From Candidatus Accumulibacter phosphatis (lineage in GTDB: Bacteria; Pseudomonadota; Gammaproteobacteria; Burkholderiales; Rhodocyclaceae): DNA of 64,000 bases. Shown here one piece after another: positions 1-64,000 of the stretch (the stretch's first letter is position 1; every line of letters starts with the position of its first letter). Made by a program: the position numbers and the translations under genes. The notes beneath the pieces are model-generated. The model did no database searches, was not told the origin of the DNA, and was given only the letters and a program-made list of their open reading frames with translations. The DNA lies in NCBI RefSeq assembly GCF_012939955.1, contig NZ_SPMY01000018.1, positions 26,002-90,001 of the forward strand. Direction: 5' to 3'.

Positions 1-315
1 GTCAGGAATTTGGCCGCGCCGAAGCGAGTATCCCGGCTTCCGGTCACTGCCGTCAATCGGCGCGGTGGCTTGGCAGCGGCTGGCGAGCACGCTTGCCGAC
101 CGCAGCGGCGATCCGCTCGGCGGTGCTTTCCGGGAGTTTTTTTCGGGTCGCTTTGCACATCCCGCCCAACGGCAGCAGCGCGTGGGAGCAAGCAGCAGCG
201 CTATTTCCCGAGTGCAAAAGCGGCGATCAGCGGGCAGAATGGTGCTCGTACGGCCGACTTCAGTCGAGGCTCGTCCTGTACAAACTCACTGGAACAAACC
301 CATAGGAGACAAGTC
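1..315. other. Region without a recognisable gene
   Basis: I see no convincing coding sequence here. The frame of the downstream transferase stays open through most of it, but the translation is low in hydrophobic order and unlike any family I know. The only clear signal is an AGGAGAC ribosome-binding site at about 304-310 that serves the ATG at 316. A gene ending left of the window cannot be excluded. Confidence 0.5.
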
Positions 316-954
316 ATGAGCCAAACTCTCGTTTACGGTGATGCCATCAGCACCTACGTTCGTTCCGTTCGCCTGGCCCTGGAGGAAAAGGGCGTAGCGC
401 ACACGCTGGTCGCCGTGGATCTGGTCAAGGGTCAGCATCTGGAAGAGGCGCATCTGGCCCGCCATCCCTGGGGAAAAATGCCCGCCTTCGAACACGACGG
501 CCATTCGATCTACGAGGCAGCGGCGATCATGCGCTATATCGACGAGGTGTTTCCGGGACCGGCCTTGATGCCCGCGACGCCCGTTGGCCGCAGCCGGGTC
601 AATCAGGTGATGGGCATCGTTGAAAGCTACGGCTACCCGGCGTCGATCACTCATATTTTCATTCCCCGTGTCCTGGTGCCGGCACTCGGTGGCCAGACCG
701 ACGAAGCCGAAATCGAGGCGGCCAAGCCGCGGGCGGCGTTGTTCCTCAAAGAGATCGGGCGCTTGCTGGGCGAGGCAAACTACTTCGGTGGTGCGACCGT
801 GAGCCTCGCCGATTTGCACGTCCTGCCGGTAGTGACCTACCTGCGCGCGACCCCGGAAGGCCTGGCCCTGCTTGCCGCGGCGCCGAGCATCGAGGCCTGG
901 TTGGGGCGCATGAACGAGCGCAGCAGCGTGCACGCCGTGATGCCGCCCAGTTGA
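316..954 (+). CDS. Glutathione S-transferase family protein
   Basis: A 212-residue cytosolic GST-type protein. The N-terminal thioredoxin-like half (residues about 1-78) shows the family's cis-proline and glutathione-binding stretch, with W-G-K-M-P-A and then the E-A-A-A-I-M-R-Y-I segment. The rest is the all-helical half with the conserved N-capping pattern around S-L-A-D-L-H. Length is typical. The ATG at 316 is chosen over the long upstream open frame because it is preceded by AGGAGAC and begins directly with the first beta-strand. The substrate is unknown. It stands alone, with about 200 bases to radC. Confidence 0.85.
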   Translation: MSQTLVYGDAISTYVRSVRLALEEKGVAHTLVAVDLVKGQHLEEAHLARHPWGKMPAFEHDGHSIYEAAAIMRYIDEVFPGPALMPATPVGRSRVNQVMGIVESYGYPASITHIFIPRVLVPALGGQTDEAEIEAAKPRAALFLKEIGRLLGEANYFGGATVSLADLHVLPVVTYLRATPEGLALLAAAPSIEAWLGRMNERSSVHAVMPPS

Positions 955-1168
955 ACCTCGGAGACAATCAAGCGCCAGGGGTCGAACGGGCTCCGAATGT
1001 CGCGCGAGGGGCTTCTCGCCGGCGTTTGTAGGCGCGCGATTCCCCGTCCGATAAGCGATAAGCCGGCCCTAGGTGTGCCAAGGTGCTGTATCGGCAGCGA
1101 AATCGCCTGTACCAGCGGCTGTGCTGTGGGTAATATGCCTGACCGAGGCTTTTCCTTGAGGTGTCGAC

Positions 1169-1849
1169 ATGGCAATTCGCGACTGGCCTGAAGACGAGCG
1201 ACCACGTGAGCGCCTGCTGGCGCGCGGTGCCGCTTCCCTATCGGATGCTGAATTGCTGGCGATTTTCTTGCGCGTCGGCAGCAAGGGAAAAAGCGCGGTG
1301 GATCTGGCGCGCGAGTTGATTGGCGGATTTGGTGGGCTGAACCGCATGTTTGCGACCAGCCTGGCCGATTTTTCTGCGGTGCCGGGGATGGGGCCGGCGA
1401 AGTATGCGCAGTTGCAGGCGGTGCTGGAAATGGCGCGGCGGGCGCTCGGCGAAGAGCTGAAGGAGGAGGGGCTGACTTTCGCTTCTCCCGGCGGGGTGCG
1501 CGACTATTTGCGGCTGCATCTGGCCAGCTTGCAGCATGAGGTCTTTCTGGCCCTGTGGCTGGACGCCCAGAATCGCCTGATTGCCACCGAAGAACTGTTT
1601 CGCGGCACCTTGACGCAAACCAGCGTCTATCCGCGCGAGGTGCTCAAGCACGCGCTGCGGCATAATGCGGCGGCGGTGGTGCTGGCGCACAATCATCCGT
1701 CGGGGGTTGCCGAACCCTCGCGCGCTGACGAACTGCTGACCAGCGAGCTGAAACAGGTGTTGGCGCTGATCGAGGTGCGGGTGCTCGATCATTTCATCGT
1801 TGCCGGGCAATCGCCGCCACTCTCGTTTGCCGAGCGCGGCTTGTTGTAG
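1169..1849 (+). CDS. radC: RadC-family JAB-domain protein
   Basis: 226 residues, the normal length for RadC. An N-terminal helix-hairpin-helix region (about residues 1-75, with the P-G-M-G-P-A-K-Y-A motif) is followed by a JAB/MPN metalloprotease-like domain. The metal-binding signature H-N-H-P-S-G is followed by S-R-A-D, giving the family's HxH...D ligands, and an upstream Glu lies in the E-E-L-F-R-G segment. RadC was named for DNA repair, but that role is disputed and the biochemical activity is not established. A weak TAATAT -10-like box lies at 1131-1136. Confidence 0.93.
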
Positions 1850-1888
1850 CTTGCGACGACAGCAGCTTGGACGAGTGGGCCAAAACGC

Positions 1889-1917
1889 TTGAAGTAGACC
1901 CTTGCCTGCGCTAGAAT
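1889..1917 (+). promoter_or_regulatory. Sigma-70 promoter of rpmB-rpmG
   Basis: TTGAAG (1889-1894) and TAGAAT (1912-1917) are separated by exactly 17 bases. They sit 38 bases upstream of the L28 start codon, in the only gap between radC and rpmB. This is a near-consensus housekeeping promoter, as expected for ribosomal protein genes. Confidence 0.75.
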
Positions 1918-1955
1918 CGCGGGTTTTCTTCCCTCAGACAATTGGAGCGACAATC

Positions 1956-2189
1956 ATGGCGCGTGTTTGCCAAGTCACGGGCAAAGGCCCGATGGTGGGG
2001 AACAATGTTTCCCATGCCAACAATAGAACGAAGCGCCGCTTCCTTCCGAATTTGCAGTATCGCCGCTTCTGGATCGAGAGCGAAAGCCGTTGGCTGCGCT
2101 TGCGCTTATCGAACGCCGGTTTGCGCACCATTGACAAGAACGGTATCGACGTTGTGCTCGCAGACCTGCGTGCGCGCGGCGAGATCTGA
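1956..2189 (+). CDS. rpmB: 50S ribosomal protein L28
   Basis: 77 residues, the standard L28 length. The start [12 protein letters not shown] is diagnostic, followed by the [18 protein letters not shown] signature. The open frame extends upstream to about 1902, but the ATG at 1956 follows a TTGGAGCG ribosome-binding site and gives the family N-terminus. L28 is a structural protein of the large ribosomal subunit. It is co-transcribed with rpmG, 14 bases downstream. Confidence 0.97.
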
Positions 2190-2203
2190 CCAGGAGAGCA
2201 GCT

Positions 2204-2359
2204 ATGCGTGACAAGATCAAGCTTGAGTCGACCGCCGGAACCGGCCACTTTTACACCACGACCAAGAACAAGCGCACCATGCCGGGCAAGATGGAGATCA
2301 AGAAGTACGATCCCAAGGTCCGCAAGCACGTGATCTACAAGGAGATCAAGCTCCGCTGA
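2204..2359 (+). CDS. rpmG: 50S ribosomal protein L33
   Basis: A 51-residue protein. It begins [20 protein letters not shown] and ends [11 protein letters not shown], the proteobacterial L33 pattern. The two CxxC pairs of zinc-binding L33 forms are absent, so this is the zinc-independent type. An AGGAGAGC ribosome-binding site lies before the ATG. It is second in the rpmB-rpmG operon and is followed by a strong terminator. Confidence 0.97.
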
Positions 2360-2406
2360 GCGACGCGCGCGCTCGCGCGCTGCTGACGGAAAGCTGTTCC
2401 CACCGG

Positions 2407-2440
2407 CGGGGCGGCCGCGAAAGCGGCCGCCCCGCTGTTT
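2407..2440 (+). terminator. Rho-independent terminator after rpmG
   Basis: A perfect 12-bp GC stem (2407-2418 with 2423-2434) closed by a GAAA tetraloop is followed by CTGTTTGTC, a short T-rich tail. It lies 48 bases after the rpmG stop. The symmetric stem could also serve the convergent DAHP synthase gene, though its T-tract is only clear on the plus strand. Confidence 0.75.
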
Positions 2441-2543
2441 GTCGTCCCGGCCTGGTGTCGCCCCGGCTTACTACGGCCCCGTCGCTGCGCGCTTGCTGCT
2501 GGCGGCGGCAGGCCCCGCCTTGCCGCCTCTCGGATGCCAAACC

Positions 2544-3623
2544 TTACGCGGCGGCTTCGACCAGGCGGCGCTCACGGACGCTCTTGGCGAGCAACTCCAG
2601 CACCAGCAGCGAGTCTTCCCAGCCCAGGCAGGCGTCGGTGACGCTCTTGCCGTATTCGAGCTGCTGGCCGGGCACCAGATCCTGGCGTCCTTCCACCAGG
2701 TGTGATTCGATCATCACGCCGATGATCCGTTCGTCGCCGGCCGTTACCTGCCTGGCGGTCGTCCTGGCGACCTCGATCTGTTGCTTGAAGCGCTTCTCGC
2801 TGTTGGCGTGCGAGGCGTCGATCATCAGCCGCGCGGCGAGTCCGGCGGCGGCAATTTCCTTGCACGCGGCGTCGACGTGTGCGGCATCGTGGTTTGGTTC
2901 CTTGCCGCCGCGCAGGATGACGTGACAGTCCTCGTTGCCGGAGGTCGATACGATCGCCGAATGGCCGGCCTTGGTCACCGAGAGGAAGTGGTGTGGCGAC
3001 TGCGCGGCGCGAATGGCGTCGATGGCGATGCGGATATTGCCGTCAGTGCCGTTCTTGAAGCCGACCGGGCAGGACAGGCCGGAGGCCAGTTCACGATGCA
3101 CCTGTGATTCGGTGGTGCGCGCCCCGATCGCTCCCCAGGCAATCAGGTCGGCGGTGTATTGCGGGGTGATGGTATCCAGGAATTCGGTCGCGCAGGGCAG
3201 GCCTATATCATTGATCTGCAACAGCAAGCCGCGTGCCAGGCGGAGGCCTTCGTTGATCCGGAAACTATTGTCGAGACGCGGGTCGTTGATCAAGCCCTTC
3301 CAGCCGACGGTCGTGCGCGGCTTCTCGAAATAGACGCGCATCATGATCAGCAGATCGTCCTCGAAATGCGGCACTTCCTTCTGCAGTCGCGTGGCGTATT
3401 CGATGGCCGAATCGACATCGTGAATCGAACACGGCCCGATCACTACCAGCAGGCGATTGTCGGCGCCGTGCAGGATGCGATGGATGTTCTGGCGCGCTTC
3501 ATAGGTGGTCGTTGCAGCGCGAACGCCGACCGGAAATTCGCGAAAAACGTGCGCTGGCGGGACCAGCTCCTTGATTTCCCGGATGCGAACGTCGTCGGTG
3601 TTGGGCTTGCTCTGCAAGGTCAT
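2544..3623 (-). CDS. aroG: 3-deoxy-7-phosphoheptulonate synthase (DAHP synthase, class I)
   Basis: Condenses phosphoenolpyruvate and erythrose 4-phosphate, the first step of the shikimate pathway. 359 residues, close to E. coli AroG/AroF/AroH (about 350-356). Visible motifs include V-I-G-P-C-S-I-H-D, the phosphate-binding R-T-T-V-G-W-K-G-L, the G-A-R-T-T-E-S-Q-V-H-R-E-L-A-S-G-L-S segment, and K-N-G-T-D-G-N. Conserved metal ligands fit the C in G-P-C-S and the H in T-K-A-G-H-S. The sequence is most like AroG, but which amino acid inhibits it cannot be read from sequence. It is a monocistronic minus-strand gene. Confidence 0.94.
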   Translation of the reverse strand: MTLQSKPNTDDVRIREIKELVPPAHVFREFPVGVRAATTTYEARQNIHRILHGADNRLLVVIGPCSIHDVDSAIEYATRLQKEVPHFEDDLLIMMRVYFEKPRTTVGWKGLINDPRLDNSFRINEGLRLARGLLLQINDIGLPCATEFLDTITPQYTADLIAWGAIGARTTESQVHRELASGLSCPVGFKNGTDGNIRIAIDAIRAAQSPHHFLSVTKAGHSAIVSTSGNEDCHVILRGGKEPNHDAAHVDAACKEIAAAGLAARLMIDASHANSEKRFKQQIEVARTTARQVTAGDERIIGVMIESHLVEGRQDLVPGQQLEYGKSVTDACLGWEDSLLVLELLAKSVRERRLVEAAA

Positions 3624-3727
3624 GAGGCATTCTCCGGAGGGCGGCCTGAGTCGGCAAAGGATCGATTCTAATGGAAACCGGGAAGATACACGGCACGGCT
3701 TGTGCTTTGCGAGCGCTTGGCAAGGGC

Positions 3728-4876
3728 TCAGCTGCTATTTTCTGCGCGGCTCGGAGTCTGTGTTGGCGAAGGTGTTCGCTCATCGGCCCGGCGGGCGTCG
3801 CCGTCAGCGTGCCGGGCGGCGATGGCGAGGAACTCGTCCTGGCGGGAAAAAAAGGCGTCGACGACATCCGGGTCGAAGTGGCTGCCGCGCCCTTCGCGAA
3901 TGATCCGCAGCGCGTCTTCGACCGGTAGCCCCGCCTTGTAGACGCGTTGCGCGAGCAAGGCATCAAAGACGTCGGCGAGGGCCATCAGCCGTGCCGAAAT
4001 CGGAATCGCGTCGCCAGCGAGGCCTTCCGGGTAGCCCGAGCCATCCCATTTTTCGTGGTGATAGTGGGCGATTTCCCTGGCCATGCTGAGGAATTCGAGA
4101 GGTCGTTCGGCGTCCTTGTCGGCCTGTTCGATGGCCTGCGCGCCAAGGAGGCTATGCTTTTTCATTTCGACCCATTCCTCCGCGGTCAGCTTGCCGGGCT
4201 TGCGCAGGATGTGGTCCGCAATGCCGACCTTGCCGATGTCGTGCAGCGGCGCCGACTTGACCAGCACCTCGATGTTGTGTGCCGTCAGGAAAGCTGCGAA
4301 GCGCGGGTGCGAACTTAGCTCCATGGCCAGCGTGCGGACGTAGGCTTGCGTGCGGCGCAAATGATTCCCTGTCTCAGGGTCACGAATTTCCGCCAGTCGC
4401 CCCAGTGCGCGGATGCTGACATCCTGGATCTGGCGATTTTCGGCCATCCGCCGGTCGATCTCACGCTGCAGCTTGCAGTGGTGATCGCGTACCAGCAGGT
4501 CACGGGCTGCTTTCAGTTCGAGCTGCGCCTTGACCCGCGCCAGGACGATCGCCGGCCGGAACGGTTTGCTGATGCAGTCGGCTGCACCCAGTGCCAGGCC
4601 GCGCTCCTCGTCATCGCTACAATCGAGCGCGCTGACGAAGATCACCGGGATGTCGGCGCTGGCCGGGTCGGCCAACAAGTGGCCGAGTACCTGGTAGCCG
4701 TCCATCTCCGGCATCACGAGGTCGAGGAGGATCAGATCGGGCCGCGGCTGGCTGGCTGCTGCCTGCAAGGCGCGCGGCCCCGAGTCGACGGTGCGCACCC
4801 GATGCAGCGGGCTGAGAAGGTCGCTCAGCAGCGACAGGCTTGCGGGGGTGTCGTCGACGATCAGAAGTGTGGCCAT
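3728..4876 (-). CDS. Response regulator with HD-GYP cyclic-di-GMP phosphodiesterase domain
   Basis: 382 residues. A receiver domain (about 1-125) has D8-D9, phospho-acceptor D52 in L-L-D-L-V-M-P-E-M-D-G, and the K in S-K-P-F. It is joined by a short coiled linker to an HD-GYP domain. All family motifs are present: E-I-R-D-P-E-T-G-N-H, L-H-D-I-G-K, the helix with H-S-L-L-G-A, H-H-E-K-W-D-G-S-G-Y-P and A-D-V-F-D-A-L. An active c-di-GMP phosphodiesterase is therefore predicted. The ATG at 4876 starts directly with the first receiver strand; an in-frame ATG at 4909 would add 11 residues. No partner histidine kinase lies nearby. Confidence 0.9.
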   Translation of the reverse strand: MATLLIVDDTPASLSLLSDLLSPLHRVRTVDSGPRALQAAASQPRPDLILLDLVMPEMDGYQVLGHLLADPASADIPVIFVSALDCSDDEERGLALGAADCISKPFRPAIVLARVKAQLELKAARDLLVRDHHCKLQREIDRRMAENRQIQDVSIRALGRLAEIRDPETGNHLRRTQAYVRTLAMELSSHPRFAAFLTAHNIEVLVKSAPLHDIGKVGIADHILRKPGKLTAEEWVEMKKHSLLGAQAIEQADKDAERPLEFLSMAREIAHYHHEKWDGSGYPEGLAGDAIPISARLMALADVFDALLAQRVYKAGLPVEDALRIIREGRGSHFDPDVVDAFFSRQDEFLAIAARHADGDARRADERTPSPTQTPSRAENSS

Positions 4877-5002
4877 GAGGATCCTGCTGGGGAAGTCGCA
4901 AGCAGCCAAAATGAACGATGGCTGGCTTGCCAGGCCTGGACCGCGAAGAAAGTCGCGGCGAGGAACGGATGCTTGGCGAAAACCTGGGCCGGCGGCGCTG
5001 GG

Positions 5003-5401
5003 TCAAGCTTGCGGCACAAGACGCTGCTGGGCAACTTCGAACAGTTCTCGTTCCTCGAAGCGGACGTGTGCCGACAGCAGGTCGGCGAAACTGAGCAGGG
5101 TGGTGGCATCGGCATCGGCATCCAGCACACGGCCGAGGAGGGTACGTAGCTCGGCATGCTCGCGCAGCGTGCGCGCAACCAGGGCCTCTTCGCCGGCCTG
5201 GGCCATGGCCGGCAGCAGGCTGGATTCTTCAATCCTGAAATGAGGTTCGAGCTCCGCGGCAAAAACGTCGGCGCAACTCGCGATTGCCGCGGCGATTTTC
5301 CCGGCATCGCCCGAAGTGGCCGCACGGCGGGCGCCGAGCGCCAGCTTGAGCGCACTATGGTGCTCGCGCGAGAGGTCCTGGAGAGTCTGGTGGCGTTTCA
5401 T
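5003..5401 (-). CDS. Hemerythrin HHE cation-binding domain protein
   Basis: 132 residues forming one predicted four-helix bundle. The metal-ligand pattern of hemerythrin-like proteins is visible as H-H in S-R-E-H-H-S-A-L, H-F-R-I-E-E, R-E-H-A-E-L and H-V-R-F-E-E-R-E-L-F. These proteins bind a di-iron centre and are implicated in O2, NO or iron handling; the role here is unknown. The ATG at 5401 is used because the open frame upstream to 5650 is a low-complexity translation. The neighbouring HD-GYP gene is on the same strand, 126 bases downstream, so co-transcription is possible. Confidence 0.85.
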   Translation of the reverse strand: MKRHQTLQDLSREHHSALKLALGARRAATSGDAGKIAAAIASCADVFAAELEPHFRIEESSLLPAMAQAGEEALVARTLREHAELRTLLGRVLDADADATTLLSFADLLSAHVRFEERELFEVAQQRLVPQA

Positions 5402-5774
5402 GGCAAGAGTCCTTGAGTGTTTATGCGGTCCCGTCTGGGTCGGGCGAGCAAACGGGTAGCGGCGGGCGGCGGGCAATGGCGGCAGCGATCGCAGCGACAT
5501 CGATTGCGATTGCGATTGGCGAAGCAGCGTCAGACGGCCGGTTCGCCGCGTGTTGCGGCTGGTTGCGGCGAGCCCGCTCTCACAGTCGGCGATTGTAGCG
5601 AATGACAGGCCTCGGTGTCGGCGTTTTGAGGGGCTGTCCATGGACAGCACGCCGGAAGAGCGCCGCCGAGTTAACGGTGCACGCGCAGGCGATTGCGCGC
5701 GCGGCGTGACCCTTGACAGGGCGCGATCACCCGCTTGGCGTTTTGGCCGCTGGGCTTGGCGGGGAAAATCAAGC
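5402..5774. other. Intergenic region between hemerythrin and pilY1
   Basis: No credible gene. It holds a simple-sequence stretch with tandem CGATTG-like hexamers around 5495-5520. The 5' leader of the hemerythrin gene (read leftwards) should lie at its left side, and the pilY1 terminator borders it at 5775. Confidence 0.5.
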
Positions 5775-5798
5775 AGAAGGCCGCTTTCGCGGCCTTCT
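5764..5798 (-). terminator. Terminator of the pilin operon, after pilY1
   Basis: A 10-bp perfect stem (5775-5784 with 5789-5798, TTTC loop) lies 18 bases past the pilY1 stop. Read on the minus strand it is followed by GCTTGATTTTCC, a short T-rich run. It fits the end of the pilE-pilY1 transcript. Confidence 0.65.
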
Positions 5799-5815
5799 GG
5801 TGCTGCGCGGGCGGG

Positions 5816-8800
5816 CTACTCGGTAACCAGCTCCCGCCAGGAAACGCGGCGTGTATCGAGCGGCGTCGGCGCGGTCGGAACCGGCGCACTGATCGTATCC
5901 GGGGTGTCGGTCCGGATCAATTCCCTGATCGTGCCGTCCTCGAGGCGGATGACGCTTGGCGAGGTACTCAGGAAGTCGCCCAGTTTGGTGCCGACCAGCC
6001 CGTCCGTTCCTTCGACAGCACCACCGCTCCGGTAGTCGAGGAAGTAGGCGTAGCTGACGCCGACCGGAACGCAGGCGCCTGTGGTTGGCGTATTGGTGTT
6101 GAACGCCAGCGTGCCGAGCTGCAGGCGCAGGTCGGTGTTGATCCTTTCGCCAAGGACTGGGAAGTCGACATACCAGCCGTCGTTGCTGTTGAAATCAACG
6201 GCGAAATCCGAGCTGGTGACCGTGCAGTAGAGGGTCGTGCTGTCCGGGCACAACACGCTGGTCAGCGTCTGCTTGACGAAGTCGCCGGGCGGAGGGGTTT
6301 CCTGTGGCGGCGACAACGGCTGCCGTGGGCTTCCGTAATCACCATATACAGGCGGGTCTGCTGTGAGGTCAGTGACGGTGAGGCGGTCCTTGATCGCGTA
6401 GAGCGATTGTTGCTGCGCCGTCACCAGGTCATCCGAGCCGAGCAGTTGGCCGGTGCCCACAAACACCACCGGATGGCTGCCGACCTTGCCAAGTTCGGGT
6501 TTGCTGGTGATCGGTTGCGCGACGCCAGCGGCATCAACAAGCTTCGCCAGCCGCTGCGCCTCGTAGACCGGCGGCTCAACGGTGACGGGAATATCGCCGT
6601 TGATGTCGAAACGCCACAGGTTGCCGCGCAGGTCGCCGCCGTAGATGCGCTGCGTGGTGTTGTTGTTGTCCGGGAAGTTTGCCCAGCCGGCAATCCGCGC
6701 CAGACCGCTCGGGGTGCTGGCATCACCGACTTCGGTGCTGATCGTGCGAATGACGGCCCCGGAAGTGGCGTTGAGAATGAACAGTCGTCCCTCCCCGTCG
6801 CCTGGGACGACGTTGTTGTAGCCCGAGGCGACAATTACCACCCAGGTGCCATTCTTGAGCTTGGTGATCACCGGGTTGCCGTAGGTGTAGCCCAGATTGT
6901 CGTCAGTAAACTCCCACAAGCCCTTGGGGGCCGCGGGATCGGTGACGTCCAGTGCGTAGTAGCCGCGCCCACCGTGGTTCAGGCCACCAACGAGGATGGT
7001 CTTCCAGACGGCCGATGTGGTCGCGCAGTCGCTGATGCAGATGTCAGCAGCGACGGGCGTGCCATCGACCAGGAACTGATGCCGTCCGGGGAGTGCATAG
7101 TTCTTGTCGGCAAGCTTGTAGAGCTTGGGCATCACCAGCGTTGGTACATACGCCCACGCTTCCTCGCCGGTCGCCGCGTCGATGGCGTGCAGCATGCCGT
7201 CGTTGGCGGCGACGTAGACTCGGCCGGCTCTGCTCAAGTTGGCGCTCTTGAAGGCGCCGTACTGCAAGTCGGCATAATTCCACGGCGAGCCCTGGACATA
7301 GACTGCTTCAGAGCCGGCAATGTCGCCAAGCAGATGCGCTCGCTGGCGATAGTAGGCGCCAAGGTTCACCAGCGGGCCTTCGTTGGTCTTGTCACCGCGC
7401 ACAAAGTTGAGCAGCGGTTCGCCGTCGGCGTTGCCTTGCGTCTCGGAGGTGAGGCAGATCGTGCCGACGTCGCAGAAGTGCGACAGCGGCTTGATCGCCG
7501 GCAACTCGAAGTAGGCCTGTTCGGCTGCGCTCAAATTGCCCCACTGGAAATCCCTGAGCTTGTTCGTCGAGTCGGGAGCCGTATCGTAAGTGTAGATTGT
7601 GCGTGCCGTATGGGTGCCCGCCGAGACCTTGGCGTCGAGTAGTGCCTGTGCCGCCCAGACCGGGTCCGACAGAACGCCGGTACTTGCGTTGATGGTCCGT
7701 TTGACGACGTCACCCGACCACTCTCCGGCTTTGAACGAGACCTCGAAGAGGCTGTTCTCGCTGCCGGCCACCAGGTTCGGGCTGGTGACCGTCACCGCTG
7801 CCAGCGCACCGGCCTTGTCGCGGACGCTGGACAGTGCGCCACTGATGCCGGTTGCCAGCGAAGCGGGGTCGGAAGCGCTGAAGTAGGTGCCCCGGCCATT
7901 GACGGCGGCGTGCCAGAGGTCGTCGATATTGGTCTGCGAGTCGCTTTCCGGTTTCGGCCAGTTGCATTCGCCCGCTTTCTGCCATGGACACAGGCCGGTG
8001 GCCGGGTCAGCGGTGACGCCCAGTTTGAGGCTGTTAAAATCCCCGCTGCTCGCGGTCAGGTAATCGGCCTGGTATTGCATCAGGCCGGAAGCGCCCAGAC
8101 CGAGCGTATAGGTGTTCATGAATTGCCGCGGGTTCGTGTCGTCGTTGACGCAGACGTCGTTGTAAGTGGTGAAGTCGCCGCTGACGATTGGACCACCGGT
8201 GCAGCGATCGGGAAGCTGCAAGGGATCGCGCAAATCCGTCTTCCAGTAGTATTGGGCGACGTCAGCGAGGGTGTCGCTGGTTGGGCCGAGGGCGACCGTG
8301 GGGCACTTCGTCGTCAGCCAGTCGTTGTCCTTGCTGGCTGCTGCCTCGACACACGAGTCGTCGTCGATCGGCCCGGTCGTTACCGTGTCGCAACTGGTTA
8401 TCACACCGTCGAACGTTCCCGCCTTGCAGTCGTCGACGGTGGCCACGAAGGACTTGGCGGGCGGCGGGACGACGTTCTGGCAATAGGTGGTCAGTCCAGC
8501 GACGCGGCCTGCCGTGCACAAGGGATCATCGGTCCACTCGGCGATGACCGGAACGGTTTGACATTTCAGAGTTTCGTTTGCCGCACAGGTGCTCGCGTCC
8601 GTCCAGTCAACCCAGGGGTTTGGCCATGTCGTCTGGCATTTCGTATCGGGGGCGATGTCACAGGTAGCCGTAGGGGCCCAGGACGTCCAGTCGGTCTCGC
8701 ACTCTCTGGCCAGGCCAACGCTGTAGTCGTCGGCTCGCGCTACTGCCGTGCAGCCGTCAGTAGGGCTCCAGCCGCTCCAGTCTTCGTACTGGCATTTCCT

Positions 8801-11800
8801 GGTGTCCGAAGCGGTGCAAGAGTCGGCATCGACCCAGGGGTTGGGCCACGTCGTCTGGCATTCGGTAGCGGTTCCGACGGTGTATGTTGTTGGCCCGGTC
8901 GATTGCGCCAGCGGGGTGCATGAGGCGGTATTGCTCCAGCCGGTCCAGGGCGTATACTGGCAGTTTGTCGTGTCGTCCTTGGTGCAGGACGAGGTGTCGG
9001 CGAACGCGGTCCACACCGTCGTGCACACCGTGGTTGCCGTCGGAACGCAAGTTGGCGTATCTTTGGCGGTGGTCCAGACGGTCTGGCAGTTTCTTGCCGT
9101 TCTGACGCTGTAGGTCGGTCCGGGAGACGGCGCCACGGCCGTGCACGAAGCGACATCCCTCCAGGAGCTCCAGTCGTTGTATCGGCACTGCGTTTGCGTC
9201 GCACCGGTGCTCACTTCGGTGCACGTCAAACCGGCTCCTACGGCTTTCCAGCCGCCGTCGCTCATCTGGCACTGCTTGGCCCGGGTGACCGTATAGGGTG
9301 AGGCAGTCGATTTGTCGGCCACAACACAGGTAGGGTCATCGACGTAAGTGGTCCAGCCGCCGTACTGGCAGTCGACCGTTGCCGACTTGGTGCAGCTCGC
9401 CGTGGTGTCGGCCCAGTCCGTCCAGCTGCTCGTCCTGCATTGACTTGCAACCGCAACCGTGTAGGGCGACCCGCTGGATTGGGCTTGGGGCGTGCACGAG
9501 TCGACCTTGGAATAGCCGGTCCATGGCGTGTACTGGCACTCCATAGTGTCTGATTTCGTGCATGACGAGGCGTTGATCCAGGGGTTCGGCCAGGTCTTCT
9601 GGCATTCGACCGCCGTGCCGACGGTGTAGCTGGTAGGACCCGGGGACGGTGCAAGCGGCGTGCAGGAGTCGGCGTCGACCCACGCTGGCGAAGTGTACTG
9701 GCATTGCGAATCGGTGGTGTAGATCTTGGGGTCGTATTCCCCCCCGGTACCCGTTTCACCGCCGTCCACTTTCGTGCAGCTTGACACGCTGTTCCAGGGC
9801 GACGGGGCCAATGTCTGGCAATCGACGCGGTTGGCTCCGCTTTTCACCGGCGAACACGCATCGACATCGCTCCAGCCGGTCCACGTCGTGCCGCCGTTGC
9901 TCGAGGTTCTTTGCTGGACCTGGATCAGCTTCTGCTGTAACTGGTAGGTCTTGCTCTGTAGCAGCGCCGCCTGGCTTTGTAGCTGCGAGGTGCTCACCTC
10001 GTCCTGCGTCTTGCTTTTCGTCTGCAGGTTGGCCGTCCGCCCCTGCAGCGTCAAGATCTTCTTTTGCAGGGTGGCAGTCTGTTGCTGCAACTGGGTCAGC
10101 GTACTAATCTGTTTTTGAGTGAAGGTGCTGATCTGAAGTTGCGAAGTCTTGCTTTGCCACTGCGGGTCCTGGCTCTGAAGCTGCGACGTCCGCGTCTGCT
10201 CCTGCGTGAAGGTGCTGATTTCGACCAGCGCCGCCTGGCTCTGCTCCTGCTCCGTTGTCTTTTGCCGCAGGGTCGGCAAGGTTGGCGTTTCGGTCTTGGT
10301 GGTCTGCGACGTGGTCTTCCACTGCTGCGGGGCGCCGCCGTCGAGTTGCGGGCGAACTTCGAGGCCCGGGCCGTCCTGGTCGCCGACGGCGGTGACGCCG
10401 TTCCATTGGAAACCGGCACCCTCGTTCCAGTAGCCGTCGGTCGACAGAATGGTGACGTTCTGCTGGCAGTAATGCTGGACGGGGTCGACGACGGTGACGC
10501 CGTTGAACGTCAGCTCGTTCAGCCGGCCGGCGTAGAGGCGCCCGGCGTTCGACAAGGCGACGCGCAAGGGCGTCAGCGCGTCTTTCTTGGGATAAGCGGC
10601 AAACAGTTTGTCATACCAGGCCTTCTTCTGGGCGGGGTTGAATGAGTCGATGTTCTGGAAGTCGGTCGTCGTATTGTTGTTGATGGTCATGTAGCCGACG
10701 CGGAAGCTGCTGTTGATCGGCTCGAAAGACAGGCTGGTCGCTGTTTTCATGGCCTGCATGCGCGTCCGGTAATAGGCCCACCAGTTGGCGTAGTTGGTCA
10801 TTTCCTCGCTATACGTGCACTCGCTGGCGGCACAGTCGCTGCGGGTGACTGCCTTGGGGTAGGCGGTGGTGGTCGAGGTGATCACGGTCAACAGATTCTC
10901 GCCCGGAGCGAGGTTGCTCGCCGGGCGGGCAAAAGCGCTTGGCGTCCCGGCCATTGACCCAATCTGGGTGAGCACCGGTGCGGATGTCGGCACGGCGGGG
11001 GCGCTGATGGTGATCGTGTAATCAGACCCGGAGGCCGTGGCGACGGCGTTGTAGCCGACGATCGTGCAGTCGCCAGCCAGCCCGTACGTACAGGCATTGA
11101 TACTGGCCTCGATGGCGCTGGCCAGCGCCGCCGGCGAGCTACTGGCAGCGATCGCCACCGACAGGATCTCCTTGGTGTCGACCTTGATGCTGCTGATCGA
11201 CGTGCTGCTGCTGCCGCTGATGGTGATCGTGCTGGTGCGCGGCGCCGGCATGCGCGGGAAATTGAAGGGAATATTGGCGGCGACGGCCGGCGGCGGCGGG
11301 CTGGGGTCGACCTCGGTCGCCTGGCAGGCTCCATCGGCAGGGGCCGCTGCCACTGCGTCGGCCGCCGTCTTGCACCAGCGCAGATAGGCAGGGACCGCTG
11401 TCGGGTCGGTGCCACAGTTCTTCATGCTCTGGTTGGTACAGTATTCGCCGGCGACGGTAGTGAAGTAATAGGCGTTGCCGATCAGGTTGCTGATGCCGGC
11501 ACTCTGTACGCCGTAACCGTCGTCCTTGACCGCGGTCCATGTGGTCTGGCTGGGGTAGGTGGTGGTGTCGGCTGTGCCGTCGGCCTGGAAATACCTGGGT
11601 GGAGAATAGGTGACCGCCGGGTTGTAGGCGATGCCGTTGAAGCGTGGGTTGTGCGTCTGGTTCAGTTGCGAGCTCAGCCCTGCCCAGTCGGGCAGGTAAT
11701 CCCAGTCCATGCTTCCCGAGTCGTCGAGCACGAAGAGGATGTTTGGCTCTATCGCCACCGACGAGGCGCCGGAGAGGGGCGAAGCGGCCAGTTGCGTCGG

Positions 11801-11887
11801 GGCCGCGTGGACGCTGGTGGCGACGAGGAGCGAGGCGATCAACGCGAACAACGCGCTCGATCGGGTCATGTGTTTGATGGTTTCCAT
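5816..11887 (-). CDS. pilY1: PilY1-type type IV pilus tip/biogenesis protein, very large
   Basis: 2023 residues against about 1160 in P. aeruginosa. A signal peptide ends near A-H-A-A. A von Willebrand A-like domain follows, with the metal-site motif D-D-S-G-S at residues 55-59. Residues about 523-663 (nt 9900-10320) are an extreme Gln/Thr/Ser/Leu tract with repeats such as T-S-Q-L-Q-S-Q. Residues about 664-1206 (nt 8270-9895) form a Cys/Trp-rich repeat array with recurring C-Q-T-T-W-P-N-P-W and D-A-x-S-C-T units. The C-terminal part is the classic PilY1 beta-propeller, including R-I-Y-G-G-D-L-R-G-N-L-W-R-F-D-I and the P-G-D-G-E-G-R-L-F segment. A CCAGGAG ribosome-binding site precedes the ATG. 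It is last in the minor-pilin operon. The two middle regions are the likely adhesive insertion. Confidence 0.93.
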   Translation of the reverse strand: METIKHMTRSSALFALIASLLVATSVHAAPTQLAASPLSGASSVAIEPNILFVLDDSGSMDWDYLPDWAGLSSQLNQTHNPRFNGIAYNPAVTYSPPRYFQADGTADTTTYPSQTTWTAVKDDGYGVQSAGISNLIGNAYYFTTVAGEYCTNQSMKNCGTDPTAVPAYLRWCKTAADAVAAAPADGACQATEVDPSPPPPAVAANIPFNFPRMPAPRTSTITISGSSSTSISSIKVDTKEILSVAIAASSSPAALASAIEASINACTYGLAGDCTIVGYNAVATASGSDYTITISAPAVPTSAPVLTQIGSMAGTPSAFARPASNLAPGENLLTVITSTTTAYPKAVTRSDCAASECTYSEEMTNYANWWAYYRTRMQAMKTATSLSFEPINSSFRVGYMTINNNTTTDFQNIDSFNPAQKKAWYDKLFAAYPKKDALTPLRVALSNAGRLYAGRLNELTFNGVTVVDPVQHYCQQNVTILSTDGYWNEGAGFQWNGVTAVGDQDGPGLEVRPQLDGGAPQQWKTTSQTTKTETPTLPTLRQKTTEQEQSQAALVEISTFTQEQTRTSQLQSQDPQWQSKTSQLQISTFTQKQISTLTQLQQQTATLQKKILTLQGRTANLQTKSKTQDEVSTSQLQSQAALLQSKTYQLQQKLIQVQQRTSSNGGTTWTGWSDVDACSPVKSGANRVDCQTLAPSPWNSVSSCTKVDGGETGTGGEYDPKIYTTDSQCQYTSPAWVDADSCTPLAPSPGPTSYTVGTAVECQKTWPNPWINASSCTKSDTMECQYTPWTGYSKVDSCTPQAQSSGSPYTVAVASQCRTSSWTDWADTTASCTKSATVDCQYGGWTTYVDDPTCVVADKSTASPYTVTRAKQCQMSDGGWKAVGAGLTCTEVSTGATQTQCRYNDWSSWRDVASCTAVAPSPGPTYSVRTARNCQTVWTTAKDTPTCVPTATTVCTTVWTAFADTSSCTKDDTTNCQYTPWTGWSNTASCTPLAQSTGPTTYTVGTATECQTTWPNPWVDADSCTASDTRKCQYEDWSGWSPTDGCTAVARADDYSVGLARECETDWTSWAPTATCDIAPDTKCQTTWPNPWVDWTDASTCAANETLKCQTVPVIAEWTDDPLCTAGRVAGLTTYCQNVVPPPAKSFVATVDDCKAGTFDGVITSCDTVTTGPIDDDSCVEAAASKDNDWLTTKCPTVALGPTSDTLADVAQYYWKTDLRDPLQLPDRCTGGPIVSGDFTTYNDVCVNDDTNPRQFMNTYTLGLGASGLMQYQADYLTASSGDFNSLKLGVTADPATGLCPWQKAGECNWPKPESDSQTNIDDLWHAAVNGRGTYFSASDPASLATGISGALSSVRDKAGALAAVTVTSPNLVAGSENSLFEVSFKAGEWSGDVVKRTINASTGVLSDPVWAAQALLDAKVSAGTHTARTIYTYDTAPDSTNKLRDFQWGNLSAAEQAYFELPAIKPLSHFCDVGTICLTSETQGNADGEPLLNFVRGDKTNEGPLVNLGAYYRQRAHLLGDIAGSEAVYVQGSPWNYADLQYGAFKSANLSRAGRVYVAANDGMLHAIDAATGEEAWAYVPTLVMPKLYKLADKNYALPGRHQFLVDGTPVAADICISDCATTSAVWKTILVGGLNHGGRGYYALDVTDPAAPKGLWEFTDDNLGYTYGNPVITKLKNGTWVVIVASGYNNVVPGDGEGRLFILNATSGAVIRTISTEVGDASTPSGLARIAGWANFPDNNNTTQRIYGGDLRGNLWRFDINGDIPVTVEPPVYEAQRLAKLVDAAGVAQPITSKPELGKVGSHPVVFVGTGQLLGSDDLVTAQQQSLYAIKDRLTVTDLTADPPVYGDYGSPRQPLSPPQETPPPGDFVKQTLTSVLCPDSTTLYCTVTSSDFAVDFNSNDGWYVDFPVLGERINTDLRLQLGTLAFNTNTPTTGACVPVGVSYAYFLDYRSGGAVEGTDGLVGTKLGDFLSTSPSVIRLEDGTIRELIRTDTPDTISAPVPTAPTPLDTRRVSWRELVTE
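8270..9895 (-). repeat. Cys/Trp-rich degenerate repeat array within pilY1
   Basis: This stretch encodes many degenerate units alternating a W-x-x-W motif with C-T-P or C-Q elements and S-P-G-P-T-x-Y-x-V linkers. At DNA level long near-copies recur: the block around 8830-8905 is closely matched by the block around 9571-9645. Spacing varies, so it is an imperfect, expanded array rather than a simple tandem repeat. Such DNA is prone to length change and to misassembly. Confidence 0.8.
9900..10320 (-). repeat. Gln/Thr/Leu-rich low-complexity repeat within pilY1
   Basis: Encodes about 140 residues dominated by Q, T, S, L and K, with short repeats such as S-T-F-T-Q, T-S-Q-L-Q and Q-A-A-L. The heptad-like spacing of leucines suggests an extended coiled or fibrous stalk. 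In DNA it shows repeated CTGC, CTTG and TTGCTG-type words. It lies between the VWA-containing part and the Cys/Trp array. Confidence 0.75.
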
Positions 11888-11917
11888 GGCGAACTCCTGG
11901 TCAAATCCTCTGTGGAC

Positions 11918-12580
11918 CTATAGCGCAACGATCGTCTGGATGAAGGCGAGAGTATTGCGTGGTCCGGCAATGCGCGTGGTGATCCGGTAATACACCTGAT
12001 TGTTGGTCAGCGGCGAGACGCCGCCAGCGCCGAAGCTGCCACCGCTGCTGATCGAGGCGGGTTGCTTGGCGCAGTTGGCGACGTGTGGCGCGCCGGTTGT
12101 TGCACATAGCCGTTGAATGACGTAACGCACGTTGTTGCAGGCTGCATCGGCGTTGTCGTCAGTCGGGCAGGTCGGAGCAGAAGGTGGGGCGACAACAGAT
12201 TGCGCTCTCAACACTCTGAACCAGAACGCGTCCCAGGACTCGTCGGCGCTGGGGTCGCCGCTGCCGTCAGGCGGCCGTGATGCTAGGTAGCCGGCAGCGG
12301 CGTTGTTGTCGAAAAGGTCACGGTCGCCGAGGGCGTTATTCGACTCCAGCCAGCTGATGGCGACTTCCGTGCTCCTCTCGGCGGCATGTACGGCCGACTG
12401 ATGAAAAGACTGGTTGCCGGCAATCAGGTTGGCGGTATCAACCGAGCGAATGAGCGCCACTCCGGACAGGGTCAGGGCGACCAGGATGATCAGCGCGACG
12501 AGCAGGACGACACCGCGCTGGCTGCTGCGCAGGTGACCGGCGAGGGCTTGGCGGCGGTGGAGAGCTGGCCTTAGGTACAT
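11918..12580 (-). CDS. pilX: Type IV pilus minor pilin PilX
   Basis: 220 residues. The N-terminus has a basic leader ending R-G, then V-V-L-L-V-A-L-I-I-L-V-A-L-T-L-S-G, the PilX-type prepilin helix that lacks the usual Glu5. The PilX_N pattern continues with A-G-N-Q-S and A-E-R-S-T-E-V-A. The C-terminal half contains paired cysteines expected to form disulphides. The ATG at 12580 overlaps the pilW stop by 10 bases, which suggests translational coupling; a longer open frame upstream lies inside pilW. It acts with PilV, PilW and FimT to prime pilus assembly and carry PilY1. Confidence 0.85.
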   Translation of the reverse strand: MYLRPALHRRQALAGHLRSSQRGVVLLVALIILVALTLSGVALIRSVDTANLIAGNQSFHQSAVHAAERSTEVAISWLESNNALGDRDLFDNNAAAGYLASRPPDGSGDPSADESWDAFWFRVLRAQSVVAPPSAPTCPTDDNADAACNNVRYVIQRLCATTGAPHVANCAKQPASISSGGSFGAGGVSPLTNNQVYYRITTRIAGPRNTLAFIQTIVAL

Positions 12581-13626
12581 GTTCCCATCCAGGGCAGGTT
12601 GCGAATCGGGATGATGGTTTCGAAGACTTTGTAGCGGTAGTTCTGCCAATTTGCGCGCCCACTCAGAGTGAGCGCTGCGCCCGCGCTACCCGACCAGGTC
12701 GGTGCGACGGCGGTGATCTGATCACGTTCCAGCTGGCTGTTGCGAGCGACGATGGCGATACGTAGCGCCGAGGTTCTTGCCCACAGGCAGGCCAGCGTTG
12801 CCTGGTTGGCGTCCGCTGGCGTGGTTTGATCCCAGGAGTCGACGCCGCTCACGTCCGTCGAGGCGTGTCCATACTGAGCGCGCAGGCTGACTATGTTGTT
12901 AGCGATGGCGATGTAATTGGCGGCGGCGCTGCAATTCGCGGTGAGGTAGTCGCACACGGTCAGGTTGCCGCCACGAACGGCGTAGGCAAGAAATCTTGGG
13001 GCGGTGCCCAGATTGAACAGCGTGCCGCCATCGACCGCGCCGGTCGCATCGCTGACGGGCACATTGGGCGCCGTAACTGGCGTCCCAACCGCCGTCAAGG
13101 TGAGGGCGCAACCTGCAGTGGGGGCAGACGGTGCCGCGATGACTTGCTGCCCCGTACGGTAATTTGTCGCCGCCGCTACCGCGAGTAGAGAGCCGTTGAC
13201 CGCCGTGATCACATCGCCCTCAGGCGGGCCTTCGTTGTTGCCATAGGCGATCAGCAAGGTGTCCGTGTTGGCATCGCCGGCCGGAACGTCTGCGGTCGGC
13301 GGATTGATGATCACTGGCGCCAGCTGCGCCAAGGTACGACTGGCCGGCGCGGGGAGGGCGAGCGGGCAGCCGAAGGTGTTGACGGCATTGAAGCCGTAAC
13401 CGCCCTGACGGATGTCGCGCTGCAGCGCATAGAGCGCCATGGCGCCGTTGCTTTGTGCGTCGCCGCTGCCGGTCGTGGCTCGCCGCTGGCCCTCGGCAGC
13501 GGAGAAGACCTGCATCATGATGATCAGGCCAAGCATGCCGATGACCATGGCGACCATCACTTCAACCAGGGTGAAGCCGCGGTGGTGCTCTGGCATTGCC
13601 GGCGGAAGAGTTGAGTGTAATTTCAT
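12571..13626 (-). CDS. pilW: Type IV pilus minor pilin PilW
   Basis: 351 residues. A short leader ends H-R-G, followed by F-T-L-V-E-V-M-V-A-M-V-I-G-M-L-G, a prepilin peptidase site with Glu5. The PilW-type A-M-A-L-Y-A-L-Q-R-D-I-R-Q-G-G-Y-G-F segment follows directly. A second ATG, 10 codons in, would give a shorter leader. The coding sequence begins 5 bases after the pilV stop. It is a part of the minor pilin tip complex in the inner membrane and pilus. Confidence 0.88.
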   Translation of the reverse strand: MKLHSTLPPAMPEHHRGFTLVEVMVAMVIGMLGLIIMMQVFSAAEGQRRATTGSGDAQSNGAMALYALQRDIRQGGYGFNAVNTFGCPLALPAPASRTLAQLAPVIINPPTADVPAGDANTDTLLIAYGNNEGPPEGDVITAVNGSLLAVAAATNYRTGQQVIAAPSAPTAGCALTLTAVGTPVTAPNVPVSDATGAVDGGTLFNLGTAPRFLAYAVRGGNLTVCDYLTANCSAAANYIAIANNIVSLRAQYGHASTDVSGVDSWDQTTPADANQATLACLWARTSALRIAIVARNSQLERDQITAVAPTWSGSAGAALTLSGRANWQNYRYKVFETIIPIRNLPWMGTCT

Positions 13627-13631
13627 GGCGT

Positions 13632-14087
13632 TCAGGGATTCCTGACGATCTGTGAGACCACGACGTGACGGTGGCCGGCTTCAGCCGCTGCCATCTCCGG
13701 CGTGCGCCAGAAAAGGGTGATCTCAACCACCCCTGCAGCGCCAACGGTCACCGTCGGCAGGGTCGAGATGACGTCGTCCGCAGCCGCGACAACGCCTGGC
13801 AGACCTTCAGGGCCTGATACGTCGGCCAGCCATGTGTCGTATGCTGCACCACCGGTTGCGAACGCGTTCAGGTCGCCATCACTCACCCACATCTGTCCGA
13901 TCAATCGGTTGGCCAGCAGCGTGGCATCGGTACGGTATTTGGCGTCGCCAGTGAGCTGGATCGCGGTGGCCTGCAGGGCGACCAGCGAAAGGATGCCCAG
14001 CGAGAAGATGAGGATCGCGATCAGGGCTTCCAGCAGCATGACGCCCGCTTGTTCCCGGGGGAGCTTCGGATGTTCGTTCATCAGCAT
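13632..14087 (-). CDS. pilV: Type IV pilus minor pilin PilV
   Basis: About 151 residues. The leader ends Q-A-G, followed by V-M-L-L-E-A-L-I-A-I-L-I-F-S-L-G, a PilV-type prepilin helix. The start is ambiguous between ATG 14087 and ATG 14081; the second overlaps the fimT stop as TGATG. By chance the broken fimT frame reads straight into pilV, which makes the pair look like one 335-residue protein. The two halves each have their own prepilin signature, so they are separate genes. Confidence 0.85.
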   Translation of the reverse strand: MLMNEHPKLPREQAGVMLLEALIAILIFSLGILSLVALQATAIQLTGDAKYRTDATLLANRLIGQMWVSDGDLNAFATGGAAYDTWLADVSGPEGLPGVVAAADDVISTLPTVTVGAAGVVEITLFWRTPEMAAAEAGHRHVVVSQIVRNP

Positions 14088-14639
14088 CCCTGAGCATCTC
14101 CAGCGGGCAATGCGGGATCGCACATGCGGATCTGGCCGCCGACCGAGATCTCGGCGCGCAGACAGCGTACCGGTCCTCCCGCATCCACACAGGCCGCGCC
14201 GGCCGCGTCGGTGAAACTGATGGTGATGGGGACGACGACAGGCAGGGGGGCGACCAAGCCCATTGAAAACCACCGAGAATTGACTGGCTGCCACCGTCGT
14301 CGCCGCGCCGCCGCTTTCGGTGCCACTGCGCGCCTGGATGATGTTTGGCGCGCTACACGGCCCGTCAGGGGAGACGACACTGACGATCCAGTTGGGGCCC
14401 GCGGTGCTTAACGTGCAGTCGTCCGGGTTGGTTACCAAGTAGAAGCCAACCGTAGTGTTTCGTCGCACGGCCTCGACCCTGGCCAACTGCAGGCCGTTCA
14501 GTACCGATTCGGCTGTCGTACGCACCCTGGCGTTGCGCATCCAGTCGCTGAACGCCGGAATGCCGAGACTCATCAGGATGCCGAGGATGGCCATGCCGAC
14601 GATCAGTTCGATCAGGCTGAAGCCACGCATGCCGTTCAA
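14081..14639 (-). CDS. fimT: FimT/GspH-type minor pilin, frameshifted in this sequence
   Basis: The prepilin signature [16 protein letters not shown] lies at the N-terminus, followed by the GspH/FimT-like region [21 protein letters not shown]. The frame breaks at a run of six G (14245-14250; C on the coding strand). Removing one base joins V-V-F-N-G-L-G-R-P to [12 protein letters not shown] and continues to the stop at 14081, giving 185 residues. The start is probably TTG at 14639. GGGAGG stands 6 bases before TTG but 15 before the in-frame ATG (14630), and TTG gives a normal 6-residue leader. TTG overlaps the pilE stop. Confidence 0.8.
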
Positions 14640-15082
14640 CAGCCACCTCCCTTGTTGGTCATCCAGCAGGCAGTCAGTGCATGTACCCAGCCGGACGGTG
14701 CCGGGCTGGCAATGGTGCTGCTTCTGACGTTGGCCTGGTCGAGGGTGTAAGTGAAGCCGCTCATCGAACTCTTGCCGGTGGCGGTCAGGGTGTAGGTGGT
14801 GGCGGTGAGGGTCGGGCAGGTGAAATTGAAGTATTGGCTGGCGGTGGTGTCGTCGGCGCAGGCGGGTGCGCTGATCGCCGGAGCCGCCTGAAAATAGAGG
14901 TGGTTATCCTGAAAGAACTGCTCCATGCGTACCCGTTTCTCGGAAAGCCCGGCGGTGGCCTGGGTGATGCGTGAGCGGATCAGGTAATCGCTGTAACTGG
15001 GAACGGCGATGGCGGCCAGGATGCCGATGATGATGACCACCATCATGATCTCGATCAGGGTGAAGCCAGCGTGTCTTTTCAC
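14636..15082 (-). CDS. pilE: PilE-type type IV pilin-like protein
   Basis: 148 residues from a GTG start at 15082. The leader M-K-R-H-A-G is followed by [24 protein letters not shown], a canonical prepilin helix with Glu5. The next part, with [13 protein letters not shown] and Q-F-F-Q-D-N, resembles minor pilin PilE of P. aeruginosa. Two cysteines lie near the C-terminus. The upstream-extended open frame to 15136 is not pilin-like. It is the first gene of the operon, transcribed from the promoter at 15145-15173. Confidence 0.88.
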
Positions 15083-15144
15083 GGCGTTTTCTTTCCTCAA
15101 GGGCGGCAAGCCCGGGCGGGCACGGCGCAAAGGCAACTGCTGCC

Positions 15145-15173
15145 ATCATAGTCGAGGCTGATTGAGGCGCCAA
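15145..15173 (-). promoter_or_regulatory. Sigma-70 promoter of the minor pilin operon
   Basis: On the minus strand TTGGCG (15173-15168) and TATGAT (15150-15145) are 17 bases apart, about 63 bases before the pilE start. I looked for a sigma-54 element, which drives some pilin genes, and did not find one with correct GG-N10-GC spacing. Confidence 0.6.
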
Positions 15174-15278
15174 TCCGGAGTGATATACGGTGCCTGGTAG
15201 CGGACGAGTGGCAGGGTAGGTATTGACTCGGGCGCCTAGAATCCAGCTGCTGCCAGTTTTGGCATTCTCTTTCGGACA

Positions 15279-16136
15279 GTGGATTTCTTGACATCGGTCT
15301 TCTCGGACAGCCTGGCGGGGTGGTGGCCAAAATGGCAGCGGCTGGGCCTGGCGCTGGGCCTATCCCTGGCCTTGCATCTGGGCGGGCTGGCGGCCCTGCG
15401 CTGCGTAGTCGGCGCGGCCGCTGACGTGGCATCGCCGTCGGCGGCGGGGCGTGCAGCGACGGCGATCAGCGCCGTCCTTCTTGCGCCACTGCAAGAGCCG
15501 GGACGGGAAGGGCCGCAGCCGGCAAGCGAGGCGCCTGCGGGCAGGGCAGCAGAGGAGGTCCGTGCAGCCGGCGCAGCGCCTGGAAGCGGGGCAGGCAGCG
15601 CAGGCAGCGAATCCGGAGCGAGTGCCGACGCCAGCAAGGCGCCGTCGCCGTCGCCGTCGCCGCCGCTGCTGTCTGCCGAGAGGCTTGCGGCGCGTGGTCA
15701 GCGCCTGCTGGCCGCGTCTATGCCGCCCTACCTGGTGCAGCCCTTGCCAGCAGAGCTGTCAGCGGGCCTGTGGTATTTTCGTCGCTCTGAACTGACCGTC
15801 GCCGCCGTGCCGCTGGACGAGCCCGCGATCGAGCCGCCCGATGACAGCGCAGGCCATGCGCTGCGCGGCGGCAAGGTGGTGCTACGCGTCTTCCTGGCGG
15901 CGGATGGGGCGGTCGACCGCGTCGAAGTGGCAAGCAGCAATCTGCCACCCGCGTATGACGAGGCGGCGGTCGCCGCTTTTTCCCGCTTGCGCTTTCGCCC
16001 GGGTGAAATTCAGGGAGTCGCGGTAAGCAGCGAGAGCCGCTTCGAGGTCGGCTTCGACGCTGGCGATCCTGGCAGCAGTCACGCCAGCGATCGCCGTGGG
16101 CTCAGCCCTGCAACTCGCGGGGCAGCGCAAAGGTGA
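15279..16136 (+). CDS. TonB-like energy transducer protein
   Basis: 285 residues from a GTG start. One N-terminal membrane helix (about residues 21-42) is followed by an Ala/Pro/Ser/Gly-rich periplasmic linker. A C-terminal TonB-type domain (about 193-262) has [14 protein letters not shown] and [17 protein letters not shown]. TonB proteins couple the proton motive force to outer membrane receptors, but no exbBD or receptor gene is nearby, so the target is unknown. The last 35 bases overlap the convergent ispH end. It interrupts an otherwise conserved ispH-pilin neighbourhood. The ribosome-binding site is weak, so the start is uncertain. Confidence 0.75.
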
Positions 16137-17025
16137 CGTTTTCTTCGGCACCGTCGAGTTGTTCGAGCTTGCTGCGATCACCCGCGGCGAGCCGATCGAC
16201 GACGTTTTGCACCAGCACTTCGGGTGCCGAGGCGCCAGCGGTGACGCCGACGCGGTTGGCGCCGCTGAGCCAGGCGGGGTCGATCTGATCGGCCTGGTCT
16301 ACCAGGTAGGCGCGGCTGCCGATCAGTTCCGCCACTTCGCGCAGGCGGTTGGAGTTGGAACTCGACTCACTACCGACGACGATCACCACGTCGCTTTCCC
16401 GGGCCAGTTGCTTGACGGCGTCCTGGCGGTTTTGCGTGGCATAGCAGATGTCGTCCTTCTTCGGGCCGATGATCGCCGGGAAGCGCTCCCGCAGGGCGGC
16501 GATGACCTGCGCGGCGTCGTCGATCGAGAGCGTGGTCTGCGTGACGTAGGCCAGTTGGGCAGGGGTTTTAACTTGCAGTTGGCGGGCGTCGGCGACGGTT
16601 TCGACAAGGTACATGCCGTCACCGCTTTGTCCCATCGTGCCTTCGACTTCGGGATGTCCCTTGTGGCCAATCATGATGATCTCGCGGTCTTCGTTGCGCA
16701 TCCGGGCAACTTCCAGGTGCACCTTGGTGACCAGCGGACAGGTGGCGTCGAAAACCTTCAGGCCACGCCCTGCCGCCTCCTCGCGAACCGCTTTGGAGAC
16801 GCCATGAGCGCTGAAAATGACCGTGCCGCCGCTGGGCACGTCGGCCAGCTCGTCGATGAAAACGGCGCCTTTGCGGCGTAGATCGTCGCAGACGAACTTG
16901 TTATGGACCACTTCATGGCGAACATAGATCGGCGCGCCGAACTTTTCGAGCGCCCGCTCGACGATGGCGATGGCTCGGTCCACGCCGGCGCAGAAGCCGC
17001 GGGGATTGGCGAGAATGATCTGCAT
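16102..17025 (-). CDS. ispH: 4-hydroxy-3-methylbut-2-enyl diphosphate reductase
   Basis: 307 residues, standard IspH length. It performs the last step of the MEP isoprenoid pathway, reducing HMBPP to IPP and DMAPP with a [4Fe-4S] cluster. The three cluster cysteines are visible in [15 protein letters not shown] and C-Y-A-T-Q-N-R-Q. Further signatures are S-A-H-G-V-S and S-S-N-S-N-R-L. The ATG at 17025 gives the family start [12 protein letters not shown]. The longer open frame runs into fkpB out of frame. It is the last gene of the ribF-ileS-lspA-fkpB-ispH block. Confidence 0.96.
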
Positions 17026-17033
17026 GCTGGGCC

Positions 17034-17540
17034 TCACATGACGGCGATGATGTGGACTTCGAAGCGCACCGCCTTGCCGGCCAGCGGATGGTTGAAGTCG
17101 AAGGTCGCGCTGCTCTCGGTCAGTTCGCGCAGGAAGCCGGCAAAGTCGCCGGCGCCGTCGGGCGAGCTGAACTCGATCAGCGAGTTGACCTTGAGTTCGA
17201 CCTCCGGCGGCAGCGCGCTGCGTGCGATACGTTCGATCAGGCGTGGATTGTGGGGGCCGAAAGCGTCTTCCGCCGCCAGTTCGAAGACCCGGCGTTCGCC
17301 AGCGGCCATGCCCATCAGGCAAGCCTCGAGCGTCTCGGCGAGCTGACCGCTGCCCATCTGCAGGGTCGCCGGAGAGAGATCGAAAGTGCTCACGTAGTCG
17401 GTGTTGTCCACGTCGGAAAGACTGTAGTGCAGCGTCAGGTAGCTGTCGCGGCCGACGATCGGAGCGCTTTCCGGAGAGGCGGGGGAGGCGGGAGTGCTTG
17501 GCGTGCTTGGAGTGCTTGGAGTGCTTGGAGTGGGCTTCAT
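17034..17540 (-). CDS. fkpB: FKBP-type peptidyl-prolyl cis-trans isomerase (SlpA/FkpB)
   Basis: 168 residues. After an unusual N-terminal Pro-Ser-Thr repeat (about residues 2-25), the SlyD-like FKBP fold starts at Y-L-T-L-H-Y-S-L. The family's insert-in-flap pattern is seen in [11 protein letters not shown] and the end [17 protein letters not shown]. It catalyses prolyl isomerisation and acts as a chaperone in the cytoplasm. The place between lspA and ispH is the conserved one. No later in-frame start was found, so the repeat appears translated. Confidence 0.88.
17493..17528. repeat. Four tandem 9-bp repeats at the 5' end of fkpB
   Basis: Four copies of a nonamer (AGTGCTTGG, one with CGTGCTTGG) lie in tandem inside the first codons of fkpB and encode Pro-Ser-Thr triplets on the minus strand. 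Because the unit is a multiple of three, copy-number change would lengthen or shorten the tail without breaking the frame. Confidence 0.85.
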
Positions 17541-17586
17541 GCGCTTCCTCGTTTGCTGGCGGCCGCGCCGCGGTCAGGGTCGTGGC

Positions 17587-18126
17587 TCAATGCCGTTCGC
17601 CGCGGTGCGACCTTGTGGCCTGGCCAGGCGTCGCGTCGCTGTTGTGCGTGCCGAACAACTGGTCGATGATCATCAACACCGCGCCGACGCTGATTGCCGC
17701 GTCGGCGATGTTGAAGGCCGGCCAGTAGAATCCGGCGGCGTGCCATTGAATGAAGTCGACCACCGCGCCGAAGCGCAGGCGATCGATGACGTTGCCGAGC
17801 GCACCGCCGAGGATCAGGGTAAGCGCCAGCGAGATGGTGAATTCACCGCTATGACGCGGCAGGAGGCTGACGATCCAGGCCGAGATGGCCAGCGCCAGCG
17901 CGGTGAAGAACCAGCGCTGCCAGCCGCCGGCATCGGAGAGGAAGCTGAACGCGGCGCCGGCGTTGAAGGTCAGCACCCAGTTGAAGAAGGGGGTGACGTA
18001 GATCGAATCGCCGGGCTGTAGCCAGGCCAGGACCAGCCACTTGCTGAGCTGGTCAAGGAGGACGATGACCCCGGCTAGCCATAGCCAGCGCTCGATATTA
18101 CGCGAAGGCACGGCTTTCACCCTCAC
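17587..18126 (-). CDS. lspA: Lipoprotein signal peptidase (signal peptidase II)
   Basis: About 179 residues with four predicted membrane helices. It cleaves prolipoproteins after diacylglyceryl modification at the inner membrane. The catalytic aspartates sit in [13 protein letters not shown] and F-N-I-A-D-A-A-I-S, and the early D-Q-L-S-K-W motif is present. The start is uncertain among several in-frame GTG codons (18126, 18120); all overlap the 3' end of ileS, suggesting coupled translation. The C-terminal tail is Arg/Ser/Gly-rich. Confidence 0.93.
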
Positions 18127-20956
18127 CGTCGAGGTTGCTGACGCAGCGGCCGCAGAGGCCGGGCCGAGTCGCTTGGCTGCCGACGTCGTCGCGGACGTGC
18201 CAGCAACGCTCGCACTTGGCCGCCACCAGGGGCGCGCAGAGCAACTGCTCGGCAGCGCTGTCGAGCACCTCGATCACCGTCGCCTGCGAACAGATCAATA
18301 CGAAGCGCAGGTCGTCGCCGAGCGAGGCGAGGATGCTGTGCTTTTCGCCAGCGCAGTGCAGGCGCACCTCGGCTTGCAGCGAGGAGCCGATCTTGCCGGC
18401 GATGCGCAGCTCTTCGAGCGCACGCATGACCTCGGCGCGATAGGCGCGGATTTTGCGCCACTTGCCGAGCAATTCCGCCTCGTCTGCCGGTTCCGGTAGC
18501 GCTTGCCAGGTGTGCAGCATCACCGACTGCGCCGTGTCGCCGGTCTGCAGCTGCCAGATCTCTTCGGCGGTGAAGGAGAGGATCGGCGCCATCAATTTGA
18601 CGAAGCTTTGCAGGATGTGCCACAGGGCACTTTGCGCCGCGCGCCGCGCGGGTGATCCGGCGGCCGTGGTGTAGAGACGGTCCTTGAGGATGTCGAGATA
18701 AAAGCCGCCGAGATCTTCGGAGCAGAAAGTCTGCAACGACTGGACGACGTGATGGAACTCGAAGCGCGCGTAGTCGGCTTCGCATTGCGCCTGCATTTCG
18801 CGCGTCATGGCCAGTGCGTAGCGGTCGATCTCCAGCCACTGCTCAACCTCCAGCAGGTCGCGCCTGGGGTCGAAGTCGGCGGTGTTGGCGAGCAGGAAGC
18901 GCAGGGTGTTGCGGATGCGCCGGTAGGATTCGACGACGCGCTTGAGAATCTCGTCGGAGATCGACAGTTCACCCGAGTAGTCGGTGGCCGCGACCCACAG
19001 GCGGAGAATCTCGGTGCCCAGAGTATCGGCGATTTTCTGCGGGGCAATCACGTTGCCTTTCGACTTGGACATTTTCAGGCCCTTGCCGTCGACCACGAAG
19101 CCGTGCGTCAACAAGGCCTTGTAGGGCGCGCGGCCGTCCATGGCGCAGCCGATCAGCAGCGAGCTCTGGAACCAGCCACGATGCTGATCGGAGCCTTCGA
19201 GATAGAGGTCGGCGGGGTAGCTCAGCTGCGTGCGATGCGATCCGCGCAGGACGCTCGAGTGGGTGGCACCGGAGTCGAACCAGACGTCGAGGGTGTCGCT
19301 CATCTTGCGATACTGCGCGGCTTCGGCGCCGAGCAGTTCCTGCGCTTCGAGCGCGAACCAGGCTTCGATGCCGGCTTTTTCGACGCGCTGGGCGACGGCT
19401 TCGACGAGCTCGGCGGTGCGCGGATGCGCTGCGCCGGTCTCGCGATGCAGGAAGAAGGGGATCGGAACGCCCCAGTTGCGCTGTCGTGAAACACACCAGT
19501 CGGGGCGCGTCTTGATCATTGCTTCGAGGCGGGCGCGACCCCAACTCGGGAAGAACTGCGTTTCGTCGACGGCGCGTTCGGCGCACCAACGCAGGCTCGC
19601 TTCCTCGTCGTTGTGGGCGAGCTGTGGCTGGCCCGCCGCCGGCGAGTCGTCGCCTGGCGTCCGCGCTCGCTGTTCCATACCGACGAACCACTGCGTCGTG
19701 GCGCGGAAAATGATCGGCGTCTTGTGGCGCCAGCAGTGCGGGTAACTGTGCTGGATCTTCTCCAAGCAGAGCAGGTGGCCGCTGCCGGCGAGTTGTTCGA
19801 GGACCAGCGGGTTGGCCTCCCAGACGCTCTTGCCGACCAGTTCGCCGACTGCCAGCGGCGGCGTGCCGGCCACGAAGCGGCCGTCGTCGCCGACCGGGTT
19901 GTTCACCGGCAGGCCATAGACCTTGCCGATCAGGTAGTCGTCGGTGCCGTGCGCCGGCGCGGTGTGCACCAGGCCGGTGCCGGCTTCGACGGTCACGTGG
20001 CGGCCGCAGACGATCGCTACGTCACGGGCCTGGAAGGGGTGGCGGAGGAGGACCTGCTCGAGTGCCGCGCCCCTGGCGGAACCGAGCACCTTGCCGGTCA
20101 GGGCATAGCGCTGCAGGCAGGCGTCGGCGAGTTCGCGAACCAGGATCAGCGCACCTTTCGGGGTGTCGATCAACTGGTACTCGAAGTCCGGGTGGGCGCT
20201 GACCGCCTCGTTGGCCGGCAGGGTCCACGGGGTGGTCGTCCAGATGACGGCAAAGGCGGGGCCACGCAGGTGGCTCAGGCCGAAGGCCCTGGCTACCTTG
20301 TCGGCGTGATTGGCATGCACTTCGAAAGCAACATCGATCGCCGCCGAGCTCTTGTCTTCGTATTCGACTTCCGCTTCGGCCAGCGCCGAGCCACAGTCGA
20401 GGCACCAGTTGACCGGCTTGAGGCCCTGGTAGAGGTAGCCTTTTTCAAGAATCGCGCCGAGAGCGCGGATTTCGTCGGCCTCGGTCTTGAAGTCCATCGT
20501 CAGGTAGGGATTGTCCCACTCGCCGAGAATGCCAAGGCGGATGAAGTCTTTCTTCTGACGCTCGATCTGCTCGGCGGCAAAGGCGCGGCAAAGCGCACGC
20601 ACCTGGTCGGCCGGCACGTGTTTGCCGTGCAGCAATTCGATCTGATGCTCGATCGGCAGGCCGTGGCAATCCCAGCCCGGAACGTAGGGGGCGTCGAAAC
20701 CGGCCAGGGTCTTGGCGCGGACGATGATGTCCTTGAGAATCTTGTTGACCGCATGACCGATGTGAATGTCGCCGTTGGCGTAGGGCGGGCCATCGTGCAG
20801 GACGAAACGTGGCCGTCCCTGCGCGGCCGTACGGATGCGTTCGTAGAGCTTGCTCTCCTGCCAGGCGGCGACCCACTGTGGCTCGCGGCTGGGGAGATTG
20901 CCACGCATCGGAAACGGCGTGTCGGTCAGGTTGAGGGTTTGCTTGTAGTCAGCCAT
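18098..20956 (-). CDS. ileS: Isoleucyl-tRNA synthetase
   Basis: 952 residues, the usual bacterial IleRS length. The HIGH motif appears in [18 protein letters not shown], the KMSKS loop in L-K-M-S-K-S-K-G-N, and the editing domain contains [13 protein letters not shown]-terminal zinc site has C-E-R-C-W and C-G-R-C. It charges tRNA-Ile in the cytoplasm. The start overlaps the ribF stop by 31 bases, so the two are coupled. Confidence 0.97.
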
Positions 20957-21888
20957 GGCGGGTCTCGGAACTGGAAATAGGCTTTCGTGGCTTCGACGTC
21001 GGCGGCGATTTGCGCCTTCAGGGCGTTGAAGTCGGGGAATTTCATTTCGTCGCGCAGCTTGTGCAGGAAACGCACGCTCAGGTGCGCGCCGTAGATGTCG
21101 GCGCAGAAGTCGAAAAGGTGTACTTCGAGCAGCGGTCGCGTCACCTGGTTGGCGCTCGGGCGGTAGCCAAGGTTGGCGGCGCCGCGCTGCGGGCCGCCGG
21201 GCAGACCGCTGACCTCGACGGCGAAGACGCCTTGCAGCGGCGGTTTCTGGTGCTTGATGCGGATGTTGGCGGTAGCGAAGCCCAACTGCCGGCCGAGCTG
21301 TTCACCCCGCACCACGCGTCCGTCGATCGCATAGGGGCGGCCGAGCAGGCGCGCGGCGTGCTCCAGGCGCCCGTCCTGGAGCGCATCGCGAACCGCCGAA
21401 CTGGATGCGCGTTCGCCTTCGAGAGTGACGCTGTGCATGGCTTCGACCTGAAAACCGAGGCGGGCGCCGGCCGCGCGCAGCAAGGCGAAATCGCCACTGC
21501 GTCGGGCGCCAAAACGGAAGTCGTCGCCGACGATCAGATGGCGGACGCGCAGCGCGTCGACCAGCACCTGCTCGATGAACACTTCGGCCGTCAAAGCGGC
21601 GAAGGCGGCGTTGAAGTGGCAGACATAGCTCAGGTCGACGCCGTCGTCGGCGAGCAGTTCGAGTTTTTCGCGCAGCGTGGACAGGCGCGAGGGCGCTGCT
21701 TGCGGCGCGAAGAACTCGCGCGGGTGCGGCTCGAAAGTGAGCACGGCAGCCGGCAGGCCGGCGTTGGCCGCAGTCGCCGTCAGGCGGGCGAGCAGCGCGC
21801 GATGGCCCAGGTGTACGCCATCGAAGTTGCCGATGGTCAATACAGTGGCGCTGTGTGCTTTCCGGGAATAACCTCGATAGACGAGCAT
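20926..21888 (-). CDS. ribF: Bifunctional riboflavin kinase / FAD synthetase
   Basis: 320 residues. The N-terminal adenylyltransferase domain shows [12 protein letters not shown] (HxGH-type) and V-G-D-D-F-R-F-G. The C-terminal kinase domain has [14 protein letters not shown], then G-F-A-T-A-N-I and the G-V-F-A-V-E-V strand. It makes FMN and FAD from riboflavin. It is the first gene of the ribF-ileS-lspA-fkpB-ispH block, and a TATAAT -10-like box lies on the minus strand at 21924-21919. Confidence 0.95.
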
Positions 21889-22212
21889 CGGGGGCAGGGG
21901 AGGCCGAAAAAACGTGCGATTATAACCAGTTTCCTGCGCCGTCAGCGGCTATCGAACAGCGCTCGACCGTGTTCCGCGGGCCAGTGCGGGCTGTCTGACG
22001 GCGCTTTCCAGGCCAGAGTGGACGCATCGTCCGCTGCTTGCGCGGAGCCTTTGCCGGCCGGCTGTTGTCCGTGTTGCGGCGCGATTGGCAGTAAGATGCC
22101 GACAGTTTCGCGTCTGCGCTCGCTCAGCGCAAGGGCTCAGCGGAGCCGCAAGCCGGCGCTGCATGCGGGCGCCGGGCGCTGCTCTTTCCCGTTTTCTTTC
22201 TCCCTGGCAGTG
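21889..22212. other. Divergent intergenic region ribF / ccoI
   Basis: No gene recognised. On the minus strand TATAAT (21924-21919) fits a ribF -10 box without a good -35. I see no clean FNR site in front of ccoI, unlike the two FNR sites found further downstream. The open plus frame through this region, antisense to ribF, is a by-product of high G+C. Confidence 0.5.
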
Positions 22213-24696
22213 ATGAACAACAGCAATTGCTACCATTGCGGTCAGCCGGTGCCGGCTGGCGTCGATCTTGAAGTAGGCATCGACGGTCAGCCGCGTGCCA
22301 TGTGCTGTGGCGGCTGCCAGGCGGTGGCGCAGGCGATCGTCGCCAATGGGCTGGCCGACTATTATCATAACCGTGACCAGCTGCCGAATGCGCCACGCGA
22401 GGCGCTGCCGGCGCTGGTCGCCGGCCTGCAGGTCTTTGATCACCCGGATTTCCAGAAGAGCTTCGTGCGCGTTCTTCCGGCCGCTGGCGAAGCTGGCCGC
22501 GAAGGCGCTGCCGGCGGCAGCGAACGGGAGGCGTCGTTGATTCTCGAAGGGATCACCTGCTCGGCGTGCATCTGGCTCAACGAGCAGCATCTTTCGCGGC
22601 TCGCCGGGGTCACCGCGGTGGACATCAACTACGCCACGCGGCGTGCCCGAATTCGCTGGGACGAGCAGCGCATCAAGCTCTCCGCCATTCTGGCGGCGAT
22701 CGCCGCCATTGGCTATCACGCCCATCCCTACGATCCGGCGAAGAGTGAGGAGCTGGCCGGAAAAGAGCGGCGGCGCGCGCTGTGGCGGCTGTTCGTCGCC
22801 GGTTTCGGCATGATGCAGGTGATGATGTACGCCGTGCCACTGTACCTGGCCGGCGATGGCGAAATGACGCCGGACATCGAGTTGCTGCTGCGCTGGGCGA
22901 GCCTGCTGCTGACCACGCCGGTGGTCTTCTATTCGGCGGCACCGTTCTTCCGTAATTCCTGGCGCGATCTGCGCCTGCGCCGGGTCGGCATGGATCTCCC
23001 GGTTGCCCTCGGCGTTGGCGCAGCTTTTGCGGCCAGCGTCTGGGCCACTCTGACGGCGAGCGGCGAGGTTTACTTCGACTCGGTGACGATGTTCGTCTTT
23101 TTCCTGCTCACCGGGCGTTTCCTGGAGATGAGCGCGCGGCAACGCGCGGTCAGCATCACCGAGGCGCTGGCCAAGCTGATGCCGGCCGTGGCCGGCCGCC
23201 TTGCCGCTTATCCGCAGAGCCGCGAGGTCGAGCAGGTGATGGTCGCCGACCTGCATCCCGGCGATGTCGTGCTGGTCCGGCCCGGCGAGACGATTCCGGC
23301 CGACGGGCGGGTGCTCGAAGGGGCGAGCAGTAGCGACGAGGCCCTGCTCACCGGCGAAAGCGCACCGGTGAGAAAGGAACCAGGGCTGGCGGTGACCGGT
23401 GGCGCGGTGAATATCGAGAGCCCTTTGCTGGTCGAGGTGGTGCACGTCGGCGAGGCGACGCGCCTATCGGCGATCATCCGGTTAATGGAGCGGGCGGCGG
23501 CCGAGAAGCCGCACATCGTCGAACTGGCCGATCGCATTGCCGGTCGCTTCATCATCAGCCTGCTCGCCCTGGCGGCCGCGGTCGCCGTCGTCTGGTGGAC
23601 CATCGATCCTGCACAGGCGCTGTGGATCACGGTGTCGGTGCTGGTGGTTACCTGTCCCTGCGCCTTGTCGCTGGCGACGCCGGTGGCCCTGAGCGTGGCC
23701 AGCGGAGCGATGGCCCGGGCAGGCCTGCTGGTGACGCGTAGCCACGCCGTCGAAACCCTCGCCCGGGCCAGCCATTTCGTGTTCGACAAGACCGGCACGC
23801 TGACCAGTGGGCGTATGCGCCTGCTTGAAGTCGTGCCCTTGAACGAGCAGGTGACGCCGGCGCATTGCCTGGCTCTGGCGGCGGCGCTGGAGCAGGCGTC
23901 CGAACACCCGATTGCTGCCGCTTTGCGCGCCGCAAGCAATGGCCAGGTGCTGCCGCTGGTCGACGCGCTGTGCAACGAGCCGGGTCAGGGGATCACGGCC
24001 CGGCACGCTGGCCGCCGCGTACGCCTCGGCCAACCCGGCTATGTTCTCACCTTGCACGGCGAGCCGCTGCCGGCGGCGGCCGAGGCCGTGCTGGCCAGCG
24101 GTGATACCGTCGTTGCTCTCGGTGACGAGAGCGGCTGGATGGCGCTGTTTCGTGTCGGCGACGAGCCGCGGCCGGAAGCCGCGGCTCTGGTCGCCGCCTT
24201 GCAGGGGCAGGGGCGGCAGGTAATTCTGCTGAGTGGCGACGCGGCTCCGGCGGTGTGGCGCGTGGCGCAGGCTCTGGCCATCCATGAGGTGGTGGCGGGT
24301 GCGTCGCCGCAGGCGAAGCAGGATTTTGTTCGCCAATTGCAGGACAGTGGAGCGGTGGTGGCAATGATCGGCGATGGCGTCAACGATGCGCCGGTGCTGG
24401 CCCAGGCGCAGGTTTCGGTGGCCATGGGCGGCGGCGCGCAGTTGGCGCGCACGCAGGCCGACCTGGTCCTGCTCTCCGAAAATCTGGATCACCTGCGGCG
24501 TGGCGTATTTGTCGCACGCCGCTCGCTGGCGGTGATACGGCAGAATCTGTTATGGTCTTTCGCTTACAACGTGGTCGCCCTGCCACTGGCGATGGGCGGT
24601 TACATCACTCCGTGGATGGCCGGTATCGGCATGTCGGGAAGTTCGCTGCTGGTGGTGCTCAATTCCATGCGCTTGCGGCAAGTCGGCGGGAGATGA
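22213..24696 (+). CDS. ccoI: Copper-translocating P1B-type ATPase of cbb3 oxidase assembly
   Basis: 827 residues. An N-terminal Cys-rich module has C-Y-H-C-G and C-C-G-G-C-Q. A heavy-metal domain with I-T-C-S-A-C-I-W follows, then eight predicted membrane helices. P-type signatures are complete: L-T-G-E-S, the copper-transport C-P-C in V-T-C-P-C-A-L-S, phosphorylated Asp in D-K-T-G-T-L-T, S-E-H-P-I-A-A-A-L and G-D-G-V-N-D-A-P. The extra N-terminal Cys module and the position before ccoS mark it as CcoI/FixI, which delivers copper for cytochrome cbb3. The open frame extends 1.2 kb further upstream, but only the part from about 22213 is homologous. The start is moderately certain. Confidence 0.92.
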   Translation: MNNSNCYHCGQPVPAGVDLEVGIDGQPRAMCCGGCQAVAQAIVANGLADYYHNRDQLPNAPREALPALVAGLQVFDHPDFQKSFVRVLPAAGEAGREGAAGGSEREASLILEGITCSACIWLNEQHLSRLAGVTAVDINYATRRARIRWDEQRIKLSAILAAIAAIGYHAHPYDPAKSEELAGKERRRALWRLFVAGFGMMQVMMYAVPLYLAGDGEMTPDIELLLRWASLLLTTPVVFYSAAPFFRNSWRDLRLRRVGMDLPVALGVGAAFAASVWATLTASGEVYFDSVTMFVFFLLTGRFLEMSARQRAVSITEALAKLMPAVAGRLAAYPQSREVEQVMVADLHPGDVVLVRPGETIPADGRVLEGASSSDEALLTGESAPVRKEPGLAVTGGAVNIESPLLVEVVHVGEATRLSAIIRLMERAAAEKPHIVELADRIAGRFIISLLALAAAVAVVWWTIDPAQALWITVSVLVVTCPCALSLATPVALSVASGAMARAGLLVTRSHAVETLARASHFVFDKTGTLTSGRMRLLEVVPLNEQVTPAHCLALAAALEQASEHPIAAALRAASNGQVLPLVDALCNEPGQGITARHAGRRVRLGQPGYVLTLHGEPLPAAAEAVLASGDTVVALGDESGWMALFRVGDEPRPEAAALVAALQGQGRQVILLSGDAAPAVWRVAQALAIHEVVAGASPQAKQDFVRQLQDSGAVVAMIGDGVNDAPVLAQAQVSVAMGGGAQLARTQADLVLLSENLDHLRRGVFVARRSLAVIRQNLLWSFAYNVVALPLAMGGYITPWMAGIGMSGSSLLVVLNSMRLRQVGGR

Positions 24697-24702
24697 GGGC
24701 TG

Positions 24703-24909
24703 ATGGAAACGCTATACCTGCTGATTCCGATCTCGATTGTCCTGGTCTTCCTGATCGGCATCGCCTTCTGGTGGTCGCTGCGCAACGGTCAGTTCGACGA
24801 CCTCGAGGGCCCGGCCTACCGCGTTTTGATGGACGACGACCGGGTCACAAGTCCACTGGAGAAGGGCGCCGATCCAGCGCCGACCGAAGACCGGCGCGGG
24901 CCAAGCTGA
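24703..24909 (+). CDS. ccoS: cbb3 oxidase maturation protein CcoS
   Basis: 68 residues. One N-terminal membrane helix (L-L-I-P-I-S-I-V-L-V-F-L-I-G-I-A-F-W-W) is followed by the CcoS signature S-L-R-N-G-Q-F-D-D-L-E-G-P-A-Y-R-V-L. It is required for cofactor insertion into the catalytic subunit of cbb3 oxidase. It begins 6 bases after the ccoI stop and is surely co-transcribed. Confidence 0.93.
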   Translation: METLYLLIPISIVLVFLIGIAFWWSLRNGQFDDLEGPAYRVLMDDDRVTSPLEKGADPAPTEDRRGPS

Positions 24910-24941
24910 GCGAATTCCCGGACCGCCGATCGCCAGCACTC

Positions 24942-24982
24942 TTGACGCACATCAAAACAAATACCGTTGCGCCTACGATAAT
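24942..24982 (+). promoter_or_regulatory. FNR/Anr-type site and -10 box of a candidate small RNA
   Basis: TTGAC-GCAC-ATCAA (24942-24955) matches the FNR consensus TTGAT-N4-ATCAA at nine of ten positions. A GATAAT -10 box lies at 24977-24982, so the site is centred about 41 bases before the inferred start near 24989. That is the class II activator position. No coding sequence follows before the terminator at 25059-25085. It may also influence ccoNOQP. Confidence 0.65.
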
Positions 24983-24988
24983 TGTCAG

Positions 24989-25085
24989 CATTGGGTGTCG
25001 CCAACACGCTGGCATTGTGCGTTGCGGGATGTGAAAGGCGGTTTCTCGGTTGGGGTTGGGGTGCGTCTCGGCGCACCCTTTTTTT
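24989..25085 (+). ncRNA. Candidate FNR-activated small RNA (about 97 nt)
   Basis: An inferred transcript that begins at the FNR-dependent promoter and ends at the Rho-independent terminator. It has no ribosome-binding site or plausible short ORF. Near its 5' end GCCA and TGGC can form a small hairpin, then a G/T-rich unpaired stretch precedes the terminator stem. Anaerobically induced sRNAs under FNR are known in enterics (FnrS) and Neisseria, but I see no sequence likeness to those. It rests on promoter plus terminator geometry only. Confidence 0.45.
25059..25085 (+). terminator. Rho-independent terminator between ccoS and ccoN
   Basis: A perfect 7-bp stem GGGTGCG (25059-25065) / CGCACCC (25072-25078) is followed by seven T (25079-25085). 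It would end both ccoI-ccoS read-through and the candidate small RNA, separating them from ccoNOQP. Confidence 0.85.
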
Positions 25086-25119
25086 GCCCATTCGACGTCG
25101 ATGATCGTTTGGCGGCTGT

Positions 25120-25161
25120 TTGACGGGTGTCAAGTTGCGCCGCAAGAGGTTAAAATAGCAT
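25120..25161 (+). promoter_or_regulatory. FNR/Anr-dependent promoter of ccoNOQP
   Basis: TTGAC-GGGT-GTCAA (25120-25133) has perfectly symmetric arms and resembles an FNR/Anr box. Two -10 candidates follow, TAAAAT (25151-25156) and TAGCAT (25156-25161). The second gives a class II spacing of 41.5 from a start near 25168. The leader to the ccoN ATG is about 83 bases. It fits low-oxygen induction of the high-affinity oxidase. Confidence 0.7.
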
Positions 25162-25250
25162 CCGCAAAGCCGGTGTCCATGGGGTGATAGTGGGCATTGC
25201 GGTGTACGGGGCGGTGAGAACCGCTTTACAGTCATAAACGAGGTGAGTCC

Positions 25251-26678
25251 ATGTCGGAAACTCAGTCAACATACAACTACAAGGTGGTGCGGCAGTTTGC
25301 CGTGATGACCGTCATTTGGGGTATTGTCGGAATGCTGGTCGGGGTGATCATTGCCGCGCAGCTGGTCTGGCCTGACCTTAATCTGGGCTTTCTGCATTTC
25401 GGTCGCCTGCGTCCGCTGCACACCAACGCGGTGATCTTTGCGTTTGGCGGCAGCGCACTTTTCGCTACCTCGTATTACGTCGTACAACGCACCTGCCATA
25501 CGCGAATTTTTTCGGACGGCCTGGCTGCTTTTACTTTCTGGGGCTGGCAGGCGGTGATCGTTCTGGCGGCCATCACGCTGCCGCTGGGGATGACCCAGGG
25601 CAAGGAGTATGCCGAGCTTGAATGGCCGATTGATATCCTGATCGCGGTGGTCTGGGTTTCCTATGCTGTCGTGTTCTTCGGCACCATCGCCAAGCGCAAG
25701 GTGACCCATATCTACGTCGCCAACTGGTTCTACGGCGGCTTCATCCTCGCCGTTGCGCTGCTGCACATCGTCAATAGCGCCGCTATCCCGGTTTCCCTGA
25801 CCAAGTCCTACTCGGCCTATGCCGGCGTGCAGGACGCGATGGTGCAGTGGTGGTATGGCCACAACGCGGTGGGTTTCTTCCTGACCGCCGGCTTCCTCGG
25901 CATGATGTACTACTTTGTCCCCAAGCAGGCCGGTCGCCCGGTGTACTCCTACCGTCTGTCAGTGGTGCACTTCTGGGCGCTGATCTTCACCTACATGTGG
26001 GCCGGCCCGCACCATCTGCACTACACGGCACTTCCGGACTGGACGCAATCGGTGGGTATGGTGTTTTCGTTGATTCTGCTGGCACCCTCCTGGGGAGGCA
26101 TGATCAATGGCGTGATGACCCTTTCCGGTGCCTGGCACAAACTGCGTGACGATCCGATCCTCAAGTTCCTGATCACCTCGCTGTCCTTCTACGGCATGTC
26201 GACTTTCGAGGGTCCGATGATGGCCATCAAGACGGTCAATGCGCTCTCGCACTACACCGACTGGACGGTCGGGCACGTGCACTCCGGTGCGCTTGGCTGG
26301 GTGGCGATGATCTCCATCGGCTCGATGTATTACCTGCTGCCGCGCCTCTTCGGCAAGCCGGAAATGTTCAGCGTCAAACTGATCACGGTGCATTTCTGGG
26401 TGGCAACGATCGGTGTGGTGCTCTACATCGCTTCGATGTGGATTGCCGGCGTCATGCAGGGGCTGATGTGGCGGGCGGTCAACGCGGACGGTACCCTGAC
26501 CTACAGCTTTGTTGAATCGGTCAAGGCCTCGTATCCGTTCTGGGCGATCCGCTTCGTCGGGGGCGTTCTCTTCCTTTCCGGCATGCTGATCATGGCCTAC
26601 AACATGGTCAAGACGATGGCTGGCGGGCGCACGGTGGACGATGCGCTGGTCCTGCAACCAGCTGCCCAGCACGCCTAA
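25251..26678 (+). CDS. ccoN: Cytochrome cbb3 oxidase subunit I
   Basis: 475 residues, normal CcoN length, with about 12 membrane helices. It is the haem-copper catalytic subunit of the high-affinity oxygen reductase. Haem and CuB histidines are visible, for example in [23 protein letters not shown] and [18 protein letters not shown] ribosome-binding site precedes the ATG. First gene of ccoNOQP; the FNR-type promoter lies just upstream. Confidence 0.97.
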
Positions 26679-26692
26679 GAGAGAGGAATGAA

Positions 26693-27307
26693 ATGAAATT
26701 CACGCATGACAGTATTGAACGCAATGTCTGGCTGATGGTGGTGCTGACCATTCTGGTGGTCAGCGTCGGTGGCTTGGTCGAAATCGTGCCGCTCTTCTTT
26801 CAGAAGTCGACCACCGAGCCGGTGGCCGGGCTCAAGCCCTACGATCCACTGCGCCTGACCGGGCGTGATGTCTATGTCCGTGAGGGTTGCTTCCTTTGCC
26901 ACTCGCAGATGATTCGTCCGTTCCGGGCTGAGACCGAGCGCTATGGCCACTATTCGGTCGCCGGTGAGTTTGTCTACGATCATCCCTTCCAGTGGGGATC
27001 GAAGCGTACCGGCCCGGACCTGCATCGGGTTGGTGGTCGCTATTCGGACGAGTGGCATCGCGCGCACCTGATCAATCCACGCGACGTGGTTCCCGAGTCG
27101 AACATGCCGGCCTTCGCTTTCCTGGAGGGCAATCCTGCCGATGCGGCGCTGATCGAGACCAAGATGCGCCAGTTGCGCAAGGTCGGCGTTCCCTACAGCG
27201 ACGAGGAGATCGCCGGCGCCAAGGCACAGCTCGAAGGCAAGAGTGAACTCGACGCCATCATCGCCTATCTGCAGGGCATGGGCCTCGAACTGAAGGACGC
27301 GAAGTAA
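26693..27307 (+). CDS. ccoO: Cytochrome cbb3 oxidase subunit II (mono-haem)
   Basis: 204 residues. One N-terminal membrane anchor is followed by a periplasmic c-type cytochrome domain with a single haem motif C-F-L-C-H in [12 protein letters not shown]. The [15 protein letters not shown] segment and the axial Met in E-S-N-M-P-A-F are typical. It passes electrons to CcoN. It starts 14 bases after ccoN, and ccoQ follows 3 bases after its stop. Confidence 0.97.
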
Positions 27308-27310
27308 CTC

Positions 27311-27504
27311 ATGGATATCAATGATCTACGAGCCATCGTCACAGTCGTTTCGCTGCTCACCTTCCTGGGAGTGGTGTGGTGGCCTACGGCGTTAAAAGTA
27401 ACAAGAAGCGCTTCGAGGAAGCGGCCATGCTGCCGTTCATCGATGAGGAAGCGGATTGGGCCGAGCTCGGCCTGGATCGCAACGGACAAAGGAAAGCATC
27501 ATGA
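27311..27504 (+). CDS. ccoQ: Cytochrome cbb3 oxidase subunit CcoQ, frameshifted in this sequence
   Basis: A CcoQ-like peptide starts M-D-I-N-D-L-R-A-I-V-T-V-V-S-L-L-T-F-L-G with one membrane helix. After V-V-W-W the frame breaks near 27381-27383, where one G seems missing. Adding a base gives A-Y-G-V-K-S-N-K-K-R-F-E-E-A-A, the usual CcoQ tail, ending at TGA 27502-27504. The repaired protein has 64 residues, typical for the family. Its stop overlaps the ccoP start as ATGA. CcoQ stabilises the oxidase complex. Confidence 0.82.
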
Positions 27505-28409
27505 GCGATTTTGTGAATCAGTTCTGGAACTGGTACGTTATTCTCCTGACGGCGATCAGCATCATTGCCTGTAGCGTCGTGCTCTGGTCGCAAAACATCA
27601 CACCGGTTAGCGATCAGGCGCATACCACCGGTCATGTCTGGGACGAGACCCTCGAGGAGTACAACAACCCGCTGCCGAAGTGGTGGATGTGGTTGTTCCA
27701 CATTACCGTGGTCTTCTCGCTGGTTTACTGTGTTCTCTATCCGACGCTCGGCAGTTTCCAGGGCGTACTGGGTTGGTCGTCGAGTGGGCAGTACGAGAAG
27801 GAGGTGGCGAAAGCGGATGCCGAAACCAAGCCGCTGTACGACAAGTACCTGGCCATGGATCTGCCGGCCCTGGCCGCCGACAAGGAAGGCGTCGAAACCG
27901 GCAAACGCTTGTATCTGACCTACTGCATGCAGTGCCATGGTGCCGACGCACGCGGCGGGAAAGGTTTCCCGAATCTCGCTGACAACGATTGGCAGTGGGG
28001 CAGCGATCCGGCCCAGATCGTTGAAACGATCAGTGCTGGTCGGATGGGGGTCATGCCTGCACACGCTCAAGTGGGCGCCGACACGATCAAGGATCTCGCC
28101 AACTACGTGCGCTCACTTTCAGGTTTGCCTGCCGATTCTTTGCGCGCCGCCAAGGGCCAGGAAGCTTTCAACAGCGTCGGCTGCTCGGGCTGCCATGGGG
28201 CGGATGCAAAAGGAATGGCTGCGCTGGGGGCGCCCAATCTGACCGACAAAGTCTGGTTGTACGGTGGTTCGGAGGCGACTATCATCGAGACCATTGCCAA
28301 GGGGCGCACCAACCAGATGCCCGCCTGGCAGGCGTTTCTCGGTGACGCCAAGGTGCATGTCCTGGCCGCCTATGTGATGAGCCTGGGCAAGGGTGGCGAA
28401 AGCAAGTAG
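27501..28409 (+). CDS. ccoP: Cytochrome cbb3 oxidase subunit III (di-haem)
   Basis: 302 residues. Two N-terminal hydrophobic segments (around residues 10-30 and 60-80) are followed by two periplasmic cytochrome c domains with haem motifs C-M-Q-C-H and C-S-G-C-H. The family stretch H-V-W-D-E-T-L-E-E-Y-N-N-P-L-P-K-W-W is present. CcoP accepts electrons from soluble carriers. The ATG at 27501 is preceded by AAAGGAAAG and overlaps the ccoQ stop; the open frame begins earlier (27456) but inside ccoQ. Confidence 0.96.
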   Translation: MSDFVNQFWNWYVILLTAISIIACSVVLWSQNITPVSDQAHTTGHVWDETLEEYNNPLPKWWMWLFHITVVFSLVYCVLYPTLGSFQGVLGWSSSGQYEKEVAKADAETKPLYDKYLAMDLPALAADKEGVETGKRLYLTYCMQCHGADARGGKGFPNLADNDWQWGSDPAQIVETISAGRMGVMPAHAQVGADTIKDLANYVRSLSGLPADSLRAAKGQEAFNSVGCSGCHGADAKGMAALGAPNLTDKVWLYGGSEATIIETIAKGRTNQMPAWQAFLGDAKVHVLAAYVMSLGKGGESK

Positions 28410-28430
28410 CACGGGCGTTCAGTCTGAGCG

Positions 28431-28458
28431 AGAGCGGCCGCTTGGCCGCTCTTTTTTT
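28431..28458 (+). terminator. Rho-independent terminator after ccoP
   Basis: A 9-bp stem AGAGCGGCC (28431-28439) / GGCCGCTCT (28444-28452) with a four-base loop is followed by a run of T to 28458. It lies 21 bases past the ccoP stop and closes ccoNOQP. Confidence 0.88.
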
Positions 28459-28554
28459 CTTGCTGCGCGATCCTTTGCCAGCGTCCTCCTGGAAGCGGCA
28501 AGCGCAGCGCTGGCAAAGCCAGTTCCTCAAATTCAACTGTCTTCAGGGACCCTC

Positions 28555-29343
28555 ATGAAAAAATCCGCAACCCTTACCACGCTTGCTGCCGTCCTTCTCC
28601 TCGCCGGCTGCGCGAGCGACACCGCTGTGATGGGCAGTGGCGCAACGGTCACCGCCAGTGACAAGACGCGCATGACGCACAGCGGTTTCTTGTCCGATTA
28701 CGCGCGCCTGACGCCAGCCCCGGGAGCTGAGGGAGCCGAATGCTGGCGAGATCCGAAACTCGACGCCAAAAAGTACGACAAGGTGCTGATTTCGCGCATC
28801 GTGGTGTCGCTCGTCGCGCCGAAGGACCAGAGCGAGCCGCAGACCATCGATCCAAGTGACCTCAAGACGCTGACCGACTACTTCCACGCTTCGCTGGTCA
28901 AGGCCTTGAAGCCGCAGATGCAGGTGGTCGCTCAGGCTGGACCAGGGGTGCTGGTCATGCGCATCGCGCTCACTGACCTGGTACCCACCAAGGTGACCGA
29001 TAGCGTCGCCGGGACGCTGATTCCCTACGGTTTCGTCGTTGAAGCGGGCTCCGGTGCCGCCACTGGCCGGCCGGCCGGTTCCACCCCCTACATGGGCGAG
29101 ACGGGCATGGAGATGCAGTTCCGCGATGGCGGGTCGGGCACTATCGTCGCCGAATGCCGCGATACCGAGATCGGACGCAAGTACGCGGCAGACGTCGACG
29201 GGAGCGCTGTCGGCGCAGCACAGACCTGGGCCAGCGGCTACCTGAACTCTTTCCAGGCCTGGTCGTACGCCAAGAATGCCTTCGACAAGTGGTCGCTTCT
29301 GGTTGCCAAGCGTCTCGGCGAACTGCGTGGCGTCCAGCAGTAA
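28555..29343 (+). CDS. DUF3313-like lipoprotein
   Basis: 262 residues. A lipoprotein signal (M-K-K-S-A-T then L-L-L-A-G-C, lipobox Cys at about residue 19) predicts membrane anchoring. The mature part begins with a segment T-H-S-G-F-L-S-D-Y-A-R-L that I associate with DUF3313 lipoproteins; function unknown. It sits between the ccoNOQP terminator and the FNR promoter of ccoG, so it interrupts the cco locus as its own unit. No other link to the oxidase is visible. Confidence 0.75.
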   Translation: MKKSATLTTLAAVLLLAGCASDTAVMGSGATVTASDKTRMTHSGFLSDYARLTPAPGAEGAECWRDPKLDAKKYDKVLISRIVVSLVAPKDQSEPQTIDPSDLKTLTDYFHASLVKALKPQMQVVAQAGPGVLVMRIALTDLVPTKVTDSVAGTLIPYGFVVEAGSGAATGRPAGSTPYMGETGMEMQFRDGGSGTIVAECRDTEIGRKYAADVDGSAVGAAQTWASGYLNSFQAWSYAKNAFDKWSLLVAKRLGELRGVQQ

Positions 29344-29426
29344 GCGAGCCAAACGGCCGTTGACGAGTCGTCGGCGGCTTGACGAAAAGGCTTGGAACAT
29401 GTGCTGCTCCCGAATCGCTCCTGTCG

Positions 29427-29468
29427 CTGATACATATCAAACCCACTTCGGACGCCAATCTGTATATT
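29427..29468 (+). promoter_or_regulatory. FNR/Anr-dependent promoter of ccoG-ccoH
   Basis: CTGAT-ACAT-ATCAA (29427-29440) matches the FNR consensus with one mismatch. A TATATT -10 box at 29463-29468 stands at exactly the class II distance (start near 29475, site centred at -41.5). The ccoG ATG is at 29509. Confidence 0.75.
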
Positions 29469-29508
29469 AGCGTTTGGTGTAATTCTGAAATTGATCGGAG
29501 CTAAGATC

Positions 29509-30925
29509 ATGAATGAGGCGGCCAGCAGACAGGCCAAGGCAATTCCCATCAACGTCGAAGGTTTGTACGAGAAGCACAAAACGGTGTATGCCCGTACCGT
29601 GACGGGGCTGTTCAACAACTGGCGCTGGGTGATGGTGTTTTTTACCCAGGCCTTGTTCTACGGTTTGTGCTGGTTCGAATGGAACGGCCGCCAGGCGGTA
29701 CTTTTCCATATCATCGAACGCAAGTTTTACATTTTCGGCATGGTCTTCTGGCCGCAGGATGTCATCTATCTGGCGATCCTGCTGGTGATTTCGGCCTACG
29801 GACTGTTCCTGGTCACCGCCGTGGGGGGGGCGCCTGTTCTGCGGCTACGCCTGCCCGCAGACCGTGTACACCGAAATACTGATGTGGATCGAACGCAAGA
29901 TCGAGGGCGAACGTCCGGCGCGAATGAAGCTCGACGCGCAGCCGATGAATGCGCGCAAGTTCCGGCTCAAGTTCGTCAAGCATGCGCTGTGGCTGTTGGT
30001 TGCGCTATGGACGGGGATTACCTTCGTCGGATATTTCACGCCGATCAAGGAGTTGCTCGCCGAATTGGTGTCGTTCCGGATCGGGCCATGGGAGGCCTTT
30101 TGGGTTTTCTTCTATGCCTTTTTCCTGTACATGATGGCCGGTTTTCTCCGCGAGCAGGTTTGCAAGTACATGTGCCCGTACGCACGCTTCCAGGGCGTGA
30201 TGTTTGACTCCGACACCCTGATCATTACTTACGACCCTGAGCGCGGCGAGCCACGCGGGCTGCGCAAGAAGAAAGGGGCTGCCGATGCGCCGCCACTGGG
30301 TGACTGTGTGGACTGCAGCATCTGCGTTCAGGTTTGCCCAACCGGTATCGATATTCGCAATGGTCTACAGCTCGAGTGCATTGCCTGTGCGGCCTGTATC
30401 GATGCCTGCGATCAGGTGATGGACAAAGTCGGTTCGCCACGCGGTCTGATTCGCTATTCGACCGAGAACGCCCTGGCCAAACACTACACGGCGCGGGAGA
30501 TCATCGGGCACCTGTGGCGTTTCAGAACGCTGCTCTATAGCGGCATCCTGTTGGCCATCATCCTCGCTGCCGTGTGGAGCCTCAGCCAGCGCGTGCCGCT
30601 GAAGCTGGACGTGCTGCGTGATCGTTCGAGCCTGTCACGCGAGGCCACCGACGGGCGTATCGAGAACGTGTTCACGCTGCGTATTTCGAATACCGCCGAA
30701 GTGCCGCACCGCTATGCGATCACGGTCAGCGGCATGGACGGTATCGATATCGTTGGCGAGCGCCTTGTTGATCTTCCGGCCGCTTCGTCGCAGACCGTTT
30801 CCCTCTCGGCACGGGTCGAGCCAGGGGCTGGGAAAAAGGGCTCCAATGAAATCTTCTTCGAGGTTCGTTCCGAGAGCGACGACAAGCTCTCGGTTCGCGA
30901 AAAAGCAAGCTTTTTCATGCCATGA
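29509..30925 (+). CDS. ccoG: cbb3 oxidase accessory ferredoxin-like protein CcoG, frameshifted in this sequence
   Basis: CcoG/RdxA/FixG is a membrane FeS protein of cbb3 oxidase assembly, linked to copper reduction. The first part reads through helices up to L-F-L-V-T-A-V-G-G, then breaks in a run of eight G (29823-29830). With seven G it continues R-L-F-C-G-Y-A-C-P-Q-T-V-Y-T-E-I, and the rest runs intact to 30925, 471 residues in all. Two ferredoxin motifs follow: C-V-D-C-S-I-C-V-Q-V-C-P and C-I-A-C-A-A-C-I-D-A-C. The C-terminus is an Ig-like periplasmic domain. A GGAG site precedes the ATG. The stop overlaps the ccoH start. Confidence 0.88.
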
Positions 30926-31479
30926 AGAGTAGGCGCGCGACCGATAGCGGCCCATGGTACCGCGAGCCCTGGCCCTGGCTGATCATGCTCGGGCCGGCGG
31001 TGGTCATTGTCGCTGGTGTGGCGACCGCCTATCTGGCAGTGATCAGCAATGATGGCCTGGTAGCCGACGATTACTACAAGCAGGGACTGGCGATCAATCA
31101 ACGCAGCGAGCGTCACCTGCGTGCGGCCGAGTTGGGACTCGAAGCGGAGCTGATTCTCGGCGGGGATCGCGATCGCATTCGCGTTCTGCTGCGCGCCAAG
31201 GAGGGGACGCCATTGCCGGCCACGCTCAGCTTGCGCATTACGCACCCGACGCGGCCGGGTTTCGATCAGAGCGTTTCAATGCGCTCCGAAGGGGGTGGCG
31301 TCTATGGCGCCAAGCTGCTGCCGATCCATGGTCGCTGGCATCTTGTCCTTGAAGATGAACAGCAGGAGTGGCTGTTGGCGGGTGACTGGGAGAGTGACAA
31401 ACAGCCTGCGCTGCGGCTGATACCCTCGGCCCGAGTACTGCCTGCTGACGAAAAAATTTCAGTTGATAAAGAAAGGTAA
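30922..31479 (+). CDS. ccoH: cbb3 oxidase assembly protein CcoH/FixH
   Basis: 185 residues. One membrane helix follows W-Y-R-E-P-W-P-W-L-I-M-L-G-P, then V-A-D-D-Y-Y-K-Q-G-L-A-I-N, the FixH signature, and a periplasmic beta-rich domain. It is needed for stable cbb3 oxidase assembly, probably with CcoI. The ATG overlaps the ccoG stop as ATGA, so the two are translationally coupled. Confidence 0.92.
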   Translation: MKSRRATDSGPWYREPWPWLIMLGPAVVIVAGVATAYLAVISNDGLVADDYYKQGLAINQRSERHLRAAELGLEAELILGGDRDRIRVLLRAKEGTPLPATLSLRITHPTRPGFDQSVSMRSEGGGVYGAKLLPIHGRWHLVLEDEQQEWLLAGDWESDKQPALRLIPSARVLPADEKISVDKER

Positions 31480-31482
31480 GGA

Positions 31483-31623
31483 ATGGCTTGGGATCTGTTG
31501 TTTTCGAGTGATTACGGTCTGTTCAGCGTTTTCGTGATTGTCTTCCTCCTCGGCATGTCGGTCTGGTTCCCGTATTACTTCCACAAGAAAATGCGTCAGG
31601 GCGAACAGCGGAACAAGACTTAG
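31483..31623 (+). CDS. DUF3149-like small membrane protein
   Basis: 46 residues: M-A-W-D-L-L-F-S-S-D-Y-G-L-F-S, one membrane helix (V-F-V-I-V-F-L-L-G-M-S-V-W-F), then a basic tail Y-F-H-K-K-M-R. From memory this matches the small DUF3149 family often found after cco accessory genes in betaproteobacteria. It starts 3 bases after ccoH and has an AAGGTAAGG site, so it is almost certainly in the same operon. Function unknown, possibly an oxidase accessory subunit. Confidence 0.75.
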   Translation: MAWDLLFSSDYGLFSVFVIVFLLGMSVWFPYYFHKKMRQGEQRNKT

Positions 31624-31738
31624 GCCGCAACGCCTGATCGCCATTTTCGGCGGGCGGCGAGCGTAGGCGCCGACGGCGCTGGCGGCGGCAAGGACGCGCG
31701 CGCCACTGCCGCCGGTGCTCATCGGCGCGTGTGCGGGC

Positions 31739-32284
31739 TCAGGCGTGTGCCGCCGCTGGCCGCAACTCTTCTTCGTGGAGCACGAATTGGCCTGCCTTAC
31801 GGTCGGCAAAATAGGCCCGCAAGCAGAGCGTGACGCTCTGGAAAGCGAGTTCCTGCCACGGGATCTCTGTTTCGGCGAAGAGCGCTGTTTCCAGGGTTTC
31901 CAATCCGGCTGCGAAGCCGGTATCGAGCAGGCGGGCACGGTAGAAGAGGTGCACCTGGTTGATGTGCGGGATGTTGACCAGCGAGAACAGTTCGCCAAGC
32001 TCGACGCGTGCGCAGGCTTCTTCGAGTGTTTCGCGCAGCGCGCCCTGGCGGGTCGTTTCACCGTTCTCCATGAAGCCGGCAGGTAGCGTCCACAAGCCGT
32101 AGCGTGGGGCGATCGAACGCCGGCACAGGAGGATTTGTTCCTGCCATTCGGCGATACAACCGATCACCAGCTTCGGATTTTGGTAATGGATCGTGCCGCA
32201 GCTTTCGCATACGTGCCGGGGGAGGTTGTCGCCCTCCGGAATCGACAGGCTGACCGCTTCGCCGCATTGGCTGCAGAAATACAT
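31739..32284 (-). CDS. NUDIX hydrolase with N-terminal zinc ribbon
   Basis: 181 residues. A zinc ribbon (C-S-Q-C, then C-E-S-C-G-T-I-H-Y-Q-N-P-K) precedes a NUDIX fold. The Nudix box G-F-M-E-N-G-E, seven residues, then R-E-T-L-E-E is present, but the usual Gly after the EE is Cys in E-E-A-C-A. The catalytic glutamates are kept. It probably hydrolyses a nucleoside diphosphate derivative; substrate unknown. The ATG at 32284 starts the ribbon; the frame stays open to 33490 only as a shadow of motA. Confidence 0.88.
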   Translation of the reverse strand: MYFCSQCGEAVSLSIPEGDNLPRHVCESCGTIHYQNPKLVIGCIAEWQEQILLCRRSIAPRYGLWTLPAGFMENGETTRQGALRETLEEACARVELGELFSLVNIPHINQVHLFYRARLLDTGFAAGLETLETALFAETEIPWQELAFQSVTLCLRAYFADRKAGQFVLHEEELRPAAAHA

Positions 32285-32578
32285 TTCTCGGAGTCCCCGC
32301 TGCGTTCGATGACGCCGCAAGTTTATATGATTCGGGCCGGCAGGGCATCGCCTGTGGCGATGGCTCTGGCCTCTGCCGCAGGGCAAGTGGCGGTCGCGGG
32401 TCGCGTGCTGGGGAGGCGGCCCGGCAAGCGGGGCTCGAAAGAGCACAATCTTTTGCCGAAGAGGCGCTGCCTTGCCGTTTGGCCTGTGCCTGCAGTGTGC
32501 CATCTGGCTATACAATGCGCGACAATGCTGTGTTAAGTCAGCGACACGCGCCTTGGGCGCGATGACAAGGGGGGGCGG

Positions 32579-33436
32579 ATGTTTCTGATTGTTGGCTACG
32601 TAATCATTCTGGTGGCAGCACTGGGCACCTACGCGGTTCACGGCAGCCTGGCGGCGCTGTGGGTGCCGATGGAATACATTGCCATCGTTGGTTTGACCAT
32701 TGGTGGCTTCGTCGCCAGTAACGAATTGAAAATCATCAAGTCGACGATTGCTGCCTTGCCGGGAATCTTCAAGGGCTCGAAGTTCACCAAGGCGCTGTAC
32801 GTCGACCTGCTGGCGATGCTCTTCGAGGTCTTGGCAAAGGTGCGCAAGGAAGGGCTGATGTCGATCGAGAACGACGTCGAGAACCCGCACGACAGCCCGA
32901 TATTCAGCAAGTACCCGGTGCTTGCCAACGATCATCACGTGATGGAGTTCATTACCGACTATTTGCGCATGATGGTCGGCGGCAACCTCAACGCCATCGA
33001 GATCGAGAATTTGATGGATATCGAAATCGACACCCACCATCACGAGGCCGAGACGCCGGCACATGTCGTCTCCAAGATTGCCGACGCGGTACCGGCCTTC
33101 GGTATCATCGTTGCCGTGATGGGCGTGGTGAACGTCATGGGCTCGGTCGGCGAGCCGCCGGCGGTGCTGGGAAAAATGATCGGTGGTGCGCTGGTCGGCA
33201 CCTTCCTCGGTATTCTCATCGCTTACGGCTTCGTCTCGCCGGTGGCCAGCCTGCTCGAACAGAAGGCCCAGGACGGCGCGAAGATCTATCAGGTGATCAA
33301 GGTCGTCCTGCTGGCGTCGATGTCCGGCTATGCGCCACAGGTGGCCGTCGAATTCGGTCGCAAGACCCTGGCCTCCGGGGTGCGTCCGACGTTTGGCGAA
33401 CTCGAAGACGAACTCAAGAATCGCAAAGGCAAATAG
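32579..33436 (+). CDS. motA: Flagellar motor stator protein MotA
   Basis: 285 residues with four predicted membrane helices. Signatures include G-G-F-V-A-S-N-E near helix 2, a long cytoplasmic loop, and P-A-F-G-I-I-V-A-V-M-G-V-V with the G-A-L-V-G-T-F-L-G-I-L segment. It forms the proton channel of the stator with MotB. A GGGGGCGG sequence precedes the ATG. No other flagellar gene is in the window. Confidence 0.95.
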   Translation: MFLIVGYVIILVAALGTYAVHGSLAALWVPMEYIAIVGLTIGGFVASNELKIIKSTIAALPGIFKGSKFTKALYVDLLAMLFEVLAKVRKEGLMSIENDVENPHDSPIFSKYPVLANDHHVMEFITDYLRMMVGGNLNAIEIENLMDIEIDTHHHEAETPAHVVSKIADAVPAFGIIVAVMGVVNVMGSVGEPPAVLGKMIGGALVGTFLGILIAYGFVSPVASLLEQKAQDGAKIYQVIKVVLLASMSGYAPQVAVEFGRKTLASGVRPTFGELEDELKNRKGK

Positions 33437-33468
33437 GCGATGCGGATGCGACTCAGGGGAGGCGCTGA

Positions 33469-34424
33469 ATGAGCGAAGACGTACGCCCAATCGTCATCAA
33501 GCGTATCAAGAAGGTGGCAGCGGCGCACCACGGGGGCGCCTGGAAGATTGCCTACGCGACTTCGTGACGGCGATGATGGCTTTCTTTCTGCTGATGTGGC
33601 TGCTCGGCTCGACGGCCAGCGGTGATCTGCAGGGGATCGCCGACTATTTCCAGAACCCGCTGAAGATTGCTTCGCAGGGAGGGTCGGGCACCGGCGACAG
33701 TTCGAGTGTCCTCAAGGGTGGTGGCAAGGACCTGACGCGCACCGCCGGGCAGGTCAAGAGAGGCGATATCGAGGCTCAGAGCAAGACCATCAACCTCAAG
33801 GAGACCAACGCCGAGCATGCGCGCAAGGTCTTCGAAGAGCGCGAGACGCTGATGCTGGGGGAACTCAAGCAGAATATCGAAAAGCTGATTGAAAGCAATC
33901 CGGCGCTCAGGCAGTTCAAGAACCAGTTGTTGATCGATATTACCAGCGAAGGTTTGCGCATCCAGATCGTCGACGAGCAGAATCGCCCGATGTTCGATAC
34001 CAGTAGCGCCGACCTGAAGAGCTATACGCGTACCATTCTGCATGAAATTGGCAAGGCGCTGAATGCCGTGCCGAACAAGCTGAGTCTGTCGGGGCATACC
34101 GACGCCGCTCAGTTCGGTGGCGGTGCCAAGGGTTTCTCGAACTGGGAGTTGTCGGCCAATCGCGCCAACGCTTCGCGGCGCGAGCTGATTGCCGGTGGCA
34201 TGGATGAGCACAAGGTGTTGCGCGTCGTCGGCCTGTCGTCCACCGTACTCTTCGACAAGAACGATCCGCTCAGCTCGATCAATCGCCGGATCAGTATCAT
34301 CGTTCTCAATCGACGTGCGGAAGAGGCCTTGTTACAGGAAGACGGCAAGGCGGATGCAGTCGAGGTTAGCGGCCAGGGAATCAATGCCGACGCCATCGCC
34401 TCACCGCCAGGGAGCGGCCGCTAG
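33469..34424 (+). CDS. motB: Flagellar motor stator protein MotB, frameshifted in this sequence
   Basis: The N-terminus reads M-S-E-D-V-R-P-I-V-I-K-R and H-H-G-G-A-W-K-I-A-Y-A from ATG 33469, then hits a stop. One G appears missing near 33558; adding it gives A-D-F-V-T-A-M-M-A-F-F-L-L-M-W-L-L-G, whose Asp is the proton-carrying residue. The rest is intact: a linker and an OmpA-like peptidoglycan-binding domain with L-S-G-H-T-D-A-A-Q-F and N-W-E-L-S-A-N-R-A-N-A. The repaired length is 318 residues. GGGGAGG precedes the ATG, 32 bases after motA. Confidence 0.88.
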
Positions 34425-34510
34425 GGCTGAACTGTGCCGTGCGCGGTGTGATGGCAGTTGCTGTTTGCTCAAGCGCAACGCCGGCCGGGGGCGCGCTCGG
34501 GCAATCCTGA

Positions 34511-36610
<2,100 letters not shown>

Positions 36611-36611
<1 letters not shown>

Positions 36612-36976
36612 TGGGCAGCGCTGCTCCCCTGCGTCCCGATGGCCCCGATACCGATGCGACGCCTGTGTCGAAGAGCGACGGCGAGGTGCTCGAGCCGATC
36701 GTTTGCGGCAGCTGCCAGCGGATGCTGCCCGGCGACGCCCGCTACTGCCCCACCTGCTGCGGCGAGGACGGTCGGCGCGGTGCGCTGCAAGGCGCCATCT
36801 TTCTTGGTGCCGTACTTGGTGTCCTCGCCGGCGGTCTGATCGCCGCCGTCTGGTCTTCTGCCGTTGGTGTAGAGCAAACCCGCTGGAGCGATGTCCTGGC
36901 GACGCTTGCGACCTGCATCACCATCGGCGTGGCGATCGGCATTTTTCGCACGCTTCGCACGCGCCGGAAGGGCTGA
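36611..36976 (+). CDS. Zinc-ribbon membrane protein of unknown function
   Basis: 121 residues. A low-complexity start is followed by a zinc ribbon, C-G-S-C and C-P-T-C-C with a 14-residue spacer, then two predicted membrane helices and a basic end T-R-R-K-G. I do not recognise a named family. The ATG overlaps the purB stop (TGATG), so it is likely coupled to purB. Confidence 0.65.
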
Positions 36977-36978
36977 CG

Positions 36979-37299
36979 ATGGCGCAGTTTGCCGAGAATC
37001 TGAAGAAGCTGCCGGGGGTGTCGCACATCGCGGCGATCAATCTGTTGGACGCTGCCGGCGAAGTGCAGGCCGTGCTCGAGAACAAGGCGGGCAGCCAGGG
37101 TTCAGTGGCGGTCTACAACCACCTGGCACAGACCTACGGGGCGATTACCCCGGAGGCGGCCAGGAAAGGCCTGGAGATGTTTGCCGAGCACACTGAGGAC
37201 GCGCGCGCCAATCCCGGCAAGCATGTCAATATTGATCGTTTGCTGATGCTTGTGGAGGAGCGCAAGACGCTGCGCACGAAGCACATCTTCGCGGTCTGA
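36979..37299 (+). CDS. Small conserved protein, possibly DUF2322-like
   Basis: 106 residues, soluble, predicted alpha/beta. Segments such as F-A-E-N-L-K-K-L-P-G-V, A-A-I-N-L-L-D-A-A-G-E-V and V-Y-N-H-L-A-Q-T-Y-G remind me of DUF2322 proteins of betaproteobacteria, from memory and unverified. It starts 2 bases after the previous stop, so purB and the two small genes look like one operon. Function unknown. Confidence 0.7.
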   Translation: MAQFAENLKKLPGVSHIAAINLLDAAGEVQAVLENKAGSQGSVAVYNHLAQTYGAITPEAARKGLEMFAEHTEDARANPGKHVNIDRLLMLVEERKTLRTKHIFAV

Positions 37300-37311
37300 G
37301 TTCGGATTTTA

Positions 37312-37332
37312 CACTCCACACTCCACACTTCA
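37312..37332. repeat. Three tandem 7-bp repeats at the secF 3' end
   Basis: CACTCCA, CACTCCA, CACTTCA in tandem between two convergent genes. The last unit contains the reverse complement of the secF stop codon (37330-37332). Copy-number change would leave the secF product unchanged. Confidence 0.7.
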
Positions 37333-38275
37333 CACGACGGCGCCGTCCTCGTTGGCGCCTTCGATTTTCCGCTTCGGCTTGACGAACTGCTCGCGTGAGA
37401 CACCGAGCCACATGACCAGCGGGCTGGCGACCAGAACCGACGAGTAGATCCCGAAACAAATGCCGATGGTCAGCGCCAGCGAGAAGTAATAGAGCGTCTC
37501 GCCACCGAAGATCAACATCGCCAGAACCATGACCTGCGTTGATCCGTGGGTGATCACGGTGCGCGAAATGGTGCTGGTGATCGCATGGTCGAGGACCTGT
37601 GGTGTGCTCAGGCCACGCGCCTTCTTGAAAGTCTCGCGGACACGGTCGAAAACGACCACTGACTCGTTGACCGAGTAGCCGAGCACGGCGAGCACTGCCG
37701 CCAGAACGGAAAGCGAGAATTCCCACTGGAAGAAAGCGAAGAAGCCAAGGATGATGATCACATCGTGCAGGTTGGCAATGATCGCCGATATCGAGAATCG
37801 CCACTCGAAACGAAACGACAGGTAGAGGACGATGCCGATGATCACCACCAGCAGCGCCAGGGCGCCGTTCTCGGCCAGTTCTCTACCCACCTGCGGGCCA
37901 ACGAATTCGACACGGCGCAGCGTGGCGCCCGGCGCTTCAACGGCGAGCGCCTCGATGACCGCCTGACCGATGCTGGCCGTGTTCTGATCGGCCGTCAGAG
38001 GCAGGCGGACCAAGACGTCCTGGCTAGACCCGAAATGCTGGACCGAGAGGTCGTTATAGCCGGCTTTGCCAAGCCCGTCGCGAATTTTTTTCGAGGTCCG
38101 CCGTTTGCGTGTAGTGGAGCTCGATCAGCGTTCCGCCGGTGAACTCGACCGAGAGATGCAGACCTCGGGTGAAAAGAAAGGTCACCGCCAGCAGGAAAGT
38201 GAGCAACGAAATGACGTTGAACACCAGCGCATGGCGCATGAACGGGATGTCTTTGCTGATCCGGAAGAATTCCAT
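37330..38275 (-). CDS. secF: Protein translocase subunit SecF, frameshifted in this sequence
   Basis: The N-terminal part has one helix and the SecD/F signature V-E-F-T-G-G-T-L-I-E-L. The frame breaks after A-D-L-E-K in a run of seven A on the coding strand (38085-38091). With six A it continues I-R-D-G-L-G-K-A-G-Y-N-D-L-S-V and joins the intact portion carrying the helices and V-N-E-S-V-V-V-F-D-R-V-R-E. Repaired length is 314 residues, normal for SecF. It works with SecD and YajC in proton-driven protein export. It starts 12 bases after secD. Confidence 0.9.
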
Positions 38276-38287
38276 GGTGGTGCCTCT

Positions 38288-40168
38288 CTATTTGACGGCG
38301 GCCGAGCCAGCGTCGGCCGGTTTCCAGTCCACCTGGCCGATGGACAAATTTTCGACCTTGCGGCGGCGGCCATAGATCAGGTTGACCAGCGCGCGCGAGA
38401 CGACCACTGCCGAGAATAGTGAAGTCATGATGCCAAGGCAGTGCACCACCGCGAAGCCGCGTACCGGGCCGGAGCCAAACATCAATAGCGCCAGACCGGC
38501 AATGAGGGTCGTGATGTTGGAATCCAGAATGGTGCCGAAGGCTCGTTCATAACCGGTGTGGATCGCTGCTTGCGGCGATGAGCCATTGCGCAGTTCCTCG
38601 CGGATGCGTTCGTTGATCAGGACGTTGGCGTCGATGGCCATGCCCAGGGTCAGTGCGATGGCCGCGATACCGGGCAAGGTTAGGGTTGCCTGCAGCAACG
38701 AGAGCAGGGCGATCAGCAACAGCAGGTTGGCGGCCAGGGCAATGACTGAGACGAGGCCGAACAAGCGGTAGTAGGCGATCATGAAGACGGCGATGGCGGC
38801 AAAGCCCCACATCGTTGACTGGAAGCCCTTGGCGATGTTTTCGGCACCAAGGCTGGGACCAATGGTGCGCTCTTCGATGATTTCCATGGGCGCGGCCAGC
38901 GAACCGGCGCGCAGCAGCAGCGCCGTGTCGTTGGCTTCGGTGGTCGTCATGCGGCCTGAAATCTGCACGCGACCACCCCCGATCTCTGCCCGGATCACCG
39001 GCGCAGTGACCACTTCGCCCTTGCCTTTCTCGATCAGCAGGATGGCCATTCTCTTGCCGACGTTGTCGCGGGTGATGTCCTTGAAGATGCGTGCACCCGG
39101 CGAGTCGAGCGTCAGGTGCACGGCCGCTTCGTTGGTCTGGCCGTCGAAACCGGGTTGGGCGTCGGTCAGGCGGTCGCCGGTGAGCACCACCTGCTTCTTG
39201 ACCAGCAGCGGTGCGCCGTCACGCTCGACATAGAGCTCGCTGCCGAAGGGCACCTGACCAGCCAGTGCCGCTTCGACGGCGCCTGGCGTTTCCTCGACCA
39301 TGCGGATTTCCAGCGTTGCGGTGCGCCCGAGGATGTCCTTGGCTTTGGCTGTGTCCTGCACGCCCGGCAACTGCACGACGATGCGATCAGCGCCTTGCTG
39401 GGCAATCACCGGCTCGGCAACACCGAGTTCGTTGATGCGGTTGTTCAGGGTGGTGATGTTCTGCTTGAGCGCGAAATCCTGTAGGCGCTTGATCGCTTCC
39501 GGCCGCAGGCTGGCGACCAGCTTGAGGTCGCTGTCTTCGCCCTGATCAAGCAGGAGCAGATCGGGCTGGTTCTCCTCGAGGGTCAAGCGTCCCTGGTTGC
39601 GCTTCTCCTGGTCACGAAAACGGATCACGATGCGCTCGCCCTGGCGGTCGATGCCGGCGTGGCGGACATTCTTGTCGCGCAGCAGGGTGCGCAGATCGGC
39701 GCCGAGCGAGTCCAGGCGTTTGGTCAGCGCGCCCGGCATGTCTACCTGCAGCAGGAAATGTACGCCGCCACGCAGGTCGAGGCCGAGGTACATCGGCAAC
39801 GCGTGCAGCCTGGTCAGCCATTGCGGCGAGCTCGACAGCAGATTCAGGGCGATGACGTATTGCGGGTTGCTACTGTCCGGGTTGAATTGCTTCTCCAGGA
39901 CATCCTTTGCCTGCAGCTGCGTGTCGTTGCTCAACAGGCGAACCTTGACGCCATTGCTGTCGACAAAGAGGCCACTGTTGGCTATCGCGGCTGCCTGCAG
40001 AGTGCTGGCGACGCGTTCACGGGTGCTGCTGTCGATCTTCACCGTCGCCTTGGCGCTTGAAACCTGCACCGCAGGCGATTCGCCAAAGAAGTTGGGCAAG
40101 GTGTAGATCAGGCCGAACAGCAGTGCCAGGCCGACGAGGACGTACTTCCAGAGCGGATAGCGATTCAT
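38288..40168 (-). CDS. secD: Protein translocase subunit SecD
   Basis: 626 residues. One N-terminal helix, then the SecD motif G-L-D-L-R-G-G-V-H-F-L-L-Q-V, the large periplasmic region, and five membrane helices with A-A-I-A-L-T-L-G-M-A-I-D-A-N-V-L and I-N-E-R-I-R-E-E-L. The start M-N-R-Y-P-L-W-K-Y is typical. It is intact, unlike its partner secF. Confidence 0.96.
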   Translation of the reverse strand: MNRYPLWKYVLVGLALLFGLIYTLPNFFGESPAVQVSSAKATVKIDSSTRERVASTLQAAAIANSGLFVDSNGVKVRLLSNDTQLQAKDVLEKQFNPDSSNPQYVIALNLLSSSPQWLTRLHALPMYLGLDLRGGVHFLLQVDMPGALTKRLDSLGADLRTLLRDKNVRHAGIDRQGERIVIRFRDQEKRNQGRLTLEENQPDLLLLDQGEDSDLKLVASLRPEAIKRLQDFALKQNITTLNNRINELGVAEPVIAQQGADRIVVQLPGVQDTAKAKDILGRTATLEIRMVEETPGAVEAALAGQVPFGSELYVERDGAPLLVKKQVVLTGDRLTDAQPGFDGQTNEAAVHLTLDSPGARIFKDITRDNVGKRMAILLIEKGKGEVVTAPVIRAEIGGGRVQISGRMTTTEANDTALLLRAGSLAAPMEIIEERTIGPSLGAENIAKGFQSTMWGFAAIAVFMIAYYRLFGLVSVIALAANLLLLIALLSLLQATLTLPGIAAIALTLGMAIDANVLINERIREELRNGSSPQAAIHTGYERAFGTILDSNITTLIAGLALLMFGSGPVRGFAVVHCLGIMTSLFSAVVVSRALVNLIYGRRRKVENLSIGQVDWKPADAGSAAVK

Positions 40169-40230
40169 GAATACTTTTTGTGCCGTCAGAGGACGCGAGC
40201 GCTGCCCGGAGACAGGCGCCCGGCTGGTGG

Positions 40231-40557
40231 TTAGAGTGCCTTCAGCGTGCCTTTTGGCAGAAGCAGCGTGACCGCCTGTTTCTGGACCTGGATTTCGACG
40301 GCGGTGGCAACCTCGATGGCGATAAAATTCTCGCCGACCTTGGTAATGCGGCCGGCAATGCCGCCACCGGTGACTACTTCATCGCCTTTGGCAAGGGCTT
40401 CGACCAGCGCCTTGTGATCCTTGGTGCGCTTCATCTGTGGCCGGATCATCAGGAAGTAGAGGACGATGAACATCAAAATGATGGGCAGGAGCTGCATGAA
40501 GCCACCCGTTGGGTCGGCAGCGGCAGCGGTTTGGGCGTGGGCGGTACTGATTAGCAC
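40231..40557 (-). CDS. yajC: Preprotein translocase accessory protein YajC
   Basis: 108 residues with one membrane helix (L-L-P-I-I-L-M-F-I-V-L-Y-F-L-M-I-R-P-Q-M) and a cytoplasmic SH3-like part with G-D-E-V-V-T-G-G-G-I-A-G-R-I. Between tgt and secD as in most proteobacteria. Confidence 0.95.
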   Translation of the reverse strand: MLISTAHAQTAAAADPTGGFMQLLPIILMFIVLYFLMIRPQMKRTKDHKALVEALAKGDEVVTGGGIAGRITKVGENFIAIEVATAVEIQVQKQAVTLLLPKGTLKAL

Positions 40558-40608
40558 ATCAGTCTCCTAGAATGGAAGGTTTAAATTGAACCCGCAATTA
40601 TAGCACTA

Positions 40609-41722
<1,114 letters not shown>

Positions 41723-41803
41723 CTATTGAAGGCCATCAGGAAACTGGAGGTGGCACGCCACTGCGCGTCACGGCGTGAAAACGCGGGCAAATGGCTTTCC
41801 GGA

Positions 41804-41837
41804 TAAAAAACACCGCCTGGGAGCCAGGCGGTGCGTT
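41804..41837 (-). terminator. Rho-independent terminator downstream of ppdK
   Basis: A perfect 10-bp stem CACCGCCTGG (41811-41820) / CCAGGCGGTG (41824-41833) is flanked by a run of A at 41805-41810, which on the minus strand is TTTTTT. It lies about 150 bases after the ppdK stop. Confidence 0.85.
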
Positions 41838-41982
41838 TCGTCGGCGATTACGGGTTCGCCAGGGCCGGGGCGCTGGCGGTCGCAAGAACTGACAGATCCG
41901 ACCTCCTGCGTGCCCGGAGCCTGGCGATGCTGCTGCGCAGGCGAACCGGGAACGAAGACTGCCGGATGAGTGGCGGCTAAGC
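41838..41982 (-). other. Structured 3' region of ppdK (possible 3'-UTR-derived RNA)
   Basis: Between the ppdK stop and its terminator about 145 bases could fold on the minus strand. A long-range stem pairs the CGGTTCGCC region near 41948 with GGCGAACCCG near 41847-41856, with an outer TTCGT/ACGAA pairing and an inner CTCC/GGAG hairpin. I found no ORF. It could be just a long 3'-UTR or a small RNA processed from it. Confidence 0.35.
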
Positions 41983-44715
41983 TCAGCTGGCGTCGTCGAT
42001 GGCCGCTCGCGCCGCTGCCAGGCGGGCAATCGGCACCCGGAAAGGTGAGCAACTGACGTAGTCGAGGCCGGTACGATGGAAGAAGGTGATCGAATCCGGG
42101 TCGCCACCATGCTCACCACAGACGCCCAGCTTGATCCCCGGGCGCGCCGCACGACCTTTCGCGACGGCCATTTCGACCAGCAGGCCAACCCCTTTCTGGT
42201 CGATCGATTCGAAGGGGTCGCGCTCGTACATGCCGTCTTTCAGGTAGCTCGGCAGAAACTTGCCGGCGTCGTCGCGCGAGAAACCCATCGCCATCTGCGT
42301 CAGGTCGTTGGTTCCGAACGAGAAGAACTCCGCTTGCTGGCCAATGCTGTCGGCGATCAGGGCCGCACGTGGCGTCTCGATCATCGTGCCGACCATGTAG
42401 TCGATCTTTTCGCCACGCGCGGCGAAGACGGCGTCAGCGGTCTTGCGGATGATCTTGGCCTGGGCGTTGAATTCACGTACCGTCCCGACCAGTGGCACCA
42501 TGATCTCGGCCTTGACGTCGAACCCCTTGGCTTTCATGTTGAGCGCCGCCTCGATGATCGCGCGGGTCTGCATTTCGGTGATTTCCGGATAGGTAATGCC
42601 GAGGCGGCAGCCGCGGTGACCCATCATCGGATTGAACTCGTGCAGGTCATCAACCCGCATCTTGATCACCCCCAGCGGCACATTCATTTCGTGGGCCATG
42701 ATCTTCTGGTTGGCTTCGTCGTGCGGGACGAATTCGTGCAGCGGCGGGTCGAGCAGGCGGATGGTGACCGCCAGCCCGCTCATTTCACGGAACAGACCTT
42801 CAAAGTCACCACGTTGCATCGGCAGCAGCTTGGCGAGTGCCTTGCGGCGGCCTGCTTCGTCCTCGGCGAGGATCATTTCGCGGACGGCCTTGATGCGGTC
42901 GCCTTCAAAGAACATGTGCTCGGTACGGCAGAGGCCGATGCCCTTGGCGCCGAAATTGCGCGCGGCCTTGGCGTCGTCCGGGGTGTCGGCATTGGCGCGA
43001 ATGCCAAGCCGCTTGTACTTGTCGGTCAGGTCCATCAGCGCGCCAAAGTCGCCGGTCAGTTCGGCTTCCTTGGTTGGCACCTGGCCTTCGAAGACATTAC
43101 CGGTCGAGCCGTCGAGGGAAATCCAGTCGCCTTCCTTGTAGACTTCTCCACCGACCGTCATTGTCCGTGCGTGGTAATCGACACGCACCGCGCCGGCACC
43201 CGAGATACAGCACTTGCCCATGCCGCGTGCAACGACTGCCGCGTGCGAGGTCATGCCGCCGCGCGCGGTCAGGATGCCAGTGGCAACGCTCATGCCGCGC
43301 AGGTCCTCGGGGGAGGTCTCCTGACGCACCAGGATCACGGCCTTGCCCTTGCGGACCCATTCTTCGGCTTCGTCGGCGAAGAAGACGATCTGGCCGGTGG
43401 CGGCGCCCGGTGATGCCGGCAGGCCGTGGGCGATGGAACGTGCTTTCTTGATTGCTGCCGGGTCGAAGACCGGGTGCAGAAGCTCGTTGAGGCGATCCGG
43501 ACCGACGCGGCGCAGGGCTTCCTTCTCATCGATCATGCCCTGACGCAGCATTTCCATCGCGATGCGCACCATAGCCGCGCCGGTACGCTTGCCGCCACGC
43601 GTCTGGAGCATCCACAGGCGGCCTTCCTGGATGGTGAACTCGACGTCCTGCATGTCCTTGTAGTGGTCTTCGAGCTTGGTTTCGGCGGCCAGCAGCTGCT
43701 TGTAGATGTCCGGCATCAGCTCTTCGAGCGATGGGAAGCGGCTGCGGCGATCTTCCTCGCTGACCATCGCCAGTTGTGCCCAGCGCCGGGATCCTTCGAG
43801 GGTGATCTGTTGCGGCGTACGGGTGCCGGCAACGACGTCTTCACCCTGCGCATTGATCAGGAACTCGCCGTTGAAGAGGTCTTCGCCGGTGCCTGCATCG
43901 CGCGTGAAGGCCACGCCGGTACCACTGTTGTCGCCAAGGTTGCCGAAGACCATGGCCTGCACGTTTACGGCCGTACCCCAGGCGTCAGGGATGTCGTTCA
44001 GTTCGCGGTACACCACGGCGCGGTCATTGTTCCAGCTCTGGAAGACGGCCATCACCGAACCCCACAGCTGCTCCCACGGATCGGTCGGGAACTCGCGCCC
44101 GATGCGGGCACGAATCAGCCCCTTGAAGCGCTGCACCAGTTCCTTCAGGTCGTCGGTGCTGAGATCGGTATCGAGCTCGACGCCTTTCTTTTCCTTGAGC
44201 ATGTCGATGACCACTTCGAAGGGGTCATGCTCTTCCTTCGATACCGGCTTGAGGCCCATCACCACATCGCCGTACATCTGGATGAAGCGGCGGTACGAGT
44301 CCCAGGCGAAACGTTCGTTGCCAGCCTTGCTGGCCAAGCCGGCGACGGCCTCGTCGTTGAGGCCCAGATTCAGGATGGTGTCCATCATACCCGGCATCGA
44401 GGCGCGCGAGCCCGAGCGTACGGATAGCAGCAGCGGATCTGCGGAGTCGCCGAACTTCTTGCCCATTTCGTTTTCGATGAAGGCAACACTGGCACGGACT
44501 TCCGCATCGATCAATTTGGCGACAGCATCCTGGCCCTGCTCGGTGTAGACCGTGCACACTTCGGTACTGATGGTCAAACCGGGCGGAACGACGATTCCCA
44601 GGCGGCACATCTCGGCCAAGTTGGCGCCCTTGCCACCGAGAAGATTCTTCATCGTGGCATCGCCGTCAGTGCGGCTGGCACCAAATACGTACACGTTCTT
44701 TGTTTCAGTTGACAT
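41983..44715 (-). CDS. ppdK: Pyruvate, phosphate dikinase
   Basis: 910 residues, the full length of bacterial PPDK. It interconverts pyruvate + ATP + Pi and PEP + AMP + PPi. The nucleotide domain has [10 protein letters not shown]; the phospho-His domain has [16 protein letters not shown]; the C-terminal PEP domain includes [10 protein letters not shown]. It follows the PFOR gene set on the same strand, which fits acetyl-CoA to pyruvate to PEP. An 8-bp hairpin (44750-44770) lies in its leader. Confidence 0.96.
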
Positions 44716-44749
44716 AAATACCTCGCGTATGAGGGGAGAAGGAAGGGAG

Positions 44750-44770
44750 CTTCGAGCAGTACGCTCGAAG
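44750..44770 (-). promoter_or_regulatory. Hairpin in the ppdK leader
   Basis: CTTCGAGC (44750-44757) and GCTCGAAG (44763-44770) form a perfect 8-bp stem with a 5-base loop, 35 bases before the ppdK start. Without a T-tract on the coding strand it is not a typical terminator. It could be an operator or an mRNA-stability element. Confidence 0.4.
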
Positions 44771-44877
44771 GGGCCCTAGAGGGAGTTACCCGGGCAAGTT
44801 ACGCCGCGGGTCACTGAATTGCAGCGCTCCCGACCCGTAAGCGGACCAGGAGCGGAAAACGGGCGCAGCGCCAGCGA

Positions 44878-46500
44878 TCAGATTTCTTCTGCCTCCATCT
44901 TGATCGCGCCGCAGGGGCATTCGGCAACACACATGCCGCAGCCCTTGCAGTAGTCATAGTTGAATTGAAAGCGCTTGCCGGGGCCGAGCTTGATGACTGC
45001 ATTGTCCGGGCAGACGCCATAGCAGTTGTCGCACTCGAAGCAGTTGCCGCAGGACAGACAGCGGCGGGCTTCGAACAGCGCCGTATTCTCGTCCAGGCCG
45101 CCCTGGACTTCATCGAAAGTCGACTGGCGACGAATGATGTCCAGCATCGGGCGCACGGTTTTCGGTGCGTCGGCGTAATACCAGGTGTTGAGTTTCTCGA
45201 AGTTGGCCACTTCGTGTTGCACTGCCGGAACGTGTTCCTCGCCGCGCAGCCAGGCGTCAATATGCCGCGCCGCCTGCTTGCCGTGACCGATGCCGACGGT
45301 GACGTTGCGCTCCGCGGGAACCATGTCGCCACCCGCGAAAATTCCCGGATGACCGGTCATCATGTTCGCCGCGACCTTGACTACGCCGTCGCTGACCTCC
45401 AGGCCGGGAACGCCTTCGAGGAGTCCGAGATCGACATCCTGTCCCAGCGCGAGGACCAGTGAATCAGCCTCGATGGTCTCGAACTCGCCGGTCGGCTGCG
45501 GGAAGCCCGTCTCATCCAGGGCCATCTTTTCGATGGTCAGGGATGACTCGTCGGCCTGGGTGATGGTCGACAGCCACTTGACCATGATCCCTTCCTGAAG
45601 GGCTTCTTCCATCTCGAAATCATGGGCCGGCATTGCCGCGCGTGTGCGGCGATAGACGATCAAGGGTTCGGCGCCCATGCGCTTGGCGGTACGCGCCACG
45701 TCGATAGCGGTATTGCCACCGCCATAGACGACCACGCGGCGACCGAGCATCGGCTTCTCTTCGCCCTCCATACTGCGTAGCAGCGAGATGGCGTCGACGA
45801 TTTTCGCCGCGTCGCCAGCCGGGATGCGCGCGCGTTTGCCGATGTGCGCACCAACGGCCAGGAAGGCGGCGTCGAACTTGCCGTCGGCCATGGTGTTGAG
45901 AATGTTATCGACTTTGGTGTTCAGATTCACCTTGACGCCGAGTTCCACGACGCGCTGCATTTCTGCCTCGAGAATGTCGCGTGGCAGTCGGTATTTCGGA
46001 ATCCCGAAGCGCATCATGCCGCCGAGCAGCGGTCCCGCCTCGTACACCGTGACGCTATGGCCGAGGCGGCGCAGGTGGTAGGCCGCCGACATGCCGGACG
46101 GACCGGCACCGACGACGAGCACATTCTTGCCCGACTCGCTGCTCGGTGGGGTGAGTTTCCAGCCGAGCTTGAGGGCCTCGTCGCCGAGAAAGCGCTCGAC
46201 CGAATTGATGCCCACCGGCTCGTCGATCTGGCCGCGGTTGCAGGCACCTTCGCAGCTGTGGTAACAAACGCGTCCCATGATCGCCGGGAAAGGGTTGTCT
46301 TTGGTCAGGTGCCGCCAGGCGCTTTCATAGTCGCCGGATTCGGCATGAAACAGCCAGCCCTGGATGTCCTCACCAGCGGGACATTGCTTGTTGCAGGGGG
46401 GCAAGCGGTCGATATAGACCGGCCGCGAAGTACGCCACGAGCCGGTGTGGTTGGCCAGCGAGGAGCCGGGGTCTAGGGTAATGGCAAAGGGTTTTTCCAT
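44878..46500 (-). CDS. GltD-like FAD/NAD(P) oxidoreductase fused to a ferredoxin domain
   Basis: 540 residues. The N-terminal part resembles the FeS/flavin small subunit of glutamate synthase, with C-N-K-Q-C-P-A-G-E-D-I and C-Y-H-S-C-E-G-A-C-N-R. Two dinucleotide folds follow (V-V-G-A-G-P-S-G-M and V-Y-G-G-G-N-T-A-I-D), and G-I-F-A-G-G-D-M completes the family pattern. The C-terminus adds two cluster motifs: C-L-S-C-G-N-C-F-E-C-D-N-C and C-K-G-C-G-M-C-V-A-E-C-P. It is downstream of porB by a 1-base overlap. It most likely moves electrons between PFOR or ferredoxin and NAD(P)H. It is not a true GltD because no gltB is present. Confidence 0.88.
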   Translation of the reverse strand: MEKPFAITLDPGSSLANHTGSWRTSRPVYIDRLPPCNKQCPAGEDIQGWLFHAESGDYESAWRHLTKDNPFPAIMGRVCYHSCEGACNRGQIDEPVGINSVERFLGDEALKLGWKLTPPSSESGKNVLVVGAGPSGMSAAYHLRRLGHSVTVYEAGPLLGGMMRFGIPKYRLPRDILEAEMQRVVELGVKVNLNTKVDNILNTMADGKFDAAFLAVGAHIGKRARIPAGDAAKIVDAISLLRSMEGEEKPMLGRRVVVYGGGNTAIDVARTAKRMGAEPLIVYRRTRAAMPAHDFEMEEALQEGIMVKWLSTITQADESSLTIEKMALDETGFPQPTGEFETIEADSLVLALGQDVDLGLLEGVPGLEVSDGVVKVAANMMTGHPGIFAGGDMVPAERNVTVGIGHGKQAARHIDAWLRGEEHVPAVQHEVANFEKLNTWYYADAPKTVRPMLDIIRRQSTFDEVQGGLDENTALFEARRCLSCGNCFECDNCYGVCPDNAVIKLGPGKRFQFNYDYCKGCGMCVAECPCGAIKMEAEEI

Positions 46501-47513
46501 CAGTTCGCCTCCTGGTCGAGCAGTCCGTATTTGCGAATGTTCTTGTCTGCCGCCGCTTGCAGGCGGGCGATCGTTGCCACTGCCGGCTTCTTGCCGAAGA
46601 GGTGTGCATAGCGCTTCTGCCGCTTGAGGTATTCCTCAACCGGTTGCTTTCTGCGGATCTTCAAGGTGCCGGTAAGCTCGCCGTTCTCCGCTTCGAAGAC
46701 CGGAAAAATGCCGGTTTCCTTGGCCAGGCGCGCCAGCAGAATGGTGTCTTCCGACGCCGCGCCCCAGCCCAGCGGACAGGGGACGAGAATGTGGATGTAG
46801 CGCGCGCCACGCATGCCCATGGCCTTGGTGACCTTGTACTCGAGATCACGCAGGTCGGCGACGGTAGCCGTCGCGACGTAAGGAATTTCGTGGGCCATGG
46901 CGATCGCCGGGAGGAACTTGCCCTGGCCGAACTGGTTGCCCGGTTCGGGGCCGACCGGCATGGTCGTCGCGGTGCGCGCTGCCGGTGGCGTTGCCGAACT
47001 GCGCTGTACGCCGGTATTCATGTAGCCGCCGTTGTCGTAACAAATGTACAGAACATCGTCATTGCGCTCGAACATGCCCGACAGGCAGCCGAAACCGATG
47101 TCGGTGGTGCCGCCGTCACCGCCCTGGGCGACGACGCGGACGTCACCCATCTGGCCTTTGTTTCTTTTCACCTTGATCGCTGCGGCAATGCCGGTGGCAA
47201 CCGCCGCAGTGTTGCCGAACAGCGAGTGGATCCAGGGAATCTGCCACGAGGTTTCCGGGTAGGGCGTCGAGAAGACTTCGAGGCAGCCGGTGGCATTGGC
47301 GGCAATCAGGCGGCCACGGGCGGCATTCATCGCCGCATCGATGGCGTAACGTGCGCCGAGTGCTTCACCACAACCCTGACACGCACGGTGTCCGGAGTTC
47401 AGCGAATTGGTGCGTTGAATGTTGGCCTGGACACTGCGTTCTGATGCTTCCAGGAGACGATTGCCGACGGTGAAAGTGCCGGTCTGATAGAAATGGACGG
47501 GTTGAAAGCTCAT
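46500..47513 (-). CDS. porB: Pyruvate:ferredoxin oxidoreductase, beta subunit (TPP-binding)
   Basis: 337 residues. The TPP motif G-D-G-G-T-T-D-I-G runs to D-N-G-G-Y-M-N-T-G-V-Q. Cluster cysteines are seen in C-Q-G-C-G-E-A-L-G. It binds thiamine diphosphate and an FeS cluster and catalyses oxidative decarboxylation of pyruvate, or the reverse. It lies 11 bases after porA. Pyruvate, rather than another 2-oxoacid, is inferred from the N-N-x-x-Y-M-N-T-G pattern and gene order. Confidence 0.9.
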   Translation of the reverse strand: MSFQPVHFYQTGTFTVGNRLLEASERSVQANIQRTNSLNSGHRACQGCGEALGARYAIDAAMNAARGRLIAANATGCLEVFSTPYPETSWQIPWIHSLFGNTAAVATGIAAAIKVKRNKGQMGDVRVVAQGGDGGTTDIGFGCLSGMFERNDDVLYICYDNGGYMNTGVQRSSATPPAARTATTMPVGPEPGNQFGQGKFLPAIAMAHEIPYVATATVADLRDLEYKVTKAMGMRGARYIHILVPCPLGWGAASEDTILLARLAKETGIFPVFEAENGELTGTLKIRRKQPVEEYLKRQKRYAHLFGKKPAVATIARLQAAADKNIRKYGLLDQEAN

Positions 47514-47524
47514 CGTGGTTCTCC

Positions 47525-48778
47525 TCAGCCAATCCGTGCGGCGACGACGCCGACGTCACGCAGCATGCTTTCCGCTGCCGGGCCCGAACGGCGCGTCGTG
47601 CGCTCGCGTTCGAGTTGCTTGTTGACCACGTCCCAGTCGAGGTCGAGGAAGGTCAGGCGCTCAAGTTCGCCGCGGATGGCCTTGGCGAACAGCGCGTGCA
47701 GCGACTTCATGGTGATCGCCCGCCCGCCGAGTCCGGCGACGACGGTGTGTCCTTCGAGTTGCAGCCCGGACATCGCCATGCGTACATCGGTCGACACGAC
47801 GCCGCCGATGCCGACGGCGAGGCTCTTTTCGAGCACGACGACGCGTTTTGCGTTCTGCAGCGCTTTACGTACCTCTTCGAGCGGGAAAGGACGGTAGGAA
47901 ATGATCCCCAGGACGCCGATCTTCTCGCCCGCCAGGCGCATCTCGTCGACGACATCCTTGATGGTACCCAGGATCGAACCCATCGCCACGACGATGGTTT
48001 CCGCATCGTCGGTGAAATAGGAATGGGTCAGACCACCCGAATCGCGACCGAATATGGTCTTGAACTGCGCGGCCAGCTTCGGGATCAGTTCCAAGGCCTG
48101 CATCTGCTTGGCGTGCGCGAGGTAGCGCACTTCGGAAAAAGCTTCCGGGCCGACCATCGCGCCGATCGATACCGGGTCGGTCGGATCAAGGACCTGGCGC
48201 GGCTCGTAAGGCGGCAGGAAGGCATCGACCTGCTCTTGAGTCGGTACGTCCACGCGCTCGTAAGCATGCGTGAGAATGAAGCCGTCCATGCAGACCATTA
48301 CCGGCAGGCTGACTTCCTCGGCAAGTTTGAAAGCCAGGATGTGCAGATCGAGCGCTTCCTGGTTGGTCTCGGCAAAGAGCTGGATCCAGCCGCTGTCGCG
48401 TTGCGAGAGGGCATCGGTATGGTCGTTCCAGATATTGATCGGAGCTCCGATGGCACGGTTGGCGACGGTCATGACGATCGGCAGGCCGAGGCCGGAAGCG
48501 TTATAGACCGCCTCGCACATGAACAGAATGCCCTGTGAAGCGGTGGCGGTATAGGTGCGGGCACCGGTTGCCGAGGAACCGATGGCGACGCTCATTGCCG
48601 CGAACTCCGATTCGACGTTGATGAACTCGCAGTCGCTTATTTCGCCGGCCTTGACCATTTCGCCGAGGCCTTCGACGATGTGTGTCTGGGGCGAAATCGG
48701 GTAGGCGCAAATGACTTCGGGCCGGCAAAGGCCGACCGCTTCGGCAACCGCGTGTGAACCTTCAGTCTGTTTAAGCAT
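47525..48778 (-). CDS. porA: Pyruvate:ferredoxin oxidoreductase, alpha subunit
   Basis: 417 residues. Starts with T-E-G-S-H-A-V-A-E-A-V-G-L and I-C-A-Y-P-I-S-P-Q-T, then S-E-F-A-A-M-S-V-A-I-G and T-A-T-A-S-Q-G-I-L-F-M. This is domain I/II of PFOR. The ATG at 48778 is chosen over an upstream frame because porG ends just inside it (8-base overlap). Confidence 0.9.
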   Translation of the reverse strand: MLKQTEGSHAVAEAVGLCRPEVICAYPISPQTHIVEGLGEMVKAGEISDCEFINVESEFAAMSVAIGSSATGARTYTATASQGILFMCEAVYNASGLGLPIVMTVANRAIGAPINIWNDHTDALSQRDSGWIQLFAETNQEALDLHILAFKLAEEVSLPVMVCMDGFILTHAYERVDVPTQEQVDAFLPPYEPRQVLDPTDPVSIGAMVGPEAFSEVRYLAHAKQMQALELIPKLAAQFKTIFGRDSGGLTHSYFTDDAETIVVAMGSILGTIKDVVDEMRLAGEKIGVLGIISYRPFPLEEVRKALQNAKRVVVLEKSLAVGIGGVVSTDVRMAMSGLQLEGHTVVAGLGGRAITMKSLHALFAKAIRGELERLTFLDLDWDVVNKQLERERTTRRSGPAAESMLRDVGVVAARIG

Positions 48779-49367
48779 GTGCGGCCTCCTGGTGACTTGC
48801 CCCGGCAACTTCGTCAAGGACGAACTGATAAGCCTCGCTGGCGGCGGCGATGTTGTTGCTGGCGATCTTCTCCGAGAACTTGGTATTGATGGCCTTGATC
48901 ACCGACTCCAGGCGGATGATTCCCGAGGCGGCGGCGAATCCGGCGAGCAGCGGCACGTTGGGCATCGGTCGGCCAACGTGCTTGCGACTGAGATCGGTGG
49001 CCGGGACGGTGAGAAGTCGCTCTGCCGGCCAGTCACGGACAAAATCAGCAAGGCCCAACTCGGTAAAGCTGCGGCTGGTGTTGATCAGGATATAGCCGCC
49101 TTTCTTCAAGCCGGAGAAGACATCGACCTGGAAGAGCAGGGTCGGATCCTGAATGATCAGGGCATCGGGCTCCATGATTGGTTCACGCAGCCGGATCTCC
49201 TGGTCAGCGATACGGCAAAAAGCGACTACCGGGGCGCCGGTGCGCTCCGATCCGAAGCTCGGAAAGGCTTGTGCATGGCGGCCTTCCTCGAATGCGGCAA
49301 TCGACAACATCTCGGCAGCGGTAACCACGCCCTGGCCACCGCGACCATGTATTCGGACTTGGAACAT
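48771..49367 (-). CDS. porG: Pyruvate:ferredoxin oxidoreductase, gamma subunit
   Basis: 198 residues. The start M-F-Q-V-R-I-H-G-R-G-G-Q-G-V-V is the gamma-subunit signature. A-F-P-S-F-G-S-E-R-T-G-A-P-V follows. A GGAGGAAAC site stands directly before ATG 49367. It is the first gene of the cluster porG-porA-porB-oxidoreductase. PFOR allows low-potential ferredoxin-linked pyruvate metabolism under anaerobic conditions. Confidence 0.9.
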   Translation of the reverse strand: MFQVRIHGRGGQGVVTAAEMLSIAAFEEGRHAQAFPSFGSERTGAPVVAFCRIADQEIRLREPIMEPDALIIQDPTLLFQVDVFSGLKKGGYILINTSRSFTELGLADFVRDWPAERLLTVPATDLSRKHVGRPMPNVPLLAGFAAASGIIRLESVIKAINTKFSEKIASNNIAAASEAYQFVLDEVAGASHQEAAHA

Positions 49368-49616
49368 GTTTCCTCCAGTGTTGAACTTCGGTTGTACATC
49401 GGTGTCGTTTTGAAGTTTGCGCAGCATAGCTCAGTTCGAGTTCATTGAAAACATCGACCTCGATCTGGATCGCAGGCAGCCGCAATTTTCCGGAAAGTCG
49501 TCAGAATCGGCGTCCGATAGACGAGATTTGCTCAACTGCCGACTCTCTGCAGCAGCTTGGTCTGGTGCTGGTGCTACCGATGCGTGCGGCGATGCCACCC
49601 GCTTGCTGGTCAGTGC

Positions 49617-50696
49617 TCATGCCGGCAGTGGGCTACTCCCCGGCCTTTTCGGCATCAGGACCGTATAGTCGAAGTCCAGGAGGACGCTTGGATCGTAGGA
49701 ACCGTCGGCCCGCTTGTAGGGGAAGTCGGCGCAGCTACGGTCCTTGGTCGCCACCGTACGCACGCGCAGTGCGCCAAGGTCATGGCGGCCCGGCAAGGAC
49801 ATCTGTTCGATGATTTCCGACCACGCGTAGACCGTATCACCGGCGAATGCGGGCGCGACATGCCTGCCGGCGTTGATCGCCACGATGCTGAAGGCATTGG
49901 CCAGGCCGTTGAACGACAGCGAGCGCGCCAAGCTAATGATGTAGCCACCATAGACAATTCTGCGTCCGAAGCGTCCACTCTTTTCCGCATGCTGGTTGAA
50001 GTGTACCCGCGCCGTGTTCTGGTACAGGCGGGTGGCCATCATGTGCTCGCTTTCTTCGATGGTCATCCCGTCGAGATGATCGATTCGTTCCCCGACCCGA
50101 TAGTCGTCCCATAGATCAGTACTGCCCGAGAGGGCGGTGTCGTAGCCTTCCACCCTGATTCCAGGCGGAATGACCAGCTCGCTCACCGGCACGACATCGT
50201 GCAGCTCGGGAATGACGGTTTCGGGCGCCGGCGACGCCGGGTCGCGCTTGCGAACCATGACCCAACGGCGGTAATCGAGGGCAATTTGCCCTCGCTGATT
50301 GACGCCGCACGAGCGTACGTAGACGATGCCTGTCTTGCCATCGCGGTTCTCCTTGAGCCCGATCACTGTCGAATCGGCGGTGAGCGTGTCTCCCGGATAG
50401 ACGCGGTGGCCAAAGCGCCCAGCGGCGTAGCCGAGGTTGGCAATGGCATTGAGCGAGATATCGGGCACCGTCTTGCCAAAAACCACGTTGAAAGCCAAGA
50501 GGTTGTCCACCGGGGAACGGAGAAAGGACAGGCTGTGCGCGAACGTGTCGGCCGAGGTCAGGGCAAAGCGCGAGCCGGTCAGCGCCGTGTACAGGGCCAC
50601 GTCACCTTCGGTGATGGTGCGCGGGGTCGCATGCACGATGGCCTGGCCGACGCGAAAATCCTCAAAAAAGTTGCCCCATCTGGTTTTCTCGCTCAT
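49617..50696 (-). CDS. mch: Mesaconyl-C1-CoA hydratase (beta-methylmalyl-CoA dehydratase)
   Basis: 359 residues, two MaoC-like hot-dog domains. It starts M-S-E-K-T-R-W-G-N-F-F-E-D-F and has A-T-P-R-T-I-T-E-G-D-V-A-L-Y, close to the Rhodobacter enzyme as I recall it. The N-A-I-A-N-L-G-Y-A-A-G-R-F-G motif supports this. The reversible reaction links mesaconyl-C1-CoA and beta-methylmalyl-CoA. It is the last gene of the operon mct-mcl-mch. Confidence 0.9.
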   Translation of the reverse strand: MSEKTRWGNFFEDFRVGQAIVHATPRTITEGDVALYTALTGSRFALTSADTFAHSLSFLRSPVDNLLAFNVVFGKTVPDISLNAIANLGYAAGRFGHRVYPGDTLTADSTVIGLKENRDGKTGIVYVRSCGVNQRGQIALDYRRWVMVRKRDPASPAPETVIPELHDVVPVSELVIPPGIRVEGYDTALSGSTDLWDDYRVGERIDHLDGMTIEESEHMMATRLYQNTARVHFNQHAEKSGRFGRRIVYGGYIISLARSLSFNGLANAFSIVAINAGRHVAPAFAGDTVYAWSEIIEQMSLPGRHDLGALRVRTVATKDRSCADFPYKRADGSYDPSVLLDFDYTVLMPKRPGSSPLPA

Positions 50697-50729
50697 TTTC
50701 TCTTCTCTCTGCTGTTGTTGATTACTGTG

Positions 50730-51773
50730 CTACAGCCCATAGGCTGCCGCCAGGTCCGGATCTCGCCTGGCCACCAGGCTCGCCAGATCGACGATCACCC
50801 GCGCTTGTTTCCAGGTCGCGTCGTCCTGCATCTTGCCGTCGATGGTCGCTACCCCACTGCCATCGGGCATGGCTTCCAGGATACGTTTGGCGAACAGGAC
50901 CTCCTTGACGTCGGGGCTGAAGACGCGCTTGGCAATGGCAATCTGGTTTGGTGCCAGCGACCAGGCGCCTGAGCAGCCCATCAGGAAAGCATTGCGGAAT
51001 TGCGCTTCGCAGGCCGCTTCGTCCTTGAGATCGCCGAAGGGGCCGTAGAACGAGTGCAGGCCGTGTGCCACGGCCGCATCGACCATGCGCGCCACCGTGT
51101 AATGCCACAGATCCTGCTGAAAGAAAGCGCGCTGTTCCTGGGCTTCCTGCGCGTCGGCAAGAACGCCGTAACCGGGGTGTCCGCCACCGACGCGGGTGGT
51201 TTTCATGCCGCGCGACGCGGCCAGGTCGGCCGGGCCGAGGCTCAGGCCGTGCATGCGCGGACTGGCGCCACAGATCGCCTCGACGTTGGTTACCCCCTGC
51301 GCGGTTTCGAGCAGGGCGTGCAGCAGAATCGGCTTGCGGATCGCGTACTTCGCCTCAAGCAGAGCAACGTACTGATCGACGAAGTGAATATCCCATGGCC
51401 CCTCGACTTTGGGAATCATGATCACATCGAGCTTGTTGCCGACATGTTTGATGATTTCGCTGAGGTCGTCGAGAACCCAGGGGCTGTTCAGCGCGTTGAT
51501 GCGCACCCACATGCCCGTGTCGCCAAAGTCGTTGTTCTCCAGCACTTCGATGAAGCCGGCACGAGCGGCCTCCTTGGACTCGATCGGGATCGCGTCCTCG
51601 AGGTTGCCGCACATCACGTCGCATCTCCTGGCCGTCTCCGGCACTTTGGCGCGGATTTTTTCGATGTGCGGTGGGAAGAAATGGATCATTCGCTCCGGTC
51701 GCACCGGTAATTCGCGCAGGGGTGGTGGCGCACCGATGGCGAGCGGCTTGTAGAAATGGACGGGTAGCTTCAT
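50730..51773 (-). CDS. mcl: Malyl-CoA / beta-methylmalyl-CoA lyase
   Basis: 347 residues of the HpcH/HpaI (CitE-like) aldolase family. Metal- and CoA-binding patterns include [26 protein letters not shown] and [11 protein letters not shown]. It splits beta-methylmalyl-CoA to glyoxylate + propionyl-CoA and malyl-CoA to glyoxylate + acetyl-CoA. In Chloroflexus the homologue also cleaves citramalyl-CoA; whether this one does is open. ATG 51773 is preceded by a GGGG-type site. Confidence 0.92.
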
Positions 51774-51861
51774 GGCGTTTTCCCCTGGTGAAAAGAACTG
51801 TCTGGTTGGCAAAGGCGGCACGAGGTGGCCACAAGTGGCCAAAGTCTCGTCGGCGAAGATT

Positions 51862-53082
51862 TCAGGCCGGTCCGGCGACGACGCCGGCGTCATGCAGGCG
51901 GCCAACTTCCGCTTCGCTCATGCCGAGAACTTCGAGCAGAATCTGGTCGGTGTGCTCACCCAGTGCCGGCGCCGGCAGCGCCGGCAGGCGTGGCGAGGCG
52001 CTAAAGTCGAGCGGCGTCGTGGGCATCAGGTAGCTGCCGACGCCAGGCTGCTCGGTCATGGTGAACAGCGGATTGTCGATCGAGCAATCGGGATCGTTGG
52101 CCAGCGCCTCGCGAACGCTGCGATAAGGGCCCCAGGTGACGCGGTGCTCATCGAGGATTGCTGCGGCTTCGGCCAGCGTACGCGCCTGGCACCAGGCTTC
52201 GATCAGGGCAGCGATCTGCTGGCGGGCGCGGAAGCGATTGCCTTCGTCGTCAAGATCGAGGCCGAGGCGGACAGCGAGCGCGTCGATCGACTCCTTTAGT
52301 CCGGTCGCCTTGAGCAGGCTGCGCCACTGCCTGCGGGTCAGTCCGACGATCATCAGGCGCTTGCCGTCGAGGGTCTGGAAGTCGCGCCCGAAGGCGCCGT
52401 ACAGGTAGTTTCCCTGCTTGGGTCGGTCGGCGTCGTTGACCATCACCTCGGCGATCATGCCGACGTTGCCGAGCATCGCCAGGGCCACGTCCTTCAGCGC
52501 CAGGCGCACCAACTGTCCTTCACCGGTCATGCGCCGGTGCCTTTCGGCGGCAAGCATGCCGATGGCAATCATCTGGCCGCTGATGAAGTCCCAGGCAGGA
52601 AAGACATGGTTGACCACCTCCGGGGAATTGCTCGGCCCGGTCATGTAGGGCAGACCGATCTGCGGGTTCACCGTGTAATCGACCTCCGAACTACCATCGC
52701 GGCGACCGGTGAGGTTGACCATGATCAGGTCCTGACGATGGACTTTCAGCGCCTCGTAGCTCAGCCAGCCCTCGGCCGGGAAGTTGGTGCTGAACAGGCC
52801 GGCGTTGTCGCCTGGCGCACAGATCAGCTGGGTCAGCAATGCCTGACCGCGGGGATTGCGGAGATTGACGGCGATTGAACGCTTGCCCTTGTTCATGCCG
52901 GCCCAGAAAAGGCTGTGCTGGCCATCAAGGGTCACTGGCCAGCGACCATAATCGAGGCCGCCACCGATCGGGTCGAAGCGAATGACGTCGGCGCCGAGTT
53001 GGGCCAGCGTCATGCCGCCAAGCGGCGCGGCGACGAAAGCCGATCCTTCGACGACGCGCAAGCCCTTGAGAATTCCGTCCAT
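51862..53082 (-). CDS. mct: Mesaconyl-CoA C1-C4 CoA transferase
   Basis: 406 residues, a class III (CaiB/BaiF-type) CoA transferase. It starts [13 protein letters not shown] and has [20 protein letters not shown]. The catalytic Asp is expected in the middle region P-A-W-D-F-I-S-G-Q. Its place beside mcl, mch and meh identifies it as Mct, which moves CoA within mesaconyl-CoA from C1 to C4. It is known from the 3-hydroxypropionate bi-cycle. It is the first gene of the leftward operon. Confidence 0.87.
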
Positions 53083-53325
53083 GAGTTTCACCAATCCTGC
53101 CTGCGTGCCGTACGGCTGCCCATCGATTCGCCAGGTGAGCGAAGCGCCACCTTGCTCAAGGCTGGCTCCTGTCCGGACGCGGAGCGCACAGTATATGGGA
53201 AAAGGGGGGGGGCGGGCGCACACGTTCCGAGTTTTTGGGTAGCGACGCGCGATGGTCGTGCGTCGGCTTGAGTTTGACGGAACGCTGTGCTGTACTTGCC
53301 GAATGCCCGTAGGGCGAACTCTCAA
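53083..53325. other. Left part of the mct / meh divergent region
   Basis: No gene. A possible minus-strand -10 box (TATACT, reverse complement of 53191-53196) could serve mct, but no -35 is apparent. A run of eight G lies at 53205-53212, a place where the sequence itself may be unreliable. Confidence 0.45.
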
Positions 53326-53372
53326 GCGGTCATGATATGTCGAGCCCCCCTGATCATGGAAGGCATGACCGC
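53326..53372. promoter_or_regulatory. Inverted repeat in the divergent mct / meh region
   Basis: GCGGTCATG (53326-53334) and CATGACCGC (53364-53372) are perfect inverted arms 29 bases apart, with TGATCA between. Such spacing could suit a dimeric regulator acting on both operons or an mRNA hairpin. No regulator gene is in this block. Confidence 0.4.
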
Positions 53373-53387
53373 CCCCCTCTTTTCCGG

Positions 53388-53426
53388 CCTTTCTCCCGCC
53401 AGGGAGAAAGGAGATTCGTGCGTCGC
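53388..53426 (+). repeat. REP-like palindromic element, copy 1
   Basis: A 10-bp stem CCTTTCTCCC / GGGAGAAAGG (53388-53397, 53402-53411) followed by ATTCGTGCGTCGC. A second element with the same layout and shared ATTCGTGNGTCGC tail is at 58107-58147. Confidence 0.7.
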
Positions 53427-53458
53427 TTGCGCGACTTTCACATAAAAGGATGGACTTG

Positions 53459-54313
53459 ATGACGGACGCGACAGCAGACTATGCAGCATGGATTGGCCGC
53501 CGGGAGATCACCGACGATGAGCTGGCTCTGGCGCCGGCCTTGGCGGCGGCCGCGACGCTGGACGACACGGCGACGCGCTTCGCGAAGGGTAGCCCGCTAC
53601 CGCCGCTATGGCACTGGTTTTACTTTCTTCCCCGGGCAGCGCAGGCGCAGCTCGATGTCGACGGGCACCCACAGCGTGGCGGCTTCATGCCGCCGATCCC
53701 CTATCCGCGCCGGATGTTTGCCGGCGCCCGCATGCGCTTCCACCGGCCGCTACTGATCGGTCAGCCGGCGCGGCGCGAGGCCGTGATTCGCGATGTCCGG
53801 CAGAAATCGGGGCGATCCGGGTCGCTGGCCTTTGTTTCCGTGCTTTGCCGCTTCTATCAGGATGATGTGTTGTGCATCGAGGAAGAGCAGGACATCGTCT
53901 ATCGCGAACCGGGCGCGGTGGTCGCTCGCCCGTCTGTGATCGAGTGGCCGCCGGTCGAGCACGGAACGTGGTCGCACATTGTGACCCCGGACCCGAAGCT
54001 GCTGTTCCGCTTCTCAGCACTGACTTTCAATGCCCATCGCATTCACTACGACCGGCCGTATGCGGTCGACGAAGAGGGCTATCCGGGGCTGGTGGTGCAT
54101 GGCCCCTTGACCGCCGTCTTGCTGATCGAACTGCTGCGAAAGAATTCGCTGCGCCCGGTAGTCAGCTTCAGCTTCCGCGGACTGGCGCCGCTTTTTGACC
54201 TGGCCCCGTTTCGCATCGTTTGCGCCGGCGAGGACGGCCAGATGTCTCTCGAGGCTCAGGCGCCCGACGGCGTGGTGGCAATGAGCGCCCGCGCCGAGCT
54301 CATGCCGTTGTAG
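53459..54313 (+). CDS. meh: Mesaconyl-C4-CoA hydratase (MaoC / FAS1-like dehydratase)
   Basis: 284 residues. An N-terminal FAS1-type dehydratase half includes W-H-W-F-Y-F-L-P; the C-terminal hot-dog half has the hydratase motif F-N-A-H-R-I-H-Y-D-R-P-Y and V-V-H-G-P-L. Such proteins hydrate mesaconyl-C4-CoA to citramalyl-CoA in the 3-hydroxypropionate bi-cycle, and similar ones act on itaconyl- or methylfumaryl-CoA. Position opposite mct favours Meh. ATG 53459 has AAAGGA 8 bases upstream; ATG 53450 has no spacing to it. Confidence 0.82.
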   Translation: MTDATADYAAWIGRREITDDELALAPALAAAATLDDTATRFAKGSPLPPLWHWFYFLPRAAQAQLDVDGHPQRGGFMPPIPYPRRMFAGARMRFHRPLLIGQPARREAVIRDVRQKSGRSGSLAFVSVLCRFYQDDVLCIEEEQDIVYREPGAVVARPSVIEWPPVEHGTWSHIVTPDPKLLFRFSALTFNAHRIHYDRPYAVDEEGYPGLVVHGPLTAVLLIELLRKNSLRPVVSFSFRGLAPLFDLAPFRIVCAGEDGQMSLEAQAPDGVVAMSARAELMPL

Positions 54314-54908
54314 TTGTATTGCGGTCGGGCTTGCGGTGCATGGTCGCCGCTAGACGTTGATGCCGCTGGCGCTGTTTCTATTTCTGAGCAAGCGCAGGTG
54401 AATTTCCTGAATACCCCGCAGTCATCAAAGCGATCGCATTATCGCGTAGCGGGCGTTCGGGCAATAGTCCATTAAAAACTGATTGGCAAGCGGTCATGGG
54501 CGAATTACCCGTCTTCCTCTCGTGGACGATGTCCTTGACGAATGCGCGGCTGCTTATATTTTATCGTAAGCACATTCTGTTCAAGGTGAGTAATCCGGCG
54601 ATCCGAAAGGTCGCGATCATTTCAAAAAAACACCGGGCCGGCACAGAGCGCTCCTCCGCGGGCGAATGATGGCGAGGCAGGCGTTCGCTTGAGGCGCTGA
54701 CCTTTACGGCCCTCGGCAAGGCCTGGCGCGCTGCAGACTTTTGTCTTGAGTTTTTTATAAGACTTAAAAGATTTCTTTTGGGAGCCGTGAGCGTGTTGCC
54801 TTGCACCACGATCGTCGATAGAATCATTATCAGCGACGGGGAATAATTGATCAAGACAACCGCATAATAGTCGGGGGTATCTATTGTGCGCAATTATGGA
54901 GGGTGGAC
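54314..54908. other. Long AT-richer intergenic region upstream of the 483-residue lyase
   Basis: I see no believable gene in about 595 bases. It is visibly richer in A+T than its neighbours. TTGACG (54535-54540) and TATTTT (54557-54562) give a candidate sigma-70 promoter with 16-base spacing, leaving a leader of about 340 bases. Another feature is ATTGTGCGCAATT just before the start (from 54884), whose reverse complement recurs between the GST and purB genes near 35140. Confidence 0.45.
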
Positions 54909-56360
54909 ATGAAACTCACACTGACCCATGACGAAGTAGCTGCCTATTGTGGCGACTTGCACGCTTCCAACGAGGCGTTCAAGTCCCATTATCCGGCAGA
55001 TTCTTTCGACCGGCAGCCGGTGCACACGGTTTACGGGGGGGCCAATCTGCTCAAGGCCGGCTTTGCCGCCAAGTTGGGTGAGGTGGCGCTCAAGACGCTG
55101 GAAACGTATGCGCCCAGCTACAGTGTTTTTGCCCGTGCTCTTGGTTTGCCGCGCGCCGATACCTTGCCGACCAACGCCATGGAGCTAGCGAGTCTGACGC
55201 GTGCGCTGGAAGCGAATCCCGAGCAGGTGCGTGAGACCAAGCAGGCGGCCTGGCTGGCTTTTACGGTTTATAACCGGGTCGTCAAGAAGCTGAAAACCGA
55301 GCCGGTTGAGGACAACCGCATCGATTTCGAGGATGGCTACGGTAATCGCCCGGACGCTGAGGAAGATGACCATGCCGCTGCGGCGGCAGACGAAGTCGCC
55401 AAAGGTATGCGCGAAGGCCTGCTACCGCCGTTCATCGGCATCCGCGTGAAGACCTTTTCGGACGAGTGCAAGCAGCGCTCGATTCGCACCCTCGATATTT
55501 TCCTGACCCGGCTGGCCGAACAGACCGGCGGCAAGCTGCCCGAGAACTTCATCGTTACTCTGCCCAAGGTGACGACGCCAAGCCAGGTGTCGACCTGCGC
55601 GAAGATCCTCGAAAATCTTGAAGCCAGACTTGCTTTCCCCAAAGATTCGCTGAAGATGGAAATCATGATCGAAACGACGCAGTCGATCATCAACTACCTG
55701 GGCGAGAATACGGTGCCGCTACTGGTGGCCGCTGCGGGTAGCCGCTGCCGCTCAGCAATTTTCGGGACTTACGATTACACGGCCTCGTGCAACATCACCG
55801 CCGCACACCAGAATCACACCCATCCAGCCTGCGATTTTGCCCGCCACGTGATGCAGGTCAGCCTCGCCGGAACCGGCATCACGATTAGCGACGGCGCGAC
55901 CACCAGTATGCCGATTGGACCCCACAAGGCAGCCAAGGACGCGCCGCTGACGGCGCAGCAGATGGACGAAAACCGCACCGTGGTGCACGGTGCCTGGAAG
56001 CTTCATTACGACAACATCATGCACTCTTTGCGGCACGGCTACTACCAGGGATGGGATTTGAATCCGGGGCAATTGCCGGTGCGCTATGCCGCGATCGATA
56101 CCTTCTTCCTGAGCAGTCTGCAGGATGCCTCGGCGCGACTGAACGCTTTCCTGAACAAGGCTGCTCAGGCGACCCTGGTTGGCAATACTTTTGACGACGC
56201 GGCGACAGGGCAGGGCTTGCTGAACTTCTTCCTGCGCGGAATGGCGTGCGGCGCGATCACCGAGCAGGAAGTTCTGGCGACGGGCATCACCCTCGACGAA
56301 TTACGCTCGCGTTCGTTTGTGCAGATTGTCAATAATAGAACCGGTAAGCAAGGGACGTAA
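54909..56360 (+). CDS. HpcH/HpaI-like aldolase/lyase of unusual length, candidate citramalyl-CoA lyase
   Basis: 483 residues, much longer than Mcl (347) and usual CitE-type lyases (about 270-350). Features of the superfamily are T-L-P-K-V at about 217-221, metal-ligand Glu255 in M-E-I-M-I-E-T-T-Q-S-I and the loop I-F-G-T-Y-D-Y-T-A with Asp289. I recall large aldolase-type proteins of this kind (DUF6986) but no assigned function. GGAGGG precedes ATG 54909; GTG 54903 would leave no spacing. Between meh and mcd, a lyase for citramalyl-CoA is the obvious guess, an inference from context only. Confidence 0.6.
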   Translation: MKLTLTHDEVAAYCGDLHASNEAFKSHYPADSFDRQPVHTVYGGANLLKAGFAAKLGEVALKTLETYAPSYSVFARALGLPRADTLPTNAMELASLTRALEANPEQVRETKQAAWLAFTVYNRVVKKLKTEPVEDNRIDFEDGYGNRPDAEEDDHAAAAADEVAKGMREGLLPPFIGIRVKTFSDECKQRSIRTLDIFLTRLAEQTGGKLPENFIVTLPKVTTPSQVSTCAKILENLEARLAFPKDSLKMEIMIETTQSIINYLGENTVPLLVAAAGSRCRSAIFGTYDYTASCNITAAHQNHTHPACDFARHVMQVSLAGTGITISDGATTSMPIGPHKAAKDAPLTAQQMDENRTVVHGAWKLHYDNIMHSLRHGYYQGWDLNPGQLPVRYAAIDTFFLSSLQDASARLNAFLNKAAQATLVGNTFDDAATGQGLLNFFLRGMACGAITEQEVLATGITLDELRSRSFVQIVNNRTGKQGT

Positions 56361-56400
56361 CAGCCGATCGGGTACCAAGCACGCAAGAAAGGGATGAGCC

Positions 56401-58077
56401 ATGACTGAGGTCAAGAACGGGACGCAGGAAGCACGACAGTATCTCCAGGCAGCCGATGCACTGATCAAGAAATCGCTGAGTTGGGTGAAGCAGCAGTGCG
56501 CCGGCGAGAAGGGCGTCTCGAACGAGAAACTGGACGCACATCAGATGGCCAGCTTCGATCTGGCCTGGTGTGCCGCTGAAGCGACCGCCGCGCGCTTTGC
56601 GGTGGAGTATGCCGAAAAGCTTGCCGCTGCCGCGGCGGACAACGACGGTCTGTGTCTGGAAGAGCGGATGGCGCAGGCCTTTTGTGCCGAGGCTTTGCAG
56701 AACATCCATAATCGTTTCTGGGCACGGCCGCAGAGTTTCGGTCTGAACGCCGCCGACCTGGCGGCTTTCGCTTCAAGCGCACTTGCCACCTTCTGCCAGG
56801 CGCAACTGGATGCCGACAAGCTGGCGGCTCTGGGCCGCGAGGTCGTGGCCCTGGAGGGCGATAGCGGCGCCTACATGCTCGGCGACGACGCGCTGATGAT
56901 GCAGGACGCATTTCGCCGGCTGGCGACCAATGTGGTGATGCCGCTGGCCGAGGAGATTCATCGCCAGGACCGCATCATTCCGCAGGAAATCCTCGATCCG
57001 CTGACCGAAATGGGCTGCTTCGGGCTGTCGATTCCGGAACGTTACGGCGGCATCCAGAGCGACGATCATGAAGACAACATGGGCATGATCGTGGTCACCG
57101 AAGAGCTGTCGCGTGGTTCGCTCGGCGCCGCAGGCAGCCTGATTACCCGTCCGGAAATTCTCAGTCGCGCCCTGCAAAAAGGGGGCACGGAAGAGCAGCG
57201 ACAGAAGTGGTTGCCACTGGTGGCGATGGGCGACCCACTGTGTGCCATTGCCGTCACCGAACCGGATACCGGCTCCGACGTTGCTGCCATGCGCCTCAAG
57301 GCGACCAAGTGCGATGGCGGCTGGCTGCTCGACGGCGTCAAGACCTGGTGCACCATGGCCGGCAAAGCGGGTGTGCTCCTGGTTCTGGCACGTTCCAACC
57401 CCGACCGCTCGCTTGGCCACAAGGGCCTGAGCATGTTCCTGGTCGAAAAGGACTCCTATGACGGCCACGATTTCGAGTATCGGCAGGCGCAGGGCGGTGT
57501 GCTCAGCGGTCGGGCGATTTCGACCATCGGTTATCGGGGAATGCATTCCTATGAAGTCTTCTTCGACAATGTTTTCGTCCCCGACGAGAACCTGGTTGGC
57601 GGGCCGGAAGGCGAGGGAAAGGGCTTCTACTTCACGATGGCCGGCTTTGCAGGCGGGCGCATTCAAACGGCGGCGCGTGCCATTGGGGTCATGCAGGCCG
57701 CCTTCGAACGTGCGGTTTCCTATGCCGGCGAGCGCAAGGCATTCGGCAAACCCATTGGCGAGTATCAGCTGACGCTGGTCAAGTTGGCGCGCATGGCGAC
57801 CCTGCTGACCGTATCCCGCCAATTCACCTACGCCGTCGGGCGTTTGATGGATGAGGGTTCGGGGCAGATGGAAGCCAGCATGGTGAAGCTGTTTACCTGT
57901 CGGACGGCCGAATGGCTGACCCGTGAAGCGCTGCAGATTCATGGCGGCATGGGCTACGCCGAGGAGTCACCGGTCAGTCGCTACTTCCTGGATGCGCGTG
58001 TGCTGTCGATTTTCGAAGGCGCCGAAGAAACGCTGGCGCTGAAGGTCATCGCTCGCTCCCTGATCGACGCCGCGTAG
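56401..58077 (+). CDS. mcd: Methylsuccinyl-CoA dehydrogenase
   Basis: 558 residues, the length of ethylmalonyl-CoA-pathway Mcd (about 550), with an N-terminal extension over ordinary acyl-CoA dehydrogenases. The FAD domain shows E-L-S-R-G-S, A-V-T-E-P-D-T-G-S-D and W-C-T-M-A-G-K. The C-terminus has I-H-G-G-M-G-Y-A-E-E and I-F-E-G-A-E-E-T-L. It oxidises (2S)-methylsuccinyl-CoA to mesaconyl-C1-CoA, presumably giving electrons to ETF. A GGGATGAG sequence precedes the ATG. Confidence 0.93.
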   Translation: MTEVKNGTQEARQYLQAADALIKKSLSWVKQQCAGEKGVSNEKLDAHQMASFDLAWCAAEATAARFAVEYAEKLAAAAADNDGLCLEERMAQAFCAEALQNIHNRFWARPQSFGLNAADLAAFASSALATFCQAQLDADKLAALGREVVALEGDSGAYMLGDDALMMQDAFRRLATNVVMPLAEEIHRQDRIIPQEILDPLTEMGCFGLSIPERYGGIQSDDHEDNMGMIVVTEELSRGSLGAAGSLITRPEILSRALQKGGTEEQRQKWLPLVAMGDPLCAIAVTEPDTGSDVAAMRLKATKCDGGWLLDGVKTWCTMAGKAGVLLVLARSNPDRSLGHKGLSMFLVEKDSYDGHDFEYRQAQGGVLSGRAISTIGYRGMHSYEVFFDNVFVPDENLVGGPEGEGKGFYFTMAGFAGGRIQTAARAIGVMQAAFERAVSYAGERKAFGKPIGEYQLTLVKLARMATLLTVSRQFTYAVGRLMDEGSGQMEASMVKLFTCRTAEWLTREALQIHGGMGYAEESPVSRYFLDARVLSIFEGAEETLALKVIARSLIDAA

Positions 58078-58106
58078 GTCCGGCTTCAGTCTGCACTTCG
58101 CCCAAG

Positions 58107-58147
58107 CCTTCTCCCGCGCGCGGGAGAAGGGGGGATTCGTGAGTCGC
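58107..58147 (+). repeat. REP-like palindromic element, copy 2
   Basis: A perfect 24-bp palindrome CCTTCTCCCGCG / CGCGGGAGAAGG (58107-58130) followed by GGGGATTCGTGAGTCGC. It matches the copy at 53388. It sits 30 bases after mcd and may stabilise the mRNA end or act as a weak terminator. Confidence 0.75.
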
Positions 58148-58200
58148 GATTGGTGAAGGTTGAAGGTTAAATGCGACTCTTACCGCAAGAGGAAGATTTC

Positions 58201-59382
58201 ATGTCGCAAGCGATTCGTTTCCGAGCGCAGGTCGAACTGGCTGAAAAAGTGAAGCTGGACGTGCAGCAAGTCCGCTATCCCCACTATGGCCGCTATCTGG
58301 AGGAGTTTGTACCGGGGCAGGTGTTTGTTCACCCGCGTGGTTTCACCTTCTTCCCTGCCCAGATGGAGGCTTTTGCGCGTACCTACATGCAGTGCAATCC
58401 GCTGTATGTCAATGACCAGTACGCGCGGGCCAGCGGCTTTGCCGGTCTGGTCGCTTCGCCGCAGATGGTCTTCAATGTCGTTCTCTCGCTGGGCGTGCAG
58501 AACGATTCAGAAAAGGCGATGGCCAATCTCGGTTATTACGATGCCCAGTACCTGCGACCGGTCTATCAGCTGGATACGATTCGCTCGCTGACCAAGGTCA
58601 TAGACCGCAAAGAGCGCGGTGCCGGCAAGCCGGGCATTGTCACCATCCGTACTCTGGGCCTCAACCAGAATGACGAGGTCGTGCTGCAGTACGAGCGGAA
58701 AATCATGGTCGCCGGGCAGGGCGATCGTCCGCCAACGACGCCCTTGCCGCCGTCGACCGTGATGCCGGCCTTCCCCTGGGTGGACGCTGCCGAGGTCGCC
58801 TTGCCGGAGTTTCCGGAGTCGCTCCCTGCCGGACTGACTGGTCCAAACTCCTGTTTCGAGGACTTTTCCGTCGGCGAGATCATCGTCCATGCCAATGGCC
58901 GAACAATCACTGACGAGCATTTGCCACTGACTTACGCGGTGGGCAATACACATCCGCTGCATTTTGACCGCGTCTTCAGTTCCGGCCTGTCCGGCAAGAT
59001 GAGCGGTGATCCCATCGTTTATGGCGGTCTGGTCTTCGCCTGGCTGGAAGGCCTGGCCAGTCGCGACGTCAGCGAGAACAGCGTTTGGGAGCTGGGTTTT
59101 ACCGAGGGCTATCACACGCAGCCGTCGGTCAGTGGCGATACCGTGGCCGCCTTGTCGCGGGTACTGGCGGCCGAAGATGCGCCGGGCGACCTGGCTGCGA
59201 AGTTCGGCATCGTGAGTTTCCAGCTGATCGGCGTCAAGAATGTTAGTGCTGCCAGGGCCTTTGCCCAATACGGCGTCGATTTGTTCGTCAAGGAAGGCGA
59301 CAAGAAAGCGCTGGCCAAGGAGAAGATCGATGCGAAGATTTTTGAGATCGAGAGACGTCTCTTGATCAGGAAAAGGGGCTAG
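58201..59382 (+). CDS. Second MaoC-type mesaconyl-CoA-hydratase-like protein
   Basis: 393 residues. Two hot-dog domains like mch, but divergent: L-E-E-F-V-P-G-Q-V-F-V-H-P-R-G and later E-D-F-S-V-G-E-I-I-V-H-A-N-G-R-T-I-T-D-E-H. The hydratase-like H-P-L-H-F-D-R segment is in the second half. The start at 58201 follows GAGGAAG and is preferred over 58171. It is directly upstream of ecm (2 bases), so it belongs to the pathway operon. It may hydrate mesaconyl-CoA under other conditions or another C4/C5 enoyl-CoA. Confidence 0.78.
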   Translation: MSQAIRFRAQVELAEKVKLDVQQVRYPHYGRYLEEFVPGQVFVHPRGFTFFPAQMEAFARTYMQCNPLYVNDQYARASGFAGLVASPQMVFNVVLSLGVQNDSEKAMANLGYYDAQYLRPVYQLDTIRSLTKVIDRKERGAGKPGIVTIRTLGLNQNDEVVLQYERKIMVAGQGDRPPTTPLPPSTVMPAFPWVDAAEVALPEFPESLPAGLTGPNSCFEDFSVGEIIVHANGRTITDEHLPLTYAVGNTHPLHFDRVFSSGLSGKMSGDPIVYGGLVFAWLEGLASRDVSENSVWELGFTEGYHTQPSVSGDTVAALSRVLAAEDAPGDLAAKFGIVSFQLIGVKNVSAARAFAQYGVDLFVKEGDKKALAKEKIDAKIFEIERRLLIRKRG

Positions 59383-59384
59383 CC

Positions 59385-61403
59385 ATGGATGTTCTGCAAA
59401 CGAAGCGCGATCGACCGTGGTTGATGCGCACCTATAGTGGTCACAGCTCGGCCAAGGCGTCGAACACGCTTTATCGAACGAACCTGGCCAAAGGTCAGAC
59501 GGGATTGTCGGTGGCCTTCGATTTGCCGACGCAGACCGGTTACGACGCCGACAGTCCCCTGGCGCGGGGCGAAGTCGGCAAGGTCGGCGTGCCGATATCG
59601 CATATCGAGGATATGGATCAGTTGTTCGACCAGATCCCGCTCGATCAGATGAATACGGCGATGACCATCAATGCCACCGCACCATGGTTGCTGTCCTTGT
59701 ACATCGGCCTGGCACAACGGCGGGGAATCGATCCGAAAAAATTGAGCGGCACGACGCAGAACGACATCATCAAGGAATACCTGTCGCGCGGCACCTACAT
59801 CTATCCGCCGGGCCCGTCGATGCGCTTGATCGCCGACACCATCAACTACACCATCAAGCACGTGCCGAAGTGGAATCCCACCAACATCTGCAGTTACCAC
59901 CTGCAGGAGGCGGGGGCGACACCGGTGCAGGAACTGGCCTATGCCCTGTGCGCGGCGATGGCGGTTCTGGACCGGGTGCAGGCGTCTGGCGAGATCAAGC
60001 CGGACGAGTTTTCACAGGTCGTGGAGCGTATCTCCTTCTTCGTCAACGCCGGCATTCGCTTCGTCGAGGAGTGCTGCAAGCTGCGCGCCTTCGGCGAAAT
60101 GTGGGATGAGTTGACCCTTACCCGCTACAAGGTCGCCGACCCGAAGCTGCGCCGCTTCCGTTATGGCGTGCAGGTGAACTCGCTCGGGCTCACCGAGCCG
60201 CAGCCGGAAAACAACGTCCAGCGAATCGTTCTGGAGATGCTCGCGGTGGCGCTTTCCAAAGGCGCGCGGGCGCGCGCCATTCAGCTTCCCGCCTGGAACG
60301 AGGCCATGGGTTTGCCGCGCCCCTGGGATCAGCAATGGGCGCTGCGCATGCAGCAGGTATTGGCTTTCGAAACCGATCTGCTGGAGTATGAAGATATCTT
60401 CGATGGCTCGCCGGTCATTGCCGCCAAGGTCAGGCAACTGGTCGAAGGTGCCAGAAAAGAGATCGCCAATGTCGAGGCGCAGGGCGGCATCATCGCCGCC
60501 ATCGAGTCCGGCTACGTCAAGCGTGAACTGGTCGCCAGTCATATGAACCGCCTGCGTGCCATCGAGTCGGGCGAGCTGAAAATCATCGGCGTCAACTGCT
60601 TCCAGGAAACCGCCGAATCGCCACTGACCCTGGGCAGCGATGGCGGCATCATGAAAACCGATCCGGCCGCCGAACGCGAGCAGATCGAACGCCTGCAGGC
60701 GCATCGAAAAAACCGCAACGACGCCGACGTGCAGGCTGCCTTGCAAGGGCTTGGCGATGCCGCCAGGAGCGGTGAAAACATCATGCCCAGTTCGATTCGC
60801 TGCGCCCTTGCGGGAGTCAGCACCGGCGAATGGGGCGATTCGCTGCGCGCCGTGTTCGGCGAGTTCAGGCCACCGACCGGTATCGATATCGCCATCGACA
60901 GCTGCGCAGTACTCGGCAGGAAGGATCAGGTCACCGAACTCAGGACCCGCGTCGCCAGTACGGGTGAGGCTCTCGGTCGTCCCTTGAAACTATTGGTCGG
61001 CAAACCGGGCCTGGACGGACACTCGAACGGCGCGGAACAGGTTGCCGTCAAGGCCAGGGACGTCGGCTTCGAGGTGGTCTACGACGGTATCCGGCTGACG
61101 CCGCAACAGATTGCCCAGGCCGCGGAGGAAGAGGGCGTGCACATGGTTGGCCTGTCGATACTGTCGGGAAGCCATATGGAACTCGTGGAGTCGGTTCTCG
61201 ATGAACTGCGCCTGCGCGATCTGGCAAGCGTGCCGGTGATCGCCGGCGGGATCATCCCGCTGGAGGATGCGACGAAACTGGTGGCGCTGGGCGTCAGTGC
61301 GGTCTATACGCCCAAGGATTTCAGTTTCAACACCATCATGGCCGATATGGTGGACGTGATCCGCGCAGCCAACGGGCTGGGACGCCTTGGACCGCTGCCC
61401 TGA
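59385..61403 (+). CDS. ecm: Ethylmalonyl-CoA mutase (coenzyme B12)
   Basis: 672 residues. A TIM barrel begins with R-T-Y-S-G-H-S-S-A and has F-D-L-P-T-Q-T-G-Y-D. The C-terminal B12 domain contains D544-G-H546-S-N-G, where His is the lower cobalt ligand. It rearranges (2R)-ethylmalonyl-CoA to (2S)-methylsuccinyl-CoA. Single-chain and shorter than methylmalonyl-CoA mutase, as expected for Ecm. The neighbours mcd, meaB and ccr support Ecm rather than methylmalonyl-CoA mutase. Confidence 0.92.
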   Translation: MDVLQTKRDRPWLMRTYSGHSSAKASNTLYRTNLAKGQTGLSVAFDLPTQTGYDADSPLARGEVGKVGVPISHIEDMDQLFDQIPLDQMNTAMTINATAPWLLSLYIGLAQRRGIDPKKLSGTTQNDIIKEYLSRGTYIYPPGPSMRLIADTINYTIKHVPKWNPTNICSYHLQEAGATPVQELAYALCAAMAVLDRVQASGEIKPDEFSQVVERISFFVNAGIRFVEECCKLRAFGEMWDELTLTRYKVADPKLRRFRYGVQVNSLGLTEPQPENNVQRIVLEMLAVALSKGARARAIQLPAWNEAMGLPRPWDQQWALRMQQVLAFETDLLEYEDIFDGSPVIAAKVRQLVEGARKEIANVEAQGGIIAAIESGYVKRELVASHMNRLRAIESGELKIIGVNCFQETAESPLTLGSDGGIMKTDPAAEREQIERLQAHRKNRNDADVQAALQGLGDAARSGENIMPSSIRCALAGVSTGEWGDSLRAVFGEFRPPTGIDIAIDSCAVLGRKDQVTELRTRVASTGEALGRPLKLLVGKPGLDGHSNGAEQVAVKARDVGFEVVYDGIRLTPQQIAQAAEEEGVHMVGLSILSGSHMELVESVLDELRLRDLASVPVIAGGIIPLEDATKLVALGVSAVYTPKDFSFNTIMADMVDVIRAANGLGRLGPLP

Positions 61404-61410
61404 CCCGCAC

Positions 61411-62410
61411 ATGACACAGGTGCCGCTTCCCGATCCCGAGCAGTTGGCCGTGCGGATACTGCGCCGGGAGCGTGCGGCGGTGGCCAGCGGCTTGAATCTG
61501 CTCGACAACAAGCTGGCGGCCGCGCGTCAGCGCTCGGCACGTTTGCTGGCGGCGCTGTCCGCTGAGCGGGCGCTCAATGACGGCCACCTTATTGGCGTTA
61601 CCGGCCCTCCCGGCGCCGGGAAGTCGTCGCTCGTGTCGGCGCTGATTCGCGAGTGGCGGCTGGCGGGTCGGACGGTCGGAGTGCTCGCTGTTGACCCATC
61701 CAGTCGCCCCGAATTGGGCGGTGGCGCTTTGCTGGGCGATCGCATTCGTATCAAGAACGCGTCCTACGACGAAGGCCTGTTCATTCGCTCGCTGGCCAAC
61801 CGCAACCAGTTGGGTGGCGTGGCGAGCGAGGTCTGGCCGATGAGTTGGCTGCTGCTGGCCTGCTTCGATATCGTCGTCGTCGAGACGGTTGGTGTCGGGC
61901 AAACGGAAATCGATATTGCCGAGATTGGCGACACGGTCTGTTATGTGGCGCAACCGGCCTCGGGTGACACGATCCAGTATCTGAAGTCTGGGATCATCGA
62001 GATTCCGGATGTTTTTGCAGTCAATAAGTCGGACCTTGGCGCTCCGGCGCACAAGACCGCCAGCGAAATTGGCCGCAGCGCCCCCCCGGCAGGATCGCCG
62101 TGATGATTGGGATTATCCGGTGTGCCTGGTGAGCGCCACGATGAATACCGGCATAAAGCAGTTGCACGGGCATTTCGATCGACATCGCAGCTTTCTCGTT
62201 GCGGCCGGCTTGTTGGGCAAACTGCGCGCTCGCCACCAGAGCGGCTGGGTAATGCGGGTGTTGAAGGAGGAGTTCGGGACTTTTGGCGTTGGGCTGGTCG
62301 GCGGCTACGCTGAAATCGGCAAGCGCCTGAACGCAACGCCAGGTAATCAATTCGAAGAATGTGAGCGAATGCGGCAGCAGATTATTTCCAGATTCAAGTC
62401 GTCAGATTGA
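61411..62410 (+). CDS. meaB: MeaB-type GTPase of B12 mutase, frameshifted in this sequence
   Basis: A G-protein chaperone protecting the adenosylcobalamin mutase. The P-loop is in G-V-T-G-P-P-G-A-G-K-S-S; V-D-P-S-S-R-P, E-T-V-G-V-G-Q-T-E and N-K-S-D follow. The frame breaks in a run of seven C (62081-62087). With six C, R-S-A-P-R-Q-D-R-R-D-D-W-D-Y follows and runs intact to 62410, giving 332 residues. It starts 7 bases after ecm. Confidence 0.9.
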
Positions 62411-62442
62411 TCAAGTAGTTCAACCAACGAAGGAGCATCCTG

Positions 62443-64000
62443 ATGAGCAAGCAGCTTTACGAAGTGGGTAATAGACCTCCCCTGGGCGAAGTTCCGGAAC
62501 AGATGCACGCCTGGTTGATTCGCGCCGAGCGCTTTGGCCAGCCGACAGCAGCGTTCCAGAAGGAAGTAGTGAATACGCCGTCGATTGCCGACGACGAGGT
62601 CCTCGTTTACGTGATGGCGGCAGGAATCAACTACAACAACGTCTGGGCGGGAATGGGTGTTCCCGTCAATGTGATCGGCGCTCGCAACAAGGCCGGCGAG
62701 CCCGAGGATTTCCACATTGGCGGTAGCGATGCGTCCGGCATTGTCTACGCAGTGGGCAAGGACGTCACCAACGTCAAGGTGGGCGACGAAGTGGTCATGC
62801 ATTGCGGGACCTATGATCGCAATTGTGCGTGGGTCAAAAAAGGTGGCGATCCGATGTACTCGCCGTCGTTCAAGATCTGGGGTTACGAAACCAATTACGG
62901 CAGTTTTGCCCAATTCACCAGAGTGCAGGCGCAACAGTGCATGCCCAAGCCCAAGCACATGAACTGGGAACAGGCCGCTGCCTATGTCCTGGTTGCAGCG
63001 ACCGCCTGGCGGATGCTGCACGGCTGGGAAAGCAGTTCGGTCAAGAAGGGCGACGTGGCCTTGATCTGGGGTGGCGCGGGCGGTCTCGGTTCGATGGCGA
63101 TTCAGATCGCCAAAGCGGTCGGTGCAACCTCCGTGGCCATCGTCTCGGGCGAGGACAAATACGACTACTGCATGAAGCTCGGCGCGAAGGGCTGCATCAA
63201 CCGCAATGACTTCGATCATTGGGGAATGTTGCCGCACTGGAAGGACAATGCCGGCTACGCCAAGTGGTTGAAGGGCGTGCGCGGCTTCGGCGCAAAAATC
63301 TGGGAAGTGCTGGGTGAAAAGCGGGCGCCGAATATTGTCTTCGAGCATCCCGGTGAAACGACTATTCCGAGTTCGATTTTTGTTTGCGAAACCGGCGGCA
63401 TGGTGGTGGTCTGCGCCGGTACCAGCGGCTACAATGCGACGGTCGATTTGCGCTACCTGTGGATGCGGCAAAAGCGCCTGCAAGGCTCGCATTTCGCCAA
63501 TACCAAGCAGTGCAACGAGATGAACGAGTTGGCGCAGAGCGGCCAGCTTGATCCCTGTATGTCGCGGGCGTTTACCTATGAAGAATTACCCATTGCCCAT
63601 CAGTTGATGGCCGACAACAAACACCCACACGGCAACATGTCGGTGCTCATCGGCGCCACCGACTTCGGTCTCGGTGCCAGCGGCAAGCCGGCGGTCGCGA
63701 TGGTACAACCGACGCTGCCCAAGGGCGACGTGCACACCACGCCGGCGCCGTACCCGATGTCCACGCCGTTGCCGGGCATTGCCGAGGGCGAGCCGATCAC
63801 CATTGCCGACGACGGCAGCAAGGTTCGCGATTTGATGCATCGTGGCATCATTTCCTGCGCGCCGGATGATACCGTCGGCGCCGTGGCCAAGATCATGGTC
63901 GGCAACGAAATCCATGCGGTGGTAGTCATGGATGCGCAGGGCGCGGCAGTCGGCGTCGTGTCGCAGACCGATATGGTGCTGGCGCGGCAGGGCCGCACTC
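62443..64000 (+). CDS. ccr: Crotonyl-CoA carboxylase/reductase fused to a C-terminal CBS domain (partial, runs off the window)
   Basis: 519 codons are visible and the frame is still open at the edge. Residues 1 to about 405 are a complete Ccr: an MDR-type reductase with [17 protein letters not shown], the nucleotide motif W-G-G-A-G-G-L-G-S, and the end N-M-S-V-L-I-G-A. It reductively carboxylates crotonyl-CoA to ethylmalonyl-CoA with NADPH. After a Pro-rich linker (about 410-455) a CBS motif follows ([25 protein letters not shown]). GAAGGAG precedes ATG 62443. Ordinary Ccr ends near residue 430, so the CBS part is an addition, perhaps an adenylate-sensing module. Confidence 0.9.

Follow-up and report, generated by a model that had tools for sequence, protein, structure and literature searches.

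The window, the whole stretch of 64,000 nucleotides that was analysed, is part of a Candidatus Accumulibacter draft genome. It carries mch, mcl and mct on the minus strand and, on the plus strand, meh followed by an ethylmalonyl-CoA (EMC) pathway operon, DUF6986-mcd-(MaoC)-ecm-meaB-ccr, which extends beyond the window. Every gene named in an earlier sequence-only reading of this DNA is present, and the pairing of genes from two pathways at the locus is confirmed. Inspection by eye revealed no convincing promoter motif common to the mct-meh gap and the EMC operon.

The full mch-mcl-mct-meh set of the 3-hydroxypropionate bi-cycle is found at the locus, with all four reading frames intact in the window. 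The mesaconyl-C1-CoA hydratase gene mch1 (49617..50696, minus strand) matches PDB entries 4e3e and 8hgn, and 246 of 354 aligned residues are identical to the Chloroflexus islandicus protein. It is 53% identical to a Ruegeria plasmid gene annotated merely as a MaoC dehydratase and 50% identical to a Sphingobium gene annotated mch; judged by sequence, this hydratase type is common to Chloroflexus and the alphaproteobacteria. Mcl (50730..51773, minus strand) aligns from end to end with 6kin and 4l7z/4l80, shares 283 of 347 residues with C. islandicus and retains R92 and D318. The window genome encodes two PF03328 proteins, Mcl and one that is 27% identical to it, and Mcl, of the Chloroflexus type, is the sole close MCL of the genome. 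The identification of mct and meh as bi-cycle genes in the sequence-only reading is borne out: Mct (51862..53082, minus strand), which matches 7xkg and 8apq, scores 820.5 bits against TIGR04253 and passes the equivalog cut-off of 725, and Meh (mesaconyl-C4-CoA hydratase; 53450..54313, plus strand) matches 8huc/8khg (E ~2e-66), is 67% identical to its Chloroflexus counterpart and retains the motif NAHRIHYDRPY.

Mct keeps L43, R47, R75, N100, F101, D135, Y136 and D165. The nucleophile D165 and the signature of intramolecular transfer L43/R47/Y136, as identified in PMC9813914, are all among the retained residues. The retained catalytic residues and the intact frames of mct, mcl, mch1 and meh argue against a purely historical neighbourhood, in which Mct and Meh would be unexpressed relics or enzymes for other CoA-ester substrates, as does the presence of Meh in 26 of 28 genus genomes and of Mct in 9 of 9 sampled ones. 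We consider such a scenario very improbable, although R104 of Chloroflexus Mct is replaced by Glu, no mct or meh expression data were found in the literature covered, and PMC12604563 contains neither "mesaconyl" nor "citramalyl".

The EMC operon, all of it on the plus strand, encodes Ccr, Ecm and Mcd. It is opened by a DUF6986 protein of 483-485 amino acids (54903..56360; PF22484, 581 bits), which the sequence-only reading had taken for a second lyase. Its assignment as a plain MCL is not supported, there being no PDB match and one weak NCBIfam match (E 4.5e-4). A weak profile match to Mcl (hhalign probability 26) places likely catalytic motifs in register, and the protein is best described from its sequence as a distant relative of CitE-like lyases. 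The (2S)-methylsuccinyl-CoA dehydrogenase gene mcd (56401..58077) matches 8ciw at 613 bits and 6es9 at 308 bits; 8ciw is deposited as a (2S)-methylsuccinyl-CoA dehydrogenase, and the EMC activity of this type of Mcd is taken from that entry name. Residues aligned with R252, R376, R421 and E535 of the Paracoccus enzyme are retained, in an alignment judged by eye. The mutase gene ecm (59385..61403) is recognized from mutase models, PDB mutases and gene context, and its product is 62-65% identical to mutases adjoining alphaproteobacterial Ccr; the name ethylmalonyl-CoA mutase rests on mutase models and gene position, there being no match to an Ecm-specific model. The gene for the mutase-associated GTPase, meaB (61387..62410), is split over two frames (61387-62103 and 62009-62410), whereas it is a single frame in the related locus L033; its 5' fragment scores 185 bits with TIGR00750, under the cut-off of 241. 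The crotonyl-CoA carboxylase/reductase gene ccr (62443..64000, continuing to ~64197) passes TIGR01751 (555 bits, cut-off 379) and matches 4y0k, 9kva and 4gi2; the 584-amino acid protein is fused at its C-terminus to a CBS pair (two PF00571 domains; L002). A hydratase that we label PhaJ-like falls among the MaoC domain proteins in Pfam; with its best NCBIfam model it scores 139 bits, under the cut-off of 282.

Between mcd and ecm lies mch2 (58171..59382, likely start 58201), a second double-hotdog MaoC hydratase that exceeds the PF19315 gathering score. It is ~30% identical to mch1 (profile alignment 31%, E 8e-28) and appears from its sequence to be a divergent paralogue of it. No NCBIfam equivalog is matched above cut-off, only the Pfam mesaconyl-CoA hydratase family. 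A role for Mch2 as the standard hydratase of the EMC pathway was rejected: it is 32-33% identical to Ruegeria/Tritonibacter plasmid genes, compared with 53-54% for mch1. The EMC operons at L148 and L151 lack mch2. The EMC hydratase and beta-methylmalyl-CoA lyase roles are instead predicted to be filled by bi-cycle-type mch1 and mcl, and no MCL is seen in the EMC operon itself. The earlier list of ccr, ecm, mcd, mch and mcl as specific EMC genes is correct as to presence, but mch and mcl are not EMC-specific, and PDB matches place them here with the Chloroflexus bi-cycle type.

A four-gene 2-oxoacid:acceptor oxidoreductase directly adjoins mch1 (44878..49427, minus strand), consisting of porG, porA, porB and an NAD(P)-type FAD/NAD(P)/Fe-S subunit to which a PorD-like domain is fused. 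The best matches of PorA/PorB/PorC are pyruvate synthase-type models, all under equivalog cut-offs, and at the broader subfamily level the complex passes the cut-offs of PorC_KorC and PorD_KorD. Members of the isocitrate lyase family and of the malate synthase family are encoded in 28 of 28 genus genomes, and both enzymes exceed equivalog cut-offs in the window genome. Because the glyoxylate shunt is complete across the genus and a pyruvate synthase-like complex lies adjacent, a joint route through the two pathways would not be needed for growth on acetate.

To follow the locus across genomes, we retained the best 80 of 204 relatives as loci; the tree has 81 rows, comprising 78 of these loci, the window and two outgroups. 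Genomes were tested for Ccr at 50 of the 80 loci and for Meh at 30. The Accumulibacter-type set among the best 80 of 204 comprises 22 loci (L033-L049, L051, L054, L063, L076 and L086), including one from a genome named Dechloromonas (L044) and one that branches off first (L063). EMC genes lie within the mct flank (<=10 kb) at 11 of these 22 loci and porG at 17. Across the genus, Mcd and Meh occur together in 21 of 28 genomes, on one contig in 16 and within 10 kb in 15. This recurrence makes the pairing more than chance. Within the family, Ccr and DUF6986 occur in an identical set of 9 of 249 genomes, every one Mct-positive; eight of the nine share one genus, and the family-wide match of Ccr and Mct does not amount to nine independent events. 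In G195 the quartet and a fragmented EMC operon are on separate contigs. A Rhodospirillales MAG (L060, L160, L166) similarly encodes Ccr-CBS, Ecm, an Mcd relative, Mct and Meh. Among the 50 genomes tested there are 23 Ccr-positive Mct carriers, 20 of which have a Meh relative, in three cases at just 43-48% identity. A suspected loss of Meh where it is not beside mct was rejected: in L143, L147 and L163, meh lies at the other end of the operon, with ccr/PhaJ.

In the bi-cycle, smtAB (succinyl-CoA:malate CoA transferase) provides the link to malate. It is absent beside the window mct, and its relocation within the window genome was rejected, as the five other CoA-transferase III matches reach <=42%. 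Beside mct, smtAB is present at 12 of 21 evaluable Accumulibacter-type loci and absent at nine, all of which keep Meh; the count excludes L034, at a contig end, and scores L086, cut by a contig end, as present. In four of the 22 Accumulibacter-type genomes, the smtAB-less L044 among them, the quartet stands without Ccr, and both the quartet and the loss of smtAB are thus independent of the EMC pathway. Outside the Accumulibacter group, none of the 18 bi-cycle-type Mct carriers tested has Ccr (seven Chloroflexota and eleven Gemmatimonadota, Rubrivivax-type and other Pseudomonadota).

The gene set, the family memberships, the retained catalytic residues, the one close MCL-type lyase and the conserved linkage are direct observations, and from them we infer enzyme activities, direction of flux and a link between PHB and glycogen. 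The hub of the locus would be mesaconyl-C1-CoA, as the sequence-only reading proposed, since it is the node that the encoded enzymes share. It could be reached from acetyl-CoA or PHB monomers through crotonyl-CoA, Ccr (fixing CO2), Ecm and Mcd, or from propionyl-CoA and glyoxylate through reversed Mcl and Mch. It could leave through Mch and Mcl to propionyl-CoA and glyoxylate; alternatively, Mct would shift the CoA to C4, Meh would hydrate the product and the same Mcl would cleave (S)-citramalyl-CoA to acetyl-CoA and pyruvate. A single lyase is expected to serve both branches, given the one close MCL in the genome, and the cell would need a way of directing mesaconyl-C1-CoA to Mch or to Mct. 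We consider it reasonably probable, from the encoded enzymes, that both exits can run in Accumulibacter.

With one intermediate in common, the two encoded pathways make the conversion of acetate, supplied or stored, plus CO2 to pyruvate possible on paper. The reaction list drawn up here gives acetyl-CoA + CO2 + 2 NADPH to pyruvate, with one reduced ETF released and no glyoxylate consumed, in agreement with the sum given earlier. The accompanying claims that neither PFOR nor glyoxylate is needed hold for the route, but the cell does have the PorGAB-like complex beside mch1 and, like the whole genus, the shunt enzymes. A PHB monomer would yield acetyl-CoA and pyruvate, and glycogen could be fed. 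Our fullest version of the joint route, which we put forward tentatively and hold to be somewhat short of probable, is a natural oxygen-tolerant, CO2-fixing path from acetyl-CoA/PHB to pyruvate through PhaJ, Ccr, an epimerase, Ecm, Mcd, Mct, Meh and Mcl, making aerobic-phase glycogen from PHB without CO2 loss or ferredoxin, with the CBS pair of Ccr as an energy-state valve. No epimerase is firmly established for the step that links Ccr to Ecm, because all matches in the genus fall under the TIGR03081 cut-off: 0 of 28 genus genomes exceed it, compared with 8 of 14 control genomes. Weaker relatives score 42-47 bits in 27 of the 28 and 32 bits in G309, the match in the window genome being a Glyoxalase_4 protein at 45 bits against 115.

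The quartet might instead serve only to convert propionyl-CoA and glyoxylate to acetyl-CoA and pyruvate, like the bi-cycle in its second half. Isocitrate lyase would then supply the glyoxylate, and propionate or PHV the propionyl-CoA, while the EMC operon would be a separate pathway and a neighbour by chance. In line with this, 4 of 22 Accumulibacter-type and 18 of 18 other genomes tested have bi-cycle-type Mct but no Ccr, isocitrate lyase is genus-wide, and the partial bi-cycles of Kentron have been interpreted likewise (PMC6593406). However, with no MCL seen in the EMC operon and one close MCL in the genome, mesaconyl-C1-CoA is probably where the two pools meet, regardless of what the quartet is for. 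In addition, 15 of the 21 genus genomes with both Mcd and Meh retain the linkage. In the alphaproteobacterial loci L109, L111 and L112, meh and mct stand without adjoining mcl or smt, Ccr being found in two of these genomes; in L109 and L111, with Ccr and Ecm, the meh-like/mct pair lies amid unrelated genes. We regard the quartet-only explanation as unlikely in its strict form. The four group genomes with Mct that lack Ccr do indicate that the quartet probably also operates without the EMC pathway, in propionyl-CoA/glyoxylate co-assimilation. The proposed merger of two pathways stands for the pairing, found in most of the genus, but the quartet is not only an EMC appendage.

Flux could also run the other way. 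The EMC operon could be an anaerobic redox sink supplying propionyl-CoA for PHV, with Mct and Meh little active or reversed, from pyruvate and acetyl-CoA to propionyl-CoA and glyoxylate. EMC transcription in type I Accumulibacter rises at low phosphate, which was interpreted as redox balancing (PMC12604563), and an EMC role in PHV formation has been suggested for Contendobacter (PMC8956781). For the tri-functional Chloroflexus lyase, however, citramalyl-CoA cleavage is reported to be efficient and the reverse reaction to be seen only at excess pyruvate (PMC3832036), which disfavours the reversed direction, and we think a redox sink of this kind quite improbable.

Both pathway halves are already known in Accumulibacter; their junction there was not found in the literature searched (one open-access library). 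The last steps of the joint route are not new, as the cleavage of citramalyl-CoA to pyruvate also concludes the bi-cycle (PMC8307300). If the joint route operates, it would join the much longer bi-cycle of Chloroflexus, which has the same final steps, as a natural means of assimilating acetyl-CoA into a C3 end product. It may link PHB to glycogen in a wastewater phosphorus-removing organism, and could explain why Accumulibacter has both the EMC pathway and the glyoxylate shunt, a point left unclear by a transcriptome study of 2025 (PMC12604563).

The locus has the same gene order as the second half of the Chloroflexus bi-cycle (mch-mcl-mct-smtB-smtA-meh), with identities to C. islandicus of 82% for Mcl, 78% for Mct, 70% for Mch and 67% for Meh, and most evaluable Accumulibacter-type loci still keep smtAB. 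In contrast to Chloroflexus, the window lineage has lost smtAB and has the EMC operon alongside, whereas Ccr is found in none of the seven Mct-bearing Chloroflexota genomes tested. The Ccr, Ecm, Mcd and Mch/Mcl chemistry is that of the EMC pathway of Rhodobacter, Methylobacterium and Paracoccus. EMC genes are described as typically scattered (PMC10370305) but form one operon at this locus, where Mcl is of the Chloroflexus type rather than that of Rhodobacter, 8ciw rather than the Paracoccus enzyme is the closer match of Mcd, and DUF6986, Mch2, a CBS-fused Ccr and the C4 exit are added. The itaconate/methylsuccinate degradation cluster of Cupriavidus and Pseudomonas differs in that its dehydrogenase yields the C4 ester directly, and the path as described therefore has no need of Mct or Ccr. 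The lower arm of the synthetic THETA cycle reportedly runs from crotonyl-CoA through mesaconyl-CoA and citramalyl-CoA to acetyl-CoA and pyruvate. That cycle has mesaconyl-C1-CoA as an intermediate (PMC10249356), but it is a designed pathway rather than a natural gene cluster, whereas the Accumulibacter locus would achieve the conversion of acetyl-CoA to pyruvate naturally, with known enzymes.

The window comes from a 5.04-Mb Candidatus Accumulibacter draft (G000:C19:26002-90001), and its Mct, 98% identical to that of A. meliphilus UW-LDO-IC (locus L033), groups in the tree with those of A. meliphilus, A. adiacens and A. regalis. The mct gene (53082-51862) leads a leftward, minus-strand run through mcl (51773-50730), the adjacent hydratase gene mch1 (50696-49617), and porG, porA, porB and the gene for an FAD/NAD(P)/Fe-S subunit (49427-44878). 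On the plus strand, meh (53450-54313) lies 589 bp from a DUF6986 gene that opens a tight ethylmalonyl-CoA (EMC) operon, DUF6986-mcd-mch2-ecm-meaB-ccr, with intergenic gaps of 40, 93, 2, -17 and 32 bases. The plus-strand ccr gene (62443-64000) continues to about 64197, beyond the window end; next on the contig come genes for a PIG3-like reductase, which scores under the cut-off of its model, and for a MaoC hydratase, here labelled PhaJ-like.

The sequence-only reading had combined the EMC pathway with the mesaconyl-CoA branch of the 3-hydroxypropionate bi-cycle at this locus; the gene combination stands, and the joint reading is supported only in part. Model scores and PDB matches confirm ccr, mcd, mct, mcl, mch and meh. 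Mct scores 820 bits against an equivalog cut-off of 725 and retains D165, L43, R47 and Y136. It also keeps the remaining substrate residues listed in PMC9813914, except R104, which is Glu in the window, L033-L035 and L085. Mcl shares 82% identity with the lyase of Chloroflexus islandicus, retains R92 and D318, and has 6kin and 4l7z as its top PDB matches, those of Mch1 being 4e3e and 8hgn; Meh matches 8huc and 8khg and retains the motif NAHRIHYDRPY. Mcd scores 613 bits to 8ciw versus 308 to the Paracoccus enzyme (6es9). By eye, its alignment retains residues matching Paracoccus R252, R376, R421 and E535, with Ile at A285, as in 8ciw, and Val at F287, where 8ciw has Ile. Ccr passes the TIGR01751 cut-off and carries two CBS domains. 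All 12 Accumulibacter-type regions covering the ccr end encode this C-terminal pair, among them the region of G195, which belongs to another genus, and so does a Rhodospirillales MAG (L160:2592-4373); the four other Ccr proteins checked, two actinobacterial and two from other Alphaproteobacteria, do not have it. No paper with both crotonyl-CoA carboxylase and a CBS domain was found in one open-access literature collection.

Two assignments had to be revised. The MaoC gene mch2 does not encode the hydratase usual for EMC: plasmid genes of Ruegeria/Tritonibacter are 32-33% identical to mch2 versus 53-54% to mch1. The two hydratases are homologous (31%, E 8e-28), and the EMC operons of L148 and L151 lack mch2; at L148 (G079:C90), hydration may depend on mch1 or another enzyme. 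The supposed second lyase is the DUF6986 protein (54903-56360; 581 bits to its family model), only distantly related to Mcl. It has relatives on five actinobacterial plasmids (32-38%), and its motifs resemble those of CitE-like lyases. It is a promising candidate for an as yet unassigned enzyme linked to EMC. Besides Mcl, the window genome encodes one other PF03328 protein; this 327-aa product of a gene beside malate dehydrogenase has 27% identity to Mcl and reaches the cut-off of no lyase equivalog. One lyase therefore most likely serves both beta-methylmalyl-CoA and citramalyl-CoA. The meaB gene is split in this assembly, likely through assembly error, since in the same draft the match to isocitrate lyase is cut short too (profile 4-375 of 430).

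Comparison of genomes carrying EMC genes together with mct-meh indicated that the pairing recurs across the genus. Among 249 family genomes, Mct exceeds its cut-off in 10 and Ccr (E <= 1e-100) occurs in nine, eight over cut-off and one (G195) a fragment; DUF6986 occurs in exactly the same nine, and the tenth Mct genome (G125) lacks both. Eight of the nine Ccr genomes belong to the window's genus, so these are not nine independent events. G195 has the mct-mcl-mch1-meh quartet and the EMC set on separate contigs, the quartet (L152) intact and the EMC operon (L151, G195:C12) fragmented into many frames, through either decay or poor assembly. Within the genus (n=28), Meh (E <= 1e-20) was detected in 26 genomes, Mcd (E <= 1e-150) in 22 and both in 21, one of which (G310) has a Meh just 47% identical. 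The two genes share a contig in 16/21 and, by distances computed from the tables, lie within 10 kb in 15/21. EMC genes flank mct (flanks <=10 kb) at 11 of 22 Accumulibacter-type loci, several others ending at contig ends, and Ccr is encoded in 18/22 of these genomes, the exceptions being L037, L041, L044 and L046. Ccr was found in none of seven Chloroflexota genomes with bi-cycle-type Mct, nor in 11 other such genomes (L059, L061, L062, L064-L071; some loci incomplete).

Bookkeeping over the reactions of the encoded enzymes gives the proposed route. Two acetyl-CoA would yield crotonyl-CoA at the cost of one NADPH, and Ccr (CO2, one NADPH), Ecm and Mcd (one reduced ETF) would carry this to mesaconyl-C1-CoA. 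Exit at C1 would sum to 2 acetyl-CoA + CO2 + 2 NADPH -> propionyl-CoA + glyoxylate + CoA + reduced ETF, and exit through the C4 thioester to acetyl-CoA + CO2 + 2 NADPH -> pyruvate + CoA + reduced ETF. The quartet alone would convert propionyl-CoA + glyoxylate to acetyl-CoA + pyruvate, its likely role in genomes without Ccr. From these sums we read mesaconyl-C1-CoA as a putative hub that two routes enter and two leave. A PHB monomer would give acetyl-CoA + pyruvate through the C4 exit for one NADPH, and from the PhaJ-like gene and the known life cycle of Accumulibacter we infer a PHB-to-glycogen use. PHA and glycogen cycling are described in PMC12604563 and PMC8956781.

Joint flux through both pathways in Accumulibacter is a putative reading with several weak points. 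The ethylmalonyl-/methylmalonyl-CoA epimerase step is not secured: no genus genome (0/28) has an epimerase over cut-off versus 8/14 control genomes, weak matches scoring 42-47 bits in 27/28 and 32 bits in G309. The window genome's relative is a Glyoxalase_4 protein (G000:C79:6723-7124, L169; 45 bits, cut-off 115). According to a 2025 paper (PMC12604563), Propionivibrio differs from Accumulibacter in having an epimerase gene. All 28 genus genomes encode the glyoxylate shunt, and the adjoining pyruvate synthase-like complex could form or consume pyruvate. The literature searched yielded no mct or meh expression, and PMC12604563 contains neither 'mesaconyl' nor 'citramalyl'.

Outside the group, the Rhodospirillales MAG encodes, over several contigs, the Ccr-CBS fusion (76% and 59%), Ecm (65%), an Mcd-like protein (42%), Mct (71%), Meh (66%) and smtAB; the stretches examined contained neither mcl nor mch. 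The genomes of L109 and L111 (Rhodobacter sp., Alphaproteobacteria) have Ccr and an Ecm relative at 62% and, elsewhere, among genes of other or no family, a meh-like/mct pair (42-48% and 57%) whose Mct retains L43/R47/D165 with R75 and F101 altered. These three are leads to independent recurrence, not proof. Actinobacterial L073 and L074 combine Ccr with a more distant Mct (64%) and no Meh. Separately, gammaproteobacterial loci L080, L082 and L098 (Porticoccaceae, Pseudomonadales) encode an Mcd (54-58%) next to or close to an Mct (59-61%), although their genomes gave no match to Ccr. L080 also carries HMG-CoA-synthase-like, thiolase, SDR and aldehyde dehydrogenase genes. These loci suggest an uncharacterized pathway, perhaps via methylsuccinyl-CoA.

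The order meh / smtA-smtB-mct-mcl-mch is common to Chloroflexus, Chloroploca, Gemmatimonadaceae, Rubrivivax and many Accumulibacter, and Mct of the Accumulibacter group (23 rows, L044 and L063 included) forms a single clade (support 100/99) inside the bi-cycle type. smtAB is absent beside mct in the window and at nine of 21 evaluable loci (L033, L035, L036, L039, L042, L044, L047, L048, L054), fragments remaining at L054; in the window genome no further copy exceeds 42%, and Meh is retained in all nine genomes. In some genomes (L143, L147, L163), meh lies on the PhaJ side of the EMC operon, at its far end. The combination of EMC and C4 branch was not found in the one open-access collection searched. 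A synthetic relative of the joint route is reportedly the THETA cycle. Joining CETCH, a synthetic CO2 fixation route, to a mesaconyl-C4-CoA module is proposed in PMC12290011. The locus naturally unites two known pathways, each already reported in the genus: PMC12604563 describes EMC in Accumulibacter, PMC9813914 and PMC6593406 describe Mct, and PMC6593406 names Accumulibacter among the holders of these bi-cycle enzymes.
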